A stretch of DNA of 64,000 nucleotides from positions 13,435,951 to 13,499,950 of the forward strand of contig NC_134035.1 of NCBI RefSeq assembly GCF_964204645.1, in the 5' to 3' direction. Position numbers and translations under genes: made by a program. A model generated the notes under the pieces. That model made no database searches and was not told the DNA's origin. It saw only the letters and a list, made by a program, of their open reading frames with translations. Below are positions 1-64,000 of this stretch, one piece after another; position 1 is the stretch's first letter; each line of letters starts with the position of its first letter. Origin of the DNA: Tubulanus polymorphus (lineage: Eukaryota; Nemertea; Palaeonemertea; Tubulaniformes; Tubulanidae).

Positions 1-3000
1 TCCTCGGGTAATTCTTCGTCTGAGAAATCAGGAAAAATATTCCACGAGTAAATAAATAACAATTTACAATATGATAAGACTGAATCATCCACTAATGCCA
101 TTGAATCATTGAAATTCAGTGGCGGATTTAGCCTACCGCACTTGCCGCTAATGCGATAGTCAACATTTTTCCTCTAACAACATTTTATTTATTTCATGGA
201 TGGATTTGACTTAGCTGATTCCTTGGAAAAAAGTACCCGTATTAAAACAGGATTTTTCTCTTCCAAAACCCAGGAAATGTCATCTCAGCCCTTTAAATTT
301 TTCAAAATTATCTGGGGGAGGGCCCCCAAACCCCCCGTAGGCACGTCGTGCCTATGACACTCGTATTGCACATCTCGTGCCTTCGGCATTCGGTTGCCGA
401 AATGCGGTAGTCATATTATGCCTCTGGATCCGCCAATGAAATTGCATAAATAATCATCATTTGATATTCGAAGCTTGGGAGAGTGGCCTTTTCTGGACCT
501 TTTTAAGGCAAAATATCTATGAAATTTCCGAAAGGTGGAAACTAAAACTAAATTTGTAACGAAAGAAAATGCGGAATTGTGGAACCCCCCAAAAGCTTTC
601 AAAAAGTCAGTATACAGATTCGCGTAAAATACAAGAAAATAATTCGAAAAAATTTGTATTCTTCTATTCCACAATTAGGGTAGTCTCTGGTGCTGAGCCG
701 GGAAAACCGCGCTGCATTACAGAAAACGAGATACGAGAATTTTGAAAAAAAATCAACTACTGCGATCCAGTCCAGACATCTTCCATTCATTAATTAGTTC
801 ATTTAATGCAAGATATTTTTCAAAGTTTTTAACATGAAAAATGAAAAATAAACAAAACAAATAAAAAGAGCCGACACTAGGCGCGGAATTTTGATAATGA
901 TAGATTTGATAAAATATCTTAATCGGTTCCGACAATTTACTTCGGCGCGGGTGGAAATGAAATAAATAAGTTTGTTTGTTAATTTTTGTTTGTTTGTTTG
1001 TTTATACTGAACGAGAGGTTTCACGGAGTGAGGTCATGAACGAGAGGTCTCACGGAGTGAGGTCAAGACGTATTTAAAGATTATAAAACATAACATATAG
1101 AATATGAAATACATTGAGAATATGAAATAAACAATAATAATTATTTGACTGAGAAAAGAGACGACAATAACTGTGTACAAAATGTATGTATGTTAGGGCT
1201 ACCTGCGAGCAATTTAATTACTTGTAGGGGCTACAAAGGAGAAATACAGAAGCTGTTATACACAGGTGCGTATTCGATTTGCACGTCAGAATCGCCACGG
1301 ACCTCCACCAGAGTTTCCTCTGGCTTCGTCCTGCTCAAGCATAGTTCACCATCTTTCGGGTCAAATATAAATATTGACAAAGGACCGGAATGATGAAAAA
1401 GATGACGATATGTGTTGATTAGCTTCACTTAAGTTTTTAAAAAAATTCCTAATTTCCTAGAGATGTCGCAAAAATACATCAAGATGCTCTTTACGATTTT
1501 TTGAATTGTAGTTAATACACTCGCCCAATAGTGAGTTAGACGCCATCTATCGGAATGTGGTGACAACAAAACTGCAGATCGCAAACGATGGCGGTATTAG
1601 TTACGTATTTTAAAACAGACAACTAAAAACGTTTATATGATTCAAAACTATTGGCAATAATTAATGGTGAATAAAGAGTTTATACAATTTCAGGCAGCGA
1701 TTGAAACAATTTAAATTTGAATTGAAATTGAATCGCCCGCTAATGAAAAAGTCTTGGGATGACAATAATAAGCGCCAGAGATAAAGATGATAAACTTTCA
1801 TTCTTCCGACTACGAAACTATGAGGTTAAAAAGGCAAAAATTGTCAAGTGCTGCCTCTATATACAAAGGTAGCGGTAGATATCAGCACCTAGTGTGCCCG
1901 GCCTTTTCAGCCCTTATGCCTTTTAAGCACTTGCAAAGCAAAACCAAAGTAAGGGGGGGGCAGGAAAAAATAAAATGAAATTTTTTAAGATCATAATAGG
2001 CGTTTTAGAATGGAAGGGTAGATAAAAAAAATTAAAATAATTTTTTTTAATTATTTTAGTAAGAATTTTGTAAACGGCAATAAAATTTGGAATCAGTTTC
2101 TGTTATTGTTTGCTTGGTGACGATTCTAAGAGAATGTACAGGGTAGATAGGGCGGCTGGCCAGGTGAACAAACCGAGTGAACGAAGCTCAGCGCAGTAAT
2201 GAGAAACAATAGTATCATTATCGCTCAGCCTTTGTTCTCACGCGGTTCATTAGCAAAAAAGGCTTTTTCATTTCACAATGGGTCGGATTTTTTTTATTTA
2301 TTGAATCGTAAGCTCAATGAAATAATAGAAATTGCAGATAGATCGTAAATTGCGAACAACCGCTCATTACAGTTCTTTCCTTTGTTTGAATCCAGTCGCC
2401 GAGATGCCCCCCGGCATCAAACACATCGCGCGGAGATGTCCCCCTGGTAACACATCGCACAAGTCTTCCGGTTCAGTCGTCAATGCGCATGCGTTCCGGA
2501 AATGAACGACGGCACTGAAACCGGAAGTGAGAATAATCGAGCTGACTAGCACAGCTGACTTCCGGTGGATGAAATCTCACGGGTGATTGTTTGAAGAATG
2601 GGTCGATGTTTGATGGAGATATGTTTGAATATCCCCTGTCGGGTTAGAGCGTATCTCACTCGATCGCTCCCCTCTCTCTCTCTCTCTCCTCTCTCTCTCC
2701 CTCTCTCTCGTTGTGTCAATGGGGGAAATTGAAATAATGGAAAGAATTGAAACAAAAACAGCAAAACAGGATACGATTTCTCGTTCAGAAAATCTCGCCA
2801 TAAATCAGTCCAACAGAAAGCAGCAAAATTAAGAGTTCAGCAAAGTGCAATATTTCCAGAACAAAAACATGGTATATGCAGGGCTGATTGTAAATCATAA
2901 AGGAACGATATAATCTAATTATAGCAAAAATACATATTTTTTGTATTTTGTATTTTTTCCTTAGAATTCTTTTATCCCTGACGCGCTCATGAAATACCTT

Positions 3001-3396
3001 ATATCTAATCGACGAGCTCGTCGAATAAACTTATACTAAATCGAGGACTCTGAAACTCAGAGTAATTTCGACCACCCAATCTCATAAAACGATAACTTCG
3101 AATTCCGATTTTAAAACTCAATCCCCTGTTTCGCTCCCGGCAGGTGTGGTGCGGGCTAGTAGAGGGATACTAAATCATGACAAATTTGGAGAACAATCCC
3201 TACTTCAAGATCAAAACGAAGAGGGACCGGAGTGGATGATAGTCTCGGTTGTATCGACGGACGACCTATAGAACCGCTGCAGATTGTTGAATCACAGGCC
3301 CCAATTGCATACGATATAAACCGTTAATTCATACAAATTCCAAAAAATAAAAACGAAGATTAGACGATAGGATACACAATATCCGTGTGTGATGAT
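1..3396. other. Intergenic, no gene recognised
   Basis: No reading frame here has recognisable protein character or a convincing exon structure. Seen: a fragment near 300-440 with G-rich/C-rich runs of the 'ggatccgcc' class that recurs near 21.6, 35.6 and 48.8 kb; two near-identical 28-bp direct copies at about 1007-1064 ending in 'cacggagtgaggtca'; and a CT-rich microsatellite at about 2668-2710. The short open frames over the CT tract are low-complexity artefacts. Confidence 0.6.
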
Positions 3397-3563
3397 AACG
3401 AGAGAAATCCCACAATAACGAAGCCAAGATTGAAAAATTCTATATCAGAATGATTATATTTGAGGAGGCGACATTTCGGCTAACAACTGTTGGCCATCAT
3501 CAGGCATTCTGATATAGAATTTTTCTCAATCTTGTCTTCGTTATTGTGGGATTTCTCTCGTTA
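3397..3563 (-). mobile_element. Foldback element FB1 with hammerhead-like core
   Basis: Long imperfect inverted repeat. The left arm starts 'aacgagagaaatcccacaat' and the right arm is its reverse complement ending at 3563. Just outside the left arm lies 'acacaatatccgtg', the reverse complement of the block that follows the right arm of the elements at 45.7 and 52.4 kb, so this is the same family in reverse orientation. On the minus strand the loop side carries CTGATGA, a short GGC/GCC stem and GAAATGTC (3470-3503), which resembles a hammerhead ribozyme core. It probably derives from a Penelope-like or related non-autonomous retroelement; that assignment is inference. Confidence 0.65.
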
Positions 3564-4879
3564 AAAACGAAGATGTGTTCATTAAAAGTTTGAAAATTTA
3601 AGATTTATTGTGCCAGGTCTCTCGCTAGAGACCGTGTGGTGTGTGCGTCATCTACTGGTATAGTATAATCATGGACTCTAAATCGTTTTAGAGTCCATGG
3701 TATAATCGTTTGGCAATGTCGCCTGGTTACAGAAAGGTCACGTGAATATGTATAGCACCTGTTCTATTGTTAGAAAGACTTCACACAACACAGAAAGTCA
3801 AACAAACAGGAAGATCTAATTTGACTATATATGTGTCCCTGGGCTGATTACTATACAACGTGTCAAATTCAATCTATCTTCAAAACTACTTAATTATTGA
3901 AATACTTTATGCAAATAGGCGGAAATTTACATATATACTTTCAGATTAAGAGTTGCGTTCAAGCGAGGACTTAGAATGTTAAAAGCAGTTTTAGACTTTC
4001 AAATTAATGGAGATTATAGAAGCCTTTCACTGAGACGTGGAGGAAAATGATAATATCAAAACCCACTCAATATCTCACTATGTACAAATATAAAAGATTA
4101 AAAAAGTTAAAGAAATTTATTTATCGAATCACGAATTAAAAAGAAGATATATCTGAGTGTGAGGTTCATATAGTTTATCGAGTTATTAATACTAACAAAT
4201 ATTAAACTATTATTTGCGACAGAGTTCTAATCGTGAAACTGTGTAAATTACAAAGCAAACACGTCAATATAAGGTATTATTACTGAAGCGAGTGACTAGG
4301 ACCTGTCAGGACCTGTCAGGACCTGTCAACAAACAATCTAAAGTGATAATTGTTATGATATGACAGCTGTGCTATACGCGCTGTAACCAGTTATCAGTAA
4401 TAAAACATTGATTAATATTTATTCATTAGACATCAGTATTGAGAGACTTATCGGCCATACGGGCTGTGACGGGCTAGGGGTGGCTGATAGGCCCACCTCG
4501 GATCTATCGAGAACAGTACTCTAGTCCTCTAGATCAAAATCATGTTTTCAAAAATAATAAGAATTTCTATAAACGTTAATGTTACTCCTGATATGACGTA
4601 TATAATAGTTAATAGTAATCTCATTAAATAGAAAACTCTCAATGTCGTTATTAATTAACATTGCGGCAGTAATTAGTTCCATCTCTGCAATTCTTATGAA
4701 TTTTCCTTGGCTTTTTTATTTTCCTTGGCCATATTTTTCCGGCCCTACAATCGATTGATGAAGCTTTCTGGAGCCTCGTGACTCAATTCGCAGTCGTTTA
4801 GGTATTCTGAACATTTCTACTCCCATAACTAGATGTCATCTTCCCCAGTTAAACCCCTGCAGCCAGCCAGACCCCGGGC
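3564..4879. other. Intergenic, no gene recognised
   Basis: Contains a perfect small hairpin at 3670-3699, with 'catggactctaaa' facing 'tttagagtccatg'. The same motif recurs near 14803-14834. Also present are three consecutive copies of 'aggacctgtc' at 4298-4327. No coding signal was seen. Confidence 0.6.
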
Positions 4880-5022
4880 GGGCCGGTTCCATAGTGAGGG
4901 CTTAGACTTAAGACCGTTCTAAGACCAACTTAGTTCTATAGCAAATCTAACAACTTAAGACCAGTCTTATTAAAGATTTAACACCGCTTTTGGTCTTAAG
5001 TCTTGACTATGGAACCAGCCCC
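4880..5022. mobile_element. MITE family A copy
   Basis: About 143 bp with terminal inverted repeats. It begins GGGCCGGTTCCATAGT and ends ACTATGGAACCAGCCCC. The interior carries the family signature 'gaccaacttagttctatag' and 'aatctaacaacttaagacc'. No ORF. Related copies lie at 15.5, 15.6, 39.2, 40.5, 40.9 and 63.5-63.8 kb. Confidence 0.85.
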
Positions 5023-6490
5023 AGCAGATTACTTAAGTTGACTTTTCAAGACCGAATATGAGTTAAGTCCGATCTTAAGCTAACTATGGCCCGGTTAAAT
5101 CGAGCGAATCTCGCTATTATTTTCTCTCCACATTTTGGCGAAGAAAATCGACCAGAACTTTTCTCCCCCTCTTAGCAACCGGTGAAATATTGAGACATAT
5201 GGCTAATACGCGACGGATGACATCCTGCAGCCTGGGAGGCTGGTGTTGATGAGACTGATTTGTGATTTTAGAGCGCGCGTTGCTAAGAATCACATTTCTA
5301 CCCCGTAAAAGGACTCGTCGCGTATTTCGGTTGTCAGCGCGCATGGAAACCACTGATCGGATCCGAGGTCGTCGGGTCGAGCCTAGCAGGTGTTTCGACT
5401 CGGCCCTGTGTATACGCGAGTAGCGCAATGACAGAGGCATTCTTAGCGGCAGCTATCTATACGCCGGAGTTAATGCCATTCTACGTCATTAGACTCTGCT
5501 TTCATACGTAATTCTCAAAAGGTCAACAACATTTCGAATTAAAAGAAACATATGGCGACAATAGAATTATAGAGTTATTAAGGCTCTCTATAGCCGCGGA
5601 CACCAGGAAGCGATTTCTAATTTGTTCCGTGTTTATTCCCCGACTAATTCTCGGTAATTTCTCTACCCGGAAAACATTTTCATAAAACAAGGATCCGAAG
5701 GTTCGGCGTTTAGATAATTGTCCTGGCCGATTCTGGGAAGAGATTGATAAACGCAAGCTGACGCGCCCCATCCCCAAATAAACTCCACTTATTGAAACCT
5801 GGCACTCGCTGAAACGATCCCGATATCAAACTATAATCTAGTTGCTCCATACTTTTAAAAAGCCTGCTCCATTTATGATACAATGAATTTGACGTCAGGG
5901 GTTGATTACTGAACAGACTGGACCCAGTTTTTCATATAGTAAATTTTCACAAGCCTTGATTTTGTCAATGAAGAGAACAATAATTGTTCTCTTAGCAATT
6001 ATTGTTTATCAGTCATTTTCGTATACATAATCTATGCTATCTAATTCTCAGTATTTCCAACTGGTAATTTCTATCCATGACATTTTTACCTCTGACATTT
6101 TTACCAATACCGATATGAGTTCTCGGTGTAAAGTTTCGGTCCAAGAAATAATTGAATCTTGAATCAAATTGTAACTACTGAGAACCGTACTATCACCATT
6201 CTAGCGCGGGAATAGATCAGCTTAAAAGTGAAAATCATCAGTTCATTGTTTAAAGTTGATTTCAACTCAGAGCTGAAGAGCTTTATTGCAGATAACTTTG
6301 GTCACACGAGATTGTTTTAAATTATAAAACGATCGTTTTAGAATCTATGGTTTCAATATCATTATGCACGACTGCAGTATTTTTGACCAGCCTATCAAAG
6401 AGCCACCTTAACACTTCGAATTTTTCGATTTCAATTTATTCATCCTCCAGGTATAGGTTCTCACACAGGGATCTAAAACTTCAGATATAG
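5023..6490. other. Intergenic; one unassigned open frame
   Basis: A GC-richer block at about 5100-5470 contains a 107-codon minus-strand open frame (5117-5440), rich in Arg, Asn and Ser. It matches no family I recognise and lacks flanking splice signals that I could defend. A family-A-like tail ('ttaagctaactatggcccggtt') lies at about 5070-5095. The rest shows nothing. Confidence 0.4.
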
Positions 6491-6522
6491 CAGGGAGGTG
6501 GGAGTGAACTCCCACCTCCCTG
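6491..6522. repeat. Perfect 15-bp palindrome with 2-nt spacer
   Basis: CAGGGAGGTGGGAGT, then 'ga', then its exact reverse complement. It is flanked by near-direct 'gatatag' repeats (about 6484-6490 and 6523-6529). No gene is adjacent. It could form a cruciform or be the scar of a foldback event. Confidence 0.8.
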
Positions 6523-6855
6523 GATATAGTAATCGAATATTCACAGTAACTTTGATTGCGTCGTACGCCGGGTGCCAAGGGTCGAGTGGAGTCATTACCA
6601 CTCCACATAAAACACAAGTAGCAATTTTGATAATGGAAAAAAGTCATCTCGTTTAGATGAGATAACATATGTGTGGTCGGTCGATCGGGCGAGCGGGCGG
6701 GTGGGGGACATTTCACTATATAAACACAAACTGCCTCTCTATGAATTATTATCGCTTATTTGATTTTCTCACACTTAAAACCGTCGTCACTTCAAAACGA
6801 GTAAATACACTTATCTATACAAGTTAGTTAAACTAGGAGAGTATTGTCACACTCT

Positions 6856-7110
6856 CTCCCGCTGTCTCCAACACCAGTCTGTCAGCCTGACCCGCTCTCT
6901 CCCGCTCTCTCCCACACCAGTCTGCCAGCCTAACCCGCTCTCTCCCGCTCTCTCCCACACCAGTCTGTCAGCCTGACCCGCTCTCTCCCGCTGTCTCCAA
7001 CACCAGTCTGCCAGCCAGTCCGTTCTCCCCCGCCCGCCCACCAGCCTGACCCGCTCTCTCCCGCTCTCCAACACCAGTCTGCCAGCCAGTCCGCTCTCCC
7101 CCGCTCGCCC
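6856..7110. repeat. 43-bp C/T-rich minisatellite
   Basis: 'accagtctg' recurs at 6873, 6916, 6959 and 7002, an exact 43-bp period, and then irregularly to about 7110. The interior is 'cccgctctctcccgct'. Because 43 is not a multiple of 3, all frames stay open, which explains the Trp/Arg/Glu-repeat open frames on the minus strand. Not coding. Confidence 0.85.
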
Positions 7111-7140
7111 ACCAGCCTACCAGCAGCCCACTTTCTCCCA

Positions 7141-9031
7141 CTCTCTACCCCCCCCCTCCCCCAGTAATATTTGACTACAACCAAGTTCATATTCACTACG
7201 GAAAGTATAAAGGTGCCTTGCATCAGTCAATGGCAAGACTTCTTGTTGACTATAACTACTCTATTGTTGCAAAACCACCGATCATCTCTCAATCTCTCTC
7301 CCTCTCTACTGAAGCGTCGCATATAGTTTCAATAACCGGACTCACAAACATATGTGACACGACAACTAAAACTAATTGGTGTAATAATCATTAAACAATT
7401 TACTCTCGGACTAAACCCGTGTACACGAGTCCAGCCCGTATTTAATTCTAGAGTAAGACTGTATAGTACCGGGTGTTATTATTATATAGTGTCTGATACG
7501 GGTTTCAGATGTAAGCAAACTGGTGCAGGTGGATAATTTTTGATAATTGCTGCTGCTGCTGCTGCTGCTGGTGGTGGTGGTGGTACTCATGACGATGAGG
7601 GTGTCTGCGCATGAAATACTGGTGTATGAAATTGCGGTTTTCTATATAATTACAGACGCAGCTGAAATTGGTGACAAAATTGAAAAGACAATTTCCCAGT
7701 AATTTCTCTGTGGCAGATGTGTATACGCAGTATTTTTCTCGCTGAGATAATCGGTTGTTGTTTTTGACGCAGGCGGGCTGGCGGTCGGGCTGGCGGGCTG
7801 GTTGGCTGGCGGACCGGGTTAGAATAACACCTGTTTCTAGTCGCACGAGTTGGCGAACGAACCATGTTCACCTTTCTGTTCCCCGTTCGTTATTTTGAAT
7901 TCAGTAATTATTTAATAATGTTACTGATGAATTATTCAGGGTTCAGTGAAAACACGCGTCTGTATCTAACACAAAAAAAAAAAACAAAGAGAGACATTGA
8001 GAGAGAGATTTTGGCGCACGCGCACGCCGCAGTAAGCGCAGTCACACGGGTTTGAATATTTTATTTCTAACGGTTCAATATTTAAAATCGTTGAAAATCA
8101 ATACAACTCAAATTCATGTATGAACATACAAGAAAAATCTACTTCAAAGTTTTGCCGTCGCTCGTACCGCGCGAGGCCTGGTCGATTGTGACCGAAAATA
8201 CCCTCAAATTTAAAATGATATCAGAGAATTCGTTTCATATTCAAGGAATAAACATTTTCAGATGTGGAAATTTAAAACTCCTAATATAGTTTCATAAATC
8301 CACGATCCAAATACAAAAAAAATGTATGGTTGAAGATCAGGATTTGATTCTAAATTGTTTGGTACATAAAAACTTAATAAACTTGAAATGAGTAAATTTC
8401 CGATGTTTTCCGATATTTGAGCTCAAAGGCAACTGGACTGGTGGCCGTACAAATCAGCATTGTCAGGGTTTGTATATATTAGTTACATAAAACGGGTGTT
8501 AAATCTGGGAATATATCGATTTTGTGCAAATGGTCCCTGATGAAGAAGCCCCGCAGTAGCACTAGTGTAGAATACAACAATACTGAAGCCATATTGTCAT
8601 AGAGACGATTTCTCTCGAACTATCTCGTGTTGTTTGATGTTAAGCACGTGGTTACTCGTGTTCGGAACGGAAATCCTGTCAATCCATCGCTACCGGGCTC
8701 CATATACCTCCTCAAACTATCGGAACTTAATTCCGCGCCTCAATAAATATCCCTCAATCATTCCCTGATACAGATACAAACTTTCTGTAAGTAATAACCA
8801 TCTATATTTGCGATCACCGTTTCGTAGGTTCGGTTAAAAAGGATAACCGCCGAATTCGGCTAAGATACGGGGAAACGAAATCCGCGAAAATAAGATCGTA
8901 AATTAGGCGGGTGACAATGGGAATAATGGACACTTGGCGGTGAGATATGCGCGTGACATGCGCATCTGGTCTGACTACATTGCAGTCAACTGCATAGCGA
9001 CGGCAACCGACAAAACTACCCACCCGACTCG
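7141..9031. other. Intergenic; trinucleotide tract and simple repeats
   Basis: A (gct)n tract at about 7548-7570 runs directly into (ggt)n to about 7583. A 'gcgggctgg'-type repeat lies at 7770-7810. No recognisable gene. The 113- and 97-codon minus-strand open frames are repeat translations. Confidence 0.55.
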
Positions 9032-9063
9032 TGACGTCATCGATCTCAGCCCGGTATATAAAG
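9032..9063 (+). promoter_or_regulatory. CRE plus TATA core promoter
   Basis: A full palindromic cAMP-response element TGACGTCA (9032-9039) lies 15 bp ahead of TATATAAAG (9055-9063). Transcription would start near 9085-9095, about 720 bp upstream of the bHLH start codon. The likely 5' exon has no ATG before a possible donor at about 9218 (AAG|GTTTGA). Assigning the promoter to the bHLH gene is inference from strand and position. A CRE with a canonical TATA suggests inducible, CREB-type control. Confidence 0.6.
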
Positions 9064-9810
9064 CGAGCGATTTGACAGATTAGATCAGTCTAGATCGTGA
9101 CCAGATCCGCAGCAAGTTCGACTACAGGAATAACTCTCAAAAGTCGCGTCATCCGTAGTTCTTATAGGATTTATATTCTTCATTATAACGAAAGACTTAC
9201 TCACCACACAGACGAGCAAGGTTTGAATTCTTTCATTTTTTCAAAGATAATTTCAATTTTTCATGAAATACAGTTTGATCGTAGCGAAACAAGAGGTCGA
9301 CTATCACGTGCAACTGGAATTTCTACTCGAATTTATTCTCGAATTCATGAAAACGTTTTTATGATGAAGAAATTGAAGTTAAACTTTTCCATGGGAATTT
9401 TCAAAAATTTTGATTCATACACAATGAAGTCATGTGAATCTGATCGCCGTGGACTTAGAGTTCATGATCTGATTACAAACGTTGAAGCATTTCTTAGTTT
9501 TTGTAATGTTGTTTTGATACTTTGCGTGGTGCCAAATCCATCTAATATATTATATTTGAACGTATGAATCAGGCGGAAAATTAACATAATATTGTAACAA
9601 TGCTTTGAGTCTATATAAATTGTGATATAAAAAGCATTGAGCTAATGGTTAACTCGACGAAGCAATGTCTATAAGGATTAAGCTTAACCAAACGTTGAAC
9701 ATGCCACAGCTCAGGTTGTGCAGGGATTTTATATCTTTACAACAAGGACTCGTTAATCTATTAGTAAACTCATCAAAGTTATCTATAATCGTCTTATCGA
9801 CTTGTTACAG

Positions 9811-12800
9811 ATGTTGAGACTCAGCGAACCGACGACATTATCCTCGTCATCCAACACGAAATCCGAACTGATGAAGAAAAAAGCGAAGAAGATCGTGATG
9901 AGAGCTCGTATGAAAAAACTACACAAACGTGAATACTCGAAACTACGAGCGATGGTGCCGGCCGTGGCCAAACAGGAAAAAGTTTCTAAGGTACAGAACA
10001 AACGACAATTTACATATATAACAGAAATCATCAGTGGTTCTCTCCGCCTGACTAAAACATGGACCCTAAAATCTAAGTGTTCTGGATGCAGTTTTACAGT
10101 TCTTTAAGTTTAATATTTGAATCTAGAGTAGAAAGAAATATTATCAGAAAAGAATTGATTTAACTAAGGGCTTAAAATCTAACTCGCAACTAACGAAACC
10201 GGGTCCAGTTCCTGCGGTCAGTATTTGACTGATATGGGTTTACAAACCTATCTTAACTTAGGCCAAGTACAGGAGCTGGGTTCACATGGATTCTGCCATC
10301 GTTAGAACTTCAGTTTTTTATATCTTCAGTGACTTTTAACTTAAGGGATCGGTTCCGTTCGTATAATCTCAGAAATGGTGTCAAATTAAACATTTTGTTT
10401 TTAATATATTAACTATATCTCAGAAGCTGTACGATAACGGTATTTTGAGGGTTAAGTCGTGTAGGTGTGGAAATGGTGTTGAATAGCGTCAAAGTTCACG
10501 TTTAGTAGTAATTTCCTCAGCTGTGTTGATTTCATTTCAAAAACCGATTATTATTCAAGTTAACATCTAGTAATGGATCTATTATTCCAGGATTAACTGT
10601 GAGAATACGACTACAAACCGCTCCTGTTATTGAGTTAATCCCGCAACTTAATCTTTACGTAATCACTATTCTATAGAACAGGGAGATAGATATTAATCCC
10701 TTTTTGCGTCTTGACTCGAATTAAATGAAGTTTTAATGGATTTCAATTCGTGCAAATACACGATTAGTGAATGTACACTCCTAGCTGATTTCTACGCGGT
10801 TAAACCTTTCTAATTATTTCCTTGTAATCGACATAATCTAACATCGTGCAATAGGTATAATTATCTATTTGTACCAACCCCTATAGCCCGCACCCATTGC
10901 GCAAAACTGAATATCGCTTTCTTTTTTACGAACCTAGAAAGTTAATTTGTAAAACACAATAGTAGTCGATTAATAGTTCTGCAACGTTACATCATTTCAA
11001 ATGTAAAGAATGTTTTGTTGTGAAACATTGTACGAGTACAATGTAAAATAGTGTAAAATGAATGTTTTAGAAGAAAATCTGACAGGAATTGCTCTAGGGA
11101 TGGTTATAAATCTCAACCAGTTGGCAACGGGGGTCTAAACACTGAATATATTCATACAACTTATTTTACATACACGCTGAGACCAGATCCGTTATTGTGA
11201 TTCCAAATAACTCTAGATAACAAAATACCCCCCAATAATATCCCCTGTTCGCCGGGTAATATTGTATCAAGCCTATTGAATTTCTATAATAACCAAGATC
11301 CACTTTTACCACCAGTGATGAGTCAATTGCGTTGCTAGCGCTTCGTGCAGTAGTCTATACGCTCTCCTTAAGTCTGATCTTATTGGACTGTAAAAACAAA
11401 TCTGTCCAACTTGATGAATATCTAAGTTAGATGTTACAGATATTGTCACAAAATATATCGACAAAAATCTATCCGAGTTAAATGGATATTTCATTAATGA
11501 GTTTATCGAATCCGACTTGTTCATCTATTACAATGCAAGATAAACTAAATCAAATAATCAATTTCAAATTTGAAAGATATACTGCTTATTTAATTGGCCA
11601 TTAGTAGATTTTGCTTGGGAAGCACTTTTTTTCTCATAGGCTCCACGTACGGCGCCGCATCGGATCGTGGGAAATATACGATTTTTTCTATAGAGTATTT
11701 GTTTCGGATTTTCTATGTGCGTTCGGTCGAGTATACGACCGCGCACCTGTGTCTATTGTTGAGTTGGAATTTCGGCAAATTATCCTTGTGTCAATTTGTA
11801 TATTGTATTTGCACGACAATAAGACACATCAGTTTACGGGGTTTGTGTTTAAGTTGTAGCTTGCGGGTGATCGGATGATCGCGGGTCTTGTCACCTCTGA
11901 CCCTTCTCACAGTTCTGGCACCTTACATACAGCAATCAACACCAAACACACAAACACCTTTATTCGAGGTGTTAAAATAGATAATTGTTCGCGCCGTTGT
12001 TTGCGCGTAATTAACGGACTGTTAATTACTGGCACTAATTACTGGATCAACACGACATGTCGCCAGGTACCGAACACCTGGACGTCAGTTGAAAATTGTG
12101 AAGTTTGAGATGAATTGTTTCATGCCAAAATTGTTTGCTTCTTGGAGACGATATAAAGATCCAACAATGATAAAGAAAGAAATGTAATTAAAGAATCTGG
12201 GCCCAGTTGCTCAAAAGTTGGTTAAAGATAACTAGCTGTTAAACACCATACTAACAATGAAATTTCAATTGTCACTATGTCAACTATCCAGCTATCCAGT
12301 GGTTAACTCTAACCAACTTTTGAGCAACCGGCCCCTGGAAGTCAAGAACTGTTAAACTGGATCCATGGCCCAGGCTTCGATTCTGATTTAAAGGTCGCAG
12401 TTTAGAGGTCGAGATTACGATAGATTTCTCTAGTTTTTTTTCTCTATTATTTACAGATTACGGTGATCGAAGAAGCGATAAAATACATCGATGAATTACA
12501 CAATGCTTTGATAGAGCGATTACAGAACAATAACAATAACCAATCACAATCAGCAACTCTGTCGCACAGCAACAGCAACAGCAGCAGTAGTCAAACCGGT
12601 AAGTAAAGAGTGTTCAGTGATTACAGACTCCGAAGTGTGACGTCATCGGTGGATGAGTTTTAATGACTGTTCAATACTTTCACGACTCTGACCGTTAGTA
12701 TCAGAGATATCGTCTGGTCGCGAATTGATAATTCTATGACTGAAGGCAAAGTATATGACGATAGGTAATTGAAATGACAGAGGAAAATAGTTTCCACTAA

Positions 12801-14740
12801 GACCAATTCGACTTCCCGCGGCGGTCCCGGTGCAAACGACTCAGCTCAAGAGTCCATTTCGAGATTTTGATATGATATTTCATTTTAACGATGTCAGTCA
12901 AAAATTCCCACACACACCACCGGCAGTCGTGTCGTCTGATGACAGATGGAACCATCAAAATGTCGTATCATTAATAGGTCAAATGCCAAACTTGAACCTT
13001 GCGATCGTGGGAACCACTTCCAGTTGACAATAGCCGGTCTTACAATAACCACACAAATCAATAGACTTCACTCTAAAAACCGGGCGCGTTTTACCTGTGA
13101 GCGATTCAACTTAGAAAACGTTTTGTTTTTCGGTCGGCGACCGAGTCAATAAACAATATATCATATTGTCAAAAATCACGATAGACACTGAGATCAGACC
13201 GCGGCTCTAGAGAGCCTAAGATCGTTATATCATCGCGGCACAGATGGTCAGAGAACTCTGAACCGATCGCAAAGTAGTACAGTGGGAACCCGTTCGGGCC
13301 ATGGTTCCCACGGGAGGACCTACGCCCTCGCATTCAAAACCCGAGAGGATGACACGTGACTTTTCATTTTTTATCTATAGTCAACGGCGTGTCTATAGCA
13401 TCGTGACGTCACACTGACTTCCTGTTTCTCCTATCTGTCTTTAAAGCAAATACACGGGGCCTTGTTGTACAGTCAATAGTTAATACCAGTCTAAACTCAT
13501 TTTGGTTCTATAGAAAATCTAACAACTGAAGACCAGTCTAAGCTCGTTTTGGTTCCGTAGACAATCTAACAACTAAAGACCAGTCTATGGTCATTTTGGT
13601 TCTATAGCCAATCTAACAACTGAAGACCAGTCTAAGCTCATTTTGGTTCTATAGCCAATCTAACAAATTAAGACCAGTCTAAGCTCATTTTAGTTCTATA
13701 ACCAATCTAACAACTGAAGACCAGTCTAAGCTCATTTTAGTTCTATAACCAATCTAACAACTTAAGACCAGTCTAAACTCATTTTGGTTCTATAACCAAT
13801 CTAACAACTTAAGACCAGTCTAAACTCATTTTGGTTCTATAGACAATCTAACAACTTAAGACCAGTCTAAACTCATTTTGGTTCTATAACCAATCTAACA
13901 ACTTAAGACCAGTCTAAACTCATTTTGGTTCTATAGACAATCTAACAACTTAAGACCAGTCTAAACTCATTTTGGTTCTATAACCAATCTAACAACTTAA
14001 GACCAGTCTAAACTCATTTTGGTTCTATAACCAATCTAACAACTTAAGACCAGTCTAAACTCATTTTGGTTCTATAGACAATCTAACAACTTAAGACCCG
14101 TCTAAGCTCATTTTGGTTCTATAACCAATCTAACAACTTAAGACCAGTCTAAACTCATTTTGGTTCTATAACCAATCTAGCAACTTAAGACCAGTCTAAA
14201 CTCATTTTGGTTCTATAGACAATCTAACAACTTAAGACCAGTCTAAGCTCATTTTGGTTCTATAACCAATCTAACAACTGAAGACCAGTCTAAGCTCATT
14301 TTGGTTCTATAACCAATCTAACAACTGAAGACCAGTCTAAGCTCATTTTGGTTCTATAGACAATCTAACAACTTAAGACCAGTCTAAGCTCATTTCGGTT
14401 CTATAACCAATATAACAACTTGAAAGTCCATCTTAAATAAGATGAAGTATAATCTACAATTGGATTTAATTCCCGGCTGTGCGAGACGCCTTATTTCTAA
14501 GAAAAAATGAATTACATGCACGTGAAATGTGTTAGGTACATTATCTTTAATGTAGTTTTTGATTATGTACTTACAGGTTCTCCTAGTCAAACAGAAATAA
14601 ACCAACGTATGTTACACGAGGTGGTGATGAGGAATCTGGCTCCGTTAAACAGTTTAAAACAGAACCCGGTGTGCGAGAAATCGAGAAAACTACCCAGCTA
14701 TCTAACCAATCAAAAACTATCACGCGCCGATCACACATAG
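9811..14740 (+). CDS. Atypical basic helix-loop-helix protein
   Basis: Three coding exons join in frame: 9811-9990, 12457-12598 and 14577-14740, giving 161 residues. The acceptor cag sits directly before the ATG at 9811, and both introns have clean GT/AG ends (GTACAG, GTAAGT; TTACAG, TTACAG). Residues about 22-83 form a bHLH: a Lys/Arg-rich segment, helix 1 ending LRAMVP (45-50), a loop, then KVSK and helix 2 (ITVIEEAIKYIDEL, 61-74). The exon junction falls inside the HLH after VSK. The Glu of the basic region that reads the CA of the E-box is absent: the aligned position is Arg in MRARMKK. The VSK-helix 2 start recalls Id-type proteins, yet a basic stretch is retained. A Gln/Asn/Ser-rich linker (84-107) follows. 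The exact bHLH family is not recognised. It could be a weak DNA binder or a dimerisation regulator. Intron 2 carries the 47-bp satellite. Confidence 0.85.
12198..12338. mobile_element. MITE family C copy in bHLH intron 1
   Basis: About 141 bp bounded by near-perfect terminal inverted repeats of about 26 bp: GGGCCCAGTTGCTCAAAAGT at the left and its complement ending 'gagcaaccggcccc' at the right. No ORF. The end sequence matches the unit of the 23-bp array at 31.3 kb. Confidence 0.85.
13480..14425. repeat. 47-bp satellite, about 20 copies, in bHLH intron 2
   Basis: The unit is 'accagtctaaactcattttg' followed by 'gttctataaccaatctaaca' and 'acttaag', 47 bp. The period was measured from 13811 to 13858. 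Two variants, 'ctataacc' and 'ctatagac', alternate irregularly. Every part of the unit is found inside family-A MITEs, so the array is an amplified MITE interior. It lies between bHLH exons 2 and 3. Confidence 0.92.
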
Positions 14741-15483
14741 AGGATTGTATGCTGATCACTATCATATGTACGACTCGATGCAGGACCGATCAGTGTGCCG
14801 ATCATGGACTCGTAAACCCCTTGTTTTAGAGTCCATGATATTATATCGAGTAAGATTCGACTCCTAGAGTTAAAACATCTGGAATTGAACTGGTTTAAAC
14901 TCAAATCGAACTCAACTGATAACTGTGGAACTAGATCCTGGGTTGTACCTTATCCAGATTCTACAAAAAAAACTAGTCATTAATTGTTTATATATTGTGT
15001 ATAATGTCTACTAGACTGGTTACCGGTCTCTATCTTCAATAAGAATGGGGCAGGCAACCAGTCTATAATGTTTACGCGACCAAAACGAACAAAAAATCTA
15101 ATTGCGTTGATTCGTGCCCGCACTCTTGTTGTTGGGTTCGAATCCTGCTTTTTTTTTCTTAACGGCGCGACAGGCGAACAAACCAACGATTATTTTGTAA
15201 ATAATTATCTACAGAGAAAGATATGAATCCTCTATTAAACGGGATTTCATTATTAAAATGTAAATATTTATAACGGATGAATTTTGTGTACAGAAAATTT
15301 TGTAACTTTGTAATTTTTGATAATAGAAATTTTAAGATAATTCTTCGATATGAAAAAAATCAATTTTTTTGTGAGTTGTTTTTATCTGAGTTTATTGGAA
15401 TGGGAGCTTATTGATTCAAACATAGGAAGGCAGAGTGAACTGCAGATCTGAGCCGTGTCTGAGTAACTGGCCCTACAGGGACA

Positions 15484-15605
15484 AGTTCGTTCCATAGTCG
15501 TGGCTCAGATTTGATACCAGTCTAAGACCATCCTAGTTCTATAGTCAACAATCTAACAACTTAAGACCATTATTTAGAGTCTCAAGTCTCGACTATGACA
15601 CCCAT
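15484..15605. mobile_element. MITE family A, decayed copy
   Basis: Starts near 'gttccatagtcgtggctcag' and keeps the 'ccagtctaagaccatcctag' and 'caatctaacaacttaagacc' interior. The right end 'gactatgacacccatccc' is degraded. It abuts the next copy directly. Confidence 0.7.
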
Positions 15606-15609
15606 CCCT

Positions 15610-15749
15610 GGGGCCAGTTGCACAGTCGTGATTTAAGTCCAAGAGTGGTCTTAAATCTTGAGGCTGGTCTTATGTTGTTAGATTGGCTATAGAACTTAAT
15701 TGGTCTTAGACTGGTCTTGAGTTTAAGCCATTACTATGAAACCGGCCCC
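15610..15749. mobile_element. MITE family A copy
   Basis: 140 bp. Left end GGGGCCAGTTGCACAGTC, right end 'actatgaaaccggcccc'. The interior is in the reverse sense to the preceding copy ('gttagattggctatagaact'). Two head-to-head family-A copies therefore sit side by side. Confidence 0.85.
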
Positions 15750-16707
15750 AGAATTTCTTATTACAGAAATCAAGAGGAAAGGATGACATTGAATAAACCG
15801 TTGGCCCAAGGAAACATTTCAGACTCTTTTCACTCCCTTAATGTGCAGAAATACCTGTCAAACAAGTTATTATGGTGACGAGTAGGACGAGGAAAAATGC
15901 GCCAGATTTTTAACGAGGGCGATGAATTCATCACAATTTCGTGGGAATAAAACACAAACCAAACAGATGTGAAATCAACAACGTCAATAGACGCGAAACC
16001 TTTTATAGCCTAAAAAAATAGTCGCATTTCTTTTGACCAGTGTTCGAGATTTATCGCGGACAATGGGTCGGTCAGTCGCGGTGTGGTCAGTCAGTAATAG
16101 ACGCAGGTTGACACTGGTCAGTCGACGATGAGGTTTCTTTTATTAACAGTTCGTTTTCTACGATACGCTAACAGATGTGTTTTTGATAAAAATTGAACGA
16201 CTCCGCGACGCGGCCGGAGTAAAAATGAGTGTCAATATTTGAACCGACACAAACATGTGGCGCGTTACTCTCTCCCTGTCGAACACAAAAGTACTCGGCG
16301 TGTTTATATTTGACAGTCTCACGGTAAAATTGGGTACACTCCTTGATGTTTTCTAAGTGGGCGCATTTTTTTTCGGCGCAACTATTTTTCAGACACAAAT
16401 GTTGTCGAGTTAGCTCGAAGATGACATAACGATCACACACCCACACACCCACACACCCACCATTATATAACCGACATTTTTCTGAAGATCAAGACACATA
16501 GAAATGGTTCGCTGATTCTATTTGAAATTACGAGTTTTCGCTGCTATGGTGGAGCTTAAGAGATAAAATAAACCTTTTTTATCAATAATAAACCATTTTT
16601 TCCGAATTTATATTGTTTTCTTTTAACCAATAATTTCCTAATTTTGTAACAATAACCTATTTCTTTTGGTTCCACGGTGGCTTAGAGTTGACTCAGGGCT
16701 AAAATCA

Positions 16708-16812
16708 GGATCCAGTTCCACAGTTCTGAGTTGAGATTAGACTCAGAGGTATCTCATTGAAAATGAACTAGCTTGAACTCAGACTTAACTCACAACTGTG
16801 GAACTGGTTCCT
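16708..16812. mobile_element. MITE family B copy
   Basis: About 105 bp with inverted ends GGATCCAGTTCCACAGTT and AACTGTGGAACTGGTTCC. The interior contains 'ctcattgaaaatgaacta'. A solo right end ('aactgtggaactggatcc') follows at about 16857-16874. Another good copy is at 54112-54222. Confidence 0.85.
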
Positions 16813-19800
16813 GGTCAATTTCAATGTTTTAACTCTAGAACCAAATTTAACTCAGAACTGTGGAACTGGATCCTCGACTTTTTTCCCGAAAAGCTTTGAC
16901 ATCTCAAAAACAGGCAAAACTCTTCAATTAAATGATAAACTGATACAGGTTTGTGGTAGAATCTGTAGCTATACCCGGCGGGACTACGCCCAGGTGTCAT
17001 CTGTATAGAAATCGAAAATCAATTCACGAAGCGACGAATACACTGGTGATCACGTGACCGCGACAATGGCCGTCCGGTCGGCGACACGTGCGCGGCATTA
17101 TGGGTATTTAATGAGTATGCGGGAACAAATTAACACAAGATGCATGCGCTAAGTTTTGAATAATACATGGGAGGAATACTGATACTGATAATAAACCATC
17201 ATCTCATTCCAGTCCAGCCTCTCACTTGAAAACATAGCAAGTTTTATCGGTCCCAGGACCCGTTTCAAACGGTGTGTGGACCTTAACATTAGCATTCAGT
17301 CACTCTTTCCAGACCCGCACCGAGGGGGCGTACAAAAAATCGGGTCAACAATTTTAGAAATTTGAAGACCTGACGATTGTCAATTTTCATATCTTTTTCG
17401 GAAATGATCCATTCTCAAATGTTTATATTTGTTTCTTTTTTTGTTCAAGTTAAGGTTATCGAAAAAATCTAAGATCTGTCCTTTTTCAGGAAAGTGTCCC
17501 TTGTCACTTGTGAAAAAGTATCCTCTTAGAATAGAACTACAACGCAAAAAGCCGGGTACTGGCCTGACTCGTTTTAGAGGCCATGATCTATCTAATGTAA
17601 TTTTAAAGCCCTTTTTGTAAAACGGGTCCCAGCAGATCATTGGTCACTTCGGTCACATGTGCTACCTGCAGGGTCTCTGAAACTCAGGGGGGATCATTTA
17701 CAAACTGAGACTATATCAGTCATCCGGACATATTGAGCTAACTGGAGAAAAGATATCTTTGTGTCCCGATAATCTACTGATTAGGGAGAGAAGGGGGAGG
17801 GGGGAGGGGAGGGGGAACTACGCGGGTCTTCATTAACTGTAATTACACCGATCGTATCCATAGTTTCTTAACAATAATCGCCTTAACGACGACGTGACAA
17901 TCGTGAGAAACATGTGACTGCGTCAACGTTGCTACCCCAGCTGCAGAACACTGCAGACAACACAAACCTTACAAGTTACACCCGGTTTAGTTTTATATTT
18001 CATCAGCTCCGTCGCGCAGCGCGTTCAACAATTAACGCTAAACTACAATACGTCACATCCGCCGACGATGAGACAAAAAACTAATATGCAAATTTATGCA
18101 AATGAAGCTTGTTATTTTGCGCGTCGCGTATTAATTTATAACGAAGCGGCGTACGAACACGGTCATGAATGAATGATGCGTCCACGTGTGAGACAGCGGC
18201 TCCGGAGAGCAGGCGATAGTTTGTGGTAAAAATCGAACATCGGTTCGTTAAACCGTCATCATTTTATAATCACCACCGAGAAAAGAGAGAAACAATAGAA
18301 CGGTCACGTGTCGTAACAATAGCGACCGCGCGTTACCAAGTCAACCACTTTTGTTCGTCTGAAGATGAACATTCTGTATTATTATTATTTTTCTTTCTTA
18401 AGAATCTACTTCTGGGTAATTTTTGAGAAACTTTTTGACGCCATATTTCTGAGACAGAAGCAACACTAAAGCGGCAGTTGTGTATCAATTACGCTTGGAT
18501 CACTGAAGCCTATATAAGGGAGTGAGACAGAGACAGAGACAGAGACAGAGAGAGGAGAGATAATGCTTTATTCTGTTGGCTTCTTCTTATGATCAACCGT
18601 CACAATAAATACCAATTCTCATCTCTACTCAACTATGTGACGTTAACAATGAACAGATTTGCGTGGCAACAATGAAATCCATAGATCACATAACATTGTT
18701 AGCTCAATACACGTGGCTTAAGTTAATCCTATATGAAGCAGGTGTATCCTGATTAATCTACGACTATCTATGGGGTAAATTATACTCTTTGTACATATCA
18801 ACATCAGCAGACACTAGTCGCGGATTTATTTATCTTTCCACTCAGATATCTGGTTGCGCACACGTGAGTTCCCCGGTGTAATTTAATTCCGAAACGCCCA
18901 AGGGCACGTCGTGTCCTCCGGGGGCCCGTACACAATACCTGGAAAAAACAACGTTGAAAACGCGTTTTACACCAGTGACGTATCGTATTACCGTCAGGCA
19001 TCTAGACGCGTAACGTCACGTTATTTTACGTCAAAAAGCCTCAAACAATTGATCACTAACAATTATAGATCAGTGAGTTCACCCGGGTAACAACAGATCA
19101 GCCAGCATCCCCCTGGTTACATCTGTCACGTTATCGCTATGCGGTTTCGGTTTACCCTAGAAATTGGGAGTTTAAGAATTTAACTTGTTGCCCGCCGTCG
19201 CCTTATTTCAAACGCCGCAGGAATTCCCGATTCTACCGGCGAGAGTTTGAAACTGACACGCCCAAAGGGAACGTGTGCAGGACCCGCCGCTGCCGCCGCC
19301 GCCTCGGGCAATCTGTAAAATACTAATCTACAATTCGATTGATATGTATCAAAGTTGGTCCCGTGTGTTCAGATACAGGAATAATAGTAGCGCGTATCTA
19401 GAATGAAAATATAACGTATTTCATTCATCTCCAATTCGATTATATTAGACGTGGGGTATTTAATTTCACTATAGCGTTCGTGATAATCCACTAAAAGTGC
19501 TCTGCTCGCTGCGGGTGTTACCGGGTGTGACCCGGGTTCGGCACCGGCCAACGCGGATCCTTTGCAGATATTCTCAAAATATCAAAATCATGGTGTGTTA
19601 AGGCATGGAATCGAGGCATACATTGGCCAACGAGTCGAATGATACATTTCAGTGTTTCAATGTTCAGCTCCGTTCTAACAAAGTTTGGCATTCCTTCCTC
19701 ATGATTGGCATGCCATCGCCAAAGTGTAAAACAACCCCGGGTGGTCTACTATTTCCCAGAAAAACCATTCAACCTCGTTAATACGATTCTGTTTTAGACG

Positions 19801-20337
19801 AAAACCGTTTATTAGCATGATTTTCAGCATGTCCCTGCTCAGCAAGGATAATTAATCTTGGATCGGAACACTAAACCCGTTGGAAATTAGCCCGTTCCAG
19901 GCTTACAAGAGTGCACTGGAAACTGGAGGTTTCAACCTTTAGCACTTTATTTTGTGAAACTCAGATTCCATTCAGAAACTTCATAATGGTTTTTAATTGC
20001 GCAATCGCTCTCTTTCGTAGAAAAAAAACTACCCGCTTGCGGCACAAGGTAGATTGTAGGTCTTGGTCGGTGCTTGTTGGTTCATAGTAAGACCTTAGTA
20101 AAGGTTGGTTCACATCTGGCACAGATCTGTATGCGCGCGAGATTTCATTGTATTACTGACACCACTTCGTTAAGAATTTCATTATCATATACAGCAGGTC
20201 CGTACTAAACAACAAATTCTGTTCAAATCTAGCATTGGTGAATTTTCATTACACAAATTTTCCACTTTTCAGCGTGACGTCATATGCGACACGTCACCGA
20301 GTTTCATATACAATATTTGTGTGGCGCCATCCATCGT

Positions 20338-20419
20338 GCTGCGATGGCCGAGTGGTTAAGGCGTTGGACTCGAAATCCAATGGGATATTCCCGCGCAGGT
20401 TCGAACCCTGCTCGCAGCG
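20338..20419 (+). tRNA. tRNA-Ser (anticodon CGA)
   Basis: 82 nt. The 7-bp acceptor stem GCTGCGA pairs perfectly with TCGCAGC at 20412-20418; the discriminator base is G. The A box is TGGCCGAGTGG and the B box GGTTCGAACCC. The anticodon stem GGACT-CGA-AATCC gives anticodon CGA, reading UCG. A long variable arm ('gggatattcccgcg'), as class II tRNAs require, is present. No intron and no encoded CCA, as expected in eukaryotes. It should be transcribed by RNA polymerase III. Confidence 0.95.
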
Positions 20420-20423
20420 TCGA

Positions 20424-20431
20424 TTTTTTTT
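20424..20431 (+). terminator. Pol III T-tract terminator of tRNA-Ser
   Basis: Eight consecutive T begin 5 bp after the tRNA 3' end, a standard RNA polymerase III stop. Confidence 0.85.
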
Positions 20432-23400
20432 ACATATTTTTAAAATCATTTTGAACCAACATTGTCCGCCTGAAGTCTGCTGAAAAAATTCTAAAGAGGT
20501 ATTAGGTATGGATCGCTTTTAACTCAAATTAATGTCTACTGATACTAATGACTAAGAGAGAGTCGTTTTCAGATCTTCCACACAGTGGAGCCACTATCTA
20601 ATAAGACGCACGATGTGTTATTGTTTACTCAGCTGTATTTTATTGCACTATTTTACACATTGATTAAGTACAGAATACACCATAAATCCTCTGAGAGAAA
20701 AACCGTTAATAAATACTGACTGACATCAATACATGGGGGATCCGTGAAAGTATAGAATTATCGAAAAATCCCACGATCATGACAATCATGATTATAAATC
20801 CATTAGAACTTTGCTTTAGAACATTATTTGTTTGACTGTAGGCCTACTTCAATTTCTAATTTAAAAGAAAATCAAAACGTCTGTTTCGTTCTAAGCCGGG
20901 GCTGGGTTTGTAAGGGACGTATCAAAAATAAATACGGAACGATTAGAACACACTCTTCAAGATGGGGTAGGGTTGCCCCTCCCAAAAATTACATCTTATT
21001 CACTGTTATATGATCGCGGAATCTTTATTAACAATATATAGTTAAATATCTCTTCATGTAATACTTTTAGGGAAGACTCACGTATGGTTACTAGGGGTGA
21101 CCATCAACAATGGGGACGAGGAAGGGAGCCCGGCCGCACCAACTGACGTGTGTGGTACCCGTAACTCTACAGAATGGAAGACTTGTGATATCTTTCAGCA
21201 AGAGACAGCAGTTGAAATTGCATCAGTTGTGTATTTTAAATACAATAAATATATATTATCATAAGTGAAAATATTTCAATTTTTAACTTTGAAATGTTTA
21301 CTCTAAAAATCATTTTTACGATTTTAACAATGATCGTAAATTGTTGACCACAACAAGAGTGTGACATTCGTAGTATGCAATTACACCTATCCATCTAATT
21401 CTAATATACCTAAACATTAGAAGAAATGTTTCATAAAATTCTCTCATTTCTAATAAAGAAAGTCATTTTCAATGACATAATTTAACTATAACAATTTTCG
21501 ATTCATCAAGCAGATTTATCTGTATACAGTCAAACCGGCTTAATCCAGATCAGTTTAATCCCGATATTGATCTAATTCGGACATTATCTATGATCCATCC
21601 ATACATGAATGTATTGAAAACGTGACGTTTGATCCTGATTTTTCAAAAACTGCAGGGCCGTACATATCGGGCCCTCTCCCAGATAATTTAGAAAAGTGTC
21701 CTTTCTGCAATTATTATTGTTATACCCATTAGACATTAATGTAGAATCCTTAACCGAGGACTAAAAAGCAATTTGTTATAGGCCTAACAGATCAAATCCG
21801 TATTTCTGGTTATAGAAACAAATTGCTTTTTTAGCAAATCGGGAAGTGACAGCTCAGGGGCCTAGAAGAATCGTTGTATCAACATTTGACTCGAGGTAAC
21901 TGCCCCATTTCGGGTTTCTCTACCCTCCCCTTAGTAGGTACGGCCCTGGACGTAAGTTTCATTGGTCCCAAAACAATCCGAATGAAGCTGGTTGACAACA
22001 ACAGTCTGTACCCATAGACATTTATAGATCAATAACATACAAAAATATATATTCATATTTATACTAATAATAATAATACTTACGTAGCCCGAAACCTTTG
22101 ATTATGACTAAAAGATTTAAATAGCTCGATGAATAATTATACAGATAAATATATCATTCAACAGTTATTATCATTACTACCCCAGTATCTGAACTCTGAT
22201 CGGTTCGATCTGATTTTCGATGGAATTCTATGGAATGAAGTGATCGCATTTTCGGAAGCCCGAAAAACGACTTGCATATTCATTATACAATAAATTTACA
22301 ATTAACAACAAAAACAAAATAGTGGAAATGTTCAACAAAAAAAAATACTCCAGCTTAATTAACAACACTGGAACCCAGTTCCATAATTCTGCTTGAATTT
22401 AACTCTAGTGTTGACTAGAAAACTTTAAGAATTGGTACTTATTCGAAATCACCCAGCCAAAGCAAACACAGAACTTTGAAACTATACTTAATACGACCTG
22501 GTATTCCACCTTTATTGGGTTGGTTAATATTCGATTCGGGGCTGAAAACATTGGAAATGATGAAAAAGTCGGTTATAACGCCGCCATTCTTTCTAATGCC
22601 ACTGTTCACATTTTCCAGAGAATAAATTTGCTCAATTTTATTCAAATTCTAAGAAAATACCATTCTTTATACAACACTGCCTAGTTCGTAATAAAACCAT
22701 CTATTTCAGTGGTCCCAGCAGTGGCGTTATAACAGAAGACGTTTACTGTAATTCTAACACAGAACTGCGGAACTGGGTTCGGAACAATTGGGGGGTTTAC
22801 AATTTAAAAATCTATTAGTGATACTCTGTTAAACAGACACTCTAGTAGTAGCAGTACTAGTTGCTCTAGTAAATGACTCTGGTAAATGACTCTCCTCCAA
22901 CAAATGACTCCAATGAATGACTCCTCCCATGGTGTGTTTAAAGACGTCTGTGATGAGCGAGAATTGAATTACAATTTGGACAGGTGTGGGTAGAATCGGA
23001 AAGACTGGTCACACAGAACGGTATCAAACAACATCCGAACCAACATCTACAAAATATACAGATATCAAGTCAATAAAACAATGGACAATAGAGAAGTACA
23101 CAAGTCATCATAGTTAGGACACCATCATCATGATGATAACTTACCCAAGCGATGACTTAGTAAATTGAATTGCAAATATAAATTGGGAACTCAAGAATAT
23201 GTGACGACTTGTTCAGATGATGACGAATCCTCACAAACTCCTGCAGTCCATTCTAATGGCATTTACTTAGGCCTACTAGTACTCACACGATTGAAAACAT
23301 TTTCAAAAAATGACAAAAAACCTCAATTCTAAAAATTCCCAGAGTTTAAGGGGGAAGAAAACATGCATTGTCGGAAAAAAGAGAAACTAAAACCAGAAAA

Positions 23401-24082
23401 CGGAGAAGAATAAAGACTAAAAACAGAAAACATGCTAAAAACCACAAACTACACGAACAACTTAGATAGTTCTCGGTTTCATTTAACTCCAAACTGTTAC
23501 AATATCGATGATAATTTAAACTAATTCTAACTATAGGGTGAAATGAGAACACCAATAACTATCATTTATGACCATATTTTAGAAAACCAGAACGGCATCT
23601 AAATCTAAAACTGAGAAATTGAAGGGAAATGAAAAAAAATGCAGAAGATTTCCACTTAGTAACACAGGTAACAATCTGCTGTCTGGAACTCCCCCAGCAC
23701 CTAGTGACACATCAACATTCTTCCAATTTTTAGATCATCCACACTTCACGTGTGTTCAGTGCTTCATCTGAGACATTTTCAATTGAGAATGAACTACAAA
23801 CACCAGATATTAGACAGTTTATCAGCACACTTTCAAAAACTGATCGTCCACACTTTACATGTGTTCAGTGCTTCACCTGAGACATTTAGACATTTTCAAT
23901 TTAAATTCAATTCAATTCTAAAACTGACTGTCTGCACTTGACACTACAATGGTGAACGCATGAGGGCTGCAGGTTCCAGGCTGCAGATTGATACGTGTAT
24001 GAATTATACCAATTCCAGGAGATGAAAAAAAAAATATGCAAAATTTTGAAAATTGCCAAACGTACGAAAGGTTAGGGGTTAA
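20432..24082. other. Intergenic region, repeats only
   Basis: No gene recognised. It holds a family-E element (listed separately), split halves of a family-B MITE at 22370-22428 and 22738-22780 that suggest an insertion between them, and a direct duplication of about 70 bp at 23732-23800 and 23841-23905 sharing 'gtgttcagtgcttc' and 'gagacatt'. The LITAF 3' UTR should extend into the right end; no AATAAA was found close to its stop codon. Confidence 0.5.
21653..21948. mobile_element. Putative TIR element, family E
   Basis: Bounded by CAGGGCCGTAC and GTACGGCCCTG, an 11-bp perfect inverted repeat about 296 bp apart. No ORF. Interior blocks ('cccagataatttag') resemble the fragment near 300-330. 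Assigned as a non-autonomous DNA transposon from the termini only. Confidence 0.55.
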
Positions 24083-27000
24083 TTATATTCTTCTAACTAC
24101 TGCAAGACAATTTCCGCATTTGGGACACGTATGTTCAACGTCTAAAGCACTGTCAACACAGCATGGAATACAAACGCATGGCCAACAGCTGCGAAAATAA
24201 GAATCCACAAAAATAAAAACAATTATTCATTAATTCATTCTTTTCATAATACACAGAACTAGATATACACGAAAATTAACAACTGACTAGCGATTCCATT
24301 TTCGTGTTCATAAAATCAACCAAAATTAGAATCGGTAGAAATAAAAATCGATGAAATTTAATGTTTATTCAAATATTCAAATTGTAAAAAATTGTTAACG
24401 CGAACACGCGGTATGAAAATCTATTAACTGGCACCTAGGAACAATTACTGCTTGAATAATCAATATTCACAATTATACATAATCACAGTAATAACACTAA
24501 CAGTTACACGATGTGAGTCTTAATGAGTTAAAATTTGCGTTAGTTTTCAATCATTTCTGAACTCCTTAAAGAGTTTTTAGTACTAACTCGCAACTGTGAA
24601 GCAGGTCCAGTTGATTATTTACAATCATTCATATCAAATCTTTGAAAAAATTTTGTTAAGTAACAAACAGAGATGATACTGGAAGGAAGGAGAAACTGAA
24701 GCAAGGGTGGGTGGGATACTGAAGGGAGATATTGAGAAGGGGGAGGGAGATACTTAAGGGAGTGGGACACTGAAAGAAGGGGAGTAGGATACTGAAGGAG
24801 GTGAAGTGGATACTAAAGGGGGTTTGGTGGGGAGGGGTGAAGAGTTAGGGGTATTGTTCAATTCAGTTAGTACGATCTGGCAATGATAGGGTTAAAACGT
24901 ACTCAACAATGGAAACCATTTTAATCTGATTCAACTGAATTAATTTCTGGAAGCTGAACATTAGAAATTCAATTACAAAACGGAATCAAAAATGTCGGTC
25001 GGCTTCCTCACAGTAGACATAGTGTCACCATGTATCATTGGTTTATACAAGTTTATCTATTAGATAGGAGGTTCCCATGTAAGGGTATCCCTTACCCTAT
25101 TACAGTAACTGGTGTTTTTTATAGAAGGTTCTGTTCCGCTGTTTTTGTCACAGATGTTTTTAATGGACACGGAAAAATAAAACCAACGTAAAATCAATTT
25201 ATATTTCATTATTTATAATATTACACGTATCAATATCGTGACTGCAGTTGGTTTGTTGGTTTGTAGTTTTACAAACCGACCGACCGACCGACTGACTGGC
25301 TGACTAATAGAATGGGGCGAAATTGATTTAAAAGTAAATTTCATATTAAATGAACAAGAGAACATTGAAACAGCTGTAAGAATGAGAGAGTGAGGGAGTG
25401 AGTTAACCAGCTGTTTGAGGTGCTACGAGTATATCATACTCAATTCATAGATAATTATTATTACATGAATTTAATTTCGAGGTTCTCAGCTACTGAACAC
25501 GACGTATTATTATAGGGAGGTCTCCATCACTGCTGATGATGGTTTCTGGAGAGAGTCTTGTTTTCATTGTGTCTTAATTTTTGATATAATCAATTTCATT
25601 TTTAAACTTTTAGATTTGTAAATAATCGGTTTTAATTTCTTTACGTATTGTCCACGTCTGAACCAGAACATATCAGTCATCCGCTAGAAATTGTCCAAAC
25701 CTTTGATGGAAACACTTGAATCATTTTCTAGTTTATTCCATGTCGTATTGAACATGGTACGAATTCTATTTTGTCGCGTGACACGGCATCAAAATAGCGA
25801 CGGAACTGATGTTGATATTTCATCGAGATGAAAATCGGCAAAACTTAAGTTTTTTTCCAATATAGTGATGAAATTCACCTACGGATCTAATCGCTATTTG
25901 CTGGACTGGAAAATCTACTTTTTCTATTGCAACAAACTGTGTGGAGGGGGTGATGTTAAAACTCACCCGAACAAACAGAGCAATCCTGATAGAATCCACG
26001 TAAGCGCACCCGGAGTATACGTCACTGTGGTTGTTACTGTTGCTAAGCAATTCGGACACTTGATCGTTGTTGGGTGTGGTCCGAACGGTACGTGATGGAT
26101 CACTACTGGTTGACCTAGATATAGGAAAAAAAATAGTTTGTAAATATTGAAAAGAATTATGATGATTTTAGAAACATTGAGGAATCTGATAATTGTGGAA
26201 CTGAATCCAAAACTGTGGCATTCGGTCAGGTAACTGTGGAACTGGATACAGAACTGTGGAATTGGATCCTGAACTGTGGAATTGGGTCCAGAACTGGAAC
26301 TGGGTTCAGTACTGTGGAACTGAGTTCAGTACTGTGGAACTGGATCCTGTACTGTGGAACTGGGTCGAGAACTGTGGAACTGAGTCCAGTAACTGTGGAA
26401 CTGGTTCTAGTTACTGTGAAACTGGGCTCATGAAGAAGAGCAGAAATATGAATAAGAGTCAATAGTTAGATAAATATAGTGATGTATCAAATACAAACCT
26501 GCAGGAACTGAACCCTGATAAGAGTAAGATGGCGGAGGTCCGAATCCGGTTTTTTCGGTGTCTTGCGCTTGATAAACTGGTGGTGGTTCATCAGGGTAAG
26601 GGGGTCCTTCACCTCCAACTGCATAATAACAATCATTACAAATATTACAATATTTAGCCAGTTACAGCTGCCCTTGAAAAGGTCGTTGAATTCTAAACTT
26701 GTGTTTGTAATAATAGATTGATTAAAAAGATGAAGAAAAATAATTCTGTGGAACTGAGTTCAAGGGTAATTTGCGTAGTCATCACTTAGATTTAAGACCG
26801 GTCAATTTATCTTTAGTTCTTTAGTCAATCCCCATCTACTACAACTTAAGATCAGTATTTTAAGATTTCAGATTATTTTTAGACTTAAGTCAAGACTGTC
26901 GAACAACTTTCAAACCAACTCACGAGAAACCCCGTGATAAGTAGGTAATAACGAGGGCCGCCGGGCCCAGAATAATCCATACTCAATCTATATTCAAATT

Positions 27001-27176
27001 ATGACCATATGACAGACTGGGCCCAGGGGCTGGCAGAAGTAAAATACTGATGATTATTACTTACCAGTTGGAGGAGGTGGGGGTACAGGAGAACTATCTG
27101 CTGGAGGTTGAGGAGGTGCCGGGGGCGGAGGCTCAACCGGCGAAGGTTGTCCGTTTGGAAGAAGTGGTTGCGACAT
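24083..27176 (-). CDS. LITAF: LITAF-domain membrane-associated protein
   Basis: Four coding exons on the minus strand: 27176-27065, 26618-26499, 26114-25967 and 24188-24083, giving 161 residues with all phases consistent. A non-coding 5' exon ends at 27346 (donor GTAAGG) and joins an acceptor at 27196. Residues 1-77 are Pro-rich and include two PPxY motifs, PPVY (50-53) and PPSY (66-69), which in this family recruit NEDD4-type ubiquitin ligases. The LITAF domain spans about 81-161: CPNC (97-100), a hydrophobic in-plane segment (about 114-127), then GCWPC, IPCC and HTCPKC (146-151). The paired CxxC knuckles bind zinc in known members. The family acts on the cytosolic face of late endosomes and lysosomes in trafficking. 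Orthology to vertebrate LITAF or to CDIP1 is not resolved here. It is divergent from the PNPLA gene, with start codons about 840 bp apart. Confidence 0.95.
26205..26431. repeat. About 20-bp array from a MITE-B end, in LITAF intron 2
   Basis: About 11 copies of a 20-21-bp unit 'aactgtggaactggatccag' with drift. The unit equals the terminal repeat of family-B MITEs (AACTGTGGAACTGG). Frames translate as WNWV-type repeats; not coding. Confidence 0.88.
26781..26905. mobile_element. MITE family A, decayed copy
   Basis: Recognisable by 'tagtcatcacttagatttaa', 'cttaagatcagtattttaag' and the end 'acttaagtcaagactgtcga'. The terminal GGCC blocks are lost. Lies in LITAF intron 1. Confidence 0.6.
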
Positions 27177-27416
27177 GGTTTTTTCGGCAACCCGACTGAA
27201 ACAAACAGAACGAACATTGACAATAAAACCAGTAGATTTGAATTGCGATTGTTTTAAACGCGGACTGGTTTATACGTGAACGGGACAATCTGACAATCAG
27301 TAATTTGATTGGAAAATATTCAAACAACACAATAACAAACCTTACCAGTTATCAATCCGCGAAAATATCACTAAATTAATCCAAAATCGAAGACAAGAAG
27401 ACGCGACCAGTTTTTA

Positions 27417-27533
27417 TTTCCGGGTTCCCCAGCCTTCAAGCGCCATCTGGCGGTGTATATTTATTCTAATGACGTCACACGCGGAAGTGAACGGTTATTT
27501 CCGGGTTCCCCGATATTCTGTTTATTGACGTCA
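27417..27533. promoter_or_regulatory. Shared LITAF/PNPLA2 promoter with two CREs
   Basis: Two perfect TGACGTCA sites (27470-27477 and 27526-27533), an ETS-like GCGGAAGTG (27481-27489), and TTTCCGGGTTCCCC twice (27417-27430 and 27498-27511, 81 bp apart). The block lies between the LITAF 5' exon (ending 27346, minus) and the PNPLA start codon (28021, plus), so it is a candidate bidirectional promoter. Factor binding is inference from the motifs. Confidence 0.55.
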
Positions 27534-28020
27534 TCAATGTAAACACGGATTGGTAAATTACGCGTATGTCACGCGATTCGTGGTCAGTGTGACTTCACAG
27601 ACGCGCAGCGATCGCTGGAATCGAGTTGTTATAGTAAAGACTTCTCAGGGAACTCATTTCGGTGTTTTATTCGTATCTATAACTGGTAGAAAGCGAGAGG
27701 GAATAGGATTCGTATATCGTACTACAATCCGAGCTGCTGAGGGTGTGTGGCCGAACGCAGCACGCTGATTGGTCGAACTCGATCTCCCATCTCATTCATA
27801 TCGATGTGTTAGTTCGTGGAAGGATTTATTGTTTAAACGGATATTTTACTCGCAGGAAAGAGGTTTAAATAGCTTTATATTCTTCGAGTAAACAGTCTAC
27901 TTTTTAACTAAATTCCGTTCTTTACTGATCCAAGAACTCGATTTGCTACAGTTGGGATTGAAACAAGCCTTTCTTCTGGCAGTAAGCCAACAATTAAGGC
28001 TCGAAGGATCTAGAGACACG

Positions 28021-31000
28021 ATGTTGTTGCCACAGCAATCTAAGTCCAGTATCTCTTTCGCTGGTTGTGGATTTTTGGGTATTTATCACGTAGGCGTTTG
28101 TAGTTGTCTGAAGGAGTATGCTCCTCATTTACTGGAAGGAACGAAAGTGTTTGGAGCCAGCGCCGGGGCAATTACAGCAACATGTTTACTATGCGATTGT
28201 CATTTAGGTATGTGTCACCTTCTCTAATATGATTCGAACAAAAAAAAGAAAAAAACCTGATAGTTTCTCAGTTTGTTTCTAAATACAAAGTTTATAACTG
28301 AATACTAGTCAATAGTACATTACAATGCTTCGTTTGTTCAACCATGTAATCCGGAGTAACCGGTCCTGCTGCAAGATTTGTCCCGAAAGTCTGAACTAAA
28401 GGATCGGAAAAAACGATTTCAAAATATACTGTCTGAGTTATTCAAATCAAATGCTCCGATTGCTCGCGGGTTGCATGATTTCACACAAAGTAATTTGAAA
28501 CCCCGAAACCCCGCGAGACGAGACGATCTGGCTAGTTGGGCTCAGGAACTTTTTAGCACGGGGGCAAAATGCGTAGAACTTCACGATCGAGTTGCAGGGT
28601 CAAGTGATTATAGGAGTTTCTTGTAGTAAACTAACAGAGACAGACACATCATATGATTAAAACTCTTCAAAGTATTGTTTATAGTTCGCGTGACTGTCTT
28701 GACCTATGACAGTTCAACAAAACAGCTACACAAGACGCCGGCACGGACTCGCCGGACTGACCGATGTTAAAGTACATTTGACCCGTCACGCGACATAAGA
28801 ATATGTATATTCGTTAAAACACGTGTGACAGTGCTAAACCCCTACTGCCCTGACAACCCCGAAAAACTTGCCTATTCCCGGAATTTTTCCTATAAAAAAC
28901 TCGTATTTTATTGCCGGACACCGATCCCGACGATGGAGACAAAAGATTTTTAATTCTTCGCATTCCGATAGATTGGTGACCTGAATTTGGCTTGTAGCCA
29001 TATAAAAGTGCGTCTATTCTGCGCATTGCCAAGTTTTGGCGGCCAAGGTCACAATGGATTCTGTTACTATTAAATATAATTTTTGCGACGCGCAAAATTC
29101 CTGGTACACGTGTCACGTACGGGGCCAGTTCTAATTTTGGACCGATTCCAAACCTGTTTTGACAAATTGTTTCCTGATACGAAACAGAATAGTTGTTCAC
29201 CTTAGTTACCCCTATATTCGAGCTGTCAAGTTGCTATTTTCGAGGGCAAATTCAGTTGTTATTAAGAAAAATTGTGATATAAATGTTCCATGAAAAAAGG
29301 CATCTTTACCGTCAAACTGAACCGCTGACATGTTTACTGACTGAAACGCGCGGTGGTACCACTGACCTGAAAAACCAGGAAAACTCGGGAATCAGAAAAG
29401 TCAAGGGAAAACTCGGGGAATTTTTCACAAATTTTACCAAAAACCTGGAAATTTCAGGGAATTCTATAATGCTATTTACCACATGTTTCTTGATCAATAC
29501 GTGATTCAATGAAAAATGAATGAATTGTAACACTTTAAACCTAGAAATTTCTCTGATTCACTCTCGGGGAATTTTGAAAACTCGGGATTTGTAAATATGG
29601 CCACCATGTAAACAGATACTTGTGTAAAATACAAATAATTCAGATGACGAATCTTACGAAATCACAACTATAAAATGTATTGTTTTGTTTATATTATTTA
29701 CAGGTGATTGTACGAGTTTCGTGTTACGGTTAGCGACTCGCGCGAGGTCTCGAACGCTCGGTCCGTTCCATCCTAGTTTTCACGTGTTACAGATTCTGCG
29801 CCAAGGCCTGGATGACATCCTGCCACCGAACGCGCATGAAATCTGTAGCGGTCGCTTACACGTGTCGCTGACCAGAGTGTCAGACCGACAGAACGTTATC
29901 ATTTCACAGTTCAAAACAAGAGATGATTTAATACAGGTATGATACAGTAATCTCTTCTATCTAACCCTGTAAGGGACACCAGCTGAGGGCCGCCAAATCA
30001 CTAGAAAAAATGAAATCTACCAATCAAATAAATATCAGCGATTTAAAGACCAATCAAATAAATAACAGGGTCAATCCCTATTAATAAGATATAAAATATC
30101 CAGGTATAATACTGTAATCTCTTCTATCAAACTTTTTGTTTCGTTACCGGCTTGTATGTGGTGGGTTTGTAAGGGACAGCAGCTGAGGGCCACCAAATCA
30201 CTAGAAAAAATGAAATCTACCAATCAAATAAATATCAGGGATTTAAAGACCAATTGAATAAATAACAGGGTCAATCCCTATTTTAAGATAGGAAAAATAT
30301 CTTTTATCTACAGTTTGTTAACGACCTAAGCATTGGTGGAAACCTTTTATAATCGGATAGGCTTATTATACCAACATGTCATGTGGTTTGTGAAAATATC
30401 CGACCATAAAACTAAACCACAGTCAGGCTACTGACTATATCTCCAGTCGGTCCGTTAGGTCGGATCATTTTTGGATTCGTTCAAATCGTTTTAGAACGGG
30501 GACCTTCGTCCGACTCGGGTTCGAATTTAAATAGTGAAAATCTGACTCTGGAAATTCTAAGATTTAACTAAACATCGCAAGTTAGGAAAATGTTTTAATA
30601 TTTAGGTTTACACTCTAGAAAGAAAGCGAATAATTGAAAAGATCGAGGTGAAATAAACAATTCAGTATAACGGGTTCAGTCTCGTGTGAACTGAACGATA
30701 CAAAACACGATAAAGGAAACAAAATAAAGGTTCTGTTTCGTTGAACAGTGAAGTCACCTTTAATTGATAAATGCAAAGTTTGTCGCGGACAAATTCTAAA
30801 CGTCTCCTCCAGAGACTAAACAGTTAAACTATGAATACTCGGCCAGACATTGTTCTACGATCGATTTTAAATTCTCGGAAATATTTTCCGATCCTAAAAT
30901 CTTTCTGGATTCGATTTTCTGACGACGTTTCGTCGAGAGGTAACTCTGAGTGCAACGGCACCAGTTAACCTCGATATTATTATCACATTTCATGGAATCT

Positions 31001-34000
31001 ATTTAAAGTGACGATATGTTTTTAATTGTGTTTATCACGAGGCCCTAAAACAATATATTAAAGATAAGATTCGACCCGTGGTTATATATTTCATTTAATA
31101 GGTACAAGGTCAATGTTCCTTTGTGATATCATGCAATTTTTGTCTCCCGTTTAGCAATGAATTGAACTACGTAAAAAATTGAAGCCGACTTTTTTTCTGA
31201 TATTTTTTCAATTGCACAAACATTGGTTAAAATCAACCATCAGATAAATACAGTTTTGGCCATCTTCTGAGCAACTGGGCTGTAAACTTCTGAGCAACCG
31301 GGCTGTAAACTTCTGAGAAACTGGGCTGTAAACTTCTGAGCAACCGGGCTGTAAACTTCTGTGCAACTGGGCTGTAAACTTCTGAACAACTGGGCTGTAA
31401 ACTTCTGTGCAACTGGGCTGTAAACTTCTGAGCAACCGGGCTGTAAACTTCTGTGCAACTGGGCTGTAAACTTCTGAGCAACTGGGCTGTAAACTTCTGA
31501 GCAACTGGGCTGTAAACTTCTGAGCAACTGGGCTCGAAACTTCTGAGCAACTGGGCTGTTAACCTCTGAGCAACTGGGTCCTGATCTGAACAACTTCACC
31601 TAAACCCCAGCAGCTCTTCTGACCAAGCGAACCCATAAACAGTTCTTTAAACTGACTCATCTTGCAACATAGTTTGATTTTTGTTGTTATTTTCAGGCAG
31701 TTTTATGCAGTGCATTTGTACCCTTTTATTGCGGTTTGATTCCTCCGACGTTTGAAGGCACGGTAAGTTTAATCTATCGACCCCGAGTGTGAATTCAACT
31801 CACTGCAACTTTCTAACAATTTCATCGTTATGTGATACCTACAAATATCAAAATCATTCAAATAGTATCGATATCTCAAATTATCAATCTCACACTGATA
31901 TACCGTGCATCTTTATCTCACACAGCAATATCACACGGTATCTCAAATTATCGTTGTATCTCAAATTATCAATATCATACAGCAATATCGCTGTATCTCA
32001 AATAATCGATATGATGATAATAGAAGAATTTGTGTGTTGTTTTTTTGTAGCGATATGTCGACGGTAGTTTAAGTGATAATCTACCGGTATTAGATGAAGA
32101 TACGATCACTGTTTCCCCGTTCGCAGGTGAAACTGATATCTGCCCGAACGATCATTCGCCGTTTAACTTTCATATCAACCTAGCTAATACTAGTCTACAG
32201 TTCACGTCGAGGAATCTGTATCGTCTGTCCCGGATTCTATTCCCGCCGCATCCTGAGATTCTCAGCGCTATGTGCAGACAGGGATTCGACGACGCGCTAC
32301 GATTCCTTCAAAATAACAGTAAGTTCATTTCATTTCATTCATAATATGAACAGAATACATATATACAGAAATCATAAACCTGCAGGGTTCTTACGGGTCG
32401 GAAATCAGGGAATTCTGAGTTTTAAGGAATTTTTGGTGTCTTGTTGTTCTTGCTGGTGACGAGTGGCACAAGAAACCTCTTGATAAGAAACAGCTCCCGC
32501 TGAGGATATCTTATGAAATAATCAGAGGGAATTTGAAATTCTGGTGTCTTGTTGTTCTTGCTGGTGACGAGTGACACAAGGAACCTCTTGATAAGAAACA
32601 GCTCCTCACTGAGACTATCTTATAACTAAACCGGGGAATTTTAATTTTAGGTCTCTAAATGATGTTCCCGCTCGGGAATTCAGGATTTATTTTTCCCTGC
32701 AGATAAATTACGATACCGAAAAGAAACATTTGATTGATTTTGTGAATTTCAGATTTGATTTCATGCGTGAAACACGTCAGTATTGTGTCGTGTATCAGAC
32801 CTAGAAATGACTCGTACTCAATAGGATCAGACGAGGTCGAACTATCTATCGACGATGATGACGATGATGATGATGCCGATACTGCTGTTGGTCGTGTTGA
32901 AGAGGAGATGTATGATGAAATAGATGATGACGGATATATAACGAATCACTGTGATATTGTCAGCTGTATTGACTGTAGGCATCGCCAGAGAAAAGCATTA
33001 GACGACACTTTACCGGAGACAGTATTGGCAGGTAAATAACCACCAGGGGGCGACACTTTACCGGAAACAGTATTAGCAGGTAAATAATCACCAGGGGGTG
33101 ACACTTTACCGGAAACAGTATAAGCAGTTAAATAATCACCAGGGGGTGACACTTTACCGGAGACAGTATTGGCAGGTAAATAACCACCAGGGGGCGACTC
33201 TTTACCGGAAACAGTATAAGCAGTTAAATAATCACCAGGGGGTGACACTTTACCGGAGACAGTATTAGCAGGTAAATAACCACCAGGGGGCGACACTTCA
33301 CCGGAGACTGTACTAGCAGCAGAATCCAGTTGACTGAGTCATGATTGTGCAATTGGGTTCCTGGATCCAGGTTCACAATTGTGTCATAGATCTCAACTCA
33401 CAACTGTGGAACTGGGTCCGTTACTTCATTTAGAGAGAAAGGGGTATTGAGTGCAGACCCCTGCTTTCCCGTTGAGGTCGCCATTATAAAAACCGTGGTT
33501 TGAATTAGAAAATTGTTAATATGATAATAATAATGATGATATTTGATATAATTTCAGTATTACAAGCTGCTTGCACTAAGAATGGTATTTTAGCTCATCT
33601 TTACGAAAGTCGTATTTATCGATTAACGGCATTAGCTTTCACTCCGATGGTTTTACCGTTAGATTACGTGTATAACTTCACTATCAGGTGCGTTTTTATT
33701 AAACGATTCCACAATATCAACAGGGTCCAGTTCGACAGTTGCTACAACCAGTTCCACAGTTATGGTGGACCCGGATCTGCAGTTACTGGAGGAGCCAGTT
33801 CCACAGTTACTGGTGGATCCAGATCCACCATTTGTCAGTAAAGTTTGACTGCAGAGTTAAAATCAACTCATTTCCGATGTTTAGACTCTTAAAGTCTAAT
33901 TTCAAATCAAAACTGTAGAACTCGATTGAGGACCAGCAACAATTAAAACGTCCATTTATAAACTAAATTCTAAGTGGGCATCATGTTCATAAATTACAAA

Positions 34001-36492
34001 TATGCAAAATCTAGCTGATTTCCCCCTCACCCTCACTCAATTTTCAAAACCCCCAAGTTTCCCTCACTTGATAAATATAGTTATTGTGTTTAAATTGTAG
34101 ATTTCTCCACTGGTTACCGACGCTTCCCGACGACAGTTTGTGGCTGTTATCAGAATTTAAAGATGTTCTACAATCGTTGTTGTATTATCTGAAACATCGA
34201 CACAACTATAAAGCCAGGTATGTTGAATTAACTTTAACCCAAGAGAACCCAAGACCAATTGTAACCGCTCAAAAAATTATGAAAATGCATTTTATTGCAG
34301 CTATAGCATTGCAAAGTACAACCCAGGTTTCATTTTTTAAATTTGGGAACTTTGACCTACATTTTGAAATTTCGCGTGTTGCTGGGACAAATATGACCCC
34401 ATGGGTTCTCTTGGGTTTTAACTGCCATCAATACCTTTTACTCACATAAATAATCCTGCTAAAAATTAATACCTTTAATGTAATTTCATTCATTTAAAGT
34501 TTTGGCAGAATTCGCAAAAATGTTTTTCACAATACACATGCTTCTATTGTGTAATGGTATCATGCTATACTATTAATTTCAATGACTCATTTACCCGATT
34601 TAACTACAATATTCAGTGGTAGCGAAAGCTTTTACTCTGAAAAAATCTATTTGACCTTTTTATTACTGTTTGTCTTTAAGTTTTAGTCTAGTATGTGAAT
34701 TTATCATATCTATAATTCCTTCTATGGACTCCATCCAGTGTCCGAAATAAACTTCCGTGATTATGTATTATACAAATTTTCAGTTTGGCAGTCCTGTTGT
34801 TAGGCAATGACGTGTCCCTAGAAAGTTTTTTGATGCGTAATAAAATAGATGAACATTGATCTGTGTATCAGATTCCGAATTGTGTTTACTGTTTAAACTG
34901 TTTTGACCATGCCATACCAGGAAGTAGATAACATTTTATTGAGCACTGAATTCATCTTTAAACCTTGTTTATCACGAATGAGACACAAATATGTAAATTT
35001 AGTTCAATTTATTTCAATGACCTTTTTGTATTCTGGGTTATGATATAAGACTGGGTCCAGAACTGTAGAACTGGATCCAGAACAGTGGAACTTGGTTCAG
35101 TAACTGTGGAACTGGATCCAGAACTGTGGAAATAGGCCCAGAACTGTGGAAGTGTGGGTTTAGAACCTTGGAACTGGGGCTGTATTCACGAACCACTGTG
35201 CAAATGGGTCCAGAGCTGTGTGTGGAGCTGGGTCTACAACTGTGGAACTGGGTTCAGAACTGGAACTGTGCTATAATTGATTTGTTTAAATCTGATTTAT
35301 TTTCAGATTTCGTTGCGAGTTGGATATAACAGAAACGGATTGTCCCGATTCGTATCATCACAATAAACGCCGTAAAGTGAATATGGGATTCGCTTTAAAA
35401 TTCCACTCCAATAGAAACTTGGCTTCGTCTCTGGTGGATCTGGCGGCGTCTCGTAACGAACTGACGGTGATAGATCAAAATCATCGTCCAATAGACTGTT
35501 TACATCAGATAGAGAAACAGGTAAAAATCTCCCCTCGACCGCCGTCCCCCCCCCCCCCCCTGTACAGCGGCGGATCTAGGGAAATTAAATAGGCCATGTT
35601 CGGAAAGAAAGAAAAGAGGCATCCTCGGTGTTCAGAAATACATCTGAAAGGTTGCGGTTTGCGAAAGTCCGACGGCGGATGAGCGTCAAATGTTCAGGTC
35701 ATTACGATCTCTGTCTTGACGATAAATGTAACCTCATTGGGAAGGCAGGGGTCCAGACCCCCGAGACCACCCCCTTAAATCCGGCCCTGCTTCTGATCTC
35801 AGTTAAGTCACTGTTTACCACAATTACCGTGCGTTACATTTGAAGTTGATTCTTGATTTAACCCCTGGTAGTACAACCCAAATTTTGGAGGGGGGTGGTA
35901 TCTGCAGGCCTGCTTGCATAATTACCAAACTTCAAATCGGGAATAAATCGATTTATTGATTTTATAGGTGATAGACGAGCGTCGTCATGGTAACAAACCG
36001 GTAAAAGAAAGCGTCGTCGACCAATCGTACGAGACTTTAGAACGATACGTCAAACAGACGGACGAGATGGATACGATAATGGCTTATTATTATCTGGACG
36101 AAGAGCAACAAGTCGTGAAAGTAACGGAAATATGCGGTGCACCACCTGCTCACGTGCCAGAGGTGGAATCTAATAGTCACATGAAACACTGCGGCGACGT
36201 GTGTGACGACGAGGAAACACTATTACACGGCAGCGTTCCGGATCTAGTCCGCGGTCCGAAGAAATCCGGTCGCGAATATTTAGATATAGATATCGGAGAC
36301 GTTGACGATGAATTATCGTTTATCGCTCGTCGTCATAGCGCCAGTTGCGTGTCGAGGATCGCGTTCCTACAATTAGAAAATAAACTACGCGCCAACAAAA
36401 ATAAACAACAACGCTACGTGACGTCATCAGTGACGTCGTCGGTTACGTCATCGGTGAATAGTTTAACACAGGAAGTGACGTCGTGGACATAA
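28021..36492 (+). CDS. PNPLA2: Patatin-like phospholipase / triglyceride lipase (ATGL type)
   Basis: Nine coding exons: 28021-28207, 29704-29936, 31697-31762, 32051-32318, 32753-33031, 33558-33687, 34101-34217, 35307-35520 and 35968-36492; 672 residues, all phases consistent. The patatin domain begins at residue about 10 with GCGFLG (15-20, oxyanion loop) and GASAG (45-49). Catalytic Ser47 and Asp166 (in VDGSLSDN) fall at the same numbers as in human ATGL. LGPx[27 protein letters not shown]-like and RNLYRLSR blocks also match PNPLA2/3. Exon 5 encodes an acidic insert (Asp285-292). Exons 6-7 match the conserved region after the catalytic core. The C-terminal tail (499-672) is unlike vertebrate tails and has three VTSS repeats (649-660). 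In known members the enzyme hydrolyses triacylglycerol at lipid droplets. Which vertebrate paralogue is closest (PNPLA2 or PNPLA3) is not resolved. The ATG at 28021 was chosen because the open frame upstream lacks another ATG. Confidence 0.94.
28378..28626 (+). other. Unassigned open frame in PNPLA intron 1
   Basis: 82 codons open to a TAG stop with no ATG at the front. The composition looks protein-like (charged, with Trp and Cys), not low-complexity. I recognise no domain. It could be a transposon coding remnant or an unused alternative terminal exon ('gcaag|at' precedes it). Confidence 0.2.
29941..30290. repeat. Tandem segment duplication in PNPLA intron 2
   Basis: A block of about 145 bp beginning 'tgtaagggaca' and holding 'gccaaatcactagaaaaaat' and 'taacagggtcaatccctatt' occurs twice (about 29967-30085 and 30168-30282). 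The 'cagtaatctcttctat' lead-in is also repeated. A short direct duplication within one intron. Confidence 0.8.
31266..31578. repeat. 23-bp array from a MITE-C end, in PNPLA intron 2
   Basis: About 13 copies of 'gagcaactgggctgtaaact' plus 'tct', exact 23-bp period (31271 to 31294). The unit aligns with the terminal repeat of the family-C MITE at 12198-12338 (aacttttgagcaactgggcc). A 23-bp unit opens all three minus-strand frames, producing the SEVYSP-type repeat peptides; not coding. Confidence 0.93.
32395..32630. repeat. Direct duplication in PNPLA intron 4
   Basis: The block 'ggtgtcttgttgttcttgct' through 'gataagaaacagctcc' appears at about 32434-32492 and again at about 32541-32606 with few changes. 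Intronic tandem duplication. Confidence 0.75.
33004..33310 (+). repeat. 48-bp minisatellite built from exon end plus splice donor
   Basis: About six 48-bp units (33004 to 33052 measured). Each contains the last part of PNPLA exon 5 (gacactttaccgga...gca), the donor and the first intron bases. Intact CAG|GTAAAT donors occur at 33032, 33080, 33176 and 33272; copies 3 and 5 carry CAGTTAAAT and are broken. The unit length is a multiple of three, but each copy reads GGT AAA TAA, so use of any downstream donor would end the protein at about residue 347. Confidence 0.9.
35049..35262. repeat. Second MITE-B-end array, in PNPLA intron 7
   Basis: About ten degenerate copies of 'aactgtggaactgggtccag'. 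Same unit as the array at 26.2 kb but on different flanks, so it was amplified independently or transferred. A shorter, more diverged cluster of the reverse complement ('ggatccagttccacagttac') lies at 33721-33836. Confidence 0.85.
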
Positions 36493-36710
36493 TCTATAGA
36501 CACGCCACCTATTGTTATTCTTTTTTGAGCGGTAAAAAAGTTTGTAATTTAATTTCTTGAGTTGTTTGTGCGTTGTGTTCAGTTCGGTAGCGAAATGCGC
36601 CGCTTTAAAGAATAACGTGACTGAATATGGAGAGGGATGAATGAATGAAAATACCTATCTTAATACAATCATATGTGCTATTATTAAAATCAGAAATTCA
36701 TCTATCATTG

Positions 36711-37105
36711 TGAAATACAGTAGACTCTGTCTCTTACTGCAGTAAAGTTGAGACCGGTAAAATTCTACCCAGAGTTGGTGTCAAATACTGAGTAAGAGTT
36801 TGTGAAATACAGTAGACTCTGTCTCTTACTGCGGTAAAGTTGAGACTGGTAAAATTCTACCCAGAGTTGGTGTCAAATACTGAGTAAGAGTTTGTGAAAT
36901 ACAGTAGACTCTGTCTCTTACTGCAGTAAAGTTGAGACCGGTAAAATTCTACCCCGAGTTGGTGTCAAATACTGAGTAAGAGTTTGAGAGATACAGTAGA
37001 CTGTGTCTCTTACTGCGGTTGTGACTGGAAAAATTCTATTTACCCCGAGTTGGTGCCTAATGAGGGTAGACCTTGTTTGTCCCTTACTGCAATATAACAA
37101 TGAGA
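36711..37105. repeat. 92-bp tandem repeat downstream of PNPLA stop
   Basis: Just over four copies. 'tgaaatacagtagactctgt' starts at 36711, 36803 and 36895 (92-bp period), with a diverged fourth near 36987. It lies 220 bp after the stop codon and so probably within the 3' UTR or just past it. Confidence 0.9.
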
Positions 37106-37110
37106 CTGGT

Positions 37111-39132
37111 TTAATTTTAGCATATATTACCGAGAAAATATGTGTATTAGTGATATCATTGCTTTAATTACTGGGTGCTAATGACGTTTTTAAGGTGAAT
37201 AATTCAGTTTTAAGTAAATAGTTTGTTCAATATTGTTCATTTGAATTATTAACACGTACATGTACGTATTTAACTGTGTGTTATCAAATGAAACGACATC
37301 GGGCTTTACTGGGCCATTACTGACAACTACAGGGCATCGACGGGGCACTTATTGGGCATCTACAGGGCATTACTGGGCATCTACAGGGCATTATACATTA
37401 CAGTGACTACAATCAATATAAAGCAATTGTTTTTCGATTATATCTGATCCTAGTCTAGAGATTGAATTTACCGTTAATCGATCGGCCAGAGTTACACAGA
37501 TCCTTCAGTCTCGAAACATAATATTACTGATTTAATAAATGATGAATTATTGAAAAAAAAGTAGTTTATTTTTCGATTTTATCGTTATTTAGTGTTTTTG
37601 GTCGAATTCGATGCGCTGCTCCACGATCCAAGTGCCGATAACTAAATAAAAATCCCGTTCCCCGCTCAATCTACAGACCCTTTACAGGCGCGGTGGACTC
37701 CGACACCTCTTGATGAGGTGAAAGTTGTGAAGTTTGATTCCGGTCGCATCCAGAAATCGTCTCAGTACCTCCAATTAGAATAATTACTCTGCAGGATCTC
37801 ACTGTAGACCCTTTTCTGGGCGAGGACTTCCATTTGTGACCCGACCCGCCACATAGTAACCTTACTGATAGAATCAAACCCGCTGTGAAGGCGGATGAAA
37901 TATGTCGTTGAGTTTGTTGAATTAATACGAGGCCCTAAATGTGATAAAAATAAAAAAACTGTTGCGAGTGAATGCGCCGGAAATTAGTCGACGCAAATCG
38001 AATTTAACCCTTTCAAACTCGTGATGTGTTCGATACAGAAATCACCGGTGCTTGGCTCGAACTCGGGGCCACACGCGCAGAAACTGCAGCCATGTTTTAA
38101 ACTTTCATTTTAATTTGATTCTAGAAATTGAAATTAAGAAGTATTTTCCACTGAATCGACTCTGTTTCTGAGAACCGTCGCTTTGCGTGGGTTAACGTCA
38201 CATACTTAATCCTTCTCGAAAAATCGATAATTCGATATTACCTCAATCAAATCTTGCTTGTGGATTAACAAACATTTTGCTTGCGGTTACCAAGGTAACC
38301 ATCCGGTACCGAGATACGCTCCCATGTCTGTAGACAGGTAGGTAAGGAATTTACGTAAAACAACCAGACGAAAATGGCTAATTACTCCTCGAGCGCAGTG
38401 GGTGGTGGTGGTGTCCCTCAGGGACCCGCACGTCCACTTCACTACGATCAGTTTTGATTGTGTTTTTTGATGGTTTGATGAAGGTCGTTCTACGCGGTGG
38501 ACCCCAGCGTCATCTCGTTAGATTCACGTCGAGCACGGATTTAGTTCGGACTCTTCGAGACTATCATAACTGTTCAAATATTCCAAAAGACGACTCACAG
38601 TAAATGCGATATAGTCGAAAATACCACTAGATATCAGCTCGGGGAAACATTTCGGACTCTTTTTATTCTTAATGTGCAGGCGTTTCGTGTTACTATACAG
38701 CACGGACTCAGTGCGTTTCATCAATGTATTCTTGAAGATGACTATTTGAGGATAAACGTTAACTACTATAGGAGCTCGAGAAAAAATTTCAGACGCTCTT
38801 TGTTCTTAATGTTCAGGTATCTTTATCATCTTTACAACACGAACTCAGAAAGCGTTTCATCATCAATGGTTCATTATTAAAAGTAATCGTAAAAATGTTC
38901 AAACTCAGAAACAGTTAGTGATCTATATATATCATTATTAACCGCCGGGATTTGGATTAAACAGATTTAACTTTAACCTGATGATCTTTATTAAAGCTGT
39001 TTAAACGTAGATGCGATAAGATAATTTGTGCGTTTGTTGTGTGGGTCACCGGGTGAACGTGTACAGACTGGAACTATAAAAACAAAATGCTGAAGTGATT
39101 GAAGAAGTGTTGGAGATATCAAATGAAGAACT
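37111..39132. other. Intergenic between lipase and CUB gene
   Basis: Contains short alternating 'gggcatctacagggcatta' copies at about 37315-37395. A repeated motif 'aaacatttcggactcttttt...cttaatgtgcag' lies near 38645-38680, a version of a segment also near 15815-15850. No coding exon recognised. Confidence 0.5.
37534..37539 (+). terminator. Candidate AATAAA poly(A) signal
   Basis: First clear AATAAA on the plus strand after the 92-bp array, about 1.04 kb past the PNPLA stop. Weak evidence; an earlier variant signal is possible. Confidence 0.3.
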
Positions 39133-42071
39133 ATGTGGCGCCTCGTCCATCAACTACTGAAAATTCGCGTATTACAACTTATGGTTTTATTTGATAGTTC
39201 GCTGACAGTAACGTCAGGTAGGTAAAAATACAGTGCCCAGTCGCACAGTCGCATGGCTTCGATCTCTAACACCAGTCTTTGACCAACTTGATTCTTTAGC
39301 CAATCTAACAACTAAAGATCGGTCTTAAGATGATTTAAGACCACTTTTGGACTTCGGTCACGACTGTGCAACCGGGCTCAGGGTTCATAGGTCCATAAGT
39401 TCTACCAAAATTCGCAGTTGTAATTTCACCCTCGTGTTAAAACATTTTTACTTATTATGAACTAATTTTTACTCAGTCAATACTAAACCAGTCCGACAAC
39501 TGTGGAACTGTGACGATGGAATAAGAATATAATGAAACATCATTTAGATACAGCTGCGGATGATGGAATATTTTTGTGTCTATTTCCGCAGAATGTCGAG
39601 TCGAAGATCCAGTAGAATTAGAAGCGAGGGCGGCTCCGCAATTTCTACAGTCTCCAAATTATCCGTTTTTCTATAAACCGTACGTAATTATAACTCCTTC
39701 AGAAAATATGGCGACCTCCTAGATCCCCCTATGACATCACTAACGCACTGTCCAACATATCTTACATTCTGATAAGGCTCAAGCCCTGGTAAGCGAGGGT
39801 GGTGGGTTATAACGGGTTTTTGCCGAATCTGATATTACAGTTTGACCTACTGTAGATGGATACTGAAAGCAAAGGAGAGTCACGTGATAACCGTTGAGGT
39901 ACTCGACACTGATACGGAGGGCAGTCCGACTTGTAACAAAGACTTCATCGAGATCAGAGACGGTACGAATATATCAATCGCGATTTTAAACTATATCAAA
40001 GTCGTTTTGAGGCAGTTAATTTGATTTCAAATTGAAAGGTTCCACGATTCTGAATTTGACATACAATTTTTGGATCCATTCCCGCTAGTAAAGATTTGAC
40101 TCCTTTTTAGTTGTAAGTAGCTTCATGAACATGAGAACAATTCTACAGTGTTACAGTGTATAAATATGCTTTTGAGTCTTTTGAAAAGACATTATTAGCA
40201 AATATTTGACTCCTGATAAAAAAATTAAATAATTTTGATTTAGATCCAAATCTTGTTGATGTTCATTTATTTCACATTGAAAGGTAAATACCAGTGGGAC
40301 TACGCGTTACGTCGCTGGTGCGGAAATAAACTACCAGCGAATTTTACCGGCTACAAAGACGCCATGTTTGTGACGTTTAAAACGGACGACAGTGAACAGG
40401 GGCGTGGCTTCAGATTCAAATACTGGTCGACACCAAAACGTAAGAAATAACTTCTAGCAGGGATCGATGGATCAAGGAAAATTGGGGTCCAGGGGCCGGT
40501 TCCATAGTCGAGACTAAAGTCCCGAAAGTGGTCTTAAATCTTAAGACTGGTCTTAAGTTGATAGATTGGCTATAGAACTAAGATAGTTTTAGACTGGTCT
40601 TTAGTCTAAGCTATGGCTATGGAACCGGCCCCAGAAGACAAGAAACGGCATTTCTCGAATTAAGCAGCCATCATATCAATGGCCACCAGCGGGGCTCTCC
40701 CTCGGTATTAGACCTTTTTGTAAAAATGTCAAAGCAATTTCCGAATTTGCAGGTTTTCTGCGATCTCTGTCTTGTCATAAAGGGCAACCTCACTGGAAGG
40801 GGCCCATCCCTTAATTCCGTCCCTGTTCTAATGCTCAAAACATTTCGAACCAATTTTAACAGTTATTAGTTTGATTAACTAGACTAGCCTACTCTTAATA
40901 AATCTATGTCACGACAATGCAGCTGATTCCGGTTGGACCGGTTGCATAGTCATGGCTTAGACTTAAGACCTGTCTAAGACCAACTTAGTTCTTTAGCCAA
41001 ACTAACAACTTAAGACCAGTCTTAAGATTTAAGACCACTTTTGGACTTAAGTCACGACTGTGCAACTGGCCCATTAGCGGCCTTTCATCCCTCGAAAAGT
41101 AACCTATATGGAAATTCATACATCAGCATCGTCTAGTTGGAAACGGATGAAGGTGACATGTGTCACTTCAACGAGACTTTCATATCATTCTAATTCCAGA
41201 TTTATAAATATAAGTCACGACACCTGAATCGTGGAGTTTTAGATTAGTGGCCTTTCATCCCTCGAGGGGATCTGTACGCAATAGGGAAATCTATCAGCAT
41301 CGTCTAGTTGGAAACGGATGAGGGTGGCAGAGTCTCGCGATGCCATCGGGTTCGATTGCCAGCGATGGAGGAACATGACAAGATGCTATCCGGTTTGAAG
41401 CCCTGCCGACGAAGGTTGAGCTTCAAACCGAAAAAAAAACGCGCCATGTGTCACCTCAACGAGACTTTTATATAGAATACAATATATTTCATTGCTCACA
41501 AAATTACATTTGCTTAGAGCAAAAAGACAATACAACATGAATGTCAATCCAATCCAATACAATATGTATCACTAGAACGATGACCACACTCAAACGTGGT
41601 GAACGGATAATAAGATAAAATCCCACTATTTACAGATTAAAAGAATTTAAAAACAAGAATTTATTTATTAAATCTCTACGATGATGACGATGATCTCTAG
41701 GGTGAGTTCGAAACGTCGTGTCTTTTATATATTTAAGATTTAATAAATAAATTCTGGTTTTTAATTTCTTTAATCTGTAAATAGTGGGATTTTATCTTAA
41801 TATATATCATTCTATAATTTCAGATTTAATGCAATATAAACAGGTCGAGTTCCGCGCAGTGAATTATTTCCTGATGGCGCTGTCGGCCACGTTACTGGTG
41901 TCAGTGTTAACCACGTGTACAGTCATCTGGATAAACCGATCAGCTTCCAACTCGCAACGGCTCCTGCGATTTAACAGAAAAATATTCAACACTCCCGCCG
42001 TAGATTCCTCGGTTTCGGTCGACCAGACGCACAGAATAACGATTCATTCCGATTGCGAGTCGAACGCGTAG
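39133..42071 (+). CDS. Single-CUB, single-pass membrane protein
   Basis: Five coding exons: 39133-39217, 39592-39679, 39841-39962, 40284-40439 and 41824-42071, giving 232 residues with consistent phases. The N-terminus is hydrophobic and signal-like (1-28, includes LQLMVLF). One CUB domain covers about 30-146: Cys30, the SPNYP signature, TYC62RW, C89NKDFIEIRDG and WC111G, so all four CUB cysteines are present. A transmembrane segment follows at about 163-187 (YFLMALSATLLVSVLTTC), then a 45-residue basic and Ser-rich cytosolic tail. CUB domains mediate extracellular protein interactions; partner unknown. It is far smaller than NETO or LRP12 proteins and matches no named protein I recognise. 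The last intron carries a foldback element ending 23 bp before exon 5. AATAAA lies 134 bp after the stop. Confidence 0.88.
39235..39377. mobile_element. MITE family A copy, CUB intron 1
   Basis: About 143 bp. Ends GCCCAGTCGCACAGTCG and CGACTGTGCAACCGGGC. The interior 'ttagccaatctaacaact' is present. No ORF. Confidence 0.8.
40492..40632. mobile_element. MITE family A copy, CUB intron 4
   Basis: 141 bp with the cleanest ends of the family: GGGGCCGGTTCCATAGTC at the left, and GGCTATGGAACCGGCCCC at the right with one mismatch. Confidence 0.92.
40935..41072. mobile_element. MITE family A copy, CUB intron 4
   Basis: About 138 bp. Left end 'ggaccggttgcatagtcatg', right end 'cacgactgtgcaactggccc'. 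Interior in the opposite sense to the copy at 40492. Confidence 0.85.
41083..41470. repeat. Tandem duplication with nested SINE-like insert
   Basis: A segment of about 110 bp ('cctttcatccctcga' through 'caacgagacttt') occurs at 41083-41180 and again from about 41251. In the second copy about 115 bp (41329-41445) interrupts it. The insert has a B-box-like 'gggttcgattgcc', an 11-bp hairpin (cggtttgaagc / gcttcaaaccg) and an A9 tract near its right end. The uninterrupted first copy defines the pre-insertion site. Confidence 0.75.
41609..41800 (+). mobile_element. Foldback element FB4, CUB intron 4
   Basis: Inverted arms 'taagataaaatcccac...' and '...gtgggattttatctta'. The loop holds GAAACGTC (41710-41717) preceded by CGATGA and a short CTC/GAG stem, a decayed form of the core seen in FB1-FB3 and FB5. 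Ends 23 bp before the exon 5 acceptor. Confidence 0.7.
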
Positions 42072-43267
42072 TACTGTTCGTGATACGTCCCGCTAGATGG
42101 CGTGCATAACAGTTGGACAACTCTGCATCAAAATCTAGTTCATTCTCAATGGAATTTCATCTAGATTTTAGCCACACCAGAAATTAGAAAAATCCTGTCT
42201 CTTTAATAAACTCAAATTGACATCAAGGGTTTATGATATGTTTGTTTGTGACTCGTGGAAATTATGGATAGATTTAAATTGAATCTAAGGAGAAATCCGA
42301 CATCCGATATCCTACAACCGGCATCCGACATCCGGCGTCGGGCATCCGACATCCGACAACCGGCATCGGGTTGGCTTTACTTCAACAGAAGTAAATTGGA
42401 AGAAAAAAGAACAAAAAACAATTTTCTATTTCACTCGAATCTAATGATTTTGTATTCTTTGATGAAATCAGATACACGTGTATATACAGACAATTCGATA
42501 TATGGAACAACGTAATAAAATAATCTGATGTAGTTTCAGTCCCTTTTGTGAGTAAATTACGTCATAGAGTGGGTTTGCTTAACATAAAAAACATAATCAG
42601 GGGATTTATAAACTAAAAACAGATTTTGAGATGTAAAATCGCTATTCGAAATTTTCAAATATGACATCAAAACAGAGCAAAATCTCTAATTTAACCAGTA
42701 ACCCTAACCGCGCCTATCTCACCAGTAACCATAACCCTAGCTCTGCCAAATCTGGGACTCGAACTAGTGCCACCTCCAGTGTGTCAGGTGAGCATGCTAA
42801 CCACTCGACCATAGATCTGATGGTGCTTGACGTCTGTAAGTTTGTCGGGTCAGTGTACCGGTGAAACTGGTTAAGTTTCTCATTTGAAATAGTTAGTTGG
42901 TTTAAACAAGGTTTCTATGTACAAGCCTTATACATACAGTCAAATATAAATGATGTAATTACTAAATCAAATAATTCGGTTGATTGAATAATCAGTAAAT
43001 AAAACCAGAAACGACCTACATTCAAATTTGTAACTCTACGGGCGCCGGGATTGCATAACCAGGTGCGCATATACATGACAACATTTAGAAACTGAAATCA
43101 ATCTCTTTTGTCTTGTTGTTGTTGTATTAAAAAAATTCGGAATCTGCTTCAAATGCTGCAAATTCTAAATTGAACCCGGTGTCGTCAGCCGCCGAGGCAG
43201 TAGATCTTTATCCAATTACACTCCAAAATCTCGGTACTTGAATCCTCCAAACGGTTGCGTTACACTC
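42072..43267. other. Intergenic, convergent 3' ends
   Basis: Holds a small 'gacatccg/catccgac' repeat (42299-42366). A tRNA-like SINE remnant on the minus strand at about 42751-42814 has A box TGGTCGAGTGG and B box GTTCGAGTCCC. No coding exon recognised. Confidence 0.5.
42205..42210 (+). terminator. AATAAA poly(A) signal of the CUB gene
   Basis: Canonical hexamer 134 bp after the stop codon at 42069-42071, same strand. Confidence 0.6.
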
Positions 43268-43801
43268 TTACACGGAGGTGTTTTGAAATAGTTTTAACGT
43301 GCTACTACTAGTTACATTGTCCGTCGAGTTCGCTGTAGATATCTGATGTAAAGATTCATCGGTCTAAAAAAAAAATAGAAACATAGAACATAATCTACTA
43401 CTCTACTGCGATTATAACAAGTTGATCGTCCCTTCATTATGTAGAATTTGAAGAATGCAGAAGAAAGAGTCCGCCCAAGGAAGTTAAGGGGTCAGGTCAG
43501 TTAACAGGGGCCTGACACAAACCCGGTAGTTTTTATCTTATAGTACCTGTACTGAATAAACCTCTGATAGTTTAGGCATAACGTCTACGATGTCATCGGA
43601 AGTTGGTTTGCGTCTTTTAGCTTTCTGCCATTCTTTATATTTACAAGTGAAATGAATCCCGCATGATCCGCCGATCACCAACACGACGAATATATACGAG
43701 ATGACGTTGATAATGATTACATCTCGATGCGAGACTTTTAGATCTTTTTCGATTACTGTTGCATTTGTCGGGTTCGTTACGTTAGACGAACCGTAAACAA
43801 T
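43268..43801 (-). CDS. 3' exons of a small single-pass membrane protein
   Basis: Two minus-strand exons in matching phase: 43801-43547 (85 codons, acceptor TTTCAG, donor CAG|GTACTA) and 43363-43268 (acceptor TTTTTAG, 31 codons plus TAA). The visible part starts with a short extracellular stretch with two N-glycosylation sequons (NVT, NAT) and a hydrophobic segment (VIIINVISYIFVVLVIGGSC). A Lys/Arg-rich juxtamembrane region (KYKEWQKAKRRK) and a Ser/Thr/Asn-rich tail follow. The layout is type I. Upstream exons with a start codon were not found with confidence; a candidate ATG exon at about 45199-45166 does not match the phase directly. No family recognised. Reading on past CAG gives a stop after two codons, so a shorter isoform is possible. 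Confidence 0.6.
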
Positions 43802-43877
43802 CTGAAAAATCGTAAATATGAAGTCCTTTGTAATGCCAATGAAAAACACGGCGTTATAACGAATTTGGCAGCTGTAA

Positions 43878-44235
43878 GCCTAGCGCACATCGACACTGCG
43901 ATTGGAGACAACTAGTTGCTACCGAACGATTACCCCGCGCACATCGAAATCTAGTTACAACCGGTCAGTTGCAGCAACTGCATGGCGCGCGTGTCGATCG
44001 TCGAGATCCAGAGTGCGCACATCTACGGATATGACTGCGATTGAGTACAACCAGTTGCTCAAAAGTAGAACATGGGCAACTGGCTGGAACTGGAGATAGA
44101 TCGACGCTTACCTATCGTAAGCTCGCTCACATCGACACATTCAAGCAACTGATCGTATCCAGCCAGTTCCTCTCATGCGCCGAAAACTGCCTTGCAACTA
44201 GTTGTCTCCAATCGCAGTGTCGATGTGCGCTAGGC
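43878..44235. mobile_element. TIR element with 42-bp perfect ends (family F)
   Basis: The first 42 bp (gcctagcgcacatcgacact...) recur as an exact reverse complement at the right end (...agtgtcgatgtgcgctaggc). Total about 358 bp. The interior is full of short palindromes around 'caactagttg' and 'cagttgcagcaactg'. No ORF. It lies just upstream of the exon at 43801 on the minus strand. The long, perfect ends suggest a recent insertion. Confidence 0.88.
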
Positions 44236-45681
44236 TTTATAAAGAATGGTAAATCCATTGAATCTGAGTTAGATTGGGTAAATTCGTTCTCTAAAAAGTG
44301 AACAGTGGCATTATACAGGTTGGCAGCGGTATCGAACTTCGACCGAATAGCGCTGTCATTTCTTAGGTATAATTCTTATCAGTTTTTACAAAACCTAAAT
44401 AAGGACAATTCTCAGATTTTCGACCAACTCAAACAACATTGAGATAACAGATTGTGATTAGCTTTTGATGAAACTGGATTCAGTATCGTAAATTCAAACC
44501 ACTTAACTTAGTGTAAAACTTTGAAACCTACCCTGCTCATCAGCGTTACAATTCCTAACACTGCGCATAGACGTGACAGCATCCTAAAGAATTTTATAGG
44601 AAAAAATAATTCGAACTATTTAGAACATTTTGACGATACTTTGCCAGAGAAAGAAACAGTTGAAGACATTTTCGTGAGGTCATAGTTATTGATTATATTC
44701 ATTCTTAATTATTCAGAAACAATATTCAGACTTCACATCTCTCAACCTTGGCGTACCGACCCCTGATATTCGTATACTATACCAGCCACATAAGGATCAG
44801 GGGAGCGACTGCAGTTTAGGTGTCCCTAATGGTTATGTACCTAACCTTACCGTAACACTATTCTTTAAACACTAGTGCCACCCAGTGGATAGGTGACCCC
44901 AACTGCAGTTACACCGGATCCGGTTCCCCAGTTATGGCTCATGGCTCAGATTTAAGACCATCTTAGCGCTAACGCCGATCTTAAGACCGCTAAGACAGCA
45001 GGTCGCGACTTTGCCCTGAGCTTAAACATTATCACGATTTCCTAGCGTTATCGCGAAATGAAATTGATCCGAATTTTTTATCGCTTTTTCAACATTAGAA
45101 AAAAACAGATAACTGCAGGATATATTCACAGTGCTAGACTAATACATGTTATTTTCACACTTACTTGCCACCAGTCCCAGCACCCGCGGGTAAAACCATG
45201 ATCTCCTTGGTAAGGCGTATACTATAGACCAAGGTACTCTATATATATATATACCCCTATTGTATTCAATAATATGTACTTGTATTATTCAAGACGATTT
45301 GCCCGTTTCACCTGCATATATACAGGGTGACGATGGGTCACGTGACCGCCTCTAGTGAGTGCCCTCGAATAGTTTACTGTTGTTGTTAAACCAGTTCTAT
45401 ATTTGCAGTGTGTATATTTTACCGCGCAGTGCCGGTCTTTGTGCTTTAGGGGGGAGGGGGGGGGGGGAGAATTATTCGTGCATTAGCATTGAAACTTATA
45501 CGCTGGCAAGTCGAATATCAATTAGCATTACCTAATATAGATCGAGTATTTACACAGTCGTCTCTTGTAGGGTCCTAGCACACCCAGTAAGTACCGTGTT
45601 GCTGGGTTTTCTGTAGCTTGACGCAGATTCGGCGTTTAGCTAGTTATATAGATAGATAGAATATATTGTTCGGTATTAGTA
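44236..45681. other. Intergenic or upstream intron, nothing assigned
   Basis: A plus-strand open frame of about 50 codons (about 44530-44685), ending 'ttcgtgaggtcatag', looks protein-like but is unassigned. A decayed MITE-A fragment lies at 44928-45010. A (ta)n tract is at 45240-45253 and a poly-G run at about 45450-45470. Confidence 0.4.
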
Positions 45682-45905
45682 AAATCCCACAATAAATGAA
45701 TTAAATGATAAGATGTTTATTTAAAACATATAAGAAATATTTCGGGTGGTTACTACCACCCTTCTTCAGTCTAAAATGACTTTTAGACTGAAGAAGGGTG
45801 GTAGTAACCACCCGAAATATTTCTCATATGTTTTAAATAAACATTTTATCATATAATTCTTTTATTGTGGGATTGTACTCGTATCGTTTTATCACGGATA
45901 TTGTG
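45682..45905 (+). mobile_element. Foldback element FB2, near-perfect palindrome
   Basis: Arms of about 65-85 bp ('atgtttatttaaaacatat...' mirrored) are almost identical, bracketed by 'aatcccacaataa' and 'ttattgtgggatt'. 'cacggatattgtg' follows at 45893-45905, as in FB1 and FB3. A CTGAAGA - GGGTGG/CCACCC stem - GAAATATT core lies at 45788-45821 and, because of the palindrome, on both strands. Confidence 0.8.
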
Positions 45906-46159
45906 ATCTGCAATTGATTCATTGTTCGGTATTGTTTAAGTCAGTTAACAAAATGCGGAATTGTACCAGAACGAAGCTGCTGCTCCTAATCTCCATTGGT
46001 ATGACGAGCAACCACCTCTACTTGACGTAGGAGAATTTTTCTTGTTCTTTGACTATTAAGGGATGATAATGCTGAATAGAGGACGTACAGGGGTGTCCCG
46101 GGTTCGAACCCAGGAATAACTGATCCTGATCCCGAGTGAAGCACTATTATTGTGTATCA

Positions 46160-47275
46160 TCAATTTGCAGATTTTAAATTTGGACCGCGGCAGGCCGGTT
46201 TGTTACATTTTAACTGTTTAACAGCGAGTCTGAATTTATTATTTGATAAGCAATAAACGATAAAGTTCATACATGAATCTACGACGGTCATTCCGATACC
46301 GATTTTACGCCGAATCATCAGTGTTTCTACACCAGTCAGATTTCCATAATAAACCCAAACTATTCCAAGAAAACCGAAATACTGTAGCTTTTCTAGAAAT
46401 AGCACTGATTCGCAGGCGATGTACACGGCCACTAATGCCAATGACATTCGTAAAACACGCAATTCTAATGTGTTAGTGGCGCGGCTTTTAGAACGAGTTT
46501 TACCGACACTAGAAACTTTAACGACGATTAAAACTACGATTAAAGATATATTTATAACACCCAGTGAGACCATTGGAGCCATGATGCTCATTGTTATAAA
46601 TATCCAGCCTTGCGATAGACGTTTCCACGTATCAACAAACGCAGGGTAAACTATAACATGGGTTCGTCTTATAGTTGGGGGGTTGTGAATACAGGGTACT
46701 GGTTTGAAGGCTCGATCCGGTAGAAATATCACAAAACAAAAACAAAAACTAAACAAACATAACACACCTATTATAGAATTCACTACTTTTCGAGTCCAAA
46801 ACAATCTGGATTTTAACGGGAAAACTGTAATAACGAGTCTTTCCAAACTGACGAGAATGACGCACCAGTTTCGTATTAATTGAAACGCATTATAAGGCGC
46901 CAATGCAGTTATAATGAATTCCCAACCAAAATACCAATCATCCGCACGTAAAATGACGTCACCTAAATGTATATAGAGATGCATTGCGCGTAGAGGGTAC
47001 ATCACGAATACGGTTGTCGAATAACATATGTCGAAAATAGCGAGAACTTTGATTAAATGATACACTTCATTGTTCATCTTCTTTAACACTAGAAGCGTTA
47101 TGATATTCAAAATGATACCGAGTATTGTGACTGGTCCGTAAAAGAAGATGTACATATATATGCTGAACCGATATTGCCAGTGTATTCCCATGGTACTCCG
47201 TATATGGTCACATTCTCCAGAGTAGGTTCTTACAGTTGGCGACAGAACAGTGGTAACGTTTGAAGAACTCATCAT
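46160..47275 (-). CDS. Rhodopsin-family GPCR, FMRFamide-receptor-like (copy 1)
   Basis: Intronless, 371 residues. Seven membrane segments: about 38-64, 73-101, 118-144, 165-185, 224-253, 272-297 and 324-344. The DRY position is ERL (145-147) and the NPxxY region reads DSCMNFIVY (333-341). It has an N-glycosylation sequon (NVT, 6-8) and a Cys-containing C-tail. The usual TM3 Cys (3.25) is not present; Cys195 in ECL2 and Cys22 in the N-terminus are conserved among the copies here and may pair. Loss of Cys3.25 together with a Trp-containing TM3 suggests the FMRFamide/orphan peptide receptor group of invertebrates; the ligand is unknown. About 89% identical by hand count to copy 2 at 57 kb, with shared flanks on both sides, so it arose by DNA duplication, not retroposition. 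A single degenerate 68-bp unit follows its stop (46075-46140). Confidence 0.9.
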   Translation of the reverse strand: MMSSSNVTTVLSPTVRTYSGECDHIRSTMGIHWQYRFSIYMYIFFYGPVTILGIILNIITLLVLKKMNNEVYHLIKVLAIFDICYSTTVFVMYPLRAMHLYIHLGDVILRADDWYFGWEFIITALAPYNAFQLIRNWCVILVSLERLVITVFPLKSRLFWTRKVVNSIIGVLCLFSFCFCFVIFLPDRAFKPVPCIHNPPTIRRTHVIVYPAFVDTWKRLSQGWIFITMSIMAPMVSLGVINISLIVVLIVVKVSSVGKTRSKSRATNTLELRVLRMSLALVAVYIACESVLFLEKLQYFGFLGIVWVYYGNLTGVETLMIRRKIGIGMTVVDSCMNFIVYCLSNNKFRLAVKQLKCNKPACRGPNLKSAN

Positions 47276-47945
47276 TCAATGCTCGGCAGTGACGTGGAAT
47301 ATCATTCTCTCGTCATGTTACGCCCCTTTCAAGATGTAGCATGATAGTGTGTAATTTTCTAAATGGAAATGTGCGCTCCGCTCGCGAGCTGCGACCTGTA
47401 AATCTGAATCAGTATCTGACACGACGTGTCTTTGAGCAGAGTTACTCTGATGAAATGGCGCTACCACGAATAGCTCAAACCTTTCAACGACAACTTGCAA
47501 ATACCTTTCATCTCTCTTGTTTAAGATAATTCATTTCTTTCTATTTCCTCTTTAGGCCAATAACTATATAATTAGTGCCTTGCCTATTTAACTCACAAGA
47601 AATTAATTCTTTCCATGGCCCAACCCGGACGGGGTGTTAACGATTGGAGACCGAATTCCAAGGATTCAACCAAAACCAGGATATTAAAAACTTAGTAATC
47701 TCTGACCACAACTGACCAATTCAAACTTCTAGAATATCGGAAAATGTGAAATCGAATTTGATGTAAAAATTCCGTGGATTAATGCTCATAGATTGTCCAA
47801 CAGGCACGTGACCACAATTACCATATGGGGCTTATGGAATAATGAGACGTTTTTTAAGGTTTTTCCGTCGAAAGGACTCATATATAGATTGTTTATTCAA
47901 TAACTGACCAGCAGTATTTGGGTGATGTTCAGATCAGTCAGAATG
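47276..47945 (-). promoter_or_regulatory. Upstream flank shared by the GPCR copies
   Basis: The first about 240 bp ('caatgctcggcagtgacgtg', 'ttacgcccctttcaagatgt', 'gaaatgtgcgctccgctcgc') are near-identical to 55270-55449 and 58136-58385. Weaker similarity extends to the 'aactgaccagca' segment. This is the presumed 5' UTR and proximal promoter; no TATA was assigned. The small open frames here are not conserved as proteins. Confidence 0.6.
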
Positions 47946-48290
47946 GTCTTGCATAGCGAGTTACCAGTTATTTTCAAACGAGCCAAGTGCGGGATTTCAT
48001 TTTACGTCTTATGGAATTATAATGGAAAATGTGATTTTAGTAATTCAAACAGTGTGTGTGCGCGCGCATGTTTTTAAATTCTAGTTATCCTTCACAATTC
48101 CACCCGGTACCACAGAGTTCTCTATAGATTCGACTCCAAGAGAATTAACCGATTTCAAATAAATGCAAGAAGCCGATATTGTAATTTTAGACTTGATCGA
48201 CTTTTATTTCACGAGATAAAAATCATCAATTCACATCAGTTGTAAAATACAATCTATAACGATGCTCTATGATCATATTATCACGACGAA

Positions 48291-48406
48291 CCAATCAACG
48301 CGACAGGTTCTAGTGACGTCACCAACGTCGCAGCCAATCAACATGCACGAAGCCGTTTCTCACAGCGCGTTTTAACCAATCAACGCACACGGAGCTAATG
48401 ACGTAA
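48291..48406. promoter_or_regulatory. Periodic CCAAT/CRE cluster
   Basis: CCAATCAAC occurs at 48291, 48334 and 48376 (spacing 43 and 42 bp, four helical turns). TGACGTCA lies at 48314 and TGACGTAA at 48399, 85 bp apart. Three NF-Y-type sites with interleaved CRE sites look like a promoter or enhancer. It lies about 1 kb upstream of GPCR copy 1 (minus) and about 1 kb downstream of the cyclase stop. Its target is unknown. Confidence 0.5.
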
Positions 48407-49432
48407 ACATCAATCTACGCGAGAGGGAACACTGCTGAGACGACACCTATCGGGAACTACGGGCGGTAGGATGCGTGCTAGGGGTTGCTGTAATCCCGTC
48501 ATCAGGGCCAAGCTGAAACATCAAAAACGAAGGGAACATTTATATATTTACATCTAAAACTAAAGACGTTTCTATTTAGTGATGCATCCTGCCGTTTTCC
48601 GTGCAGTGCATATATATATACTACGGGTATGAATCTGTGCAGCCTGGGAACTGAACACCAGGAAATTTTGGAAAAATTAGGCACATTTTTATGCAATTCT
48701 AGTGCATATTACTGCTTTAAGTACTGTGAACTTTTCTGTCATTGATCAATGTCGGTTGGAAGTTTTCACATGTGATTTTCAAAAGGGCTTTTGGTAAGAA
48801 AACGGGGGGGGGGGGTTGGGCACCCCGAACCGCCCCTCTGGATCCGCCCCTGTTCACCTAGAACTTCAGTGTCCGATAGGCGGATCGTGAAATAGTGTCG
48901 TAGGGCGATGGCGATCGCTGAGTGAACAGCCCACTTGGTGAACCTGGACCCTGTACCCCCTCAGCTTGGACCCAACCTGAATGGAATGATCCCTGGCTGC
49001 AAATTCATACCTGAATTACTATAGAAACATTAATTTGATTTCGGGTAGAATCAACTGTAACGATTATTGTGCTCATGCTTGATTTGTGTAAAAAAAAACA
49101 CTTAGATCCTAAAAATACCTTCACTTCCCTCGGACCCTGTTTTACACCGGGTGAGAGACCCACTACCTTGTAGTCGCAGACTGTACTTTAACTACTATTT
49201 GCGCTTCAATTGCTTCTACATTTTAATCAAAATGAAATCAACTTTTCTCTGAACTATGGAAACCATCAGGAAACACCGAGAGACGAAAAGTGAATTTTAT
49301 GCCTTTTTGCATACTATAATCAAATTTGGATTCGGCAGATTATCCGAAAAATTCAGATTTCGAATTTTAAAGTTTGTGAAATGATTTAGGCTAAAACCGA
49401 CTGTTAAAAGCGCCATCTGGTGGTGCCTGGAA
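48407..49432. other. Between the CCAAT/CRE cluster and the cyclase 3' end
   Basis: A fragment of the poly-G / 'ggatccgcccctg' element occurs at about 48800-48855. The cyclase 3' UTR should occupy the right end; a minus-strand ATTAAA lies at about 49222-49228. No other gene recognised. Confidence 0.45.
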
Positions 49433-52400
49433 CTAGATAATCGTACAGGTGCGACTATGGTTAGGACCCGTATTGTTATTGAAATACGGACCACAGCCGG
49501 ACGACGATAGATCGACTATCGCCGTTTTACGATGCGAGTCGGTATTCTGTGCTTGCGACTGCGATTCGTCGTCTGTTGTTGTCGCCGGAAGTTCCCGGAT
49601 GCAAGGATGCGACACTACCAGGATGGGTTTCACTTCGCCCGTTATTTTAGAACGAACTGGTGGCGTATCCTGACGGGGGATCGGGTAACTACTGGTCTGC
49701 ATTACCTCAGCTGCTGTATCAGCGTCGTTATGATGAGAAAGGTTTAGGACACTGGTCGCAGCGGCGTTACTTCGAATATCTGTCGCCCCCGAATCAGGAG
49801 TTTCAATTGTTTCTTCCTCGGCCCGTTCGGATCCATATTCGTCACGTGGTATCGTATCAATACTGCTGCTGTATGAGCATGCGCGTTCTTCAGAACTACC
49901 GATAATTCCGCACGATTTAGCAACAGCAGCAGCAGCAGTACCCAGCCTCACGTCCACCGTATCAGATCCTGTCTCCGAGACTGTACTGCACTCGTTAGAA
50001 TCACCGCCGTCGTCACAATAATGACCTTGACATGCGGATCGATCCATCGTGACGTCATCACAGTCGTCACCGACCGTTCCTTCTACCGATCTAGTAAGCA
50101 CCAGTTTGAGTTTGGCCATCGCTTTCAGTTTTGAGTGAACTCCTTCCAGATCGGTCACTGATTGTTTCATCGCCTCGCTCGGGTTAAACAACGCGCTCCC
50201 GAGATTCTCACCATCGATGACGTAACTGCTCGTATTTGATTGGCTGTCTGAGACGTTATCGTTCAGACGTTGTTTTTCTTCGAGCATCGATTGTATTTTC
50301 GGGTCGCTCGGATCCAGTTCGGTTTTACCTTGTAACCAAAACGTTTTCATTACTCCTTTACCCTGCAAATACAAATACGTGTTTATTGATTAAATACTGT
50401 GTGGACCTTGCTATGACTGGGCCTCGATATTGCTAGGTGTACTCAAATGGACCATTCCTCAGTTGGGGCCTTAGATATGACCACGTGGTAGTTATTATGA
50501 CCAGAACAATCTCAGACGCCAAAGCCCCAGCTAGCTATGACTAGGTCGTGGATTCAGTTTGCACAGTCGTTTCTCAAGTACGAAAGTGTTCATCTCAAAT
50601 TCTGTCAAATTGGCTTTAGAAGTATAAAATTGCCATAGAATGGTCTCCAATCTAAGATATGGTTATAAAACTGACTCAACGACTAGCCTTACTTCTGAAT
50701 TCGCTAAAGCCTTACCCTGGTCCCGGTCCCCGGTTCTAAACCCGTAAGATGCTACAGCTAGATACATTTCAATATTACCTTGATTTGAATTGTTCCCCTT
50801 TCCACTACGCTATACGGAAAACCTTCCAGCAAAACTTTAGTAGTTTCTGAAATGTGTATTTTCTGCGATTCGGAGTTGGATTCCATTCTGGACGCGGTGT
50901 TTACAGCGTCTCCGAACAAACAGTATCGAGGCATCTTTAACCCCACAACGCCCGCTACGACTGTACCAGAATGCGCTCCTGAAAATTATACGCCAAAAAT
51001 GTTATGCAAATGTCATCGTTAATCATAACTTATTACACTAATCATATCTAGTTAGACTACTAGCCAAGCGGTTGTGCATGTTTATGGCTTAGATTTAAGA
51101 TACGTTTAAGACCATCTTTGCTGATAGCCAATCTAAAAAAACTTAAAAGAGACATAGTCTAAGTTCATTTTGGTTCTTGAATAGATAATCTTTTGGTGGA
51201 CTGGATAGAAAAAACATTTCAGGACCAGGACCAGCATAAAACCATCTTAGTTCTATAGCCAACCTAACAACAGTCGCCTGTGCAACTAGGATAAGATGGT
51301 CTTGAATATGATAAGGCTTAACTCTACAAATGGTCAGGTCTTTTCAATTTCAAGTTTTCAATTTCCATCATGCAGTAGTTTAGGCAGACTCGTACCGACT
51401 CGAATAGTGATATGCGATCCTGATGATAAATCCATGATTTCCCACATAGTCGATACCATATCTAAACCCATATCACAAATATAACAAGCGTGAAATTTCG
51501 TTACAACCGGCGCACCGGCCGCTACCATATACGCGTCACCGATAGTCTCAACCTGGACAAAAAAAGATGAAAATTTGATAAAAATCTTCTTAATACATCT
51601 ATCAAACTTCAAACCTCACAAATTTTTATTTCATTAACACAAATAAAACCAACAAATGAAGAAAAATGCTGTACGGATTTCGACGTTTCGAGCTTCGACC
51701 AAAATCCTATCAGAATTCATCGATTGGATTTGTTTTGCTATGGGTAGCAGTTTCATAGATTGAGTATCGACGTTAACCCTAGGGGTAAATCCTCAATCTG
51801 GTAATAGTAACAATGAGAAACCATGGTTATAACTGACGAATTTCAAAATATTCCCAAGGCCCGGTTTCACGAACGGGGATTAAGTCCGTAATTTTAATTA
51901 ATTGTCTAATTCGAAATAAGCATTTTTGATTCGAATTATCACCTAATTCGAATCAAAAGTTAATCCCCGTTCGGGAAACCGGGCCCAGGGACTATTTTTC
52001 TCCACATCCATGAAACCCAGCCCTGGTGTGCGGTAGTTATTTCTCATACCTTGTAAACTCGATGTTTTTCGCTGAGTTGGTCGAATTTAGTGTACATCGA
52101 GTTGAGCATGGTGACCACTTGTAACGGGGTAATCTTACTGCAGATCGTCGTAAATCCGACCACGTCACTGAACAGAACAGTCACACATTCAAACGTCTAT
52201 AAACGAATTCAGAAAATATCTCAATTGATGATATTTGATTAACAGTTAATTTTGATAGTTTCGATGATCTTTATAAACAGTTAATTTTGATAGTTTCGAA
52301 AAGTTTTGAATGAATAACTCATCAGAGAAACTACAATGATTTTCATCATTTCATGATTTTCAAAACATCGAAAATGCAAAAAATAAACTGTTACATCATA

Positions 52401-55400
52401 TTAGGGATGAGGAGAGAATCCCACAATGATAATAAAAAGTCCGAAAATGAAACTTCGAGACAGTAGTTTATTTCAACGTTTATTTCTCAGTATTCCTGAA
52501 GATGACTATTAGGATATAGTCGAAACGTTGAAATAAACTACTATCTCGAAGTTTCATTTTCGGACTTTTTATTATCATTGTGGGATTCTCTCCTCATCGC
52601 GTCAACACGGATATTGTGTTTTACCTATCGTGATACATCATATTATATTGTGGGTGGATAGTGTTGGATATACTGCTGGTGGATATACTGGTGGATATTG
52701 GTAGATATACTGGTGGATACTACCGGTGAATACTGGTAGATACTGGTGGATATTGGTAGATAGACTGGTGGATACTACCGGTGAATACTGGTAGATACTA
52801 CTGGTGGATACTACTGGTGGATATTGGTAGATACTGGTGGATATTGGTAGATACTGGTGGATATTGGTAGATACTGGTGGATATTGGTAGATACTGGTGG
52901 ATATTGGTAGATACTGGTGGATATTGGTAGATACTGGTGGATACTACTGGTGGATATTGGTAGATACTACTGGTGGATACTGGTGGAAACTGGTGAACAC
53001 TACTGGATAATGGTGGATACTGGTAGATAGTATACCTCACAGGTTTCTACGGGGTCGACACCCTTTCGCAGACGATCAGCCACAGATCTGGGTATCATCT
53101 GATACAGAAGCTGATCGGTGCGTTTCATTTCCACGTGAAGACGTTTCATAAACTCCTCGAGTTTACGAGATTTCTGCTGCTCCTGGTCCAACGCTAATTT
53201 CAACTCGGCCGACTGTTGCGTACCGGCTAGGATCAGGTCACGTGACGAGTCGTGCATACTCAAGTCGTTGATGTACAAACCGGCGTTGAACATATCATTG
53301 ATATCCTTCATACTGAAAAGATCGAATAAAATCGAATTATTCATTGTAGAAATGATTGGCTATCAGTTAATTAGCTAATTGTTTTTTTTTATATATGCAA
53401 GTATAGTTACAAATGTGTTAGTTACTCAAACATGCATCCAGTCCAAATGTGGACTTACAAGTCATTCTACTTTTTGAAAAAGAATATTCAACTTTTATTA
53501 AAATTCACCAAACCGAATTAGCGGGTTTGATGTTTTTTTCCTTTAAAAATTTAAAAAAGTCTAAAAAGTCTATGGGGACATATCAATAAGTCATTCTTCA
53601 CATGAGACAGAACTTCGGCCAAGTAAGTTTTTTTCGAACAGGATTCGAACCCATAAGCCTGGAATCGGGAGACCAGCGACCTGTGACCTAAACCACTCGA
53701 CCACTGCGCTATTTCAAAGGACTGCCGAGGAATGGGATACTTACACAGGACACCCGAGGAATATAATACTATCCCAATCGTTCATGTACATCATTTGACC
53801 TTTCAATTTCAAACATTTCAAACTGCCTTCTTCCGTTTCAGACGATGACGTCATCTCGTTGTCCTTGTTAAGAAGAGAAAAGCTTATAGTTAATCAGAGG
53901 AAATTATTATAATTAGCTGCAGACTTCAGATTGTCAATATATTTCAAACGTCCTGGAGCAGCCTATTACTTACACAATAGATGAATCAGAATACACGTAT
54001 TCTATTCAATCGAACGACGATCTATTTTGCTCAAATATAAGTCAGTTTTTTTCAGTGAGCTGATTTATCAATAAGTAAGACATTATTAAGTATTCTTTCG
54101 AATAATCTCTGGACCCAGTTCCACAGTTGTCAGTTAAGATTTGACTCAGATTCAACTCATTGAAAATGAACTGATTTAAGTCAGCGTTAACTCTATAACT
54201 CGCAACTGTGGAATTGGATCCTGGAGATTAATATAGAATCATTCCGCCCAAAACTCCAATCAAACAAGAATATATAAGGTGTCATTATTGCTGCTGTTAT
54301 CGTCGCCTTTCGGAAGCATCCCGGGGATAGATTTAAACTAGTTAGTTAAAGTACATGATTAGTACCAACAATTCATTAAGACTAGTCTTTATGAATTGTT
54401 GTGAGTACTCCTACATGTATGTGTTACCTCGTTATTACAGCCATTCACAAATGTATCACTGTTCCTTCTATCCCCGCCTTTACCGTTTCCGATTGAGTGA
54501 CTACTGCACAAACTACTGGAAATCAACAATCAACAAAATATTACATAAATACATTGCACCTGATTTTCAGACTCTTTTTATTCTTAGATTATAATTTCTA
54601 CTCGAAGTTTTCCTAAGTTCCCTTTTCGAACCAACATCGTGTATAAATATTTAAAAAAAAAATAAAATAACAAATTGTATCGATTATTTATATTGTATGT
54701 AAGGTTCACGAAAAATAGATATCTATCTATCTTCGGTCGGTAACAGTTTATTTTTGATGGATACCTTTTACTGGATCGTTTGTATTGAGAAGAGGTCGGA
54801 GACTCTGATGCCCGAAACGGTTTCAGAATACTGAACTTCGCGAACGCGTTGTGAGGTTTCCGGCATTTTTCTCTCTTAAACCGAGCTGTAAATAATAAGA
54901 ATTTTAAATTGAAGTTTATTCAGACACAAAAGTTACCAGTACAGAGCAGAATACAAATATATACAAATATAAATCAGTCATTAATGTACAGTAATGTGTC
55001 AAGGATTCATCCCAAGCCAAACAAGGCTGTATTCAGAGAGGGGATGAACCCTGAAAACTGATAATGAAAATGACAATAGATTATAGAAGCGTTATGATAT
55101 TCAAAATGATACCGAGTATTGTGACTGGTCCGTAAAAGAAAATGTACGTATAAACACTGAACTGATATTGCCAGTGTATTCTCCTGGTACTCCGAGCCCA
55201 ATCGCAGTATCCGGAGTAAGTTCTTACTGTTGGCAACAGAACAGTGGTAACGTTTGAAGAACTCATCATTCAATGCTCGGCAGAGACGTGGAATATTCTT
55301 CCCTCAAACATGTTACGCCCCTTTCAAGATGTAGAATAATAGTGTGTAATTTTCTGAATGGAAATGTGCGCTCCGCTCGCGAGCTGCAACCTGTAAATCT

Positions 55401-58400
55401 GAATCAGTATCTGACACGACGTGTCCTGGAGCAGAGTTACTCTGATGGAATCTTTTGATTTGATTTGATTTCGTCACGCTACTGGTTTTTAGCTTTTGGT
55501 AATGACGTGAATTTTTATAGAATATGTTTTTTTTCACATCTGAGTCGCATCAAAATCGACGAAAAAAATGTTACTCGCTAAAAATGAACTTCTGACGATA
55601 AATTCTATGGTGTTCGATACTTTAAAAACGAACGAAAAATCCCAATCATCAGTGACTTCCTATTAATCGTAGAGAACTGAAATCTGATGTTTTTATCGGA
55701 ATCTACGCGCGTCTTGTCATTCAAATACACAATGAATAAGGCCTGTTTGATAGCTTGGTTTACGGGAACCGCCACCCGAAATTTGAAGAAAAGTCAAATA
55801 AAAAAGAGAATGTTTTTTTTAAAATTTTCATTCCCGCCTGTGGAACAAATTCAGTGAAAAAACGAGCAGAAAAAAAGTTTAATCTAGAGACTTATCCAAA
55901 TGATAACTTACGCATAGTAAATTGAATTAGATATACAAATTGAGACTCAAAAATGGAGATGACTTCAGTAGTGTGACATCTTATCCAAATAATGATTTAC
56001 GTACACTTTGTAAATTGTATTGAAAATACATATCAGGACTCATGAATAGAGAAAACTTCAATAATGTGATGACTTTATTTGATGATGATAATTAAACGAG
56101 TTTTGCTGATTATAAGATAGTTTTGTATGAAATGTTGTCTGTATGAGATGTGTGTTTGTGTTTGTAGTTGTTGCTCCGTGCAAAACGTATGATGCATTTA
56201 TCAGATATTATTTCAATGTCAAAAACAGATTTCTATATTCTTATATGAAAATAAACAAAATTCATAATTCAACGTGATCGTCATTTTGTGTCTTTAAGTT
56301 TATGCGAAGAGGCAGGTGTTTTACTGGAGCACCATCTTCACCGCGTCAGTAACAACTGATACTGATTCAGAGTGGTGCTGAGGATGTAGTACAGGGGTGT
56401 CCCGGGTTCGAACCCAGTAATTACTGATACTGATTCAGAGTGGTGCTGAGGATGTAGTACAGGGGTGTCCCGGGTTCGAACCCAGTAATTACTGATACTG
56501 ATTCAGAGCGGTGCTGAGGATGTAGTACAGGGGTGTCCCGGGTTCGAACCCAGTAATTACTGATACTGATTCAGAGTGGTGCTGAGGATGTAGTACAGTG
56601 GTGTCCCGGGTTCGAACCCAGTAATTACTGATACTGATTCAGAGTGGTGCTGAGGATGTAGTACAGGGGTGTCCCGGGTTCGAACCCAGTAATTACTGAT
56701 ACTGATTCAGAGTGGTGCTGAGGATGTAGTACGGGGGTGTCCCGGGTTCGAACCCAGTAATTACTGATACTGATTCAGAGTGGTGCTGAGGATGTAGTAC
56801 AGGGGTGTCCCGGAATCGAACCCAATAATTACTGATACTGATTCCTGGATGCTGGATAGAGGATGTACAGGGGTGTCCCTGGTTCAAACCCAGTAATTAC
56901 TGATACTGATTCAGAGTGGTACTGAAGCTGATTAAGAGGATGTTCAGGGGTGTCCCTGGTTCAAACCCAGGAATAACTTATACTGATTCAGAGTGATCCT
57001 GACGCCGAAGGAAGCACTATCATTCTGCAGATTTTAAAGTTGGACCGCGGCAGGCCGGTTTGTTACATTGTAACTGTTTAACAGCGATTCTGAATTTATT
57101 ATTTGATAAGCAATAAACGATAAAGTTCATACATGAATCTACGACGGTCATTCCGATACCGATTTTACGCCGAATCATCAGCGTTTCTACACCAGTAAGA
57201 TTTCCATAATAAACCCAAACTATTCCAGTAAAACCGAAATACTGTAGCTTTTCTAGAAATAGCACTGATTCGCAGGCGATGTACACGGCCACTAATGCAA
57301 ATGACATTCGCAAGACACGCAATTCTAATGTGTTAGTGGCGCGGCTTTTAGAACGAGTTTTACCGACACTAGAAACTTTAACAACGATTAAAACTACGAT
57401 TAAAGATATATTTATAACACCCAGTGAGACCATGGGGGCCATGATGCTGATTGTTGTAAATATCCAGCCTTGCGAGCGTCTTTTCCACTCATTAACAGAC
57501 GCAGGGTAAACTATAACATAGGATTGAATAAGAGTTGGGGGGTTGTGAATACAGGGTACTGGTATATAGGTTCGATCCGGTAGAAATATCGCAAAACAAA
57601 AACAAAAACTAAACAAACATAACACACCTATTATAGAATCCACAACTTTTCGAGTCCAAAACAATCTAGATTTTAGCGGGAAAACTATAATAACGAGTCT
57701 TTCCAAACTGACGAGAATGACGCACCAGTTTCGTATCAATTGAAACGCATAATACGGCGCCAATGCAGTTATAATGAATTCCCAACCATAAAACCAATCA
57801 TCCAAACGTAAAATGACGTCACCTATATGTATATAGAGATGCATTGCGCGTAGAGGGTACATCACGAATACGGTTGTCGAATAACATATGTCGAAAATAG
57901 CGAGAACTTTGATCAAATAATACGCTTCATTGTTCATCTTCTTTAACACTAGAAGCGTTATGATATTCAAAATGATACCGAGTATTGTGACTGGTCCGTA
58001 AAAGAAGATGTACATATAAACACTGAACTGATAATCCCAGCGTATTGCAAAGCTACTCCGTACATAATCGCAATGTCCCGAGAAGGTTCTTACAGTTGGC
58101 AACAGAACAGTGGTAACGTTTGAAGAACTCATCATTCAATGCTCGGCAGTGACGTGGAATATCATTCTCTCGTCATGTTACGCCCCTTTCAAGATGTAGC
58201 ATGATAGTGTGTAATTTTCTGAATGGAAATGTGCGCTCCGTTCCGAGCTGCGACCTGTAAATCTGAATCTGTATCTGACACGACGTGTCCTGGAGCAGAG
58301 TTACTCTGATGGAATGGCGCTACCACGAATAAAATAGCTCAAACCTTTCAACGACAACTTGCAAACAACTTTCATCTCTCTTGTTTGCTTCTATTTCCTT

Positions 58401-60959
58401 TTTATGCCAAAATCTATAAAATTTGGGCCGTGAGCACACTCTCGTATATCGTGAACCATTTAGTCGACTTTATTTGGTTTCCCAGTCGAAAAGATTCGTA
58501 TCAGATTGTTAATTTAAGAACTGACCAGCATTTTTGGGTGACTCATCAGCATAGTTATAGATAGATAAAATAGATGGATTTGATTTGATTTCGTCACGCT
58601 ACTGGTTTTAAGCTTTTAGTAATGACGTGACGTTTTATAGAATATGTTATTTTCACATCTGGGTCATATCAAAATGGACGAAAAAAATGTTACTCGCTAA
58701 AAATGAACTTCTGACGATAAATTCTATGGTGTTCGATACTTTAAAAACGAACGAAAAATCCTAATCATCAGTGACTTCCTATTAATCGTAGAGAACTGAA
58801 ATCTTTTTATCGAAATCTACGCGCGTCTTGTCATTCAAATACACAATGAATAAGGCCTGTTTGATAGCTTGGTTTACGGGAACCGCCACCCGAAATTTGA
58901 AGAAAAGTCAAATAAAAAAAATGTTTTTTAAATTTTCATTCCCGTCCCGTGGAACAAATTCAGTGAAAAAAACGAGCAAAAAAAGTTTTTCACCTCCACC
59001 GAATGAGAATCCCGGCTTGAATGATGAAAAAATTGAAAATGCAAGGTTTCTTATATCGCAGTGTGCAGAATTCGAACTTTCCAAGAATCATTTGTTTTGG
59101 ACATATGTATATTGCCCTGTCGACAGTTCCCTCTTCCTTCAAAAAGTGATTTTATCTCACTGAGGAAATTTCTTTTTTATTTTTAATTTCCTCCTCCGAA
59201 ATGATATTTTAATAGGTCTACCCCGTAAACCGAACTATTAAAAAAGGCCTAAGAAACACTGATTAATCATACCGCAGTTTCTCAGATATTCCTGTAGTTC
59301 TTTCACTTCTAATTTCGTGTAGACTTCAAACACGTTGTTTGTGTGCATCATCACCTTAAAAACAAATAGAATAACGCATTATTTTATCAACTTTGAGAAG
59401 TCGACGCGAGGACCGCCAGCACAGAACGACTAGGGTCGTGTGCTCAATGGACTACTATAAGAGAGCCATATTGAATATTGCATCAACACAACATTTCACC
59501 TCACGTTACAACGAGCTATTCTTCAAAGCAATAATTGAGTTGAAACATGGAGATAAATTTCGTAAGTTATCTTTCGAATGTGCTTGGGTTTTGTCTTAGA
59601 CAGGAGATAGACTGGCAACTGAACTCAGTTACAATAACAATAATTGAGTTGAAAAATTTTTGAGAAATATAAATTTGCTTAAGACCCGAAAGGGTTATTC
59701 CGCAACAACTTATGAACTGAACTGAACTGAAACTTAGAGATCAATTTTGTAAGCTTTCTTTCGATTGTGGTTTTTTTTTGCAAATTTGTGTGAGACTTTT
59801 TTCTTATCTATCGACTGTTGACGCGGATTAGAATTAGTAGTTTTATATTTAACTAACTATTTCACCCAAAATCTGAATTAAAAAAATTCATTAATTGTTA
59901 TTATCTTTGTTCTGACGTTTCGCGAGGATTACTTCTACCCATCTTCAGAGATTTATTTGAAAATGAGATATAATAGTAAAGCAAAAAAATCAATAATCCT
60001 CCCGAAACGTCAGAACAAAAATAATAACAATTTTTCTAAAAATTACAACTATAACCCAGACTGAAAATAGTCTCAACTATCTACAATCACATGTTTGATA
60101 TTCTATCGTGATGAGATTTTTTGGTACACATAACTATATCGAGGCTCAGTGTGTATTGCATGGTACTTACAGACTCCCAGGTAAACGAAACTAACGGTCG
60201 ACTCAGTTCAAATATATCGTCTATATTATGACCGATTACTTGAGGCATAACGGCTTTTAATCCGTCTCCGATAGAACGAATCGTTAATCCTCGATTGAAT
60301 ACGATATTGAAGGGAAATACTTCGAAGAATACGTCTGAAGGAACCGGTAACGAGTCGTTTAGCTGATCCGCTTGTATTTGAACTAAAGATCTGTAGGCGA
60401 AATTATTAAAATTCAACCTAATTATGACGTTGATCATCGATTCGTTCTCGAACTCAGACACGATGTCCATGTCGACGTCGACTTTATAGAACGAGCGGGC
60501 CACTTCTTTTATTTGTCCTTTGACGTAGTGGATGAAATTACGTCGTCGCGATCGATAGTGCAGCGTCAGTCCGGTCTTCGATTCGTTGACGCAAAAGAAA
60601 CTGGGCGGTTTCAATTTCGGATAACTGAATCTCAGATACTCGTGTAGATTGTCCAATCCGTTTAGAAAATCTCTCAAATGTCGACCTAAAACGTTTAATA
60701 CTCCGTCGTATCCGAACTGACTGACGAACGACACGAAATAGACGCCGATATCTTCCATAATCTCGTCGACGTCGAATCCGGTTATTTCGGAGGCGGCCTC
60801 GGCGATCGCCGGAATATACGATTCCGAGTAGACTTTGTGAGTGTTGAAAGTCGTTACGGGAATCCCGGATAGTTGCAGAACCTGGTCCCAGATTTCGTCG
60901 CCGTATTTCAGCTTGACGTAGTAGTAGATACCCTCGAGAAGTAGACCGTACATCGTCAC
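49433..60959 (-). CDS. Gyc88E: Atypical soluble guanylate cyclase (Gyc-88E / beta-3 type)
   Basis: Nine coding exons (minus): 60959-60171, 59354-59273, 54885-54765, 53882-53745, 53312-53036, 52196-52050, 51552-51396, 50978-50779 and 50362-49433; 946 residues, phases consistent. The exon 4 acceptor (TATAAG|C) is the least certain. The HNOB heme domain (1 to about 175) has the proximal His106 in LDNLHEYL and Y135-x-S137-x-R139. A HNOBA/PAS region (about 200-420) and a coiled segment ending DQLLYQMIP come next. The catalytic domain (about 470-640) has FSDVVGFT (Asp480), VETIGDAYM (Glu520, Asp524), YCLFGD (Cys590) and NTASR (Asn597, Arg601). Both metal Asp, both guanine-selecting residues and the transition-state residues are thus present, so it could act as a homodimer making cGMP. 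The 309-residue last exon adds a Ser/Thr/Asp-rich tail typical in length for Gyc-88E. Family members sense O2/NO. A 5' non-coding exon is implied by the acceptor at 60990. Intron 2 hosts GPCR copy 2 and a GPCR fragment. Confidence 0.95.
51682..51713 (-). repeat. Solo hammerhead-like core fragment
   Basis: On the minus strand, CTGATAGG then, after a 'ggtcgaagc' segment, GAAACGTC. It looks like a decayed copy of the foldback-element core without an inverted partner. Lies in cyclase intron 6. Confidence 0.4.
51858..51986. mobile_element. MITE family D copy, cyclase intron 6
   Basis: 129 bp. Left end GGCCCGGTTTCACGAACGGG, right end the near-perfect complement (CCCGTTCGGGAAACCGGGCC). The interior is a symmetric AT-rich 'taattcgaat' repeat. 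No ORF. Confidence 0.9.
52406..52618 (+). mobile_element. Foldback element FB3, cyclase intron 5
   Basis: Long near-perfect arms ('gatgaggagagaatcccaca...' and its complement), with 'gtagtttatttcaacg' mirrored inside. Then 'cacggatattgtg' (52606-52618) after the right arm. Core at 52496-52529: CTGAAGA, one extra T, a perfect 6-bp stem GACTAT/ATAGTC, then GAAACGTT. Confidence 0.82.
52655..53030. repeat. 20-bp minisatellite beside the exon 5 donor
   Basis: About 18 copies of 'tggtggatattggtagatac'-type units, some expanded by 3 bp. The array starts within about 6 bp of the exon 5 splice donor (exon ends 53036, minus strand). Minus-strand frames give YQYPPVST repeats; not coding. Confidence 0.9.
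53635..53709 (-). pseudogene. tRNA-like sequence or SINE head
   Basis: On the minus strand, A box 'tggtcgagtgg' and B box 'gggttcgaatcc' about 45 bp apart, followed by A7. The acceptor ends do not pair. Not a functional tRNA; probably a tRNA-derived SINE fragment. In cyclase intron 4. Confidence 0.5.
54112..54222. mobile_element. MITE family B copy, cyclase intron 3
   Basis: About 111 bp. Ends GGACCCAGTTCCACAGTT and AACTGTGGAATTGGATCC, with the interior 'attgaaaatgaactga' shared with the copy at 16.7 kb. Confidence 0.85.
55081..55269 (-). pseudogene. Truncated GPCR copy 3 in cyclase intron 2
   Basis: Only the first 62 codons of the GPCR remain (N-terminus plus TM1, ending NIITLL), followed by unrelated sequence with an immediate stop. 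The N-terminus has its own variant ([11 protein letters not shown]), unlike copies 1 and 2. The upstream flank is retained. No further membrane segments, so it is non-functional as a receptor. Confidence 0.88.
55270..55855. repeat. Duplicated GPCR upstream block
   Basis: 55270-55449 matches 58136-58315. 55455-55850 (starting 'gatttgatttgatttcgtca') matches 58574-58960. Relative to the copy-2 unit about 258 bp is missing between the two blocks. This shows that the truncated copy came from a tandem segmental duplication. Confidence 0.85.
55856..56349. other. Cyclase intron 2, nothing assigned
   Basis: AT-rich. Two loosely repeated segments ('cttatccaaatgataactta' and 'cttatccaaataatgattta', about 70 bp apart). 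No gene. Confidence 0.5.
56350..56985. repeat. 68-bp tandem array with tRNA-type B boxes
   Basis: CGGGTTCGAACC recurs at 56403, 56471, 56539, 56607, 56675 and 56743, an exact 68-bp period. A mutated unit follows at 56811 and two irregular ones at about 56878 and 56958. The consensus B box of RNA polymerase III genes is GGTTCGAANCC; no A box lies at the usual distance. The array ends 35 bp past the stop of GPCR copy 2, whereas copy 1 has one unit in the same place. Confidence 0.93.
57020..58135 (-). CDS. Rhodopsin-family GPCR, FMRFamide-receptor-like (copy 2), nested gene
   Basis: Intronless, 371 residues, same length and landmarks as copy 1: NVT sequon, Cys22, ERL at 145-147, Cys195 and DSCMNFIVY at 333-341. 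It sits inside intron 2 of the guanylate cyclase on the same strand, so it is a nested gene that must use its own promoter (the 58136-58385 flank is shared with copy 1). Hand alignment gives about 42 substitutions from copy 1. About two thirds fall in the N-terminus, ECL1 and ECL2, while TM1, TM2, most of TM6-7 and the C-tail are nearly unchanged. Open and intact, so probably functional. Confidence 0.9.
   Translation of the reverse strand: MMSSSNVTTVLLPTVRTFSGHCDYVRSSFAIRWDYQFSVYMYIFFYGPVTILGIILNIITLLVLKKMNNEAYYLIKVLAIFDICYSTTVFVMYPLRAMHLYIHIGDVILRLDDWFYGWEFIITALAPYYAFQLIRNWCVILVSLERLVIIVFPLKSRLFWTRKVVDSIIGVLCLFSFCFCFAIFLPDRTYIPVPCIHNPPTLIQSYVIVYPASVNEWKRRSQGWIFTTISIMAPMVSLGVINISLIVVLIVVKVSSVGKTRSKSRATNTLELRVLRMSFALVAVYIACESVLFLEKLQYFGFTGIVWVYYGNLTGVETLMIRRKIGIGMTVVDSCMNFIVYCLSNNKFRIAVKQLQCNKPACRGPTLKSAE
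58136..58960. repeat. Upstream flank of GPCR copy 2, duplicated block
   Basis: 58136-58385 is near-identical to the flank of copy 1 (47276-47520). 58574-58960 is the second half of the block found at 55455-55850. A 111-codon plus-strand open frame (58828-59163) crosses the end of the duplication and is frameshifted in the other copy, so it is not a gene. Confidence 0.75.
59880..60036 (-). mobile_element. Foldback element FB5, cyclase intron 1
   Basis: Arms 'ttgttattatctttgttctg' and its near-complement. On the minus strand the core at 59914-59948 reads CTGAAGA, then a partial stem, then GAAACGTC, with a 3-bp TCT/AGA helix flanking the core as stem I of a hammerhead would. The best conserved GAAACGTC in the window. 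Confidence 0.7.
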
Positions 60960-61662
60960 GTGTTACCTGCGGTCGACTGCTACAACACCTGAAAACAGAC
61001 AAACACAATCTCCACAAACATGGAAATAGTAATATATAGAATGCGAACAGATAATTTGAATTTACCGGGTTTTTTTCTCTAGATAAAAACACATCTTTTC
61101 TAGGATGAAAAATTATACGTAAGGATCTAAAGGATTAACTCAACAGTTTACTTAGATTTCTTAAAACGAATCTTCCAGATTGGGGAAATTACGTAGTCGT
61201 AAAAAAGGATCCCCATCCCAGACGAATAAAGCAATTCGACTAAAGCTATTGAATCTATTGAATACACGTTATTACAATAGACGCTATGCAGTTGAATAAG
61301 TTGAATATAATGAGCAATGAATGGGGAACCCGCCGCTGCCGCTGCCGCTGCCGCTGCCGCTGCTCAACGAATAAGACAAGTTGATAATTAGTAGGATTTA
61401 GAAACGCTTTAACACCTGTAAACAATTAGTAAAACTGCAGCGAGTTAAAGGTTTCAATCAGCTACTGAACCATGTCAACTAAGCTAATCGCATTCCTTTT
61501 TATATGTGTTTTATTTTCTATATTATCACTATAATATCACTTTTTATGCATTTTTGATAATATCTATTTCTTGTGTGGCTTTGGGTCACACCTGACTGAT
61601 CACCAGTATGGCCACTGGTCACTACACTGACCAGACAAACTTCCAAACAAGTTCAGTCACCA

Positions 61663-61735
61663 CTGGCCTATGGTCTAGTGGTTAGTATGTCCGGCTAGCG
61701 TGCTCCAGGTCGTGGGTTCGAGTCTAGCTAGGGTT
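61663..61735 (+). repeat. tRNA-derived SINE head
   Basis: A box 'tggtctagtgg' and B box 'gggttcgagtc' about 40 bp apart, running directly into the TTAGGG-containing minisatellite. The acceptor stem does not fold. Confidence 0.55.
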
Positions 61736-61809
61736 AGGGTTGCGGCCGAGCTAGGGTTAGGGTTGCGACCGAGCTAGGGTTAGGGTTGCGACCGAGCTAG
61801 GGTTAGGTG
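61727..61809 (+). repeat. 23-bp minisatellite containing TTAGGG
   Basis: Unit 'ctagggttagggttgcgacc' plus 'gag', 23-bp period (61751 to 61774), about 3.5 copies. Each has two GGGTTAGGG-type telomere-like blocks interrupted by 'ttgcgaccgagc'. Confidence 0.85.
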
Positions 61810-62134
61810 TCATGGTTCTACGGTCCTAAGACATTTTTTCTCTTAACTGCAATTTCATTCTTTTTTGTTTTTAAGGATTTTATAGGCCCTTATCCTTCAC
61901 CCCTTAGCCTGTGCGCTAGACATCTCAGCCTGGAACCTGTCAACCCACCTGCACTGGACAACCTCCTAAGCCTGGATTATATACCACTGCACTGATTCTG
62001 TAGAAGATTTCAAATTTTTGATCGTCCAGGTTCGACGCGTGTTCACTGTGCCATGGTTGGAGGAGGGAGTGGTGCTGTGTGGTGCTGTGGTGTGGTGCAA
62101 CGTTATGGCAAAGTTAGCACTTTTGTTTGCAGAT

Positions 62135-62450
62135 GAAGTGCGGGAGGAGAGGCGAGGTGAATAGACATCTCATCCTCAACACCAATCACAGAGACTGAGG
62201 ATGAACTCGAACTGCGAGAGGAGAGTCAGGGTGAATAGACACCTCACCGAATAGATACATCTGTTTGCGAGAGGAGAGTCAGGGTGAATAGATACCTCAT
62301 CCTCGACACTACAGGGACTGAAGATGAACCAGCGGCGGCTGCGAGCGGAGAGTCAGGGTGAATAGATACCTCATCCTCGACACTTCAGGGACTGAAGATG
62401 AACCAGCGGCGGCTGCGAGCGGAGAGTCAAGGTGAATAGATATTGAATGA
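62135..62450. repeat. About 75-bp tandem repeat
   Basis: Four degenerate copies of 'gcgagaggagagtcagggtg', 'aatagatacctcatcctcga' and 'gggactgaagatgaaccagc'. The last two copies are almost identical. Confidence 0.85.
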
Positions 62451-63517
62451 CACGTGACGACGTGGTACATCACACGCGTTGTGTCAATGTGTATTAATTA
62501 GCCGCAGTGATTAACGAGGAGAGCGGGATTTCGGTTTGTGAAGACGAGAAGGAAAGATTACAAGTTTATTCATCTTTACCACAATAATCCTAACCAAACC
62601 ACCAGCGAGCGAGCGAGCGCCCTTTTCATCTAACAGCTCGTTACTATGGCAACTGCTTCTGTTTATGTCACAAGATGCAACCTGGTTGCTGTAGTCGGTG
62701 GTGGTGATTTTTCGTCGTTTCACCGGGCGACTTTTATTCGAACCTTTCACCTTTAGCCGGTGCTGCATCATCTTCTATTTAGAGCCGGTGTGTTTATTCA
62801 TATCCTCCCTCCAGGCGGCGCGCGCGCATCTTCTTAAATTATCAGTTGAATCATGAACTCGAGAAATAATTTTACGTATAGCGGTTATTTAAACTGTCAA
62901 CGTTCAATTTCAAATCCAAAAATTTCTAGCTCAATTTCCACTTTTTCGACAGTAATTTGAATCTTTCCTCTTCGGGCGAATTGTGGATGTAATTTTGTGT
63001 TCGGTAAATTATGCAATTAAGCAGCAATTAAAGACGGAGATGAATACCATACACGTCACGTGACAAGTCTAATTAACGTTAAATTGAGACGTCATCAAAG
63101 AACAATTTCACTCCATAATTGCTCTGAATTTCACGCGCAAAGTGTCGCAGTTATTCTGGTTGCGCTAACATTTAAATAGCACCCAGTAATATACGTGATA
63201 AAAACCCACTACGTTCACATTTAGACGTTCATTATTCAAAAATTGAAAAAAAATGAAAAAAAAAAAACAGAGGATACGACACGTTATGAACTCAGAGATA
63301 ATCGTCAGGTGTTAGGATTTTACTATAAAAACTCGGGAGAACAAGCGCCATTTATATATAGAATGTTAAGATAGACGTTGCTAGAAAATGAATCAGACAA
63401 AAATAGAATCTATCCGATACGGGACCCCTTTAATCCTTCAGAATCAGTAATTGAAATCCTTTTAGTGACATAGGAGGATATGTGAAAAACTTGATTTGAC
63501 CGGTAAACACCTAGCAG

Positions 63518-63704
63518 GGAGCCGGTTCCATAATCGAGACTTAAGTCCCAAAGTGGTCTTAAATCGTAAGACTGGTCTAAAGCTGTTAGATTAGCTATAG
63601 AACTAAGTTGGTCTTAGAACGGTCTTAGGTTGTTAGATTGGCTATAGAACTCAGATGGTCTTAGACTGGTCTTAAGTCTAAGCCATGACTATGCAACCGG
63701 TCCC
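63518..63704. mobile_element. MITE family A copy with internal duplication
   Basis: Ends 'gagccggttccataatcgag' and 'gactatgcaaccggtccc'. It is about 45 bp longer than other copies because the 'gttagattggctatagaact' interior unit is present twice. That is the same 47-bp interior that forms the satellite at 13.5-14.4 kb. Confidence 0.88.
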
Positions 63705-63705
63705 T

Positions 63706-63845
63706 GGGGCTGGTTCCTCAGTTGAGACTTAAGTTCAAAAATGGTCTTAGATTTTAAGATTGGTCTTAAGCAGTTAGATTGGTTATAGGACAAAGACAGT
63801 CTTAAATTGGTCTTAAGTCTAAGCCATGACTATGGAACCGGCCCC
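63706..63845. mobile_element. MITE family A copy, tandem neighbour
   Basis: 140 bp. Left GGGGCTGGTTCCTCAGTTGA, right 'gactatggaaccggcccc'. Directly abuts the preceding copy in the same orientation. Confidence 0.88.
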
Positions 63846-64000
63846 TGGAGTTCACAACATTCTGCTATATAATTGGCTGCAAACACGATACGATCTATCG
63901 CCTTTATTTTCAGGATCTAGTTTCTCAGCCAGTTGAATTTTGAAAAAAGCAATTCCATAATCTTATGCATTTTCTGAATTTTCAAGACCGCTATAATTGG

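Follow-up and report, generated by a model that had tools for sequence, protein, structure and literature searches.

The window, a stretch of 64,000 nucleotides of Tubulanus polymorphus DNA, spans positions 13,435,951 to 13,499,950 of contig C11 (13,974,185 in length) in an assembly of 267.8 Mb and 77 contigs. An open reading frame at 9757-10107 of its forward strand contains a bHLH exon, covering the basic region and helix 1, and a second at 12424-12606, also on the forward strand, contains the exon for helix 2; the conceptual spliced product of this gene matches the Pfam HLH domain (PF00010, E 4e-6). The next intron, between exons, is occupied by a tandem array of 47-bp units at 13480-14421, for which TRF gives 20.0 copies with 93% matches, 0 indels, and a score of 1562. 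No inverted repeat was found inside the array when one was looked for. Diagnostic positions assign its units to a subtype termed here M, AACCAAAATGAGYTTAGA, also given as AACCAAAATGAG, and their orientation relative to the MITE described below places the array on the minus strand. The first-pass annotation had described about 20 satellite units in a bHLH intron, drawn from the interior of a MITE family present in the window. Both the unit count and the intronic location hold, as do its coordinates and motifs to within a few bases.

The relationship between satellite unit and MITE interior is likewise borne out. BLAST within the window matches the array unit to the interiors of local MITEs at 80-87% identity (E 1e-20 to 1e-13), among them segments at 63584-63675, 40541-40601, 15658-15718, 40963-41025, and 4908-4967, far closer matches than chance would produce. 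The borders of the array carry a feature that had been missed, namely decayed MITE ends. On the minus strand, a left end and arm of the B-end type lies at 14423-14490 (approximately 66% identity to the consensus; local alignment score 44.5, p=0.0010) and a right end at 13455-13482 (approximately 67% identity; score 27, p=0.0077), with p values drawn from clean, MITE-free genomic positions. Both ends are flush with the array. It therefore belongs to an old copy of the ~140-bp MITE family described below, one whose interior has been enlarged, and is not a free satellite.

End-to-end alignment of 30 one-unit genomic copies yields a MITE consensus of ~140 bp that reads, in order, GGGGCCGGTTCC, left arm, 47-bp unit, right arm, and GGAACTGGGCCC. 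The element is short and non-coding, has terminal inverted repeats and a target duplication, and is predicted to fold, as a single strand, into a strong hairpin (z -5.9). The duplicated target is CWG, with the same W on both sides in 18 of 22 readable pairs (binomial p=0.002), and the terminal inverted repeat starts GGGGCC or GGGCC. The NuwaI group of the PHIS superfamily is defined by CWG duplications and GGG starts (PMC4482050), and both features of the MITE fit this group, suggesting a PHIS/NuwaI-like element within a superfamily that includes PIF/Harbinger. A Helitron or Helentron of the HINE type (no target duplication, A-T insertion, 3' hairpin) was also considered and is excluded by the CWG duplications and terminal inverted repeats. 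PF13359 transposases are abundant in the genome; among the matches listed on C1-C3, no transposase has a listed exact right end of the MITE within 5 kb. An autonomous partner in this group would have a DDE transposase, a Myb/SANT protein, and the ends of the MITE, of which it may share only the outermost bases. About a dozen PF13359 matches have identical scores and open frames of 400 aa (for example C8:821639-822130 and C9:3551940-3552431), and probably represent a recently active Harbinger-type transposon unlinked to the MITE.

Single-unit copies of the MITE were located by BLAST elsewhere in the window at 4880-5022, 15489-15571 (where the match covers part of the copy), 39231-39375, and 40935-41072 on the minus strand, and at 15610-15749 and 40490-40632 on the plus strand. 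A two-unit copy lies on the plus strand at 63518-63703, close to where the first-pass annotation had reported the interior segment twice; TRF detects a 47-bp period x1.9 at 63584-63674, and the units fall at approximately 63582-63628 and 63629-63675, between flanks of CAG and CTG. Its units are of a second subtype, G, AACTMAGWTGGTCTTAGA. Head-to-tail with this copy is a one-unit MITE at 63707-63844 on the same strand, with A ends, a T-type unit, and CTG on either side. Whole MITEs in the same arrangement, which at 63518-63844 involves this pair, also occur at C10:1256692-1257576 (L045), C2:31149030-31149475, and C1:384064-384227, with a period of ~141 bp for one-unit copies and a CTG between neighbours that is common to both. 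MITE ends together with CWG restore the target CCC-CWG-GGG, and copies may therefore insert beside copies.

The consensus of the 30 one-unit copies also contains a short direct repeat around the unit. In T-type elements, two copies of the 11-bp sequence TGGTCTTAAGT lie exactly 47 bp apart: the unit ends in TGGTCTTAAG followed by T, and the identical 11 bases close the left arm exactly 47 bp earlier. The corresponding repeat of G-type elements, AGACTGGTCTTAAGT, is 15 bp long and has the same exact spacing of 47 bp. Slippage or unequal exchange could readily start at such a repeat.

Complete MITEs with both ends were found across the genome with 1, 2, 3, 5, 6, 7, 9, 11, 12, 17, and 36 units, and MITE-to-array expansion is therefore real. 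Two-unit MITEs are common. The largest member of the series, a G-type element of ~1.8 kb at C9:15602113-15603804 (L060 and L094), has 36 units, both ends intact, and CAG on either side, and may be a satellite-length array that moved as one unit. Among 47 elements lying by chance in the flanks of fetched loci, a sample that differs from random genome stretches, 39 have one unit, 3 are degenerate two-unit elements, and 5 have 5-7 units. In one-unit copies, a 55-bp "two-unit" signal was discounted after it was traced to the left arm, which the unit model also matches. The first-pass annotation had reckoned that a lack of other MITEs with 2-5 interior units would speak against its account; complete 2-, 3-, and 5-unit MITEs do exist elsewhere.

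Whole-genome pattern counts, allowing at most 1 mismatch, reveal how differently the unit subtypes are distributed. An M unit is followed by a further unit at 1872 junctions and adjoins an intact right end at 2, the latter figure (with Y allowed) being a lower bound because the strict pattern misses decayed ends. For G, 128 tandem junctions compare with 750 units at right ends, and for T, 3 compare with 96; reversed control patterns give zero matches. M is thus a genome-wide variant found almost only in tandem. The tandem frequency per right end is higher for G than for T (Fisher p=0.0005, although an array contributes several junctions that depend on one another), which agrees with the longer flanking homology of G-type elements; other differences between the subfamilies could also explain it. 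One-unit M-type MITEs are rare, with 2 found by inspection, one of which has no recognisable left terminus, together with one three-unit M copy. The M lineage accordingly has short forms of its own, which might have preceded the arrays or resulted from their contraction. M units reside in MITEs of both end subtypes, A (C10_9873559 and C2_31132539) and B (C8_775798 and C8_1667424), and the unit adjoining the right end of these M-bearing elements is often G or T. Six of the seven differences between G and M fall within 10 bp (p=0.003), and CCAAAA is present in the left arm; our guess, on an alignment that needs gaps, is that M is a chimera whose 3' half came from the left arm.

These subtypes bear directly on the history of the window array. 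The first-pass annotation had read the copy at 63518 as the first step toward the array, and had taken the one-unit, two-unit, and long-array forms in the window as stages of a single conversion. The three structural stages do stand side by side in the window, but the two-unit copy carries G units and the array M units, and in a unit tree (150 rows, 47 columns, poorly resolved) a clade joining them is rejected (AU p=0.0006). Neither the array alone (AU p=0.32) nor the array together with other M arrays (AU p=0.17) is rejected as a clade. Given the differing subtype and the rejected joint clade, the 63518 copy is a parallel early duplication of subtype G and not the ancestor of the array, and the forms in the window are not successive steps of one lineage. 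Growth of the array on the spot, starting at one MITE copy and passing a two-unit stage of the kind seen at 63518, would account for the presence of both forms in the window and sits well with the frequency of two-unit MITEs; the tree result, the subtype difference, and the finding that the best match lies strictly within the array for only 7 of its 20 units make it very improbable. With M spread genome-wide and almost as similar between loci as within one array, the array did not simply grow in place. A better match to some other satellite had been named as evidence against a MITE origin, and formally such a match exists: the array units are 97-100% identical to dispersed M arrays elsewhere, closer than to any ordinary MITE. 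Those arrays are, yet, themselves partly MITE-borne.

The explanation that best accommodates these observations, to which we assign a probability of roughly 0.75, is that the window array is a MITE interior that expanded and was homogenised, that variant M took over and spread, and that the MITE ends decayed. The first duplication would have come about at the flanking repeat, where either slippage or unequal exchange took place. Once at least two units were present, unequal exchange between whole units could have driven expansion, contraction, and homogenisation. Variant M would then have overrun most arrays and spread among loci via transposition of array-bearing copies, recombination between arrays, or both, exchanges that a subtelomeric location might favour. 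Decay of the MITE ends while the array stays similar would finally leave a short dispersed satellite. The opposite direction, in which a MITE captured a pre-existing 47-bp satellite and one-unit copies are remnants of contraction, has a precedent in the origin proposed by Scalvenzi and Pollet for miDNA4, as it is described in PMC12628747 and PMC9659126. It could draw on the overwhelmingly tandem state of M units, their near absence beside intact right ends, and their occurrence in MITEs of two end subtypes. The last 11-15 bases of the unit, however, repeat the MITE's own left arm, such that the unit looks built from MITE sequence, and G and T units are far commoner at intact right ends than in tandem; capture is, on balance, unlikely. 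Assembly artefact or chance similarity scarcely comes into consideration: the copy number of an array can be misassembled, and the analysis was made on the assembled sequence, but hundreds of consistent junctions extend over many contigs and the reversed control yields none.

Chromosomal location, with contig ends taken as chromosome ends, distinguishes M from the ordinary MITE. On C1-C3, to which the comparison is restricted and where the exact matches are listed completely, M loci have a median distance of 0.90 Mb from the contig end, with 73% within 2 Mb; for the right ends of G-type elements the figures are 3.79 Mb and 33% (p=1e-8), and a uniform distribution would put 13% within 2 Mb. Multi-unit G loci also lie near contig ends (median 1.13 versus 3.14 Mb, p=0.0008). 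On C4 and C5 there are no exact M junctions. Duplication of large genomic segments was rejected as the means by which M spread, as the flanks of M loci share almost only MITE-sized matches and no long flanking sequence.

Identity among M units is similar within arrays (0.920) and between them (0.898), in loci that were retrieved with an M bait and whose likeness is raised accordingly; G units are more locus-specific (0.950 within versus 0.891 between). The near equality of the two M values is among the observations that would be expected had interlocus gene conversion or circular extrachromosomal DNA, as opposed to transposition of array-bearing MITEs, carried M units from one MITE shell to another, unrelated one. 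The occurrence of M in both end subtypes and beside last units of type G or T, the concentration of arrays toward chromosome ends, and the lack of shared outer flanks point the same way. Complete array-bearing MITEs with both ends do exist, however, and the 36-unit G copy with its matching CAG flanks indicates that transposition of long copies is possible, leaving the conversion or circle route a tentative and somewhat unlikely alternative. A related proposal, that M is a subtelomeric satellite handed between MITE shells of differing end subfamilies by recombination between arrays, seems rather doubtful; if it is true, a satellite lineage evolves semi-independently of its parent transposon family.

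Under the preferred reading of expansion followed by end decay, arrays should retain traces of their MITE ends, and many do. Among 39 M arrays with at least three units, a left end is recognised in 18 and a right end too in 11 at p<0.01, with ~0.4 expected for each. The other 21 have no MITE end at this threshold, at which decay beyond recognition is indistinguishable from true absence, so that escape of M arrays from the MITE is possible besides decay. Where the left arm of an M array can still be recognised, identity of the units exceeds that of the arm by 0.103, compared with 0.011 in one-unit copies (p=0.0007; units were picked for their resemblance to the bait). Decay of the ends alongside homogenisation of the arrays would produce such a gap. 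Long G arrays do not differ significantly from M arrays in the size of this gap (p=0.14).

This process matches published models for the Xenopus miDNA4 and Xstir elements, and represents a way of satellite birth that has already been described. As reported in the accounts of PMC12628747 and PMC9659126, the miDNA4 MITE of Xenopus tropicalis (Scalvenzi and Pollet 2014) contains an internal unit that is single or arrayed in variable number and surrounded by short direct repeats, and its arrays are homogenised and left behind when the ends decay. By those accounts miDNA4 belongs to Tc1/mariner, unlike the present MITE with its CWG duplications, GGG termini, and PHIS/NuwaI-like character, and it differs as well from a 47-bp unit of several subtypes in arrays biased to chromosome ends. 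The Xenopus Xstir and Xmix elements (Hikosaka and Kawahara 2004), as summarised in PMC12628747, provide a further parallel in the coexistence of MITE, tandem array, and composite, with the tandem unit drawn from MITE internal sequence. For these, two neighbouring elements are proposed to have been joined through a stem-loop, whereas a direct repeat flanking the unit within one element suffices in the present MITE. The oyster elements Cg_HINE and Pearl (PMC7492417) are also dispersed mobile elements with short satellite-like arrays, mostly of few units and occasionally of ~30, but they are non-autonomous Helentrons, in contrast to a MITE with terminal inverted repeats and 3-bp duplications. In the Tetris foldback transposon of Drosophila virilis (PMC4079207), tandem repeats of a DNA transposon similarly give rise to an emerging satellite, although these are located in the terminal inverted repeats according to the description in PMC9659126, while the unit considered here is interior. 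Classical satellite DNA, with heterochromatic arrays of many kb, was set aside as a description, given that the longest array seen has 36 units (1.7 kb) and the window array is intronic.

What is new here is the PHIS/NuwaI-like host, an unusually complete series of unit numbers, and the bias toward chromosome ends. Few genomes are known in which intact MITEs run through the full range between a single unit and dozens, alongside a definite seed repeat, several unit subtypes by which lineages can be told apart, and an assembly contiguous enough to locate expansion. The model of satellite birth by slippage, homogenisation, and end decay thereby becomes testable by counts, according to which subtype expands, how long the microhomology is, and in which chromosome region expansion occurs.

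Other tandem repeats are frequent in the window. Short arrays of different units lie at 26194-26426, 31264-31578, 33003-33319, 35050-35178, 36708-37016, 52670-53029, 56347-57002, and 62266-62442, an abundance which suggests that arrays often form in this subterminal part of the contig. A 23-bp tandem repeat, AGCTAGGGTTAGGGTTGCGACCG, at 61726-61807 includes the telomere-like motif TTAGGG, and the end of C11 is ~0.5 Mb from the window.
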